Assembly (NCBI GenBank): GCA_021108215.1
Contig: JAIORK010000023.1
Span: forward strand, 1-35,719
Length of the DNA: 35,719 nt
Reading direction: 5' to 3'
Origin: a bacterium
GTDB lineage: Bacteria > Oederibacteriota > JAAXVQ01 > JAUVAV01
The position numbers were made by a program, and so were the translations under genes. Of the stretch, positions 1 through 35,719 are shown piece by piece. Each line of letters starts with the position of its first letter. Position 1 is the first letter of the stretch. The notes beneath the pieces were generated by a model. It was not told the origin of the DNA. It did not search any database and worked only from the letters and a program-made list of their open reading frames with translations.

Positions 1-2
1 TA

Positions 3-121
3 TGATTTTATCCTAACAAGCCTTTCTCCGTGAGCTCTGTGCACTCCGTGGTGAATGTTTTTATGCCTTTACCCTCGATTGATTTTGCCTTTCTCCGTGC
101 ACTCCGCGTCTCTGTGGTGAG
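3..121. repeat. Dispersed CTCCGTGG-type repeat, two sub-copies
   Basis: Two related stretches (about 3-56 and 76-121) carry the motif CTTTCTCCGTG followed by GTGGTGA. Bases 3-32 recur with one mismatch at 12825-12854, and the similarity continues more loosely for another 25-30 bp. No reading frame with coding character runs through it. Function is unknown; I infer a dispersed intergenic repeat because the same motif appears three or four times in the window, always outside genes. Confidence 0.6.
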
Positions 122-133
122 TCGCTCTTGAAT

Positions 134-316
134 TCACATCATCAAATCCACCAGTGCAATCATCCGGTTCAGCCTTTCATACATCTCCTTCCTGTACCGC
201 GTATCCCGCCTGCGCTTCAGGCGATCCTTGAACTCATGCAAAGCCAGATGCAGGACATTGATGTCAACATGGTCAACCTCCAAAACCATTGGAATCGAAG
301 AACGGAGTAATTGCAT
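134..316 (-). CDS. Small hypothetical protein divergent from the RHH gene
   Basis: This encodes 60 residues of unrecognised function. It is basic, rich in Arg and Leu (an RLKRRRDTRYRKEMYERLNRM stretch), and predicted mostly helical. I accept it because a good Shine-Dalgarno, GAGGTG, lies about 6 nt before the ATG on the minus strand. It is also divergent from the ribbon-helix-helix gene at 403, with only 86 bp and two operator-like repeats between them. It could be the partner of a regulator or toxin-antitoxin-like pair, but nothing in the sequence shows toxicity. An overlapping plus-strand frame has no ribosome site and looks like a shadow. Confidence 0.45.
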   Translation of the reverse strand: MQLLRSSIPMVLEVDHVDINVLHLALHEFKDRLKRRRDTRYRKEMYERLNRMIALVDLMM

Positions 317-347
317 AAATCACCTCGTATGAATCTGTTTGCTTAAA

Positions 348-402
348 AGGTATACCTGATATATCACGATGTCAAGTATAAAATGTGTTACAAGATATAC
401 CT
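348..402. promoter_or_regulatory. Candidate operator pair between divergent small genes
   Basis: A perfect palindrome AGGTATACCT (348-357) and a near copy AGATATACCT (393-402) flank a TATAAAAT box (377-384). The second copy ends directly before the ATG of the ribbon-helix-helix gene. Known family behaviour (MetJ/Arc-type proteins bind short tandem palindromes and repress their own promoters) suggests autoregulation. The 45-bp spacing between copies is seen; binding is inferred. Confidence 0.45.
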
Positions 403-558
403 ATGAAGAAAAAACAGACCATAAAGAAGAGTGAGTTTATCAGTGTCCGTATTTCTGAAGACTCTAAAAAAGCCCTCCAGAAAATTGCCGCCAGGGAAGA
501 CCGCTCCATCTCCTGGATCGTCGCCAAAATCATAGAAGACCACCTCAAAAAGAAATAA
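403..558 (+). CDS. Ribbon-helix-helix (CopG/Arc-like) DNA-binding protein
   Basis: This encodes 51 residues beginning with a Lys-rich tail. The pattern FISVRISEDSKKALQKIA then forms a beta-strand and first helix, and a second helix (RSISWIVAKIIEDHLKKK) ends the protein. This is the typical ribbon-helix-helix order, in which the strand from a dimer enters the DNA major groove. The length is right for a stand-alone RHH repressor. The ATG lies just downstream of two AGxTATACCT repeats that could be its own operator. No toxin gene follows on the same strand; the only close partner is the divergent 60-residue gene. The protein may also influence the hsd operon that begins about 240 bp further on. 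Confidence 0.7.
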   Translation: MKKKQTIKKSEFISVRISEDSKKALQKIAAREDRSISWIVAKIIEDHLKKK

Positions 559-578
559 TCCTCAATTGTTCAATTATC

Positions 579-602
579 GTAGGGGCGCGATGCATCGCGC
601 CC
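579..602. repeat. GTAGGGGC palindrome, copy 1 (intergenic)
   Basis: The element starts GTAGGGGCGCGA and has a perfect 20-bp palindrome at 583-602. The right end lacks the usual CCCTAC terminus. It lies between the RHH gene and hsdM, so it may sit in the hsd leader or promoter region. It is the first of eight related palindromes in the next 6.4 kb. Confidence 0.75.
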
Positions 603-796
603 AAGGTGAATAAATCCACATCGTGATTATCGAGTTGGTTAGTGAGATTGCTGAACTAGTCGAAGTATCAGTAGATTACTCTACATAAAACAAGCATTTT
701 TCCTGGTGGAGAAGCACATAAAAATGTACAATTTGGAGGTTGGGGGTATATAAATCAAAGTATCTAAAGATAATAATAAATACAAAAAGGAATATC

Positions 797-2407
797 ATGG
801 TAAAAGCAAAGAAAACCACTACCAAGCAAGAACCCATCGAAAAACAGCTCTGGAAAGCTGCTGATAAGTTAAGAAAAAATATTGATGCTGCTGAGTACAA
901 GCATATTATATTGGGCCTGATTTTCCTTAAATACATTTCCGAGGCATTTGAAGCATTGCATGATGTTTTGAAAAAAGGCAAAGGCGAATATAAAGGTGCT
1001 GATCCGGAAGATAAAGATGAATATAAAGCGGAAAATGTATTCTTTGTCCCACCCTCGGCACGCTGGAGTTTTTTGAAATCCCATGCCAAACAACCCACCA
1101 TTGGTAAAACCGTAGATGCTGCCATGGATGCCATTGAGCGGGAAAATCCCTCCCTCAAAGATGTATTGCCAAAAGTCTTTGCCAGAGGCAATCTTGATCC
1201 AACCAATCTCGGAGGGCTGATTGATTTAATAAGTAACATTGCCATGGAACACGCCAAAGCCAGGAGCGCGGATGTTTTGGGACATGTGTTCGAGTACTTC
1301 CTGGGTGAATTTGCTCTGGCAGAAGGAAAACAGGGTGGGCAATTTTATACACCGCGAAGCATTGTTGAATTATTAATCCAGGTGCTGGAACCTTACAAAG
1401 GTCGTGTGTTTGATCCGTGCTGTGGATCAGGCGGCATGTTTGTCCAATCAGAAAAATTTGTGGAAAACCACAAAGGAAAAATCAATGACATCTCCATATA
1501 CGGTCAGGAGAGCAACCATACCACCTGGCGTCTGGCAAAGATGAATCTGGCTATTCGAGGGATAGATAGTTCGCAGGTTAAATGGAACAACGAAGGTTCT
1601 TTTTTAAATGATTCCCACAAAGACCTGAAAGCGGATTATGTAATCGCCAATCCGCCCTTTAATGACAGCGACTGGAGTGGTGATTTGCTGCGCAAAGACG
1701 GACGCTGGAAACACGGCGTACCGCCTGGCGGAAATGCCAACTATGCCTGGATACAGCACTTCTTATATCACCTGAGTCCGCGTGGTATAGCCGGGTTCGT
1801 ATTGGCCAAAGGCTCACTCACATCCAAGACATCCGGGGAAGGCGATATCCGCAAAGCGTTAATCGAAGCCAGGCTGGTGGACTGTGTCGTCAATCTGCCT
1901 GCCAAGCTTTTTCTTAATACGCAGATACCGGCGAGTCTTTGGTTTTTACGTAGGGATAAGGTAGGGGCAAATAAACATTTGCCCTCACAAAACCGTACTG
2001 ATGAAATCCTCTTTATCGATGCAAGAAACGAAGGGCATCTTATCAATCGCAGAACCAGAGAATTATCCCATGAAGACATAAATAAAATCGCAGATACCTA
2101 TCATAAATGGCGGGAATCTACACATGAAAAAAAATTAAAGGTAGGGGCTCAAAATATTGAGCCCCTACAAAAATATAAATATCAGGACATAAAAGGTTTC
2201 TGCAATTCCGCTTCCATTGACCGCGTCCGCGAACTTGATTATGTCCTCACCCCCGGACGCTATGTAGGACTGGCAGAGGAAGAAGATGACTTTGATTTTA
2301 AAGAGCGCTTCACAACACTCAAAAAAGAATTCAAAGAACAGTTAAAAGAAGAAGAAAAGCTAAATGCTCTTATATTGGAGAATCTGAAAAAGGTGAAACT
2401 GGGATGA
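797..2407 (+). CDS. hsdM: Type I restriction-modification methyltransferase subunit HsdM
   Basis: HsdM methylates adenine N6 at the bipartite site recognised by HsdS and forms the core of the type I complex. The 536-residue product has the HsdM N-terminal helical domain (LWKAADKLRKNIDAAEYKH, about 14-32). The S-adenosylmethionine motif FDPCCGSGGMF is near residue 204 and the catalytic NPPF is at 285-288. I start at ATG 797 because AAAAAGG precedes it; an upstream in-frame ATG at 740 has no such site. Two GTAGGGGC palindromes are embedded in frame: VGANKHLPS from residue 389 in the loop before the FIDARN strand, and VGAQNIEPL from 449 between the HKWRE and GFCNSA motifs. Both look like tolerated loop insertions. 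The stop overlaps the next gene's ATG (ATGA). Confidence 0.95.
   Translation: MVKAKKTTTKQEPIEKQLWKAADKLRKNIDAAEYKHIILGLIFLKYISEAFEALHDVLKKGKGEYKGADPEDKDEYKAENVFFVPPSARWSFLKSHAKQPTIGKTVDAAMDAIERENPSLKDVLPKVFARGNLDPTNLGGLIDLISNIAMEHAKARSADVLGHVFEYFLGEFALAEGKQGGQFYTPRSIVELLIQVLEPYKGRVFDPCCGSGGMFVQSEKFVENHKGKINDISIYGQESNHTTWRLAKMNLAIRGIDSSQVKWNNEGSFLNDSHKDLKADYVIANPPFNDSDWSGDLLRKDGRWKHGVPPGGNANYAWIQHFLYHLSPRGIAGFVLAKGSLTSKTSGEGDIRKALIEARLVDCVVNLPAKLFLNTQIPASLWFLRRDKVGANKHLPSQNRTDEILFIDARNEGHLINRRTRELSHEDINKIADTYHKWRESTHEKKLKVGAQNIEPLQKYKYQDIKGFCNSASIDRVRELDYVLTPGRYVGLAEEEDDFDFKERFTTLKKEFKEQLKEEEKLNALILENLKKVKLG
1961..1988. repeat. GTAGGGGC palindrome, copy 2 (inside hsdM)
   Basis: This 28-bp element has left arm GTAGGGGCAAAT and right arm ATTTGCCCTCAC. 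It is in frame with hsdM and read as VGANKHLPS. The outer right arm has two mismatches, so this is a slightly decayed copy. A shorter GTAGGGA sits just upstream at 1950. Confidence 0.75.
2141..2168. repeat. GTAGGGGC palindrome, copy 3 (inside hsdM)
   Basis: This copy has perfect 12-bp arms, GTAGGGGCTCAA and TTGAGCCCCTAC, around an AATA loop. It is read in frame as VGAQNIEPL at HsdM residues 449-457. Confidence 0.85.
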
Positions 2408-3747
2408 GAGAAAGTGAAATCATAGAATTAAAAAAATCAACATCTGAGTTGAAAGAAGCTGTTATTTCCATTTGTGCCATGCTTAATCAACATGACAAAG
2501 GTACAGTGTATTTTGGCATTAATGATGTTGGCACTGTTGTAGGTCAGCAAATCGGAAAGTCAACGATCAAGGATATTTCTAAAACCATTGGCGATCATTT
2601 GGAACCTAAAATTTTCCCGGAGATAATGAAACAGACTATTAACGGCAAGAAGTGCATTGTTGTCAATGTTAGCGGAGCTGATCATCTTTACGCTGCCTAT
2701 GGACGCTTTTATCTGCGTGCAGGTGAAGAAGATAAAAAGCTTTCAGTTGCAGAATTAAGACGGCTTGTTGAAAAGAGAAATCATTATGTGTATTCATGGG
2801 GTGGCGAAATTTCGGAAGCGTCTCTAGCTAAAGCAGCGCCCTCAACCATTCGGGAATTTGTTAAAAGAGGGCAGGAGGCCGGGCGGATTAGTTTTTCTTT
2901 TGATTCTGTAAAAAGTGTCCTTCAAAAGCTGAACCTGGTTAAAGGACAAAAATTGCTTAATGCCGGTCAGGTGCTTTTTTGTAAAGATAATCGTGTCGAA
3001 GTGCAGGCCGCTGTTTTTGCCGGTAAAGATAAAATAACATTTCTTGATATTCAACGTTTTAATGGCACGCTTTTCGAACTTATTGAGAAATGCGAGCTCT
3101 ACGTGAAAGAGCATATCAACTGGCGGGCAGATCTTTCTGGTAGTAAAAGAATTGAAATACCCGAAATTCCCGTGCGTGCTATTAAAGAAGCGATTATTAA
3201 CTCGTTGTGTCATCGTGATTTTACCAATCCAAAGAGCAACGAGATTGCGGTCTATAAAGATAGGATCGAGATATTTAATCCCGGCCAATTTCCTTATGAG
3301 TATTCGCCAGAAGATTTTATCAAAGGCACAGAAGCCAGTCTTCCGCGCAATCCATTAATCGCCGAAACACTGTTTCGCTCAGAAGATGTAGAAAAGTGGG
3401 GCTCAGGGCTTAAGCGTATTAGCCAGGAATGCAAAGCTGCAGGAGTCAGGGTTATTTTCGCGAAAATTAAAAGCGGCTTTACTGTGACATTTTTTAGACC
3501 GGAAGCTGGATCGTCGGGTAAGAAAGACGATCACATTAAAAAAAGTTCGGTGAAAAGTTCGGTGAAAAGTTCGGTGAAAATAATCAAGCTTATTAAAGAG
3601 GATAATCAGATCACTATTCCAGTTATTGCAGAAAAAGTAGGACTGACTACCAGGGCAGTAGAAAAACAGATTAGTAAACTGCAGGCCAAGGGCATTATCC
3701 GCCGTATTGGCCCAGATAAGGGCGGACATTGGGAGATTGTGGGATGA
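2404..3747 (+). CDS. AlbA_2 / HATPase-type ATP-binding transcriptional regulator
   Basis: This 447-residue protein has the architecture often annotated as an ATP-binding or Schlafen-like regulator. An N-terminal AlbA_2 DNA-binding domain (about 1-120) opens with ESEIIELKKSTSELKEAVISICAMLN and contains GTVYFGIND. A GHKL/HATPase_c_4-like region (about 255-340) has EAIINSLCHRDF and IEIFNPGQFP. A C-terminal winged helix (about 395-447) has TIPVIAEKVGLTTRAVEKQISKLQAKG. Before the winged helix a 12-bp unit (AAAAGTTCGGTG) is repeated three times, giving SSVKSSVKSSVK. The gene overlaps hsdM by ATGA and hsdS by ATGA, so it is translated as part of the hsd operon. Such genes recur in type I loci; a regulatory or accessory defence role is inferred. 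Confidence 0.85.
   Translation: MRESEIIELKKSTSELKEAVISICAMLNQHDKGTVYFGINDVGTVVGQQIGKSTIKDISKTIGDHLEPKIFPEIMKQTINGKKCIVVNVSGADHLYAAYGRFYLRAGEEDKKLSVAELRRLVEKRNHYVYSWGGEISEASLAKAAPSTIREFVKRGQEAGRISFSFDSVKSVLQKLNLVKGQKLLNAGQVLFCKDNRVEVQAAVFAGKDKITFLDIQRFNGTLFELIEKCELYVKEHINWRADLSGSKRIEIPEIPVRAIKEAIINSLCHRDFTNPKSNEIAVYKDRIEIFNPGQFPYEYSPEDFIKGTEASLPRNPLIAETLFRSEDVEKWGSGLKRISQECKAAGVRVIFAKIKSGFTVTFFRPEAGSSGKKDDHIKKSSVKSSVKSSVKIIKLIKEDNQITIPVIAEKVGLTTRAVEKQISKLQAKGIIRRIGPDKGGHWEIVG
3541..3576 (+). repeat. Three 12-bp tandem units coding SSVK repeats
   Basis: The unit AAAAGTTCGGTG occurs three times head to tail, followed by a partial AAAA. Because the unit is a multiple of three, slippage would add or remove four residues without breaking the frame. 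It forms the linker between the ATPase-like part and the C-terminal winged helix. Confidence 0.8.
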
Positions 3748-4916
3748 GGGAGTGGAAAGAATGTAAATTAGTCTCACTAACTACCAAAATCGGGAGCGGT
3801 GCTACACCACGTGGTGGTAGCAATGCGTATAAAGAAAGTGGGATATCATTAATACGTAGTCAGAATATTAATGATTTTAGTTTTTCTACATCAGGATTAG
3901 CATTTATCGATGATAACCAAGCTGAAGAATTAAATAATGTTACTGTGGAAGAAAAAGATGTATTGCTGAATATAACAGGTGACAGTGTCGCTCGATGTTG
4001 TATTGTACCTCGCCAAATCTTGCCTGCAAGAGTTAATCAACATGTTTCTATTGTAAGGTCAGATCCGTCGGAAGTAGATTATAGATTTATTTTTTATTAT
4101 TTAATATCAATAAAAGAGGAATTACTATCGCATTCTGAAATCGGGGCGACAAGAAGAGCTTTGACGAAGGGGATGATAGAAAGTATTCAAATTAATCTCC
4201 CCCCTCTCCCCGAACAACGCGCCATCGCCTCAGTACTTTCCAGCCTGGATGACAAAATCGATCTCCTCCATCGCCAAAACAAAACCCTCGAATCCATGGC
4301 TGAAACGCTTTTTAGACAGTGGTTTATTGAGGCTGCGCCTCAAGAGGGGTGGGAGGAGAAGCCGTTAACATCGATAGCGGAATTTTTAAATGGAATAGCG
4401 TGTCAAAAATATCCGCCCATGAATAAGGTTGATAAGCTACCGGTATTGAAGATTAAAGAATTACGAAATGGTATTTCAGATGATTGTGATTGGGCTACCT
4501 CAAATATTAGTCCAGAGTATATTGTGAAAAATGGAGATGTGATTTTCTCGTGGTCAGCGTCCTTGATGGTTAAAATATGGGATGGTTCTGAATGTATATT
4601 AAATCAGCATTTATTCAAAGTAACATCGGTGAAATATCCCCAATGGCTTTATTATTTGTGGTGCAAGCATTATTTAGAAGAATTCATCACTATATCTTTA
4701 AGTCATGCGACTACTATGGGACATATAAAACGAAATGATTTAGAAAACGCTATGGTTTCAGTTCCTGATAATGAAATATTGGCGAAAATGAGTGGAATAA
4801 TTAGTCCTTTAATAGATAAGATTATTGGAAATAACAAACAAATGAAAAGTCTTGTTGATATACGAGATTCTCTGTTACCGAAATTAATGAGTGGGGAAGT
4901 TAGGGTGAAAGTATGA
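3744..4916 (+). CDS. hsdS: Type I restriction-modification specificity subunit HsdS
   Basis: HsdS determines the DNA target of the type I complex through two target recognition domains. The 390-residue product shows TRD1 (about 1-150) and the first conserved region, with PPLPEQRAIASVLSSLDDKI leading into a long helix (to about 195). TRD2 (about 205-345) and the second conserved helix, LIDKIIGNNKQMKSLVDIRDSLLPKLMSGEV, follow. I chose ATG 3744 over an in-frame ATG at 3729 because it forms the same ATGA overlap with the preceding stop that the other hsd genes show, and because the family begins close to EWKECKL. Length and two-domain layout are normal. The target sequence cannot be read from the protein. 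Confidence 0.93.
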   Translation: MREWKECKLVSLTTKIGSGATPRGGSNAYKESGISLIRSQNINDFSFSTSGLAFIDDNQAEELNNVTVEEKDVLLNITGDSVARCCIVPRQILPARVNQHVSIVRSDPSEVDYRFIFYYLISIKEELLSHSEIGATRRALTKGMIESIQINLPPLPEQRAIASVLSSLDDKIDLLHRQNKTLESMAETLFRQWFIEAAPQEGWEEKPLTSIAEFLNGIACQKYPPMNKVDKLPVLKIKELRNGISDDCDWATSNISPEYIVKNGDVIFSWSASLMVKIWDGSECILNQHLFKVTSVKYPQWLYYLWCKHYLEEFITISLSHATTMGHIKRNDLENAMVSVPDNEILAKMSGIISPLIDKIIGNNKQMKSLVDIRDSLLPKLMSGEVRVKV

Positions 4917-5050
4917 AAGAAAAGATGGCAGATCATACAAATTCGCCACGAACCGTAGAGACGTTGCATCCGGCATGCGCCGGACAAGTAGGGGTTCAAA
5001 ATATTGAACCCCTACGAATACTGAACCGCAATTTGACAATCCGATGGTAG
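4913..5050 (+). CDS. Short ORF coupled to hsdS (remnant or leader)
   Basis: The ATG overlaps the hsdS stop (ATGA) and opens a 45-residue frame. It reads MKEKMADHTNSPRTVETLH, then VGVQNIEPL supplied by the palindrome at 4988-5015, and stops at a TAG that belongs to the next palindrome (5047). I do not recognise it. It may be the start of a former operon gene whose remainder was lost when repeats and the transposase gene arrived. It may also be chance. Confidence 0.25.
   Translation: MKEKMADHTNSPRTVETLHPACAGQVGVQNIEPLRILNRNLTIRW
4988..5015. repeat. GTAGGGGT palindrome, copy 4
   Basis: This copy has perfect 12-bp arms, GTAGGGGTTCAA and TTGAACCCCTAC, around AATA. It differs from copy 3 by a compensated C-G to T-A pair change. 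It lies between hsdS and the RAYT gene. Confidence 0.85.
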
Positions 5051-5074
5051 GGGCGCGATGCATCGTGTGCCTAC
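5047..5074. repeat. GTAGGGGC palindrome, copy 5
   Basis: This 28-bp copy starts GTAGGGGCGCGATGCATCG and ends GTGTGCCTAC. The left half equals copy 1, while the right arm carries mismatches. It ends 15 bp before the RAYT start codon. Confidence 0.75.
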
Positions 5075-5089
5075 GGAAATGAATTGATT

Positions 5090-5614
5090 ATGACATTAAA
5101 TAATTCTGTGGTTCATCATCGCAGATCAATCCGGTTAAAAGCGTATGATTATTCGCAGGCCGGGTTGTATTTTATAACTATTTGTTCCTATAAAGGTGAA
5201 TGTTTGTTTGGGAAAATTGATAATGATGGCATGGTTTTAAATGAGGTAGGAGAAATTATAAATGATGAATGGATTAAATCACAAACCATTCGCAAAGAAA
5301 TTGAAATGGGTGTATTTGTGATTATGCCAAATCATTTTCATGGGATTGTACGCATAGTAGGGGCGAACGGCCGTTCGCCCCTACAAGAACCGCGAATTCA
5401 TATGGGTGCAGCCACATTATCCTCGTTGGTCGCTGGTTTTAAATCAGCCTGTACAAAAAAAATCAATCAAATTCGCAATATGCCAGGGGTGCCTGTCTGG
5501 CAACGCAATTATTATGAACATGTTATCCGCGATGAGGAATCACATCGAAATATTTCCGAATACATAATAAATAATCCTTTGAAATGGAATGATGATGAAT
5601 ATTATGAAAAATAA
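5090..5614 (+). CDS. REP-associated tyrosine transposase (RAYT, TnpA_REP family)
   Basis: This 174-residue protein has the RAYT signatures: an N-terminal HRRSIRLKAYDYSQAGLYF, the ITICSYKGECLFG strand, and the HUH-like motif MPNHFHGIV (about residues 80-88). A C-terminal WQRNYYEHVIRDEESHRNIS helix holds the candidate catalytic Tyr, followed by YIINNPLKW. RAYTs are domesticated single-strand transposases known to act on palindromic REP sequences. This gene sits among eight palindromes and contains one in frame (VGANGRSPL from residue 90), directly after the HUH strand. ATG 5090 fits the family start; an upstream in-frame TTG at 5084 adds two residues. Its 3' end overlaps the next frame. It separates hsdS from hsdR, so it probably inserted into the operon. 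Confidence 0.9.
   Translation: MTLNNSVVHHRRSIRLKAYDYSQAGLYFITICSYKGECLFGKIDNDGMVLNEVGEIINDEWIKSQTIRKEIEMGVFVIMPNHFHGIVRIVGANGRSPLQEPRIHMGAATLSSLVAGFKSACTKKINQIRNMPGVPVWQRNYYEHVIRDEESHRNISEYIINNPLKWNDDEYYEK
5357..5384. repeat. GTAGGGGC palindrome, copy 6 (inside the RAYT gene)
   Basis: This is a perfect 28-bp palindrome with half GTAGGGGCGAACGG. It is read in frame as VGANGRSPL within the transposase, in the linker just after the histidine motif. Confidence 0.9.
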
Positions 5615-5918
5615 AACCCAGTTGATCCGCAACAGCACAGCAGAGTTTCTGGTTTTCACCAGCCAGACAGGGGAACAGAGCATCGAGGCCCGATATGAGG
5701 CTGAAACCGTCTGGCTGACCCAGAAGCTTATGGCTGAGTTGTTTGATGTGGATGTTCGAACGATTAGTGAACACTTTAAAAACATCTTTCAAAATGAGGA
5801 ATTAGAGGAAAATGCAGTATTCTGGAAATTCCGGAATACTGCTGCTGATGGCAAGCAATACCTAACCCAATTTTACAACCTTGATGCCATTATTTCAGTA
5901 GGCTATCGGGTTAATTAG
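5604..5918 (+). pseudogene. Truncated RhuM-family protein (N-terminal fragment)
   Basis: This 104-residue frame matches the first third of the RhuM family and aligns closely with the full-length copy at 21999. Shared patterns are ETVWLTQKLMAELF versus ETVWLSQQLMAQLF, NTAADGK versus ITAADGK, and FYNLDAIISVGYRVN versus YYNLDMIISVGYRIK. It stops at TAG immediately after VGYRVN, where the intact copy continues with KVATQFRQWATRQL. A decayed GTAGGGGT palindrome begins 10 bp beyond the stop, so truncation by repeat-linked rearrangement is likely. The start overlaps the RAYT stop. Full-length RhuM genes are common in type I restriction operons; this one probably no longer provides that function. Confidence 0.75.
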
Positions 5919-5927
5919 GCCGAATTT

Positions 5928-5954
5928 GTAGGGGTTCAATATTTTGAACCCTGC
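5928..5954. repeat. GTAGGGGT palindrome, copy 7
   Basis: Left arm GTAGGGGTTCAA and right arm TTGAACCCTGC; one C is lost, so the element is 27 bp. It lies between the rhuM fragment and hsdR, ending 25 bp before the hsdR start. Confidence 0.75.
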
Positions 5955-5979
5955 GAATATACTGAGAAGGAAGACAAAG

Positions 5980-8900
5980 ATGACAACTAAAATAACCGAA
6001 TCTGAGATCGAGAAATTCGTCATTACGCTTCTGGAAAAGCAGGGCTATGAATACATTTATGGTCCTGATATCGCTCCTGACAGCGAGACACCGGAGCGGG
6101 AGAAGTTTGAGGATGTTGTACTAATTGATCGGCTGAAAAGTGCGGTTAGCAGGATTAATCCAATAATTTCTCAAGACAATCAAGAAGATGCGATCAAACA
6201 AATCCTTAGACTCAATTCCCCGGAACTTATTACCAATAACGAAGCTTTTCACCGCCTGCTGACCGAAGGTGTCAATATCAGCAAACAAGAAGGCGGCTAT
6301 AACCGGGGAGATTATGTTTGGCTAATTGATTTCAAAAATCTGGCTAACAATGATTTTTTAGTGGTGAATCAATTTTCTGTTAAAAATTCATCCCCTTTAG
6401 GGGACCGAGGGGCTACAAAACGGCCGGATGTTGTGCTTTTTGTGAATGGACTGCCTTTGGTGGTTATTGAACTTAAAAATCCTGCTGACGAACATGCTAC
6501 TGTTAAATCAGCTTTTAAACAAATCCAGACCTATAAAAATACCATTCCAGCTCTTTTTACTTACAACAGCTTTACTGTTATTTCCGATGCTTTGGAAGCC
6601 AGGGCTGGAACCATTTCGTCAGACTTCAACCGCTTTATGTTTTGGAAGACATCAGACGGTAAGGTTGAGGCATCTCTTCTGATCGGACAATTGGAAACAT
6701 TGATTAAAGGTATGTTGGATACAAAAACTATACTTGATCTTATCCGCTATTTTATTGTTTTTGAAAAATCCAGGAAAGAAGACAGAGAGACCGGAATTAT
6801 TACGATACAGACAATCAAAAAGTTAGCTGCTTATCATCAATATTATGCTGTGAACCGCGCAGTTGAATCCACGCTGCGTGCGTCCGGTTTTGTAGGGGCG
6901 AATGATTATTCGCCCCTACGGGTTATGGAATCACCGGAAAGTTACAGCGTCCCAGGTGTCAGTCAACAACCTGAGGGTGATCGCAAAGGCGGAGTTATTT
7001 GGCATACCCAGGGCAGCGGCAAATCGCTGTCCATGGTTTTTTATTCCGGTAAAATTGTTTTGGCTATGGATAATCCTACTATTTTGGTCATTACTGACAG
7101 GAATGATCTGGATGATCAACTCTTTGATACCTTTGCCGCTTCCAGGCAATTGCTTCGTCAGGAACCGGTTCAGGCTGAAAATCGTGACAACCTTAAGGAT
7201 TTATTAAAGGTAGCGTCTGGCGGAATTGTGTTTACCACCATACACAAGTTTCAGCCGGAAGATGGCAATGTCTATGAAAAATTATCAGACCGGGAAAATA
7301 TTATTGTTATTGCAGACGAAGCACATCGCACACAGTATGGTTTTAAAGCCAAGACCATTGATGACAAAGATGAGCAGGGAAATGTAATCGGCAAGAAAAC
7401 AGTCTATGGTTTTGCCAAATATTTGCGAGATGCCTTACCAAAGGCAACCTACCTGGGTTTTACCGGCACACCGATTGAGAAAACAGATGTGAACACACCG
7501 GCTGTGTTTGGGAATTATGTAGATGTATATGATGTGTCTATGGCAGTCGGAGATGGTGCCACTGTCAGGATATTTTATGAGAACAGGCTGGCTAAGATTC
7601 ATCTGAGTGAGCAAGGCAAAGAGTTGGTCGCTGAATTGGACGATGATCTGGAAAAGGCTGATCTTTCAGATACACAAAAAGTTAAAGCTAAATGGACGCA
7701 ACTGGAGGCATTGATAGGCAGTGAGGACAGAATCAAGCAAGTCGCGCAGGATATGATCGCACATTATGAGAAGCGCCAGAGCGGATTTGATGGTAAAGCC
7801 ATGATTGTGACCATGTCCCGACGCATTGCAGCTGATTTGTATGAAGAAATGATTAAAATAAAACCTGATTGGCATCATGCTGATTTGAAAAAAGGCACAC
7901 TCAAAGTGGTCATGACAGCGGCATCTTCTGATGGGCCAAAGATGGCCAAACATCATACCAGTAAAGATGAACGCAGAGTATTGGCAGAGCGAATGAAAAA
8001 TCCGGAAGATGAACTCAAAGTTGTTATTGTGCGGGATATGTGGTTGACCGGATTTGATGCGCCATGTCTGAAAACCTTGTATATTGACAAACCCATGAAA
8101 GGCCACAATCTTATGCAGGCCATAGCACGTGTTAACCGTGTGTATAATCAAGTGGAAGGTGGTCTGATTGTTGACTATCTGGGTATTGCCTCTGATCTGA
8201 AAAAAGCACTCTCGTTTTATTCAGATAATGGCGGGAAAGGTGATCCGGCCATTACCCAGGAACAGGCAGTTCAAAAAATGCATGAAAATCTGGAAGTGGT
8301 CGCTCAAATGTTTCATGGTTTTGCTTATGAGGATTATTTTGATGCCGACACCGGCAAAAAACTGACGATGATATTGGAAGCAGAAGAGCATATTCTTGGT
8401 CTGGAAAACGGCAGGAAACGCTATATTGACGCTGTGGCTGCTTTGTCCAAGGCATTTTCAATTTCCGTACCGCATGAACAAGCCATGGATGTGAAAGATG
8501 AAGTGGGGTTTTTCCAGGCAGTTAAATCACGTTTAATTAAATTTGACCGGGAAGATTCCGGCAGAACAAATGAGGAAATTGAAAGTGCCATCCGGCAGGT
8601 GATTGACAAATCACTGGTCACTGACCAGGTGATTGATGTCTTTGATGCAGCCGGCATCAAGAAACCGGATATCTCCATCCTCTCCGAGGAATTTTTGTTG
8701 GAAGTCAAAAACATGCAACACAAAAATATTGCCATCGAAGTATTGAAAAAACTCCTGAATGATGAAATCAAAGGAAGGCTGCGGACAAATCTGGTGCAAG
8801 GCAAGTCCTTGGCCGAGATGCTGGAAAATTCCATCAAACGCTATCATCAAAAAATCATTACGGCCGCTGAAGTTATTGAAGAACTCATTGAGATCAGTAA

Positions 8901-9225
8901 GCATATAAAAGAAATGGAAAAAGAACCTGAAGAACTGGGTTTGTCAGCTGCTGAATATGCCTTTTATACAGCCATTGCCGACAATGACAGTGCCAAAGAA
9001 GTCATGCAAAAAGACAAACTAAGGGAATTGGCTGTTGTGTTGTTTGAGAAAGTGAAGGCCAATGCAGCAATTGATTGGACTATAAAAGAGAGCGTGAAAG
9101 CCAAGTTGAAAGTGATTGTGAAAAGAACCCTGCGCCAATTTGGCTATCCACCGGATATGCAGAAATTAGCGACTGAGACCGTACTTAAACAGGCGGAATT
9201 GATTGCAGAAGAATTGACTCGTTAA
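5980..9225 (+). CDS. hsdR: Type I restriction enzyme R subunit HsdR
   Basis: HsdR is the ATP-driven translocase and nuclease of the type I complex. The 1081-residue product has the PD-(D/E)xK nuclease (RPDVVLF near 148-154 and VIELKNP near 162-168), Walker A HTQGSGKS (about 342-349), DEAH box ADEAHR (446-449) and FTGTPIE (about 494). Further helicase motifs (IVRDMWLTGFDAPCLKTLYIDKP, QAIARVNRVY) follow, then the helical C-terminal domain. ATG 5980 is chosen for its GAAGGAAG site. A GTAGGGGC palindrome is embedded in frame (VGANDYSPL from residue 305) between the nuclease and motor domains. A second possible insert (SSPLGDRGA) precedes the nuclease RPD motif. The catalytic motifs are intact, so the enzyme may still work. 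Confidence 0.95.
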   Translation: MTTKITESEIEKFVITLLEKQGYEYIYGPDIAPDSETPEREKFEDVVLIDRLKSAVSRINPIISQDNQEDAIKQILRLNSPELITNNEAFHRLLTEGVNISKQEGGYNRGDYVWLIDFKNLANNDFLVVNQFSVKNSSPLGDRGATKRPDVVLFVNGLPLVVIELKNPADEHATVKSAFKQIQTYKNTIPALFTYNSFTVISDALEARAGTISSDFNRFMFWKTSDGKVEASLLIGQLETLIKGMLDTKTILDLIRYFIVFEKSRKEDRETGIITIQTIKKLAAYHQYYAVNRAVESTLRASGFVGANDYSPLRVMESPESYSVPGVSQQPEGDRKGGVIWHTQGSGKSLSMVFYSGKIVLAMDNPTILVITDRNDLDDQLFDTFAASRQLLRQEPVQAENRDNLKDLLKVASGGIVFTTIHKFQPEDGNVYEKLSDRENIIVIADEAHRTQYGFKAKTIDDKDEQGNVIGKKTVYGFAKYLRDALPKATYLGFTGTPIEKTDVNTPAVFGNYVDVYDVSMAVGDGATVRIFYENRLAKIHLSEQGKELVAELDDDLEKADLSDTQKVKAKWTQLEALIGSEDRIKQVAQDMIAHYEKRQSGFDGKAMIVTMSRRIAADLYEEMIKIKPDWHHADLKKGTLKVVMTAASSDGPKMAKHHTSKDERRVLAERMKNPEDELKVVIVRDMWLTGFDAPCLKTLYIDKPMKGHNLMQAIARVNRVYNQVEGGLIVDYLGIASDLKKALSFYSDNGGKGDPAITQEQAVQKMHENLEVVAQMFHGFAYEDYFDADTGKKLTMILEAEEHILGLENGRKRYIDAVAALSKAFSISVPHEQAMDVKDEVGFFQAVKSRLIKFDREDSGRTNEEIESAIRQVIDKSLVTDQVIDVFDAAGIKKPDISILSEEFLLEVKNMQHKNIAIEVLKKLLNDEIKGRLRTNLVQGKSLAEMLENSIKRYHQKIITAAEVIEELIEISKHIKEMEKEPEELGLSAAEYAFYTAIADNDSAKEVMQKDKLRELAVVLFEKVKANAAIDWTIKESVKAKLKVIVKRTLRQFGYPPDMQKLATETVLKQAELIAEELTR
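6388..6415. repeat. Possible second hairpin insert in hsdR
   Basis: A TCCCCTTTAGGGGA hairpin followed by GAGGGGCTAC is read in frame as SSPLGDRGA just before the nuclease RPDVVLF motif. From memory, other HsdR proteins have a short Gly/Asn-rich linker here. Its end resembles the GGGGC/CTAC ends of the other palindromes, but the layout differs, so kinship is uncertain. Confidence 0.35.
6892..6919. repeat. GTAGGGGC palindrome, copy 8 (inside hsdR)
   Basis: This copy has perfect 12-bp arms, GTAGGGGCGAAT and ATTCGCCCCTAC, around GATT. It is read in frame as VGANDYSPL at HsdR residues 305-313. Confidence 0.9.
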
Positions 9226-9228
9226 TGG

Positions 9229-9272
9229 TACGGGACATAGTTGGCGCCGGAATTCGAATATTCGAATAAGCA
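9229..9272. repeat. Dispersed repeat: TACGGGACATAGTT plus TTCGAATATTCGAA block
   Basis: Two repeat pieces are joined here. TACGGGACATAGTT (9229-9242) recurs with one mismatch at 12446-12459. A 30-bp block with the palindrome TTCGAATATTCGAA (9243-9272) recurs with three mismatches at 12890-12919. Both downstream copies lie just beyond the PHP-Cache gene, so the pairs bracket it. Confidence 0.65.
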
Positions 9273-9275
9273 TTT

Positions 9276-9330
9276 TGAAAAAATGGCCTTCGGGAATAAG
9301 TACCAATGTCCCCATTTTTTCAGTTTTTTG
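9276..9330 (+). terminator. Candidate terminator after hsdR
   Basis: An 11-bp inverted repeat TGAAAAAATGG / CCATTTTTTCA with a 25-nt loop is followed by GTTTTTTG. The stem is AT-rich and the loop long, so termination is plausible but unproven. Confidence 0.4.
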
Positions 9331-9351
9331 ATTTAACAAGGAGGTTTTTAG

Positions 9352-9423
9352 ATGAGGTCAAAAATTGCCTTAGTCGTTTTTCAAGGGGAAGTCAGGATTT
9401 TATTAAAAAAGGGTATGCGTTGA
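9352..9423 (+). CDS. 23-residue ORF with a strong ribosome site (leader candidate)
   Basis: The frame reads MRSKIALVVFQGEVRILLKKGMR and is preceded by AAGGAGG at near-ideal spacing, stronger than the site of the large gene behind it. It stops 4 bp before the ATG of the PHP-Cache gene, an arrangement that would allow translational coupling. I do not recognise the peptide. It may be a leader peptide or the remnant of a gene start. Confidence 0.35.
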   Translation: MRSKIALVVFQGEVRILLKKGMR

Positions 9424-9427
9424 ACTG

Positions 9428-12424
9428 ATGAAAACTGTGAAAGTTGATCTGCATTGCCATTCATCCCATAGTGATGGTGAGTGGCGTCCTGACAAGATTG
9501 CCCAAGTCTGTGCCGTCACAGGCGTGAAATATGCGTCCCTGACAGACCATAACACATTGGATGGATTGGACGCTTTCGAATCGGCGTGTGACCGTAATGG
9601 TATCGGTTTTGTCAGCGGTCTTGAATTGACAGCACGGTATGGCAGTAAAGAAATTCATCTTCTCTGTTACGGCTTTGACAAGGAGGACGCATCCCTCAGG
9701 GAAGCGGTAACCGCCATTAAAGAGAGCCTCTTACCAAATAGAACTATCCATGCAGTGGCAGGACCAAAAGAATTGGAAAATCTGATACAGACCGTTCATG
9801 AGGCCGGTGGAGTAGTCATCTTGGCCCATCCTTTCCAGACAGAACCTGATCGTCCCAAACTTGAATCACTTATCGCTGATCTTGTTGAACACGGCCTGGA
9901 TGGAATCGAAGTCTATCATTCTCAATCCACTTCCGAACAACAGGAAATTTTACATGCTTTAGCGAACCAATACCAATGTGGGCTCTCTATAAATAGAGAG
10001 CGGGGGTTCGGGGGCGAAGCCCCTGAATCGGATAGGAGGGGCCGGCAAAACGCATCGGCGTTTGCGTCGGGGGAACCTATGGTTCCATCGAAAGCTCTGC
10101 TTGTCTCTGGAGGAACGGACCACCATGGCTATTCAGGGAGTACAGGACCCGAAGTCGGCGTTGACATCCCGGAAGATGAATGGCGAACGTTCCGAGATTG
10201 TTTGCTCAAACAGCGCAAAATGAGCAGAAAAAAACCTTCTGCCCATGCTGCTAACACGCAAAGCGCTTCGTCTTCCGCAAATCCAACCAATAAAACTCGT
10301 CTCTTTATCTGGATGATAGCACCCGCTTTGGCTGCCGTATTCCTTTTCATCGTAGCCCTGTTCGGAATATTTCTGCCGGGATATGAGAAGGGGTTAATGG
10401 ACCGAAAGCGGGAGATGATTCGGGAATTGACAAACACGGTATGGAGCATGCTTGATGAGGCGGATAATAAAATCAGATTGGGTCGGATATCTCCGTCGGA
10501 TGCGCGTGCACAAGTGATCGAAAGGACACGTGCGCTGAAATATGGCAAGGAAGGAAAAGATTATTTCTGGTTGCAGGACCTGACACCACGGATGATCATG
10601 CATCCTTACAGGAGTGACCTTGAGGGTCAGGATCTTTCAGACTTCAAAGACCCCCGTGGTACATACATTTTCAAAGTTTTTGCAGACAAAGTCCGAACCG
10701 ACGGTGAAGGGTATGTTGATTACGTCTGGCAATGGAAGGACGATCCTTCCAGACTGGAAGCAAAAGAGTCGTACATCCGGCTTTTCAAACCTTGGGAATG
10801 GGTGATTGGAACAGGACTCTATATGCATGACGTTCACAAAGAGATCAAGACGTTGCAAATGAGGATTGTCTCTGCCATGCTTGTGATCATTGCCGTATTA
10901 ATCCTTCTACTGCTCACCATGCTGCGTGGAGGGCTGAGGACCGAGCGCATGAGATTGTTAGCAGAACGGCGACTGAAAGAATCAAACGAACGCTACCTCT
11001 CTCTGGTTCAGGCCGCAACAGAGGGCGTCCTCATTGTAAGAAACAACCGATGTGCCTATGCGAACCCCATCTTCCTCCAATTTATTGGGTGCGATTCTGA
11101 AGAATTGGGATTACTCGACTGGCGTGAACTTTTCCCGCGGATCTCCACCCAAGAATTTTCTACGTTGAAGACTGATGCAGGGACCTATAGGGACACATTT
11201 CTTCGGAGACGGGATGCTACAGACCTGCCTTGTCGAATGACACTCAAGGGAATATCGGAAAACCATTCTGGAAATTTTGTCATACTCGTCCGCAAGTCAG
11301 AAGATACCAGTGCGTCATCAATGCCTGATTCAAGCGGACTATTAAAAAGGTTATTGAACCTGCCCTCAGCGATTGCGGAGGATGTATCACGGAAAATAGT
11401 ACAGGCGTCATCGACACCCCAGGTTATCACCCTTTGTGAGCGGACACCGGAGATGGTTCATTCCATGCTGGAAAGTGGAGCATCTCCTTCGGCCATAACG
11501 ATGATGATTTCCTCGATCACCGACTCTGCGACAATTAAATTCATAGAACTGGCACAGGCGAATTTGGGGCCAGCCCCTGTCCGTTTCGCGTTTGTGGCCT
11601 TGGGCAGTCAAGGACGCAAGGAGCAGACCCTTTTTACAGATCAGGACAATGCTATCATTTATGAATCGACTGTGCATAGTAGTGACACACAAGTAGCTAG
11701 TTACTTTGCAGCTTTAAGCGGACAAGTCTGTGACAATTTGGAAAAGTCGGGTTTTCTCAATTGCAAAAGCTTTGTCATGGCCAACAATCCGAAGTGGTGT
11801 CAACCCTTGGAGGTATGGAAAGGATACGTGACGGATTGGATCACAAAAGCCGAAGAGAATGACATCATGCAATTCAACATTGTTTACGATTTTCGCTGTA
11901 TCGTTGATGAGTCGGAGATGATTCAGCAGCGTCTTCGAGAGCATATCCAGGAGCAGATCAGAAAAACACCAAGGTTTTTAATGCAAGTTGCAAGAAATGC
12001 CCTCCTTTATAAATCGCCTACCCGGCTTTTCGGTAACATTGTGACAGTGGGAGGTTCAAAAGAGAAAACAGGACAGCTTGATCTAAAGGCCGTCATGATA
12101 CCTGTTGTCAGTTTTACCAGGTTGTATTCAATCCAGAAAGGGATTTCATTCCCATCCACCCAGGAACGGTTATCGGCAATGTCCGACCAGGGCGTGATTC
12201 TGCCATCCCAATTTCACGATATCCTGACTGTTTTTGAAGCTCTGACAAGGCTCAGATTAAGATATCAGGTTCAAACAATCCACAAAGGTAGAGCACCTGA
12301 TAATTTCATAGATCCATCCTTGCTTGGTCATGTTGATGAAGCTGTACTTAAGGAATGTTTCAAGGAGATTGACATGATCCAGGAAAGGATTAGGTTGGAT
12401 TTCTTGGGCGGGGAAACCATATAA
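9428..12424 (+). CDS. PHP-Cache-PAS-DUF294 membrane sensor fusion protein
   Basis: This 998-residue protein joins four modules. A PHP phosphoesterase (1 to about 260) has HCHSSHSDG, LTDHNT, GLELT, LAHPF and SGGTDHHG, so all metal-ligand motifs are present. A first membrane helix (about 291-316) is followed by an extracytoplasmic Cache domain (about 317-475) with GKDYFWLQD, MIMHPY and WEWVIGTGLY. A second membrane helix lies at about 478-500. A PAS domain spans about 520-610, and a DUF294/GlnD-like nucleotidyltransferase follows with GSQGRKEQTLFTDQDNAII (from about residue 722) and a helical C-terminal part. Known families suggest ligand-gated nucleotidyl transfer, with PHP as a possible removing activity; that coupling is inference. 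Residues 185-225 come from a 123-bp repeat inserted in frame beside a PHP metal motif. The start follows a 23-residue coupled ORF. Confidence 0.85.
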   Translation: MKTVKVDLHCHSSHSDGEWRPDKIAQVCAVTGVKYASLTDHNTLDGLDAFESACDRNGIGFVSGLELTARYGSKEIHLLCYGFDKEDASLREAVTAIKESLLPNRTIHAVAGPKELENLIQTVHEAGGVVILAHPFQTEPDRPKLESLIADLVEHGLDGIEVYHSQSTSEQQEILHALANQYQCGLSINRERGFGGEAPESDRRGRQNASAFASGEPMVPSKALLVSGGTDHHGYSGSTGPEVGVDIPEDEWRTFRDCLLKQRKMSRKKPSAHAANTQSASSSANPTNKTRLFIWMIAPALAAVFLFIVALFGIFLPGYEKGLMDRKREMIRELTNTVWSMLDEADNKIRLGRISPSDARAQVIERTRALKYGKEGKDYFWLQDLTPRMIMHPYRSDLEGQDLSDFKDPRGTYIFKVFADKVRTDGEGYVDYVWQWKDDPSRLEAKESYIRLFKPWEWVIGTGLYMHDVHKEIKTLQMRIVSAMLVIIAVLILLLLTMLRGGLRTERMRLLAERRLKESNERYLSLVQAATEGVLIVRNNRCAYANPIFLQFIGCDSEELGLLDWRELFPRISTQEFSTLKTDAGTYRDTFLRRRDATDLPCRMTLKGISENHSGNFVILVRKSEDTSASSMPDSSGLLKRLLNLPSAIAEDVSRKIVQASSTPQVITLCERTPEMVHSMLESGASPSAITMMISSITDSATIKFIELAQANLGPAPVRFAFVALGSQGRKEQTLFTDQDNAIIYESTVHSSDTQVASYFAALSGQVCDNLEKSGFLNCKSFVMANNPKWCQPLEVWKGYVTDWITKAEENDIMQFNIVYDFRCIVDESEMIQQRLREHIQEQIRKTPRFLMQVARNALLYKSPTRLFGNIVTVGGSKEKTGQLDLKAVMIPVVSFTRLYSIQKGISFPSTQERLSAMSDQGVILPSQFHDILTVFEALTRLRLRYQVQTIHKGRAPDNFIDPSLLGHVDEAVLKECFKEIDMIQERIRLDFLGGETI
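9980..10102. repeat. 123-bp hairpin-rich repeat, copy A (inside the PHP domain)
   Basis: The element runs from GGGCTCTCTATA to GAAAGCTCTGCTT and is 123 bp, exactly 41 codons. It contains several short hairpins: CTCTCTATAAATAGAGAG, TTCGGGGGC/GCCCCTGAA, AACGCATCGGCGTT and GGAACCTATGGTTCC. The copy at 34973-35105 matches it at about 90% over the last 102 bases. In this gene it codes residues 185-225, which interrupt the strand leading into the SGGTDHHG motif. Confidence 0.85.
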
Positions 12425-12693
12425 TCTTGGGGAGGACGCGTGGGATACGGGACGTAGTTCGGTGATACGGTTATAGGCGACACTATGCTTTGCGAAAGGC
12501 AAAGGGGAAAGGGTGTCAGGAATAGTTGGTTAAAGGGTATTTTTGGGGTGCACAAGAGTTTGTATACATTCAAAAAAGGATGCCAACAAACTTACATGGA
12601 TTTCCGTTTTTATCCTAGTAGTTTTGCGACTTCTCCGAGCCCTCCGCCGGTTCTGGGATTCAGCGGATTAGATATCAGAGAGCAGGATGTCCT

Positions 12694-12736
12694 CCGTGGT
12701 AAATGTTTTTAAAAAAGCAAAAAAATCTTACCACGG
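12694..12736. repeat. CCGTGGTAA inverted repeat
   Basis: Two 9-bp arms, CCGTGGTAA and TTACCACGG, face each other across an A/T-rich loop of about 25 nt. They are CTCCGTGG-family repeats in opposite orientations, forming a potential large hairpin. Confidence 0.6.
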
Positions 12737-12824
12737 TGTTCACGGTGACCACGGGGAAATCAACTGCTTAAATCTTCTGTAGGGTTAAACGCAAAAAATA
12801 AGATCATTGGTTTTTCTGCCTTTG

Positions 12825-12854
12825 TGATTTTATCCTAACAAGCCTTTCTCTGTG
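12825..12854. repeat. 30-bp direct repeat, second copy
   Basis: This matches bases 3-32 with a single C/T mismatch (CTTTCTCTGTG versus CTTTCTCCGTG). Looser similarity continues to the GGTGAA(A/T) motif near 12876. Confidence 0.75.
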
Positions 12855-12889
12855 CCCTCCGTGCCTCAGCGGTGAAAGTCTTTATTGTC

Positions 12890-12919
12890 GGTGCCGGAGT
12901 TCGAATGTTCGAATAAGCA
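12890..12919. repeat. TTCGAATGTTCGAA block, second copy
   Basis: This is the second copy of the 30-bp block at 9243-9272, with the same GCCGGA(A/G)TTCGAAT core and AATAAGCA end. Confidence 0.7.
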
Positions 12920-12999
12920 ATTCAATATCAATTCCTCAGTAATAGGAGACATCGTGATTTTTCCCCAAGACAAGGCAGGTAAAAATTTGATCGTGTGAG

Positions 13000-13027
13000 T
13001 TGACGATTTTACTACAATGAGTATAAA
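13000..13027 (+). promoter_or_regulatory. Sigma-70-like promoter for the small lipoprotein
   Basis: TTGACG (13000-13005), a 16-bp spacer and TATAAA (13022-13027) precede the lipoprotein ATG by about 80 bp. The match to the consensus is good; activity is inferred. Confidence 0.55.
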
Positions 13028-13105
13028 ATAATGAAAACTTATTTTAAACGTATACAGCAAAGACCGGTTTGGTCGGGCAATCGTTTAAAAACTTAGGAGG
13101 ATGTT

Positions 13106-13366
13106 ATGCAAAAGGCAATTATTGTTTTAGCCGGGGTGTGTTTGTTGGCTATTTCCGGGTGTGCCAACCTGAATTTATCCGGAGCGGGAGAAATCGCCGG
13201 AGTGGCGCTGGGTGCCACCGTTGATCCGCTTAATAAAAGCGCAAATCTTACCGGTGGGAAAACAATTAAGGTTGGAAATACCGAAACCCGTGTCAACACT
13301 TCGACGGATGGCAGCGGGGTAAGCACGGATGCAGATGTAAAATACCACATGGACACCAACAAATAA
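13106..13366 (+). CDS. Small Gly/Thr-rich lipoprotein
   Basis: This 86-residue protein has a signal peptide ending in the lipobox LAISGC, so it should be lipidated at Cys19 and anchored in a membrane. The mature part is small and polar, with GGKTIKVGNTETRVNTSTDGS repeats of Gly, Thr and Asn and no recognised domain. TAGGAGG lies 6 nt before the ATG, a promoter lies upstream and a terminator downstream, so it is a single-gene unit. Function is unknown. Confidence 0.8.
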   Translation: MQKAIIVLAGVCLLAISGCANLNLSGAGEIAGVALGATVDPLNKSANLTGGKTIKVGNTETRVNTSTDGSGVSTDADVKYHMDTNK

Positions 13367-13387
13367 TCACACTAGCATTATCCCAAA

Positions 13388-13430
13388 AATCACAGCGCAG
13401 ATATAGGTTATCTGCCTGTGGTTTTTTATT
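13388..13430 (+). terminator. Rho-independent terminator after the lipoprotein gene
   Basis: The arms CACAGCGCAGATA and TATCTGCCTGTG pair around TAGGT with one bulge and are followed by GGTTTTTTATTTT. This is a classic intrinsic terminator just after the stop codon. Confidence 0.8.
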
Positions 13431-13492
13431 TTGTTTGCAGCCGGAACGTATTTGATTTAAGCACTTAAGCATAATTTTCAGGAGAGTGTACC

Positions 13493-13846
13493 ATGGCATC
13501 AGACCAGGATTTTGTGGATTTTATTGTGGACCAAATAATCAACGCCGGGCGTATTACAGTGCGTAAGATGTTTGGGGAGTATGCGCTGTACAGTGACAAC
13601 AAAGTCGTTGCCCTCATCTGCGATAACCAGGTTTTTATGAAACCAACCGCAGGCGGAAGAGCGTTTATAGGAGAGGTGATTGAGGCCCCGGCCTATCCGG
13701 GTGCCAAACCAAGTTTTTTGATTGAGGATAAGATGGAGGACCGGGAATGGATAAGTGAGTTGATCCGGATTACAGCCAGTGAATTGCCCGAACCCAAGCC
13801 CAAGCCGAAAAGTAAGAAACACAAGGTGACGTTGAAAAAAAGGTAA
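13493..13846 (+). CDS. TfoX N-terminal domain protein
   Basis: This 117-residue protein matches the TfoX_N family: ITVRKMFGEYALYSDNKVVALICDNQVFMKPT and AYPGAKPSFLIED are typical of the domain. Stand-alone TfoX_N proteins are widespread and their role is poorly defined. In gammaproteobacteria the full TfoX/Sxy regulates competence, but the C-terminal TfoX domain is absent here, so a competence role should not be assumed. The tail is Lys/Pro-rich (PEPKPKPKSKKHK). An AGGAGAG site precedes the ATG. Confidence 0.85.
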   Translation: MASDQDFVDFIVDQIINAGRITVRKMFGEYALYSDNKVVALICDNQVFMKPTAGGRAFIGEVIEAPAYPGAKPSFLIEDKMEDREWISELIRITASELPEPKPKPKSKKHKVTLKKR

Positions 13847-13939
13847 TGGGTATAGCTGAATTTTGGAAACACCCTATCCAGCGATTGAAAAATGAGTGTG
13901 GGAAATCAGAAAATAATTTCGGCGTATCATCCCGCCCGC

Positions 13940-13968
13940 TTGACAAATATCATTAAACAAGCTATCTT
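13940..13968 (+). promoter_or_regulatory. Sigma-70-like promoter for tex
   Basis: A perfect TTGACA (13940-13945), a 17-bp spacer and TATCTT (13963-13968) lie 44 bp before the GTG start of tex. Confidence 0.6.
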
Positions 13969-14012
13969 TTCACCCCCGATCAAATTACAAAATAAATGCA
14001 TGCGAGGTATTT

Positions 14013-16160
14013 GTGAATCCTCAGTTCATTGATCAAATCCAGTTGGAATTGAAAATTACACCGCAGCAAATACGGGTTACCTTAGGGCTTTTAGATGAGG
14101 GTTCGACGGTTCCGTTTATTGCCCGCTATCGAAAAGAAGCCACCGGCGATCTGGATGAAGTCGCGATTACGGCCATTCGTGACCGCTTTCATCAATTGGT
14201 TGAATTGGAAAAACGGCGGGAAGCCATTCTCAAATCGATCGTTGATCAGAAAAAAAATACTCCTGAATTGGAAAAAAAGATTAATACGGCTGTGACCTTG
14301 GCAGTATTGGAAGATCTTTATTTGCCCTACAAACCGAAACGAAAAACCCGGGCCGGCAGTGCCAAAGAAAAAGGGCTGGAGCCTTTGGCGGAAATTATTT
14401 TGAAACAGGATAATAGTGATATCCACCAATTGGCAAAAACATATGTTGATGAAGACAAGGACGTTGCGACACCGGAAGATGCACTGGCAGGTGCCAGGGA
14501 TATTATTGCTGAGCGCATTAATGAAGATGCTGAAATACGCGGACAGCTGCGGAAGTTATTTGTCCATCAAGGCAAGCTGAGTGCGCATGTCATCAAGGGG
14601 AAGGAAGCCGCAGGGATCAAGTATCGGGATTATTATGCGTGGGAAGAATTATTAATCAAAATGCCGTCGCATCGCTTTTTAGCCATTCGGCGGGGGCGTG
14701 ATGAGGGCTTCTTGGTTGTGAAAATAATCGGGGTTGAAGCTGCCGCGCTTACAAGTATTCGCCGGCGCTATCTTAAAAATTCACAGAGTGCGAGCGGCGA
14801 GCAGATGGAGCAAGCGTTGGTGGATGGCTATCAACGCTTGTTGAATGTGTCTTTGCAAATCGAGACCATGGTTGACTATAAAAAAATGGCAGATGCGCAG
14901 GCAATCGGAGTGTTTTCAGGAAATCTCAGGGAATTGTTATTAGCCGCGCCTTTGGGTCGGAAGCGTGTCCTGGCGATTGATCCGGGTTTTAGAACCGGCT
15001 GCAAAGTGGTCTGTCTGGATGCACAGGGAAAACTTTTGTTCAATTGCACGATTTTTCCGACCACAGGATCTGAGAAACAAAAGGAAGCCGGCAAGGTGAT
15101 TACAGAGGTATGTAAAAAATATAAAATAGAGGCCATCGCAGTGGGGAATGGTACTGCCGGCCGCGAGACGGAAGCTTTTTTGCGAGCACTGGGATTGTCC
15201 ATGCCGATTCTCATGGTGAATGAGAGCGGCGCCTCGATTTATTCAGCCTCGGAGGTTGCCAGAGAAGAGATGCCGGACCAGGATATTACGGTACGAGGTT
15301 CGGTTTCAATTGGGAGACGCCTGATTGACCCTTTGGCGGAATTGGTGAAAATTGATCCGAAATCAATCGGGGTGGGTCAATATCAGCATGATGTGAATCA
15401 AAAGGAATTAAAACAAAGCCTGGATGATGTTGTGCTCAGTTGTGTGAATGCAGTGGGTGTTGATGTCAATACTGCCAGCAAACAAATCCTGACCTATATT
15501 TCCGGATTGGGACCGAAGTTGGCAATTAATTTAGTCGAGTATCGCAATACGCATGGTGAGTTTGCATCCAGAAAAGAATTTAAAAAGATTCCGAAGTTAG
15601 GGGATAAAGCATTTGAACAAGCTGCCGGGTTTTTGAGAATATCCAATGCCGGTAATCCCCTGGACCGTACTGCGGTGCATCCGGAGCGGTACAAGCTGGT
15701 CGCGAAAATGGCAGCGGATCTGGGCTGTCAGGTTGAGGATTTGATTTCCGAAAAAGAATTGCGCGTCAAAATTGATTTGCAGCAGTATAGTTCAGAAGCA
15801 GTGGGATTACCCACTTTGAATGATATTATGGCGGAATTGGAAAAACCAGGCCGTGATCCGCGAAAAAAATTCGAAATTTTTTCATTTGCTGAGGGTATTC
15901 ATAAACCGGCTGATTTGGAACCGGATATGATCTTGCCCGGATTGATCACCAATGTCGCTGATTTTGGCGCATTTGTCGATGTGGGTGTCCATCAGGATGG
16001 ACTGGTGCATATCAGCCAACTATGTGATCATTTTATTAAAGATCCGAAAGAGTATGTGAAAGTACAGCAACAGGTCAAGGTGAAAGTTCTGGAAGTTGAC
16101 CTGCAGCGAGGACGAATATCCTTGACCATGAAGGGTTTGCCACAAATTGAAGGGAGCTAG
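14013..16160 (+). CDS. tex: Tex family RNA-binding transcription accessory protein
   Basis: Tex binds nucleic acid and acts with the transcription machinery. The 715-residue product has the Tex N-terminal helical region with STVPFIARYRKEATGDLDE. A YqgF/RNase H-like domain starts near 318 (VLAIDPGFRTGCKVV), helix-hairpin-helix repeats run at about 490-550 (ISGLGPKLAINLVEYR), and a C-terminal S1 domain covers about 640-710 (VADFGAFVDVGVHQDGLVHISQL). The start is GTG 14013, with GAGGT a few bases upstream. Length and domain order are normal for the family. It stands alone behind its own promoter. Confidence 0.97.
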   Translation: MNPQFIDQIQLELKITPQQIRVTLGLLDEGSTVPFIARYRKEATGDLDEVAITAIRDRFHQLVELEKRREAILKSIVDQKKNTPELEKKINTAVTLAVLEDLYLPYKPKRKTRAGSAKEKGLEPLAEIILKQDNSDIHQLAKTYVDEDKDVATPEDALAGARDIIAERINEDAEIRGQLRKLFVHQGKLSAHVIKGKEAAGIKYRDYYAWEELLIKMPSHRFLAIRRGRDEGFLVVKIIGVEAAALTSIRRRYLKNSQSASGEQMEQALVDGYQRLLNVSLQIETMVDYKKMADAQAIGVFSGNLRELLLAAPLGRKRVLAIDPGFRTGCKVVCLDAQGKLLFNCTIFPTTGSEKQKEAGKVITEVCKKYKIEAIAVGNGTAGRETEAFLRALGLSMPILMVNESGASIYSASEVAREEMPDQDITVRGSVSIGRRLIDPLAELVKIDPKSIGVGQYQHDVNQKELKQSLDDVVLSCVNAVGVDVNTASKQILTYISGLGPKLAINLVEYRNTHGEFASRKEFKKIPKLGDKAFEQAAGFLRISNAGNPLDRTAVHPERYKLVAKMAADLGCQVEDLISEKELRVKIDLQQYSSEAVGLPTLNDIMAELEKPGRDPRKKFEIFSFAEGIHKPADLEPDMILPGLITNVADFGAFVDVGVHQDGLVHISQLCDHFIKDPKEYVKVQQQVKVKVLEVDLQRGRISLTMKGLPQIEGS

Positions 16161-16585
16161 TTCCAGAGGACAAGTTTTAGAATTAGTGCCAGCCACTTTT
16201 GGTAAAATAAATACACCTTAAATCAGATTATAAGTCGCGAAAAATTAACTAAAAATCAATAAATACAGATAATAGTTATACTTTTTGTTATTTTTTGACA
16301 CTTTTTTGTTGAAAAGTTGATATTTTTAGTAGAAAAACAGTAATTAAAATAAATAAAAAAATGAAAGAAAAGATGTATTTATTGGTCATATAGAGTATGC
16401 AGATCACGAATGCTTAAAAAAAATTGTTAAAAATACAGAATATGATATATTCATAACAACTATTGTTTAGAGTATTCAATTGTTGTAGAAAAAATGTTCA
16501 GATTTCCGAACAGAAGCTGATACATGGCTTGAAAAACAATAGCATTATGCTATAATTTGGCACTTTTTACGGAGGAATGGGGTAT
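16161..16585. other. AT-rich intergenic region before the biosynthetic operon
   Basis: About 425 bp of strongly AT-rich sequence without a gene. It holds poly-A/T tracts and a TTGACA (16295) without a well-placed -10. At its end is a strong promoter for the acyl carrier protein operon (16529-16556). The AT content could mark curvature or silencing, but nothing specific is visible. Confidence 0.7.
16529..16556 (+). promoter_or_regulatory. Strong extended -10 promoter of the APE-like operon
   Basis: TTGAAA (16529-16534), a 16-bp spacer and a perfect TATAAT (16551-16556) preceded by TGC give an extended -10 promoter. The GGAGG of the first acyl carrier protein gene follows 15 bp later. It is the clearest promoter in the window and could drive all genes to about 21725 or beyond. 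Confidence 0.75.
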
Positions 16586-16831
16586 ATGGATAAGCAGTCA
16601 GTTATTAAGCAGGTCAATCATATTTTGATTGAAGATTTTGAGCTTGAGCCGAATTCGATTAAACCGGAAGCGAATCTGCGTGATGAATTGGGTCTGGACA
16701 GTCTTGATGGGGTTGACCTGGTGGTGGCACTGGAGAAAACGTTTCAAGTTAAGATTGATGAGATTGAAGCCAGAGAGATCGATACGGTAGAAAAAATCTA
16801 CGCTCAAATTATTAAAAAAACTCAGAACTAA
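16586..16831 (+). CDS. Acyl carrier protein 1
   Basis: This 81-residue acyl carrier protein has the motif LGLDSLDGVDLV, with Ser39 as the expected phosphopantetheine site. ATG 16586 is preferred over an in-frame ATG at 16577 because GGAGG (16571-16575) is correctly spaced only from the former. It opens the operon, matching APE-type clusters that carry two dedicated carrier proteins. It would hold the growing acyl chain for the ketosynthases further on. Confidence 0.93.
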   Translation: MDKQSVIKQVNHILIEDFELEPNSIKPEANLRDELGLDSLDGVDLVVALEKTFQVKIDEIEAREIDTVEKIYAQIIKKTQN

Positions 16832-16836
16832 TATAT

Positions 16837-17733
16837 ATGAAACAAACCCGGAACCAGTGGATGCAGCGGCAGCGGGGAACAGCACTGGGGCATTGGATTT
16901 TTTATAGTTTATTGAAAATTGTGGGCCGTGATTTTGCCGGAGTATTGCTCTACCCGGTTGCTTTCTATTTCACCTTCACTTCCTCAGCGGCCGTTCGTGC
17001 CTCGCAAAACTATTTAAACAAAGCTGCCGCCTTTTGGCAATGGCAGTCGGTACCCGGTGTTTTCGGACACTTTTTGGAATTTTCCCGGACATTGCTGGAC
17101 CGGGCAGCGGTTTTTATGCAGACCGGCGGGACCTTTACATTTGAGTTTATCGGTGAGTCGTATATTCGTGAGGCCGTTGCCCGTGGCAAGGGAGTCTTGC
17201 TGGTCTCAGCCCACGCCGGGAATTGGGAGATTGCGGGGAATTGTTTACAAAAACGGCTTGATGTTCCGGTGCAGATTGCTATGTTCATGCACGGCAAAGA
17301 TGCCCATTCGGTTCATTTGCCCAAAAGCAGCAGCGGCAAGCTGGGGATCATTAATCTTTCGGATGATGAGATGGCCGGGGTGGAGATGCTCCGGGCGTTG
17401 CGGCGCGGCGAGATTGTTGCCATGCATGGAGACCGGTTTTTTCCCAAGTCGCGGGTGCGCCGGGAAATATTTCTCGGGCATCCGGCAACTTTTCCGGAAG
17501 GCCCCTTTCAGCTGGCAGCGATTTCACAGGCTGCGTTGGTGGTTTGTTTTGCGATGAGAACCGGGCGGCGTCGTTATCAACTGGTTGCCGAACCGGCGGT
17601 GATAAAAAATCCGGCTGAAACCCGTGCAGGGTTTGTGAGTCAGGCCATGACGGTTTATGTGTGTGCTTTGGAGAAAATTATAAAGGCGTATCCAATGCAA
17701 TGGTTTAATTGGTACGATTTTTGGAAACAGTAA
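16837..17733 (+). CDS. LpxL/HtrB-like lysophospholipid acyltransferase
   Basis: This 298-residue protein belongs to the lipid A late acyltransferase family. It carries HAGNWE (His126, Glu131), equivalent to the HFGNWE catalytic motif, and a MHGDRFF stretch (about 197) typical of the second conserved block. The N-terminal part has a hydrophobic segment (about 33-50), so it should sit on the inner membrane. In APE and flexirubin-type clusters such enzymes are thought to transfer the finished acyl chain to a lipid or glycolipid anchor. It starts 5 bp after the carrier protein stop with no clear ribosome site, suggesting coupled translation. A housekeeping lipid A role cannot be excluded but the context argues against it. 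Confidence 0.85.
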   Translation: MKQTRNQWMQRQRGTALGHWIFYSLLKIVGRDFAGVLLYPVAFYFTFTSSAAVRASQNYLNKAAAFWQWQSVPGVFGHFLEFSRTLLDRAAVFMQTGGTFTFEFIGESYIREAVARGKGVLLVSAHAGNWEIAGNCLQKRLDVPVQIAMFMHGKDAHSVHLPKSSSGKLGIINLSDDEMAGVEMLRALRRGEIVAMHGDRFFPKSRVRREIFLGHPATFPEGPFQLAAISQAALVVCFAMRTGRRRYQLVAEPAVIKNPAETRAGFVSQAMTVYVCALEKIIKAYPMQWFNWYDFWKQ

Positions 17734-17745
17734 AGAGGTGTTTAC

Positions 17746-18801
17746 ATGTATACCAAGTGGATGTCGGATTTTTCTAATGATGAAATTATGGCGGTTGCCA
17801 AAAAACCCGGTGCGTTGCTGACACTTGAACTCGAATTGACGCGAGCTTGTAATCTGGTTTGCAAGTACTGTTATGCCAGTTCAGGTCAATCGCTAAGCGG
17901 CGAATTGACCTATGCGGAATTGATCAAAGTGGTGGCTGAGGCGGAGGAACTGGGTGCGCGCCGGATTGTTATACTGGGCGGCGGGGAACCGCTGATCTAT
18001 CCGCAGCTGCGTACGTTGATTGCCCATATCCGCAATACCGGGTTGGGTGTTGACCTTTTTACCAACGGGACACTACTGAATCGCGATTGGGCTGAGTTTC
18101 TTTTTTCCATGCAGGTTGCGGTCAATGTCAAATATAACAGCTTTGCACCAGCAACCCAGGATTATCTAGCCGGCCGGCCCGGCACCTATGCCGCGATTCA
18201 AGAAGCACTTTCCCATCTGCATCAGGCAGGGTATCCGGATAAGGAGCATCCGCTGGGAATTGAGACGATTATTTGTGCACAGAATGTAGATGAAATTCCT
18301 GAAATTTGGCAATGGGCCAGAAACCATCAGTATATTCCTTATATCGAAATGATGACACCTCAGGGCCGGCTAAGAGATTTTCCTAATCTCAATGTGCCAT
18401 TGGAAAGAGTCCAACAGGTTTTCTTGGAAGTTCAAAAAATGGATAAAGAGCAGTTCGGGCATGAGTGGCCGATCACACCGGCTTTGCTGGGTGAGACCTG
18501 TCAGCGTCATCTGTATTCCTGCACGGTTGATTCTTTGGGTAATATCAGCCCCTGCCCGGGCGTGGATATCAAGGTGGGTAATGTCCGGGAGCAGTCTTTG
18601 GGCACCATCTTGAAAAACAGCCCGGTAATCAGCGATTTACGCAATATTCGCGAGACCATCAAGGGTGAATGCAAAACCTGTGAACATCATGCCATCTGTT
18701 ATGGCTGCCGTGGTGCAGCGTATCAGTTGACTGGGGATTATCTGGCCACCGATTCGCTGTGTTGGAAAGTCACCAACAAAGTTGGAGACTTAAATACTTA
18801 A
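17746..18801 (+). CDS. Radical SAM / SPASM domain enzyme
   Basis: This 351-residue protein has the radical SAM cluster motif CNLVCKYC (Cys35, Cys39, Cys42), the GGGEPLIYPQL region and a downstream strand with DLFTNGTLL. Its C-terminal part holds several cysteines in SPASM-like spacing (CTVDSLGNISPCPG, then CKTCEHHAICYGC), expected to bind one or two auxiliary iron-sulfur clusters. Such enzymes modify peptides or small molecules by radical chemistry. No precursor peptide is visible nearby, so the substrate may be the acyl product or its headgroup; that is inference. AGAGGTG precedes the ATG, and the gene lies 12 bp after the acyltransferase in the same operon. I do not recall it as a standard member of aryl polyene clusters. 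Confidence 0.88.
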   Translation: MYTKWMSDFSNDEIMAVAKKPGALLTLELELTRACNLVCKYCYASSGQSLSGELTYAELIKVVAEAEELGARRIVILGGGEPLIYPQLRTLIAHIRNTGLGVDLFTNGTLLNRDWAEFLFSMQVAVNVKYNSFAPATQDYLAGRPGTYAAIQEALSHLHQAGYPDKEHPLGIETIICAQNVDEIPEIWQWARNHQYIPYIEMMTPQGRLRDFPNLNVPLERVQQVFLEVQKMDKEQFGHEWPITPALLGETCQRHLYSCTVDSLGNISPCPGVDIKVGNVREQSLGTILKNSPVISDLRNIRETIKGECKTCEHHAICYGCRGAAYQLTGDYLATDSLCWKVTNKVGDLNT

Positions 18802-18816
18802 AACAGGGATTCCAAT

Positions 18817-19203
18817 ATGAGTTTGGAAGATTTTTTGCCCCACAAAAAACCGGCTGTTCTGATTTCGAAAATTGAGAGTATGGAAGACCGGGCGTGCGTT
18901 GTTTGTATGGACCCACCCGGTCCGGAGGCATCTCCTTTTTTATTGATTGAGGCAGCTGCCCAGGCAGTGGCAGCCATGTTGGGGAAATCTGAGCATGATA
19001 AAAAGCGTCCGCCGACAGAGGGCTATTTAGTGGCGGTGCGTAAGATGCGGTTTTTACATGATCTGGATCCGGCAAGGGATGTGCGCGTGGCTATCACTCA
19101 GGCGAGAAATCTTGATCCGTTTTTTTTATATGCAGCACGTATCACACAGGGAGACCGGGATGTGGCCCGGGGAACGATCACTCTCTATAAAAGGGAGGTG
19201 TGA
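18817..19203 (+). CDS. Hotdog-fold dehydratase, ApeP-like
   Basis: This 128-residue protein has the pattern LPHKKPAVLISKI and FLLIEAAAQAVAAMLG, the layout of FabZ-like 3-hydroxyacyl-ACP dehydratases of the ApeP type. In these, LPHxxP replaces the GHFPxxPxxPG motif and the Glu of EAxAQ takes part in catalysis. It would be one of two dehydratases in the cluster, the other being at 28120, which keeps the classical motif. In aryl polyene systems ApeI and ApeP work as a pair; the same pairing here is inferred. Confidence 0.75.
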   Translation: MSLEDFLPHKKPAVLISKIESMEDRACVVCMDPPGPEASPFLLIEAAAQAVAAMLGKSEHDKKRPPTEGYLVAVRKMRFLHDLDPARDVRVAITQARNLDPFFLYAARITQGDRDVARGTITLYKREV

Positions 19204-19204
19204 C

Positions 19205-19660
19205 ATGATGCGGCGCCGATTAAATCCTGCTGCGCTTTCCAAGCTCAGTCATGTTATCACGCTGGATGTACGGTTTTCTGAGGTTGATTCTTTGGGCATG
19301 GTCTGGCACGGTAATTATATTCATTATTTTGAAGTAGCGCGTGAGGCCTTCGGAAAAAAATATGGGTTGGATTATACCAGCCTTATCAATGCCAAGCTGG
19401 TTGTACCGGTGGTGGAAGCCCAGGTTTTTTACCATTCACCCGGCAGGTTGGATGATCGCCTGGAGATCACGGCCTATTTTATCTATCATGAATCATCCAA
19501 ATTGGAAATGTATTACGAGATTTGCCGTGCTTCGGACCGGATATTTCTGGCAGAAGGCAGAACCCTCCAGGTTTGTACCACACCCCGAGGCGAGCTCCTG
19601 ATTACCAAACCTGCGTTGCTTCGCACATTCTACGACAAATGGGGACCGGATTTTAAATGA
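19205..19660 (+). CDS. Acyl thioesterase, 4HBT/YbgC family
   Basis: This 151-residue hotdog protein has VRFSEVDSLGMVWHGNYIHYFEVARE, the signature of 4-hydroxybenzoyl-CoA thioesterase-like enzymes, with the catalytic Asp at the D-S-L-G-M position. I start at ATG 19205 because AGGGAGGTG lies just upstream; the frame stays open further back but overlaps the previous gene. It matches the thioesterase (ApeK-type) in APE clusters, which may release or edit acyl chains. The stop overlaps the ketosynthase ATG (ATGA). Confidence 0.85.
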   Translation: MMRRRLNPAALSKLSHVITLDVRFSEVDSLGMVWHGNYIHYFEVAREAFGKKYGLDYTSLINAKLVVPVVEAQVFYHSPGRLDDRLEITAYFIYHESSKLEMYYEICRASDRIFLAEGRTLQVCTTPRGELLITKPALLRTFYDKWGPDFK

Positions 19661-20826
19661 CAGGATGTCGGATAATCGGCATGGGCGCAATCGCGGGATT
19701 GGGAAAAAACCGCATTGAAGTATTTGAACAATGGCGTCAGGGGAAGACCGCGATTAAATCCATGACGCGGTTTGATGCGCAGCGCTACCAGACCGGCCTG
19801 GCGGCCGAGGTGGACCCGGCGTGGGCGACGCCGGGCACAGCATGGATTGAAAGACTTACGCTGACAGCTTGTCAGGAAGCGTTGGCAGATGCAGGCCCTG
19901 AGTTTGCAGCGGTTGCTAAAACCGCACGTGTTTTATTTGTTCTGGCCACGACCAAGGGAGATCTCACGGGTATTGAGCAAGGTGTGCAGCATCCGGAGAA
20001 AACACCCGTCCACGCGCTCGCATTTATGGAAGCGGTTCGTCGCAGTCTGCCTTTTGCAGTTTCTTTCCGGGTGATCTCATTGGCATGTGCCTCCGGCGCT
20101 GCCGCGATTGCCCATGCATGTGAAGCTTTGCAAGCGGATGAGGCGGATGCAGCTCTGGTGGTTGGGGTCGATGTCCTGTCTGATTTTGTGCTCACCGGTT
20201 TTTCATCTTTAAAATCTTTGGATACGAAAGTTTGCCGTCCGTTTGATGCCGCGCGCCAGGGGCTTTCTCTGGGTGAGGCTGCTGCTGCTGTGTTAATTGC
20301 CGGACCGGGCAAAGCAACCACCCTTGCCACCCAGGGGCATGTGTTGGGGTGGGGATTGGCCAATGATGCGGTGCATCTGACAGCACCGGCACGCGATGGG
20401 CGCGGTCTGATCGCTGCCATACAAAAAGCGCTAAAAAAAGCAGAGGTCGAAAGGTCCCGCATTGGATACATCAATGCCCATGGTACCGGGACGTTGTACA
20501 ATGATGCCATGGAGGGCAAGGCCATTGCAGCGGTGTTTGACCGCCAACGTGTTCCGGTTTCCACGATAAAAGGCAGTTGCGGACACACCTTGGGAGCAGC
20601 CGGTGTTTTGGAAACCGTCATGACAATGATGGCGCTTACGCAGAAACAAGCGCCGCCTACGGTTGGCTTGACCAATCCCGGGATTGAAGAGAAACTGGAT
20701 TTTATTATTGATCAATCTCGTGAGCTATCCGATCTTGGGGCGGGGTTGTCACTTTTTGCCGGGTTTGGCGGGTTCAATGCGGCGCTTGTTTTATCTTTGG
20801 CCCGGAAGGGGAAGGATGCGGTTTGA
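19657..20826 (+). CDS. Beta-ketoacyl-ACP synthase (KS1)
   Basis: This 389-residue FabF-like condensing enzyme has a complete Cys-His-His triad: LACASG with Cys144, NAHGTGT near residue 273 and SCGHTLGAAG near 308. GFGGFNAALV closes the fold. It would catalyse decarboxylative chain extension on an acyl carrier protein. It overlaps the thioesterase stop and is followed, with a one-base TGATG overlap, by a Cys-less ketosynthase-like protein, forming a KS-partner pair as in chain-length-factor systems. Confidence 0.92.
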   Translation: MTGCRIIGMGAIAGLGKNRIEVFEQWRQGKTAIKSMTRFDAQRYQTGLAAEVDPAWATPGTAWIERLTLTACQEALADAGPEFAAVAKTARVLFVLATTKGDLTGIEQGVQHPEKTPVHALAFMEAVRRSLPFAVSFRVISLACASGAAAIAHACEALQADEADAALVVGVDVLSDFVLTGFSSLKSLDTKVCRPFDAARQGLSLGEAAAAVLIAGPGKATTLATQGHVLGWGLANDAVHLTAPARDGRGLIAAIQKALKKAEVERSRIGYINAHGTGTLYNDAMEGKAIAAVFDRQRVPVSTIKGSCGHTLGAAGVLETVMTMMALTQKQAPPTVGLTNPGIEEKLDFIIDQSRELSDLGAGLSLFAGFGGFNAALVLSLARKGKDAV

Positions 20827-21455
20827 TGCTTATTTATTCTGCGGCCTATTGTACAAATAATGAAATCGGCAGGATGGGTGAAACCGGGAAAAAACTTTCG
20901 GAAAAGCCGGGGACACTCCCCAAATGGGCGCAAGTGTTTTCCAGCGTTTATGAGCGCTACCCGCGGCTTGATCCGTTTTCTCAGGGTGTTGCGATTTTAG
21001 TGGAAAAAATGTTGGGCCGGCCGCCTGTCAAAGAAAATATTGGCGTGGTACTGGCAACAGCAACCGGATGTCTGGAAGCGGATCAGGAGTATTACCGCAG
21101 CGCGGTGGCGTCGCCTGAACTGGCCAGTCCTAAATTATTTCCCTATACCCTGCCTTCGGCAGGTTTGGCTGAGGTGATGATCCGCTATGGGATGACCGGT
21201 CCTGCGTTGGTGATGTGGCAGGAAAAGGCATTGGCACCTATGATCAGTCAGATAAAACACTGGATTGAGAACCAAGAAATTGATTCGGGGATTATCGTAT
21301 CGTGTGATATCGGTCTGTTGCACGGGATGGAAGGCTTCGCGCTTCACATCGGACCGGAGGTCCGGGACCAACCACTTTTGGACATCCGGGCCTATTCCAC
21401 GCAAGATATGTTGGCCGCCATTTTGGCGGGAAAAATAGTGTCGAGAAATGATTGA
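20826..21455 (+). CDS. Short ketosynthase-like protein (Ketoacyl-synt_2 type)
   Basis: This 209-residue protein resembles the N-terminal half of a condensing enzyme (PENIGVVLATATG-like strand VKENIGVVLATATGCLEAD, FPYTLPSAGLAEVMIRYGMTGPAL). Where an active ketosynthase has its cysteine nucleophile it has TGPALVMW, so it is not expected to condense by itself. It lacks the C-terminal half with the two histidines. I infer a partner or chain-length role for KS1, by analogy with ApeC-type chain length factors. The ATG overlaps the KS1 stop. Confidence 0.65.
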   Translation: MLIYSAAYCTNNEIGRMGETGKKLSEKPGTLPKWAQVFSSVYERYPRLDPFSQGVAILVEKMLGRPPVKENIGVVLATATGCLEADQEYYRSAVASPELASPKLFPYTLPSAGLAEVMIRYGMTGPALVMWQEKALAPMISQIKHWIENQEIDSGIIVSCDIGLLHGMEGFALHIGPEVRDQPLLDIRAYSTQDMLAAILAGKIVSRND

Positions 21456-21470
21456 CGCAAGGAGAGACGA

Positions 21471-21725
21471 ATGGAGCCATTGATACAGGAATTGAAAGAA
21501 AAAATTATTGTCACGTTCAATCTGGAACACATGACGCCTGACAAGATTGATCCTGAGGCACCGTTGTTTGTGGAAGGCTTAGGGTTGGATTCGATTGATG
21601 CGTTGGAACTGGCGGTGATGCTGGAAAAAGATTATGGCATCAAGCTTGAGGATATCACCGTAGGACGCAAAGTGTTCCAGTCCATACGCACGATTGCGGA
21701 GTATGTTACGCAGAAGCGTGGATGA
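21471..21725 (+). CDS. Acyl carrier protein 2
   Basis: This 84-residue acyl carrier protein has GLGLDSIDALELAVML, with Ser41 as the expected phosphopantetheine site. AAGGAGAG precedes the ATG. Only about a third of its residues agree with carrier protein 1, so the two are probably not a recent duplication and may serve different steps, as the paired ApeE/ApeF proteins do. It is the last gene before the rhuM-SWIM interruption. Confidence 0.93.
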   Translation: MEPLIQELKEKIIVTFNLEHMTPDKIDPEAPLFVEGLGLDSIDALELAVMLEKDYGIKLEDITVGRKVFQSIRTIAEYVTQKRG

Positions 21726-21809
21726 TCCCGGGAGCAGCGGAATGTCTAAACCAGACATCCCACTGCCAATGAATCAAGTCGCAAGTGTGGATTGGTTTTT
21801 TGCAGGAGC

Positions 21810-21856
21810 ATGCCGGAGAGTGTTTTTTTGTTTTTAAATAATATAAAATCCGGCAT
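21810..21856. repeat. ATGCCGGA/TCCGGCAT inverted repeat in the gap after ACP 2
   Basis: Two 8-bp arms flank an A/T-rich loop, with another TCCGGC/GGCCGGA pair overlapping on the right (to about 21872). It lies in the 270-bp gap between acyl carrier protein 2 and rhuM. It could be a terminator-like structure that ends the first half of the operon, or a scar of the insertion. Confidence 0.4.
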
Positions 21857-21998
21857 AAGCGCATGGCCGGAAGGTGACCTGTCGCGGAAGAAGTTGTTGG
21901 AGAAAGGATCGCGGAGCTTGAGCAATTCCGAATTTCCGTAATTTTATTTTGCTTTTTAATTTTTTAACGTGGGGATATCTGATTATGAAGGATCAAAT

Positions 21999-23027
21999 AT
22001 GAACGAAAAAAATCAGTCGCAATTTATTATTTACCGAATCGCAACCGGTGAGACGAAGATTGATGTCCGGTTTCAGGATGAAACCGTTTGGCTGTCTCAG
22101 CAGTTGATGGCCCAATTGTTTCAAACAACAAAACAAAACATAAGTTTGCATATCAAGAATGTGATGGAGGAAGGCGAGCTTTCAGAACGAGAAGTTGTCA
22201 AGGATTTCTTGATAACTGCAGCAGATGGTAAATCCTATCGAACTAAATATTATAACCTTGATATGATTATTTCTGTAGGATATCGCATTAAGTCTAAAGT
22301 GGCGACACAATTCAGGCAATGGGCGACACGGCAATTACGGGAATTTATCGTCAAGGGCTTTGTTTTAGATGATGAGCGGTTAAAAAATCCTGATTTGCCG
22401 TTTGATTATTTTGATGAGTTGGCGCGCCGTATTCAGGATATACGCACGTCTGAGCGGCGGTTTTACCAGAAAATTACGGATATATATGCTACCAGTGTTG
22501 ATTATGACCCTACAGAGGAAATGAGCATTGCGTTTTTTCAAACGGTTCAAAATAAGATGCACTGGGCCATTACCGGGCAGACAGCGGCAGAGATTATTCA
22601 TTTCCGCGCGGATAGTAAAAAGAAGGATATGGGATTGACAAATTGGCGGGGAACAAAAATTCGTAAAAACGACACAGAGATCGCGAAGAATTATCTGAGT
22701 GAGGACGAGCTGGCAGCTTTAAACAATCTTGTTGAACAATATTTAATATTTGCGCAAGGACAGGCCATGCGGCGTGTTCCAATGTATATGGAAAATTGGA
22801 TAAAAAAGTTGGATGGTTTTATGCATATCAATGAAAGAGAGATATTGACGCATGCGGGAAAAATATCTCATGAACTCGCGCTGGATAAAGCAGGAAAAGA
22901 GTACGGAATGTATGCTCGAAAAAGAAAGCTTGTTTATGATATGGAAGGGAATGATTTTGATGCTCTACTGGATAAGACAAAGCAGTTGACACATAAGAGC
23001 AAGAAAAAAGTAAAAAAGAAAAGATAA
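21999..23027 (+). CDS. RhuM family protein, full length
   Basis: This 342-residue protein belongs to the RhuM (virulence_RhuM) family. It has ETVWLSQQLMAQLFQTTKQNISLHIKN, a helix-turn-helix-like start, then YYNLDMIISVGYRIKSKVATQFRQWATRQLREFI. A conserved C-terminal half follows (FFQTVQNKMHWAITGQTAAEII). The molecular function is unknown; members are frequent in mobile islands and beside restriction systems. Here it lies inside a biosynthetic operon, 16 kb from a truncated copy beside hsdR. The AAGGA site supports ATG 21999. The C-terminal tail is Lys-rich. Confidence 0.88.
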   Translation: MNEKNQSQFIIYRIATGETKIDVRFQDETVWLSQQLMAQLFQTTKQNISLHIKNVMEEGELSEREVVKDFLITAADGKSYRTKYYNLDMIISVGYRIKSKVATQFRQWATRQLREFIVKGFVLDDERLKNPDLPFDYFDELARRIQDIRTSERRFYQKITDIYATSVDYDPTEEMSIAFFQTVQNKMHWAITGQTAAEIIHFRADSKKKDMGLTNWRGTKIRKNDTEIAKNYLSEDELAALNNLVEQYLIFAQGQAMRRVPMYMENWIKKLDGFMHINEREILTHAGKISHELALDKAGKEYGMYARKRKLVYDMEGNDFDALLDKTKQLTHKSKKKVKKKR

Positions 23028-23032
23028 GAAGA

Positions 23033-23776
23033 ATGCTAATGCCGTCCTATGATTTTGACAAAATTAAGTTTGCGACTGATGAACCGACGTTTAAGCGTGC
23101 GGTGGGTTTGTATACGAGCGGGAAAGTGACCGGCGTCGAACAGGTGGGCGGCGATTATTCTGCGATTGTTTTGGGAACGGTTCCTTATCATGTTCGTGTA
23201 TCGGCACGCAGCTATCAACATGGCGATTGCACCTGTTATCTGGGAGAGCGGGATATACTTTGCAAGCATATCGTTGCTTTGGCAATTTATACGGTCATGG
23301 CTGGGAAAAAATTAAGCGATCATGATAAACAGCTTTCTTATCATATTGTGTGCAGCGGGCGGCGCGGGGTTTTCAAAGAAAACGAATTAACAAAAATTCG
23401 AAAAAACATTACTGACGCTGTTCAATGCATTAAGCCCTATCGCGGGTCATCACGAACATGGTTTGCAAATCAGGATTCTTTAGGTGAAGGGTGTCGTCGG
23501 TTGTCAACGATTGTTTCTGATTTTCCGGTCAGCATGCAAACAGCTGATGTTTTAGTTAAATTGCTCATACGTCTGGAAAAGAAAGTATGTTTTGGCGGTG
23601 TGGATGATTCGAATGGCATTGTCGGTGGTTTGGCAGGGGAGCTGGTGGCATTGCTGGAAGTATTTGTGAAAATTGATCCGCTCTGTATTCAAGCGTTTAA
23701 GCCGCTTTGCAGGAAGGAATCCTGTTTTGGTTGGGAAGAATCACTTGTCCGTATTTTTGATGAAGGTGGAATTTGA
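23033..23776 (+). CDS. SWIM zinc finger protein
   Basis: This 247-residue protein has a canonical SWIM motif CxCx8CxH (Cys66, Cys68, Cys77, His79 in CTCYLGERDILCKH). SWIM domains bind zinc and usually mediate DNA or protein contacts. The rest of the protein is helical and not recognised. It follows rhuM by 5 bp and its stop overlaps the ATG of the next ketosynthase (TGATG), so the pair is transcriptionally joined to the cluster although its type is foreign to it. A second ATG at 23039 is an alternative start. Confidence 0.82.
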   Translation: MLMPSYDFDKIKFATDEPTFKRAVGLYTSGKVTGVEQVGGDYSAIVLGTVPYHVRVSARSYQHGDCTCYLGERDILCKHIVALAIYTVMAGKKLSDHDKQLSYHIVCSGRRGVFKENELTKIRKNITDAVQCIKPYRGSSRTWFANQDSLGEGCRRLSTIVSDFPVSMQTADVLVKLLIRLEKKVCFGGVDDSNGIVGGLAGELVALLEVFVKIDPLCIQAFKPLCRKESCFGWEESLVRIFDEGGI

Positions 23777-24975
23777 TGCACACTGAAATTGCCATAACCG
23801 GTATCGGGGCAGTGACAGCATTGGGTGGCAGTGCGGCGGAAACATTCACCGCTCTGTTGGCGGGTAAACGCGGATTGGGAAAACTGGACCTGTTTGAGTC
23901 GCCACGCTACCGGGATATTCCCGTCGGACAGGTACGCTGCTTGCAGAATGCTGATTTACAGGTGAGTTCCTCGCGTACGGAGCAACTCGCGGCAAAGGCC
24001 TGCACTGAGGCGCTGCTTCAATCCGGCCACACGCTTTTAGCGGATCGGAAAAATCCTGAGCGCTGGGGTGTTTTTGCCGGTACCACGGTCGCCGGCATGT
24101 TGGCCACAGAAAATTATTTCCAGGCTGTCTGGTCCGGCCGGCCCGGGGATGCCTCGGTGCTGCGCCGGCACCCGTCATCCTCGCTCTCGCTTTTTCTTTC
24201 TAAAAAATTTAATATGCAGGGCTGGGTCACCACCCTTTCGACCGCCTGTTCTTCAGGTCTCAATGCACTGGTTTTAGGAGCGGAAATGATTCGGGCAGGA
24301 CAGATTGATAAAGCCCTGGTGGTGGGTGCTGATTCTTTGGCTAGAATTGTTGTGAATGGGTTTGGCGCACTCCTGATTGTTGATGCCAAAGGAGCCCGCC
24401 CATTTGATCAGGACCGTCGCGGACTTTCTTTGGGAGAAGGCGCCGGTGCCGTGGTGCTGGAAAAAGCAACGGACATTTCAAGCGCATCAACCCGGTGTCT
24501 GGGATTCGTAAGCGGATGGGGTAATACCTGTGATGCCTATCACGCGACCGCACCGGAGCCGGAAGGCCGCGGTGCACAGGCAGCCATGGCCAAGGCGGTG
24601 GCAAAGGCGGGTTTGGCGTTGAGTCAGATTGATTATATCAATGCGCACGGAACCGGGACACCGGACAATGATCTGGCAGAGAGCCGGGCTTTGGAAAAAT
24701 TGTTTGGCGCACAAGCGATACCGTTGGTTTCATCAACCAAAGGCGCTTGCGGACATACCTTGGGCGCAGCCGGTGCGATTGAAAGCGTGATCTGCGTGCA
24801 AACACTGCTGCATGATCAAATGCCGGGAACGATTGGCTGTCAACAACCGGATGGCAACCTGTTGCTGCAACCGCTGCTGACAACCCGGGGTCAGACAGTA
24901 CACGCTGCAATGAATAATTCTTTTGGTTTTGGCGGGAACAATACCAGTGTGGTTTTTGAAAAAGGAGATCACTAG
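23776..24975 (+). CDS. Beta-ketoacyl-ACP synthase (KS2)
   Basis: This 399-residue condensing enzyme has Cys in TACSSG (about residue 157), INAHGTGTPDND (about 289) and STKGACGHTLGAAG (about 325), with FGFGGNNTSVVF at the end. It is therefore catalytically complete. Similarity to KS1 is clear but moderate. It is followed by a second Cys-less ketosynthase-like protein, so the cluster contains two KS-partner pairs. The ATG overlaps the SWIM gene stop. Confidence 0.93.
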   Translation: MHTEIAITGIGAVTALGGSAAETFTALLAGKRGLGKLDLFESPRYRDIPVGQVRCLQNADLQVSSSRTEQLAAKACTEALLQSGHTLLADRKNPERWGVFAGTTVAGMLATENYFQAVWSGRPGDASVLRRHPSSSLSLFLSKKFNMQGWVTTLSTACSSGLNALVLGAEMIRAGQIDKALVVGADSLARIVVNGFGALLIVDAKGARPFDQDRRGLSLGEGAGAVVLEKATDISSASTRCLGFVSGWGNTCDAYHATAPEPEGRGAQAAMAKAVAKAGLALSQIDYINAHGTGTPDNDLAESRALEKLFGAQAIPLVSSTKGACGHTLGAAGAIESVICVQTLLHDQMPGTIGCQQPDGNLLLQPLLTTRGQTVHAAMNNSFGFGGNNTSVVFEKGDH

Positions 24976-24976
24976 C

Positions 24977-26053
24977 ATGTTGGGAATAGATGGCATAGGG
25001 TTTGTTCATGCAGCCGGGGTTGATTGGGAAGGTATTTGGCAGACTCTGGCAGACCCGCATTCCCGGAAAAGTATCAAGGTGCTGCCGGAAGGGGATGTGG
25101 AAGGTTTTTTTGTGCCGCCCTTGCCGCAACCCGCAGTACCCAATGGACGCCGTTTCAGTCCCTGGCTGAAAATGACATTGGCTGCCGGTCAATCAGCCAT
25201 GCAAAATAGCACCGGGTCTTGGGAGGAAACTTCGCTGGGGGTTATCGGTGCGACATCTCTGGGATCGCTGCAGCATACGGCGGCATTTGTGGAGAACATG
25301 ATTCGCAATCAGGAAGACGGACCGCAGCCGGCTAATTTTATTCTTTCGGTACACAATGCAGCCACGGCCCAGGTGGCGATCGCGCTCAAGGCAAAAGGTT
25401 ATAGCAATACAGTGAGTCATGATGGAACTTCTTTTGAACAGGCATTGCTGATTGCCCAGTGTCAGGTGGCGCAGGAACCGGAATCCGGATTTGTTGTGTT
25501 TGGTGCGGATGAGTGGATCCCCTTGCTGCATACAGCACGCCTGGCAAGCTGCCGAAGGCGTCCCGATCTTCAACATCAATCCGGCTGGGGCAGGTGCGGG
25601 AAGCCGGACTTGGCAGGCAATTTTTCGCTGCCTGGCGAAGGTGCCGCAGCGTTGCGGGTCGGAAAGCCGCAGCCCGGACAGGTTTGTATAAAAACGGTTT
25701 GTTTGCGCTGTTTTGCAGCTATCGCAAATGACACCCAAGCCCGGGCCGCATGGGTCGAAGAAAGCATCCGTGCCGCCGGTCTGGGATGGGATGCCATTGA
25801 TTTAATTATGACCCCGGACACAAAGTCGGGTATTCTGGAAACAATACGTGAAGCCGGAGACATTCCTCAGATGGCATGCGGGCAATGGCTGGGAACGTTT
25901 GACACTGCCAGTGCCTTTGTCATTGCGATTGCCGCAGCCTTGTTGAAAACGCCGGAGAAACGATTGGATATGCTTCCAAAGAAGTTGAGGACTATTTTAG
26001 TGATCAATGAAACCGCAAACCACAACTGCGCTGTCACCGTGGTGGGACGATGA
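24977..26053 (+). CDS. Ketosynthase-like protein without active Cys (chain length factor-like)
   Basis: This 358-residue protein has a thiolase-like fold pattern (SLGVIGATSLGSLQHTAAF, LSVHNAATAQVAIALKAKG, GFVVFGADEWIPLL, PGEGAAALRV). SVHNAATA replaces the Cys-containing TACSSG motif. This is typical of the Ketoacyl-synt_2 or chain length factor group found in APE clusters (ApeC). It probably pairs with KS2 and sets chain length. AGGAG (24963-24967) supports ATG 24977; the frame stays open upstream within KS2. The Arg/Trp-rich stretch at about 195-215 is atypical and worth checking for a compensated frameshift. Confidence 0.7.
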   Translation: MLGIDGIGFVHAAGVDWEGIWQTLADPHSRKSIKVLPEGDVEGFFVPPLPQPAVPNGRRFSPWLKMTLAAGQSAMQNSTGSWEETSLGVIGATSLGSLQHTAAFVENMIRNQEDGPQPANFILSVHNAATAQVAIALKAKGYSNTVSHDGTSFEQALLIAQCQVAQEPESGFVVFGADEWIPLLHTARLASCRRRPDLQHQSGWGRCGKPDLAGNFSLPGEGAAALRVGKPQPGQVCIKTVCLRCFAAIANDTQARAAWVEESIRAAGLGWDAIDLIMTPDTKSGILETIREAGDIPQMACGQWLGTFDTASAFVIAIAAALLKTPEKRLDMLPKKLRTILVINETANHNCAVTVVGR

Positions 26054-26844
26054 CGAAATATCATGGTGTGATGGCCGTCGCAGTGCTAAGTGCCATACTC
26101 GTTTTATTGGGGATGCCGTTCAAGGTGTTGGCATTATCCGGGCTTTTTGTGGTGGTGATTTTGATATTGGCAGCGGGATCGATTTTTCCGCAGATACAAT
26201 TTTATTTGCCGGTGACAAACGGTATTCGTACTTCAGAAAAAGTGGTTAGCCTGACATTTGATGACGGCCCGGACAAAAGGGTTACCCCCGAGTTGCTGGA
26301 ACTTTTAAAAACAGAAAAAATTCCGGCAGCTTTTTTTTATATTGGCCGGGCCTGTGAGGCCAATCCTCAGCTGGTTCGCAAGACAATGCAGGCCGGCCAT
26401 CTGTTGGGCAATCACAGTTTTGGACATTTAACATATTGGGCGTTTTTACCGGCGGCAGGTATTCAACGGGAAATCGAGCAAGCCAATCAAGTGCTGTTTC
26501 GTATCACAGGACAGTTGCCGAAGTTTTACCGGCCGCCGTTTGGTGTGACCCGGCCCGGTCTGGGTGCGATTTTGAAACGTTTGGGAATGACATGCATCGG
26601 ATGGCAGGTGCGGGCACTGGAGGGATTCAAGCCGGATCAGGAAAAAATTTTGCAGCGGATTGTCCGGGGCGTGCGTCCGGGGTCAATAATTATGCTGCAT
26701 GAAAGTTATTATGGGCGTAAAGAATTTGATGCGGCGGCGGTGGTGGCGCGTACCCGCAAAATGATTGCAATCTTGCGGGAAAAGGGCTATCGTTTTGTGC
26801 GGCTTGATCAGTTGTTGGAGATCGAGAAAGGAAAAGAAGTATGA
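26050..26844 (+). CDS. Membrane-anchored polysaccharide deacetylase (NodB/CE4)
   Basis: This 264-residue protein begins with two close hydrophobic segments (about 8-50) and then a NodB homology domain. It shows TFDDGP (catalytic Asp and metal Asp, about 68-73), NHSFGH (metal histidines), RPPFG and IMLHE. It should deacetylate an N-acetylated sugar or similar substrate at the membrane. In the cluster it may trim a glycan headgroup to which the acyl product is attached; that is inference. ATGA overlap with the preceding gene and the LolA-like gene behind it places it firmly in the operon. Confidence 0.88.
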   Translation: MTKYHGVMAVAVLSAILVLLGMPFKVLALSGLFVVVILILAAGSIFPQIQFYLPVTNGIRTSEKVVSLTFDDGPDKRVTPELLELLKTEKIPAAFFYIGRACEANPQLVRKTMQAGHLLGNHSFGHLTYWAFLPAAGIQREIEQANQVLFRITGQLPKFYRPPFGVTRPGLGAILKRLGMTCIGWQVRALEGFKPDQEKILQRIVRGVRPGSIIMLHESYYGRKEFDAAAVVARTRKMIAILREKGYRFVRLDQLLEIEKGKEV

Positions 26845-27575
26845 GAGTGATGCTGGCGAGACTCGGATGGATCGCGGGGGTGTTTTTTATTTTACTGGGA
26901 CAAAGCGCAGCAGCCCCGACCGGAAAGATATTGAAAGATGGGACGCCTGCGTCTGCGCCTTCGGCAGCCTCGACCGGAGAAATAGTGAAAGATGGGACGC
27001 CTGCGTCTGCGCCTTCGGCAGAGGACATGCAGATGCTGGAAAAAATTCATCAGGCGACTGCGCAGATTGAGGCGCTCTCGGCAGATTTTCGTAGTGTCAA
27101 GCAGGTAGCTTTTTTAGAGGAGCCTGTTTTGACACAGGGGCGGATTTTTTATGCACGTAATCAGGGAATACGGTGGGAAATTTTAAAACCCTATCGCATT
27201 GCCTTGGTATATAACGGCAGCAATATGTACCATTATTCTGCTGCTTCGAATAACCAGTGGGAAAAACAGCCTGCTGATTCCGATTTGGTATTGCTGGAAG
27301 TCATGAAACAGCTGCAAGCCTGGTTTTCCGGAGAGGCTTTCGGGATGCATGATATGTATGTCATCAAAATTGTATCCCGTGATCCGGTGCGGGTGGTATT
27401 TGTGCCCCGGCATTCGGGAATGCGTAAAGTTTTGTCTGAACTGGAATTTGTTTTTGGCAAAGAGCTCTTTGTGGTGGAGAAGCTTAAGATCATGGAAGGC
27501 TCCGGCGATATGACCACGATTCATTATCAAAATATAAAAGTGAATCCTGAAATTGAGAAGACACTTTTTCAATGA
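26841..27575 (+). CDS. LolA-like outer-membrane lipoprotein carrier
   Basis: This 244-residue protein has a signal peptide (cleavage expected after QSAAA, about residue 25). A LolA-like beta-barrel half follows, with FRSVKQVAFLEEPVLTQGRIFYARNQGIRWEI and LVYNGSNMYHYSA. APE clusters carry a dedicated LolA relative (ApeL) thought to move the lipid product across the periplasm. Between the signal peptide and the domain, an 18-residue segment with KDGTPASAPSA is repeated twice, from a 54-bp DNA repeat; the domain itself is intact. Both ends overlap the neighbours by ATGA. Confidence 0.8.
   Translation: MRVMLARLGWIAGVFFILLGQSAAAPTGKILKDGTPASAPSAASTGEIVKDGTPASAPSAEDMQMLEKIHQATAQIEALSADFRSVKQVAFLEEPVLTQGRIFYARNQGIRWEILKPYRIALVYNGSNMYHYSAASNNQWEKQPADSDLVLLEVMKQLQAWFSGEAFGMHDMYVIKIVSRDPVRVVFVPRHSGMRKVLSELEFVFGKELFVVEKLKIMEGSGDMTTIHYQNIKVNPEIEKTLFQ
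26919..27026 (+). repeat. Two tandem 54-bp units in the LolA-like gene
   Basis: The units start at ACCGGA (26919 and 26973) and share an identical core with GATGGGACGCCTGCGTC. Each codes 18 residues, TGKILKDGTPASAPSAAS and TGEIVKDGTPASAPSAED. The core contains short palindromes (GACGCCTGCGTC). It lies between signal peptide and mature domain. Confidence 0.85.
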
Positions 27576-28114
27576 AGCGTTTAAGTTGTTATGTGATTTT
27601 TTGTTTGTTGTTGATAAGCGGCTGTGCGACATGTCCGCATGTCCCGGATGAAAGCCCGGTTGCGGTCAGCTGGCCGGGGAGTTTTCAGGCAGACTATCTT
27701 TGGGAAGGTGATGTCGAAAATGTCAGTCTGACCGTCCAGCCCAAGCTGGTACGCTTTTATGTGCGCAATCAAACAGCTGTACGCATTCTGGCATTTAATT
27801 TTTTGGGTGCGACGATTTTGGATATGACGCTGCAACGATCAGATGCCGGAAAAATAAAGTGTATTTATCATATCGGTTCCGGCCATTCGCTTGCCAAGTG
27901 GATGGCAAAGATGACCGGGCAGCTTTTTTTTTCATGTCCAAAATGGCGGGGATGGCAGTGGCGGAGGGATGACTCTGTAAAGCAATCCGGCGTGCTAAAG
28001 ACATTGGTTTTTACCCGTCGACAGCAGCAACGCCAATTAACAGTACATCAGGTACATATCGGTCCTGTGGCAGACACACTTTTTCAGAAAAAGCCCCGGG
28101 CAGTTCAGGAGTAA
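27572..28114 (+). CDS. Lipoprotein, possibly DUF3261/ApeN-like
   Basis: This 180-residue protein has a signal peptide with lipobox LLISGC (Cys19) followed by ATCPHVPDESP. The remainder is beta-rich with VSLTVQPKLVRFYVRNQTAVRILAFNFLGATILDMTL, like a LolB-type or DUF3261 fold. In APE clusters the ApeN lipoprotein of this type accompanies the LolA relative. The context match is strong; the family call from sequence alone is moderate. It overlaps the LolA-like gene by ATGA. Confidence 0.6.
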   Translation: MKRLSCYVIFCLLLISGCATCPHVPDESPVAVSWPGSFQADYLWEGDVENVSLTVQPKLVRFYVRNQTAVRILAFNFLGATILDMTLQRSDAGKIKCIYHIGSGHSLAKWMAKMTGQLFFSCPKWRGWQWRRDDSVKQSGVLKTLVFTRRQQQRQLTVHQVHIGPVADTLFQKKPRAVQE

Positions 28115-28119
28115 TAATC

Positions 28120-28506
28120 GTGAAAACAATTGTTCAGGATGTAACCCAAGCATGTAAAAAAGTCATCACCCCGACGCCGCACACACATACCGGATCATTT
28201 ACCTTTGATGCCGGGTTGCCGGTGTTTAAGGGACATTTTCCAGGCCATCCCATTGTGCCCGGGATTTATCTGCTGGAATGTGCGAGCCGGACATTTCAAC
28301 GCGGCGAAGGAAAAGGTATGCGCGTTGTTCAGGTAAAGCAGGCCAAGTTTATGGCACCGGTCCATCCGCCGTGTGAAATACGTGTAAGCGTTTCCGGAGA
28401 ATTCACCGGAGAGTTGTGGAAAGTGGATTGCGAAATATATCAGAGTGAGACCGTGGCGATGACTGCACTTTTGGAAATAGCGGAAATGGAAGACACGGTA
28501 GCATAG
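28120..28506 (+). CDS. FabA/FabZ-type 3-hydroxyacyl-ACP dehydratase, ApeI-like
   Basis: This 128-residue hotdog protein has the classical motif FKGHFPGHPIVPGIYLLE (catalytic His39) and a following strand with VKQAKFMAPVHPPCEIRV. It removes water from 3-hydroxyacyl-ACP to give the double bonds of a polyene or unsaturated chain. The start is GTG 28120 with AGGAG upstream. Together with the LPHxxP-type protein at 18817 it provides the expected pair of dehydratases. Confidence 0.85.
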   Translation: MKTIVQDVTQACKKVITPTPHTHTGSFTFDAGLPVFKGHFPGHPIVPGIYLLECASRTFQRGEGKGMRVVQVKQAKFMAPVHPPCEIRVSVSGEFTGELWKVDCEIYQSETVAMTALLEIAEMEDTVA

Positions 28507-28562
28507 CGCCTGTTTTTGCAGGGATGTCGTACTCCTATAGGATAAGCAATAAGGAAACAATT

Positions 28563-29366
28563 GTGAAAAAATTTTCTATAAAGTCAATAATCTCTTTGTA
28601 TTTAATGCCGGTTTTCCTGTTTTTATCTATCGGAGCACAAGCACAAGAAATTGTGTTTTTTCCGGATAAGGATTTTCAGTTCCAACCACCGGCCGCAAAT
28701 TTTCGGAGTATGCGTACGAGTTTGCGTACTTACTGGAATCATCAGGCACAGCATTTATTTGAACTCCAATTGGGTGATGGCTGGGGTTTGGTGCAAGGAC
28801 CCACCTGGACGGTGGAAGGCCGGGCAGGGATCATAGCCCGGTTTGATACAAAGACAGCCTCTTTTTTTCTGGAGAATACTGATTTGATGGGCGGACTGGC
28901 TGCCCAATGGCAAGCCGGACCCGGGGTGTTGGAATGCACACTGTATCACCTGTCTGCCCATCTGGGCGGTGATGTGGTACAAGACGGCTTGCGTGAGCAG
29001 CGCAATGTGAGTCGTGAACAAGCTGCGCTGTTGTATTTATGGAACCCGCGGGAAACGTTGCGTATTTATGCCGGGCCGGAGGTTATTGTGCGCGCGGACC
29101 CGGCGTGGATGCGTGGGCGGACAAATTTTCAGTTCGGTGTCGAATGGATGCCGGCACGCTGGGTGGCTGCGGTACACTTGCTGGCTCACGGTGATTATGT
29201 AAAAGATACGCTTGATATTACCTGTATGACCGGATATGATCTTTCACCGTCTGGTGCCCGGGTGAAACAGGTCCTGAATATTTTTGTTTTTCGGGGACAC
29301 AAACGGGCAGGTCAGTACGAAGGCGAGATTGAGACCGCCTGGGGTGTGGGGATTTATTTATATTGA
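28563..29366 (+). CDS. Probable outer-membrane protein, DUF1207-like
   Basis: This 267-residue protein has a cleavable signal peptide (IISLYLMPVFLFLSIGAQA, about residues 7-25). Alternating aromatic strands follow that suggest a beta-barrel. The segments EGRAGIIARFDTKTASFFLENTDLMGG and LYHLSAHLGGD resemble what I recall of DUF1207 proteins; function is unknown. I choose GTG 28563 because AAGGAAACAATT precedes it and the signal peptide then begins with Lys-Lys. Translation ends with an aromatic residue (IYLY), common for outer-membrane proteins. It closes the cluster and could be an export or docking partner of the product. Confidence 0.55.
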   Translation: MKKFSIKSIISLYLMPVFLFLSIGAQAQEIVFFPDKDFQFQPPAANFRSMRTSLRTYWNHQAQHLFELQLGDGWGLVQGPTWTVEGRAGIIARFDTKTASFFLENTDLMGGLAAQWQAGPGVLECTLYHLSAHLGGDVVQDGLREQRNVSREQAALLYLWNPRETLRIYAGPEVIVRADPAWMRGRTNFQFGVEWMPARWVAAVHLLAHGDYVKDTLDITCMTGYDLSPSGARVKQVLNIFVFRGHKRAGQYEGEIETAWGVGIYLY

Positions 29367-29467
29367 ATCATTCTTGTCTAAATTAAGTAATGCCGTAGGT
29401 GATAAAGCCTTCCAACCGGTTTGGTAACAGGGTTTAGGACAGTAATGATAGTGAGCAGGGTGTTGAT

Positions 29468-29536
29468 ATGCAGGAAAGCAGCATATATGAATTTCAGCTG
29501 GGGTATTTTGTGACGATGGCAGGATTTTTGCGATGA
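29468..29536 (+). CDS. 22-residue ORF coupled to mnmA (leader candidate)
   Basis: The frame MQESSIYEFQLGYFVTMAGFLR stops with TGA overlapping the mnmA ATG (ATGA). An AGCAGGG site precedes it. I do not recognise it; it may be a translational coupler or chance. Confidence 0.2.
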   Translation: MQESSIYEFQLGYFVTMAGFLR

Positions 29537-30654
29537 AAATTGCGGTTGCACTTTCCGGTGGTGTGGATTCCACGACCGTTGCCAAACGTTTGCTGGACCA
29601 GGGGCATGAGGTCATTGGACTTACTATGCAGCTTTGTCCTGATCTTTCAGGTATTCCGGCAACCCCTCAAGCAATGGCCAAGGCACAGCCTGGCTTGCTG
29701 GAGCACGATTGTGCGACTTGTGTCGCTCCGTGTGCCTGTTTAGACGGCAGGGCGGTCGCGCAATCGCTGGGCATTCAGCACGAACTGCTTGATTTTCGTG
29801 ATCAATTCGAGACGCTGGTGATCAAACCCTTTGTTGATTATTTTTCGCAGGGAGTGACACCCAATCCCTGTGCTTTTTGCAACCAAGCGATAAAGTTCGG
29901 TATTTTGTTGGACCACGCTCTGGCACTTGGGGCTGATGCCATGGCAACCGGACACTATGTAGACCTGGACACTTCAACCGGCCCGCAGGTGCTCAAACGC
30001 GCCAGGGATAGGGCCAAGGACCAGACTTATTTTCTTTCGCTGGTGCCGCACCAGCGCTTTGAACATGTCATGTTTCCACTTAGCGAAAGCACCAAGCAGG
30101 AGGTCTCTGCGCAGGCACTCAAAACCGGTTTGGTGGCACAGCAGACCGGGACAAGCAATGAAATCTGTTTTTTACGTGAATTAAGTTATGTTGATTTTTT
30201 GCGCCACCGTGTTCCGCAGGCGTTTATTTCCGGAGACATTGTCGACTCGTCGGGCAAGAAACTTGGCAGGCATAACGGTCTTCCGCATTTCACTATCGGG
30301 CAGCGGCGGGGGATCGGGATTGCCGCGCGTCACCCGCTTTATGTGGTCAGTCTGAACACGCGGGAAAATCAGGTCGTGGTCGGGCCGGATGAGGAGCTTT
30401 TTATTACCTCGCTTACGATTCAGGACGTCAACTGGGCAGGCCCGCGTCCGGTACAGGAAATAGACGTGGCGGCAATGATTCGCTATCGGCAAGAACCCCG
30501 TTTGGCCAAACTGACGTTTACCGGCCGGAGCAATGCTTGTCTGGTTTTTGATCAACCGATTCGGGCGGTAACCCCGGGTCAGGTGGCGGCGTTATATCGC
30601 GAGGACAGACTTATGGGCGGCGGCATTATTCAATCCGCCGGGAGGGTGACATGA
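29533..30654 (+). CDS. mnmA: tRNA-specific 2-thiouridylase MnmA
   Basis: MnmA thiolates U34 of tRNAs for Lys, Glu and Gln. The 373-residue product has the PP-loop SGGVDS (residues 8-13), ATGHYV, KDQTYFLS, the catalytic pair Cys116 (NPCAFCN) and Cys212 (NEICF), and the C-terminal barrel (TIGQRRGIGIA). Unusual for the family is a dense set of cysteines at 60-69 (CATCVAPCAC) in the loop after the PP-loop domain start, and a further Cys113. These could ligate an iron-sulfur cluster. The downstream FAD oxidoreductase overlaps by ATGA, suggesting a redox link. Confidence 0.95.
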   Translation: MKIAVALSGGVDSTTVAKRLLDQGHEVIGLTMQLCPDLSGIPATPQAMAKAQPGLLEHDCATCVAPCACLDGRAVAQSLGIQHELLDFRDQFETLVIKPFVDYFSQGVTPNPCAFCNQAIKFGILLDHALALGADAMATGHYVDLDTSTGPQVLKRARDRAKDQTYFLSLVPHQRFEHVMFPLSESTKQEVSAQALKTGLVAQQTGTSNEICFLRELSYVDFLRHRVPQAFISGDIVDSSGKKLGRHNGLPHFTIGQRRGIGIAARHPLYVVSLNTRENQVVVGPDEELFITSLTIQDVNWAGPRPVQEIDVAAMIRYRQEPRLAKLTFTGRSNACLVFDQPIRAVTPGQVAALYREDRLMGGGIIQSAGRVT

Positions 30655-31796
30655 ACCCGGCACGTGAAAAAACAGCTGAGCAGACCATTGTGCTGGTGGG
30701 CGCCGGTCCGGCGCATCTAACCGTTCTGGCCCGGATGGCCGCATTTCAGGCAGCCCCTATCCGGTGGGTCTTGATTGATGCCAATCTTTTTTATTTTGTT
30801 CCCCACATGACAGCTGAAGTGATGAGCGGTTTTTACGGATTGGATGATTTTCACATCGACCTTAGGATTTTGGCGGAAAAGAAACAGATTACGTTTATTC
30901 ATGATGAGGTTGTTAGCTTGCTTCCACAACAGAAAAAACTGATGACAGCAGCCGGCCGGATGCTGGATTATGATCTGGTTAGCTTTGAGACCGGGGCTGT
31001 GCCGGTTGAACAGGAAGACGACGTGCCGGCGGAAGGAAGTTTTGCGGTTCGGCCGGTTAAAAATGTGCTCCAGATACGCAATGAGATTGAGACATTGCTT
31101 GAATTATTTCCGAAAAAGCAGATTGATATTGCGGTGCTGGGCGGCGGCATTGCGGGTGTGGAATACGCCATCAACATGTCGGAAATTTTACAACAAAGAC
31201 AACCGGAGTCAGGATGGCAAGTTTATTTAATTGAGGCACAACCGGAGATACTGCCCGGCTTGCCCAAACCGGCGATTGCGGTTGCCCGGAAAATGCTCCG
31301 GGTCAATGATGTTGAGATCAGAACACAGGCGGTGGTGCAGCATGTTCAGTCCAATCGTCTGGTGCTGGAATTCGGTGAGACCATTGACTATGATTTGGCG
31401 GTGGTGGCAACCGGTCAGAAAGTTTCTGATATATTTAATCAGGCATCGCTGGGTACGGATGAGCAAGGCGCGTTGAAGGTTAATCCGACATTGCAAAGTG
31501 TGCTTCACCCGGAAGTGTTTGCGTGCGGAGATTGCGCCCAGGTCGTCAAGGTCCCTGCCGAACGATCAGTTGCGCAGGCGCTTCAACAAGGGGCGCTGCT
31601 GGCACATAATTTACCGGCTATGGTTTGCCGGACACCGCTGAAGACAATGACACCGCAGCGCAGGTTCCTCCGGTTTATTTCCCTGGGAAATACCAATGCG
31701 CTTTGCATAGCCGGGCGCTATGTTTTTTCCGGTTCTTGGGTCCTTTTTTGGAAACGCCGGCGTGAGCAGCGTCTTTTGAAGCGGTTATCGTGCTAG
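30651..31796 (+). CDS. FAD-dependent pyridine nucleotide-disulfide oxidoreductase
   Basis: This 381-residue flavoprotein of the NDH-2-like group has an N-terminal dinucleotide-binding motif (VLVGAGPAHLTVL), a second one for NAD(P)H (IAVLGGGIAGVEYA, about 164-177) and VFACGDCAQV for FAD. The GPAHLTVL variant recalls oxidoreductases fused to SelD. The C-terminal end has one hydrophobic stretch (YVFSGSWVLFW) then basic residues, as in peripheral NADH dehydrogenases. No redox-active CxxC disulfide of the glutathione reductase type is evident. Its ATG overlaps the mnmA stop, so the pair is co-translated; a role in electron or sulfur supply for tRNA thiolation is possible but inferred. Confidence 0.8.
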   Translation: MNPAREKTAEQTIVLVGAGPAHLTVLARMAAFQAAPIRWVLIDANLFYFVPHMTAEVMSGFYGLDDFHIDLRILAEKKQITFIHDEVVSLLPQQKKLMTAAGRMLDYDLVSFETGAVPVEQEDDVPAEGSFAVRPVKNVLQIRNEIETLLELFPKKQIDIAVLGGGIAGVEYAINMSEILQQRQPESGWQVYLIEAQPEILPGLPKPAIAVARKMLRVNDVEIRTQAVVQHVQSNRLVLEFGETIDYDLAVVATGQKVSDIFNQASLGTDEQGALKVNPTLQSVLHPEVFACGDCAQVVKVPAERSVAQALQQGALLAHNLPAMVCRTPLKTMTPQRRFLRFISLGNTNALCIAGRYVFSGSWVLFWKRRREQRLLKRLSC

Positions 31797-31805
31797 CGCG
31801 AACAC

Positions 31806-31823
31806 GATGGGCGTGAGCCCATC
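31806..31823. repeat. Short hairpin after the oxidoreductase gene
   Basis: A perfect 7-bp stem, GATGGGC/GCCCATC, around GTGA lies 9 bp after the stop. It is the first of several palindromic pieces filling this 219-bp gap. Confidence 0.5.
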
Positions 31824-31874
31824 GATGAAGCGAGTCGATATCGCCGGAGGCGAACATCTTTCGACAAAAAAGCA

Positions 31875-31920
31875 ACGGGCAGCCTGCCCGGCGTATGCCG
31901 GGTAAGCCCGTGGATTTTTA
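31875..31920 (+). terminator. Candidate terminator of the mnmA unit
   Basis: An outer stem ACGGGC/GCCCGT encloses a second stem CCCGGC/GCCGGG with GTAT loop, followed by GGATTTTTA. The hairpin is strong but the U-tract short and delayed, so it may instead be a dispersed palindromic element. Confidence 0.45.
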
Positions 31921-31974
31921 TCACAGTAGAGGCACGGCATCCCGCATGCACCCTGCATTCGTACCGTCGGCCGA

Positions 31975-31980
31975 TATAAT
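31975..31980 (+). promoter_or_regulatory. Candidate -10 box for uvrA
   Basis: A perfect TATAAT lies 36 bp before the uvrA ATG; no good -35 is seen at 16-18 bp upstream. No LexA box of the known types is visible. Confidence 0.4.
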
Positions 31981-32015
31981 TTTTTTCTAGTGTAAAGGAT
32001 AAAGAGGGAATCGTC

Positions 32016-34889
32016 ATGAGCTTGGGAAATATTATTGTAAAAGGTGCCAGAGAGCACAATTTGAAAAATATTGATGTACAGCTGCCGCGCAACAAGATGG
32101 TGGTGATTACCGGGTTGTCGGGTTCCGGCAAGTCATCACTGGCATTTGATACCATTTATGCCGAGGGGCAGCGCCGCTATGTGGAATCATTGTCTGCTTA
32201 TGCCCGGCAATTTTTGGGACAGATGGAAAAGCCTGATGTGGACAGCATTGAAGGCTTGTCTCCGGCAGTTGCCATTCAGCAAAAAAGCGGCTCTAAAAAT
32301 CCGCGTTCTACGGTGGGGACGGTTACCGAGATATACGATTATCTCCGGCTGCTTTATGCCCGTATTGGGCAGCCCCATTGTTATCAGTGCGGTCGGCCGA
32401 TCAAACGTCAAACTGTTCAGGAAATTGTGGACCAGGTATTTTTGCTTCCGGAAAATGAGCGTATTTTGATCCTGGCACCTCTGGTCAGTGCGCGCAAGGG
32501 TGAATATCACAAACTGTTTGATGGTTTGAAACGGGAAGGATTTGTCCGGGTGCGGATAGACGGCACAGTGCAGGATTTAGATGAGCCGATAAAACTGGAT
32601 AAAAAAAAGAAGCATGATATTGAAGTTGTGGTTGATCGGTTGGTCATCAAGCCGGAGATTACCAAACGGCTGGCGGATTCTTTGGAGACCGCACTGAAAC
32701 GCGGAGAAGGTACGGCATTGGTCCATCGGGTTGACAGCAAATCAACCGCGACCGGGAAAAAGAGCCATCACCGTGCAGGGCGTAATCAGGCGACCATGAT
32801 TTTTTCAGAAAAGTATGCCTGTGCGCATTGCGGTATTTCTTTTGAAGAAATGGAACCCCGCATGTTTTCGTTTAATTCGCCTCAGGGGGCCTGTCCCGCC
32901 TGCACTGGATTGGGTGTCAAGATGGAGGTCGATCAGGAGTTTATTATTGATTCGGAATTAAGCCTGACAGAGGGTGCCGTTTTACCCTGGAATTCACAGA
33001 CAGCGTATATCTATAAAGCCATGCTCGGATCTGTGGCCAAACATTATGGGTTTTCTATGGACATGCCCTGGAAACGTCTGAAAGCCGAGCACCGAAAAAT
33101 TATTTTGCACGGATCAGGTGATGTTCGTTTGCCGTTTAAATTTCGCGGCACAGAATCGTCCTATAATTATGTTGGTAAATTTGAAGGGGTTATTCCGCGC
33201 ACCGAGCGGATTTATCAAGAAACCGAGTCGGATTATATACGGGACGAAATTGCAGAGCGGTATATGCAGATCCGTGCCTGCAAAGCATGTCAGGGCAGAC
33301 GGCTCAAGCCGGAAAGCCTGGCAGTCACCATCCAAGGTAAAAACATTATTGAATTGACCGAGCTCTCGGTTGAAAAGGCTTGCCGGCATTTTGCCGCAGT
33401 AAAATTAAATGCGCGGGAGAAGACGATTGCCAAGCAGATATTAAAGGAAGTCAGCGCGCGTTTGGGATTTCTTTCCAATGTCGGTTTGGGATATTTAACC
33501 TTGAATCGTACCACCGGTTCTTTGTCCGGCGGTGAGGCACAGCGTATTCACTTGGCCACCCAGATCGGTTCTTCCCTGGTAGGAGTCCTTTATATTTTGG
33601 ACGAGCCTTCGATCGGACTGCATCAACGGGATAATCAGCGGCTGCTCAATACGCTGATGCATTTGCGGGATATTGGTAATACCGTCCTGGTGGTGGAACA
33701 TGATGAAGAGACCATGCGCCAGGCGGACCATTTGGTTGACATGGGTCCGGGTGCCGGCATCTGGGGCGGGGAAATTATTGCGCAGGGAACACCGGCAGCT
33801 GTGATGAAAAACAGCCGCTCTTTGACCGGACAGTATTTGATCGGGAAACAGATGGTACCCATTCCCGCTCACCGGCGACCGGCCAAGAGTGGAGAAATCG
33901 TGCTCAGCGGCGCGAGTACCAATAATTTGAAAGATGTTGAGGTGCGCATTCCGTTGGCAACTTTTGTTTGCGTGACCGGGGTTTCGGGATCAGGTAAAAG
34001 CTCGTTGATTCAAGAAACCCTGGAACCGGCCTTGCGGCATTTGATTTACCGCAGCCGGATCACGCCTGCGGGGTATAAAAAAATCACAGGTGTCGAGCAC
34101 CTGGATAAAGTCATTGATATTGATCAGTCGCCCATTGGGCGGACACCGCGCTCTAATCCGGCGACGTATACTACTGCGTTTAATGAGATTCGTGATTTGT
34201 TTTCAAATACACCGGAGGCAAAAGTCCGCGGCTACAAGCCCGGGCGATTTTCATTTAATGTTAAGGGTGGCCGCTGTGAAGCCTGCAACGGCGACGGCAT
34301 TATAAAAATTGAGATGCATTTTTTACCGGATGTCTATGTTCCCTGTGAGGTCTGCAAAAGCAAACGGTATAACCGGGAAACCCTGGAGGTCCATTATAAA
34401 GGCAAGACCATTGCGGATGTTTTAAATATGATTGTTGACGAAGCGCTGGAATTTTTTGCCCCGGTACCTAAACTCAAGCGAATTTTGCAGACGGTCTCGG
34501 ATGTTGGACTGGGATATGTTAAATTGGGGCAGTCGGCAACCACCTTGTCCGGGGGCGAGGCACAGCGCCTCAAGCTATCCTCTGAGCTGGGCAAACGTTC
34601 CACCGGCAGAACACTCTATATTCTGGATGAACCGACAACGGGGTTACATTTTGCGGATGTGCATAAACTCATTGAGGTGTTGGATCGTTTGGTGGATGCA
34701 GGCAACACCGTCGTGGTCGTGGAGCACAATCTGGATGTGGTAAAAGCGGCGGACTATGTGATTGACTTAGGACCCGAGGGCGGTGATGCCGGCGGTGAAA
34801 TTGTGGCTTTCGGCAGGCCCGAAGAGGTTGCCGGATGCAAGCAGTCGCATACTGGAAAGTATTTGACCCGAATTTTAAAAGGAAAATAG
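32016..34889 (+). CDS. uvrA: Excinuclease ABC subunit UvrA
   Basis: UvrA is the damage sensor of nucleotide excision repair. The 957-residue product is full length. It has Walker [10 protein letters not shown] (about 33-41), an insertion-domain zinc module CAHCG...CPACTG (about 268-297), first ABC signature LSGGEAQRI (about 504) and Walker [11 protein letters not shown] second Walker [10 protein letters not shown] (about 655), a second zinc module CEACNGDG...[10 protein letters not shown] (about 755-785) and a second LSGGEAQRL and [10 protein letters not shown] follow. AGAGGGA supports the ATG. Nothing looks unusual in the protein. Confidence 0.98.
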
Positions 34890-34926
34890 GCGGGCGGCAC
34901 GAATTTAGGCCGGGATTGTTTTTAAG

Positions 34927-34955
34927 TTGGACTGCTTTCGGCCCTGTGCTATACT
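34927..34955 (+). promoter_or_regulatory. Extended -10 promoter of the winged-helix-like gene
   Basis: TTGGAC (34927-34932), a 17-bp spacer and TATACT (34950-34955) preceded by TGC make a good sigma-70 promoter. Transcription would start near 34962, so the repeat at 34973-35105 would fall in the untranslated leader. Confidence 0.65.
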
Positions 34956-34972
34956 CTCCCATATTGACGCCG

Positions 34973-35105
34973 GGGCTCTCTATAGAATTCAAAAAATGGA
35001 GAGCGGGGGTTCGGGGGCGAAGCCCCTGAATCGGATAGGAGGGGCCAGCAGAACGCATCGGCGTTCGCGTCGGGGGAACCTGCGGTTCCTCCGAAAGCAC
35101 CGCTT
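34973..35105. repeat. 123-bp-type hairpin-rich repeat, copy B (5' leader)
   Basis: This is the second copy of the element inside the PHP gene. It is 133 bp because the first hairpin loop is 10 bases longer (CTCTCTATA ... GGAGAG with GAATTC in the loop). The remaining 102 bases match at about 90%. It lies between a promoter and the GGAGG of the gene at 35122. Confidence 0.85.
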
Positions 35106-35121
35106 TTGGTGGAGGCAATAT

Positions 35122-35463
35122 ATGGAAATCGACAAAGATATTGAAAAATTTATTGCCACCAATGTCAACTCTCTGGTTATGTGGGAGTTGTTGGTTTTTT
35201 TATGGAATAATCCCGGGATTACAGATAATACCGAGGGAATTTCCGCACGCCTGGGCCGGCGTTCTTCAGATTTGAAAGAGCCGTTGTTGACGTTGTGTAA
35301 AAATAAGATTCTGCAAAAATGGGGAGATAATGATGACCCGGTTTTTGTTTACCAACCTTCATCCAAATTGGAAAAAGCCATCGAGAAATTCGTTCAATTC
35401 AATAACAGCAAACAAGGTAAACTGATTATTTGGAGTCAATTGCTCAAACACGGCATGCGTTAG
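35122..35463 (+). CDS. Winged-helix-like DNA-binding protein (hypothetical)
   Basis: This 113-residue protein has the helix pattern VMWELLVFLWNNPGITDNTEGISARLGRRSSDLKEPLLTLCKNKILQKW, then a beta-wing-like PVFVYQPSSKLEKAIEKFV, as in MarR/PadR or other winged helices. The exact family is not recognised. GGAGG at 35111-35115 fixes ATG 35122; the frame stays open upstream through the repeat, but that part is not protein-like. The repeat occupies its leader. It is likely a small transcription regulator whose target is unknown. Confidence 0.65.
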   Translation: MEIDKDIEKFIATNVNSLVMWELLVFLWNNPGITDNTEGISARLGRRSSDLKEPLLTLCKNKILQKWGDNDDPVFVYQPSSKLEKAIEKFVQFNNSKQGKLIIWSQLLKHGMR

Positions 35464-35719
35464 TGGTCGCTTCATCGAATTATGTTGCCACGTGATTGTG
35501 CTTGGCGTTTTTTTACCGATCAGGCTTCCCCTGCAGGATAAATAATTTGATTCCAGTCTTTCTTTCGGTATGCAACGTCCCTGTTTTCCCTGGAAAATTA
35601 TCATCTAGCTTGATACTGCCCGGCGAAATGCTGCTGTAGGATAAGGGATTGTGAATTGTAATTACAAGTGCGACAAATTGGGATAAAAAAGAGTCCCTCG
35701 ACTCAAGAAAACTGATAAT
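35464..35719. other. Window end without a recognisable gene
   Basis: The last 256 bp hold no frame with a ribosome site on either strand and no clear terminator. A GTAGGATAAGG near 35636 faintly recalls the GTAGGGG arm but has no matching right arm. Confidence 0.5.

Follow-up and report, generated by a model that had tools for sequence, protein, structure and literature searches.

In GlnD, a Pol-beta-type nucleotidyltransferase, a helical substrate domain and a metal-dependent phosphohydrolase (HD) are combined in one chain under the control of a glutamine-sensing ACT domain. The enzyme is found in a PII operon context, and its target GlnK governs the AmtB transporter (PMC10710835). GlnE, the glutamine synthetase adenylyltransferase, uses a second transferase domain for erasure. 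In Legionella, the writer DrrA/SidM and the eraser SidD are two secreted, host-directed proteins that lack a sensor, and erasure by SidD is carried out by an unrelated, metal-dependent phosphatase fold (PMC12663964). RNase Z, a nuclease, is a proven deAMPylase (PMC12663964).

DUF294 and DUF294_C also form the output of proteins with a cytoplasmic cNMP/CBS input, which are encoded in operons with a separate DnaQ gene near actP, such as P. putida PP_0354/PP_0353 and P. fluorescens Pflu5625. In P. putida, the RNase_T gene pp_0353 is in an operon with pp_0354, and homologues in P. aeruginosa adjoin actP-yjcH (PMC9927547). We infer the DUF294 domain of pp_0354 from the annotation of Pflu5625 (PMC5715377). 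When grown on pyruvate, pp_0353 and actP-I mutants of P. putida grow poorly and the pp_0354 mutant does not; the authors themselves proposed mRNA decay and left the mechanism open (PMC9927547).

Here, we analyzed a window of 35,719 nucleotides (the whole stretch of bacterial DNA that was studied), in which a single gene encodes a membrane protein with PHP, Cache, PAS and DUF294 domains. This protein resembles GlnD in carrying a Pol-beta-type nucleotidyltransferase, a helical substrate domain, a metal-dependent phosphohydrolase and a sensor on one chain. It differs from GlnD by having PHP instead of HD and a membrane Cache receptor without ACT, and its family is found in a symporter context instead of a PII operon context. 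With the Pseudomonas operons it shares the DUF294/DUF294_C output beside a phosphoesterase and, at the level of the family, beside ActP-like symporters, whereas the input is a transmembrane Cache domain and the phosphoesterase is a fused PHP domain. This four-part membrane protein belongs to a widespread, undescribed family: we found no description of such a system in the literature on DUF294 with PHP or Cache, and no published assay of any family member.

Domain organization and topology

The open reading frame at 9428-12424 starts with ATG and forms a single frame of 998 aa, in which frame reading revealed no internal stops. The following features were assigned in window coordinates:

9428..12424, + strand: whole gene, PHP - TM - sCache_2 - TM - PAS - DUF294 - DUF294_C (998 aa, coordinates including the stop)
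9428..10177, + strand: PHP phosphoesterase domain (residues 1-250; PF02811; conservation; model matches 7ug9 and 2yb1)
9971..10102, + strand: in-frame dispersed repeat in PHP (repeat DNA match 9981 to 10102; adds residues about 182-221)
10292..10390, + strand: TM helix 1 (residues 289-321; hydropathy, long helix in the model)
10394..10852, + strand: extracytoplasmic sCache_2 domain (PF17200; matches to 5g4y and 4k08; conservation)
10844..10942, + strand: TM helix 2, continuing into a signalling helix (residues 473-505; hydropathy and model)
10988..11302, + strand: PAS domain (residues about 521-625; weak by sequence)
11441..11857, + strand: DUF294 nucleotidyltransferase domain (PF03445; G726-x11-D738-x-D740; model closest to DrrA and GlnE)
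11969..12403, + strand: DUF294_C helical substrate-binding domain (PF10335; same Pfam clan as GlnD_UR_UTase)

Four domains were detected above the Pfam cut-offs, including PHP (residues 7-130, 41 bits, cut-off 26.4), sCache_2 (323-475, 122 bits), DUF294 (672-810, 144 bits) and DUF294_C (848-992, 105 bits). The PAS domain scored below (PAS_8, 521-574, 17.5 bits, cut-off 21.8); in the model this region is a folded mixed alpha/beta domain, and the PAS matches of relatives exceed the cut-offs. Hydropathy gave exactly two membrane helices, one on each side of the Cache domain, and the PHP and DUF294 domains should therefore lie on the same, presumably cytoplasmic, side. In the full-length model (pLDDT 83, pTM 0.49) the single domains are confident and their relative arrangement is not. 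Thus, the reading frame, Pfam, hydropathy and the model all agree with the original prediction of one chain carrying PHP, a transmembrane Cache domain, PAS and DUF294, although that list of four parts was incomplete and had overlooked the C-terminal DUF294_C. The possibility that PHP and Cache-DUF294 are two genes with a stop between them, joined here by a sequencing error, was rejected because the same fusion recurs in many independent genomes across phyla.

Two near-identical 27-bp copies, each with a TTCGAA palindrome, bracket the gene (9246-9272 and 12893-12919; chance expectation none), and the gene may have been acquired as a cassette. A 23-codon ORF at 9352-9423 (MRSKIALVVFQGEVRILLKKGMR) has a strong AAGGAGG site and stops 4 bases short of the gene's ATG; it is a possible translationally coupled leader. 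Elsewhere in the window, a type I restriction-modification locus (hsdM, hsdS and hsdR) occupies 740-9225, with a Schlafen AlbA_2-type ORF (2404-3747) between hsdM and hsdS. A cluster at 16837-24975, which contains a lipid A-type acyltransferase, a radical SAM/SPASM protein, two ketoacyl synthases and a RhuM-like ORF, has the appearance of a pathway of lipid or aryl-polyene type.

Input and transferase domains

Among solved structures, the Cache domain matches the sCache_2 domains 4k08 and 5g4y. In PscD (5g4y), Tyr90, His103 and Lys156 are critical for hydrogen bonding of the ligand's carboxyl group, and Tyr143 makes a further contact (PMC5062169). The corresponding residues Y379, H392, K446 and Y432 are kept in nearly all rows of the alignment. 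With these PscD-type contacts conserved, a small carboxylate, e.g. an acetate-type acid outside the cell, would be the best guess for the ligand.

In the transferase, G726, S727, R730, D738 and D740, which belong to the GSQGR...DQD motif pointed out earlier, are all present and near-invariant in relatives. Since no solved DUF294 homologue was found by sequence search, fold comparison was needed. The model of the transferase region (pLDDT 90, pTM 0.89) matched best the AMPylase DrrA (6yx5, TM 0.71), followed by the adenylylation and deadenylylation domains of GlnE (1v4a and 3k7d, TM about 0.6) and then by aminoglycoside nucleotidyltransferases. We take the motif spacing of DrrA to be of the same type as that of this DUF294 domain. 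The likeness to DrrA is one of fold comparison only, and that to GlnE covers the transferase and the helical bundle; by Pfam, however, there is one transferase domain here, next to a phosphoesterase, in place of the two of GlnE. DUF294_C has been described as a helical substrate domain of the macromolecule type, comparable to those of GlnD and GlnE (PMC3710099). Pfam gave no match to GlnD_UR_UTase, HD or ACT in the 998-aa protein, and a weak trace of the GlnD_UR_UTase model was seen in two relatives (loci L044 and L065).

The PHP domain and its repeat insertion

All eight metal residues of the PHP domain (H9, H11, D16, H41, E66, H134, D231 and H233) are present and near-invariant in the aligned PHP relatives, and thus neither PHP nor DUF294 has lost an essential catalytic residue. 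In the model, the PHP barrel is closest to the PHP domain of RNase AM (7ug9) and to 2yb1, a PHP enzyme whose structure contains Mn, AMP and phosphate. The PHP subfamily takes in 3',5'-nucleoside bisphosphatases (NF041577; 2yb1).

The domain had been called intact, which is correct for its metal residues, but it is not pristine. An insert of 40 aa (residues about 182-221; window 9971-10090) follows the third metal motif (AHP) and precedes GGTDHH, and is missing from every aligned PHP relative, whose chains go straight to the (G/A)G(T/S)D motif. It is located in the loop ahead of the last metal strand and keeps the reading frame; in the model it is disordered (pLDDT about 35), in contrast to a barrel that is mostly above 90. 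Given this insert, the PHP activity of the protein is uncertain.

The DNA of the insert belongs to a dispersed repeat of hairpin type (about 115-120 bp) with seven copies in this genome, which folds into hairpins and a branched stem (-64 kcal/mol, z-score -4.5). A second copy in the window is located at 34994-35105, and others are on contigs C28, C36 and C54 of the same genome. Other copies of this genome whose surroundings were read appear intergenic or at gene ends, and only the PHP copy, of those examined, falls inside a conserved protein. Peptide matches to the repeat were found in one genome of the same family (G004) and in another (G007), and an Rfam search gave nothing above threshold (best Clostridiales-2, 21 of 58.6 bits). 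Rickettsia palindromic elements are short, hairpin-rich dispersed repeats that lie in frame within coding regions; the repeat described here is similar in these respects but unlike them in sequence, and it looks like a mobile element. An ORF resembling a REP-associated tyrosine transposase (5084-5614; NF047646, 66 bits, cut-off 80) is present between hsdS and hsdR and could be linked to the dispersed repeats.

Distribution of the family

Scanning of a genome collection with the window protein identified 51 related loci, most of which encode PHP-Cache-DUF294 in one chain, in Lentisphaerota, Verrucomicrobiota, Chloroflexota, Armatimonadota and Fermentibacterota. A unique architecture was therefore rejected: the four-part order, which had been thought unfamiliar, is the layout of a conserved, recurrent family in many phyla. 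Relatives of about 1,235 aa contain an additional second PAS domain and a CBS pair, neither of which occurs in the window protein or its closest relatives. A few genomes encode PHP upstream in an ORF of its own, overlapping or adjacent (L042, L076, L083/L152, L086 and L112), and some of these may be assembly frameshifts. The gene was found in none of the five other members of the same family searched, and almost all genomes of the same phylum are without it.

As the scan with the window protein leans to PHP-bearing relatives, a search with DUF294_C in 385 genomes, from which strong loci were fetched, was used as a less biased check.

Probable exchange of the phosphoesterase partner

Among 74 Cache-type loci, a partner phosphoesterase was identified in 69, either fused, as in the 9428-12424 protein, or in a neighboring gene. 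The raw counts, obtained with local profiles trained on adjacent genes and with Pfam runs on representatives, were PHP 45, calcineurin-like 12, DnaQ/RNase_T 7, AP_endonuc_2 5 and none found 5; no locus had two kinds of partner. Two of the five partnerless loci are on cut contigs, and no phosphoesterase was identified at L125, L158 or L159. The HAD neighbor of L158 and the second ORF of L071, which has no Pfam family, were left out of the count, and L083 and L152, apparently one record, were counted once. The DUF294_C-drawn sample of 12 Cache-type loci contained PHP (6), calcineurin-like (3), AP_endonuc_2 (2) and no partner (1).

In L104, L110 and L118, where the Cache-type gene has no PHP, a calcineurin-like gene is immediately downstream; nine further calcineurin-like loci come from one phylum (Pfam confirmation on L144). 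Six Myxococcota loci have RNase_T immediately upstream of the Cache-type gene, and a seventh has it in the flank; the DnaQ gene of L085 was the only non-adjacent match of the four partner profiles in Cache-type loci. The calcineurin and DEDDh motifs are complete in these partner genes. No RNase_T match was found in the genome of the window. The five AP_endonuc_2 neighbors (L107, L116, L154, L155 and L156) are conserved, convergent TIM-barrel genes in two phyla; they are not co-directional with the Cache-type genes and their family also holds sugar isomerases, and they may be partner phosphoesterases less surely than the others.

A tree built from the transferase region unites the Cache-type proteins in a single supported group, inside which partner types vary. 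The calcineurin-like loci form one clade and the DnaQ loci another, nested among PHP loci, and it is therefore most likely that the phosphoesterase partner has been swapped during evolution. The presence of unrelated phosphate-cutting enzymes beside the same transferase suggests that the pairing matters.

Downstream of classical cNMP-CBS-DUF294 genes, an RNase_T (DnaQ-type) gene often lies within 62 bp, and about 16 such adjacent pairs were seen. In three Myxococcota loci (L077, L082 and L084) a DnaQ gene is located between an upstream DUF294 gene and the Cache-type one, so that one eraser may serve two writers.

Linkage to monocarboxylate symporters

A sodium:solute symporter was found in the fetched flank of 62 of the 74 Cache-type DUF294 loci, and in 39 of these 62 it is on the same strand and no more than 350 bp away. 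In the scanned examples this symporter resembles ActP/MctC, and a DUF485-type small subunit is often encoded ahead of it. Monocarboxylate uptake is thus the likely circuit of this sensor family. Linkage in the window itself was rejected: no symporter was found near 9428-12424 within the window, and the only SSF of the genome, accompanied by a DUF4212 subunit, is on another contig. This SSF is 71-79% identical to eight symporters that adjoin Cache-type sensors; none of the other symporters compared exceeds 43%.

A model for the Cache-DUF294 sensors and its alternatives

We give a slight preference to a model in which the protein is a receptor for a small carboxylate (C2/C3-type) that runs a switch based on protein nucleotidylation in monocarboxylate uptake. 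Outside the cell, the acid would be bound by the Cache domain, and TM helix 2 and PAS would relay the signal to the DUF294 transferase. The transferase would then modify a protein that belongs to the ActP-like symporter system or regulates it closely, using a nucleotide that is most probably AMP, and PHP on the same chain would remove this nucleotide by hydrolysing the phosphodiester. The comparison with GlnD made in the original prediction gains from the recurrent fusion, the conserved active sites, the replacement of PHP by unrelated phosphoesterases and the AMPylase-like fold; by domain content (no HD, no ACT), however, the protein is no GlnD homologue. As a testable model, the sensor may work like GlnD or DrrA/SidD, yet it stands outside the GlnD and GlnE families. 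The P. putida phenotypes would also fit a writer/eraser switch on a transporter: impaired growth of the pp_0353 and actP-I mutants but not of the pp_0354 mutant is as expected if loss of the eraser locks the system off and loss of the writer is silent.

Other readings of the transferase-phosphoesterase pair were considered. DUF294 might make a free nucleotide signal that PHP, DnaQ or the calcineurin-like enzyme degrades, as in cyclase/phosphodiesterase pairs. All four partner classes contain nucleotide-cutting phosphodiesterases, Cache-PAS receptors often drive second-messenger enzymes and some relatives have CBS domains; nevertheless, we regard this as improbable, as the nearest folds are protein AMPylases and aminoglycoside nucleotidyltransferases instead of cyclic-dinucleotide synthases, and DUF294_C is of the macromolecule type. 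Tailing of RNA or tRNA 3' ends, with trimming by a partner exonuclease, would agree with the exonucleases among DnaQ and some PHP enzymes and with the similarity of the PHP model to RNase AM, and distant MNT-like transferases can act on tRNA. Such a role appears very improbable considering the tight linkage to a monocarboxylate symporter, the acid-sensing receptor and the fact that the best structural matches of the transferase modify proteins. It is also conceivable that the phosphoesterase acts on a substrate of its own (e.g. pAp or another nucleotide by-product) and reverses nothing, leaving the transferase alone as the regulatory output. The 3',5'-nucleoside bisphosphatases of the PHP subfamily (NF041577; 2yb1) point in this direction, but three other folds in the same place are more readily accounted for by a single required reaction on the transferase product, and we consider this reading unlikely to be correct.

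A different question, compatible with a switch in the family as a whole, is whether the repeat has impaired the PHP arm of the window protein and left a one-way modifier or a decaying gene. The insertion in the catalytic domain is peculiar to this copy, and the gene is both unlinked from the symporter and absent from nearly all genomes of its phylum, including the five other members of its family that were searched. On the other hand, the frame is kept, the insert lies in a loop, most of the barrel is modelled with high confidence, and every catalytic residue and the 998-aa frame are preserved. Impairment is thus somewhat doubtful, but it deserves more weight than the alternatives for the family given above.

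Returning to reversible nucleotidylation, a more general proposal is that these proteins represent a receptor class in which the modification is gated by an extracellular carboxylate and acts on the Na+/monocarboxylate symporter system, with erasers repeatedly recruited from unrelated folds (PHP, DnaQ, calcineurin-like and perhaps AP-endonuclease-like). We advance this more tentatively, as a reading whose chances fall a little short of even. The repeat in PHP is an instance of a hairpin element, mobile in appearance, being tolerated within a catalytic domain. If the proposed receptor class is true, membrane receptors would gain nucleotidylation as an output next to phosphorylation and cyclic nucleotides, the uncharacterised DUF294 family would obtain a function, three to four enzyme families would become candidates for de-nucleotidylation, and the common pyruvate phenotype of pp_0353 and actP in Pseudomonas would be explained.
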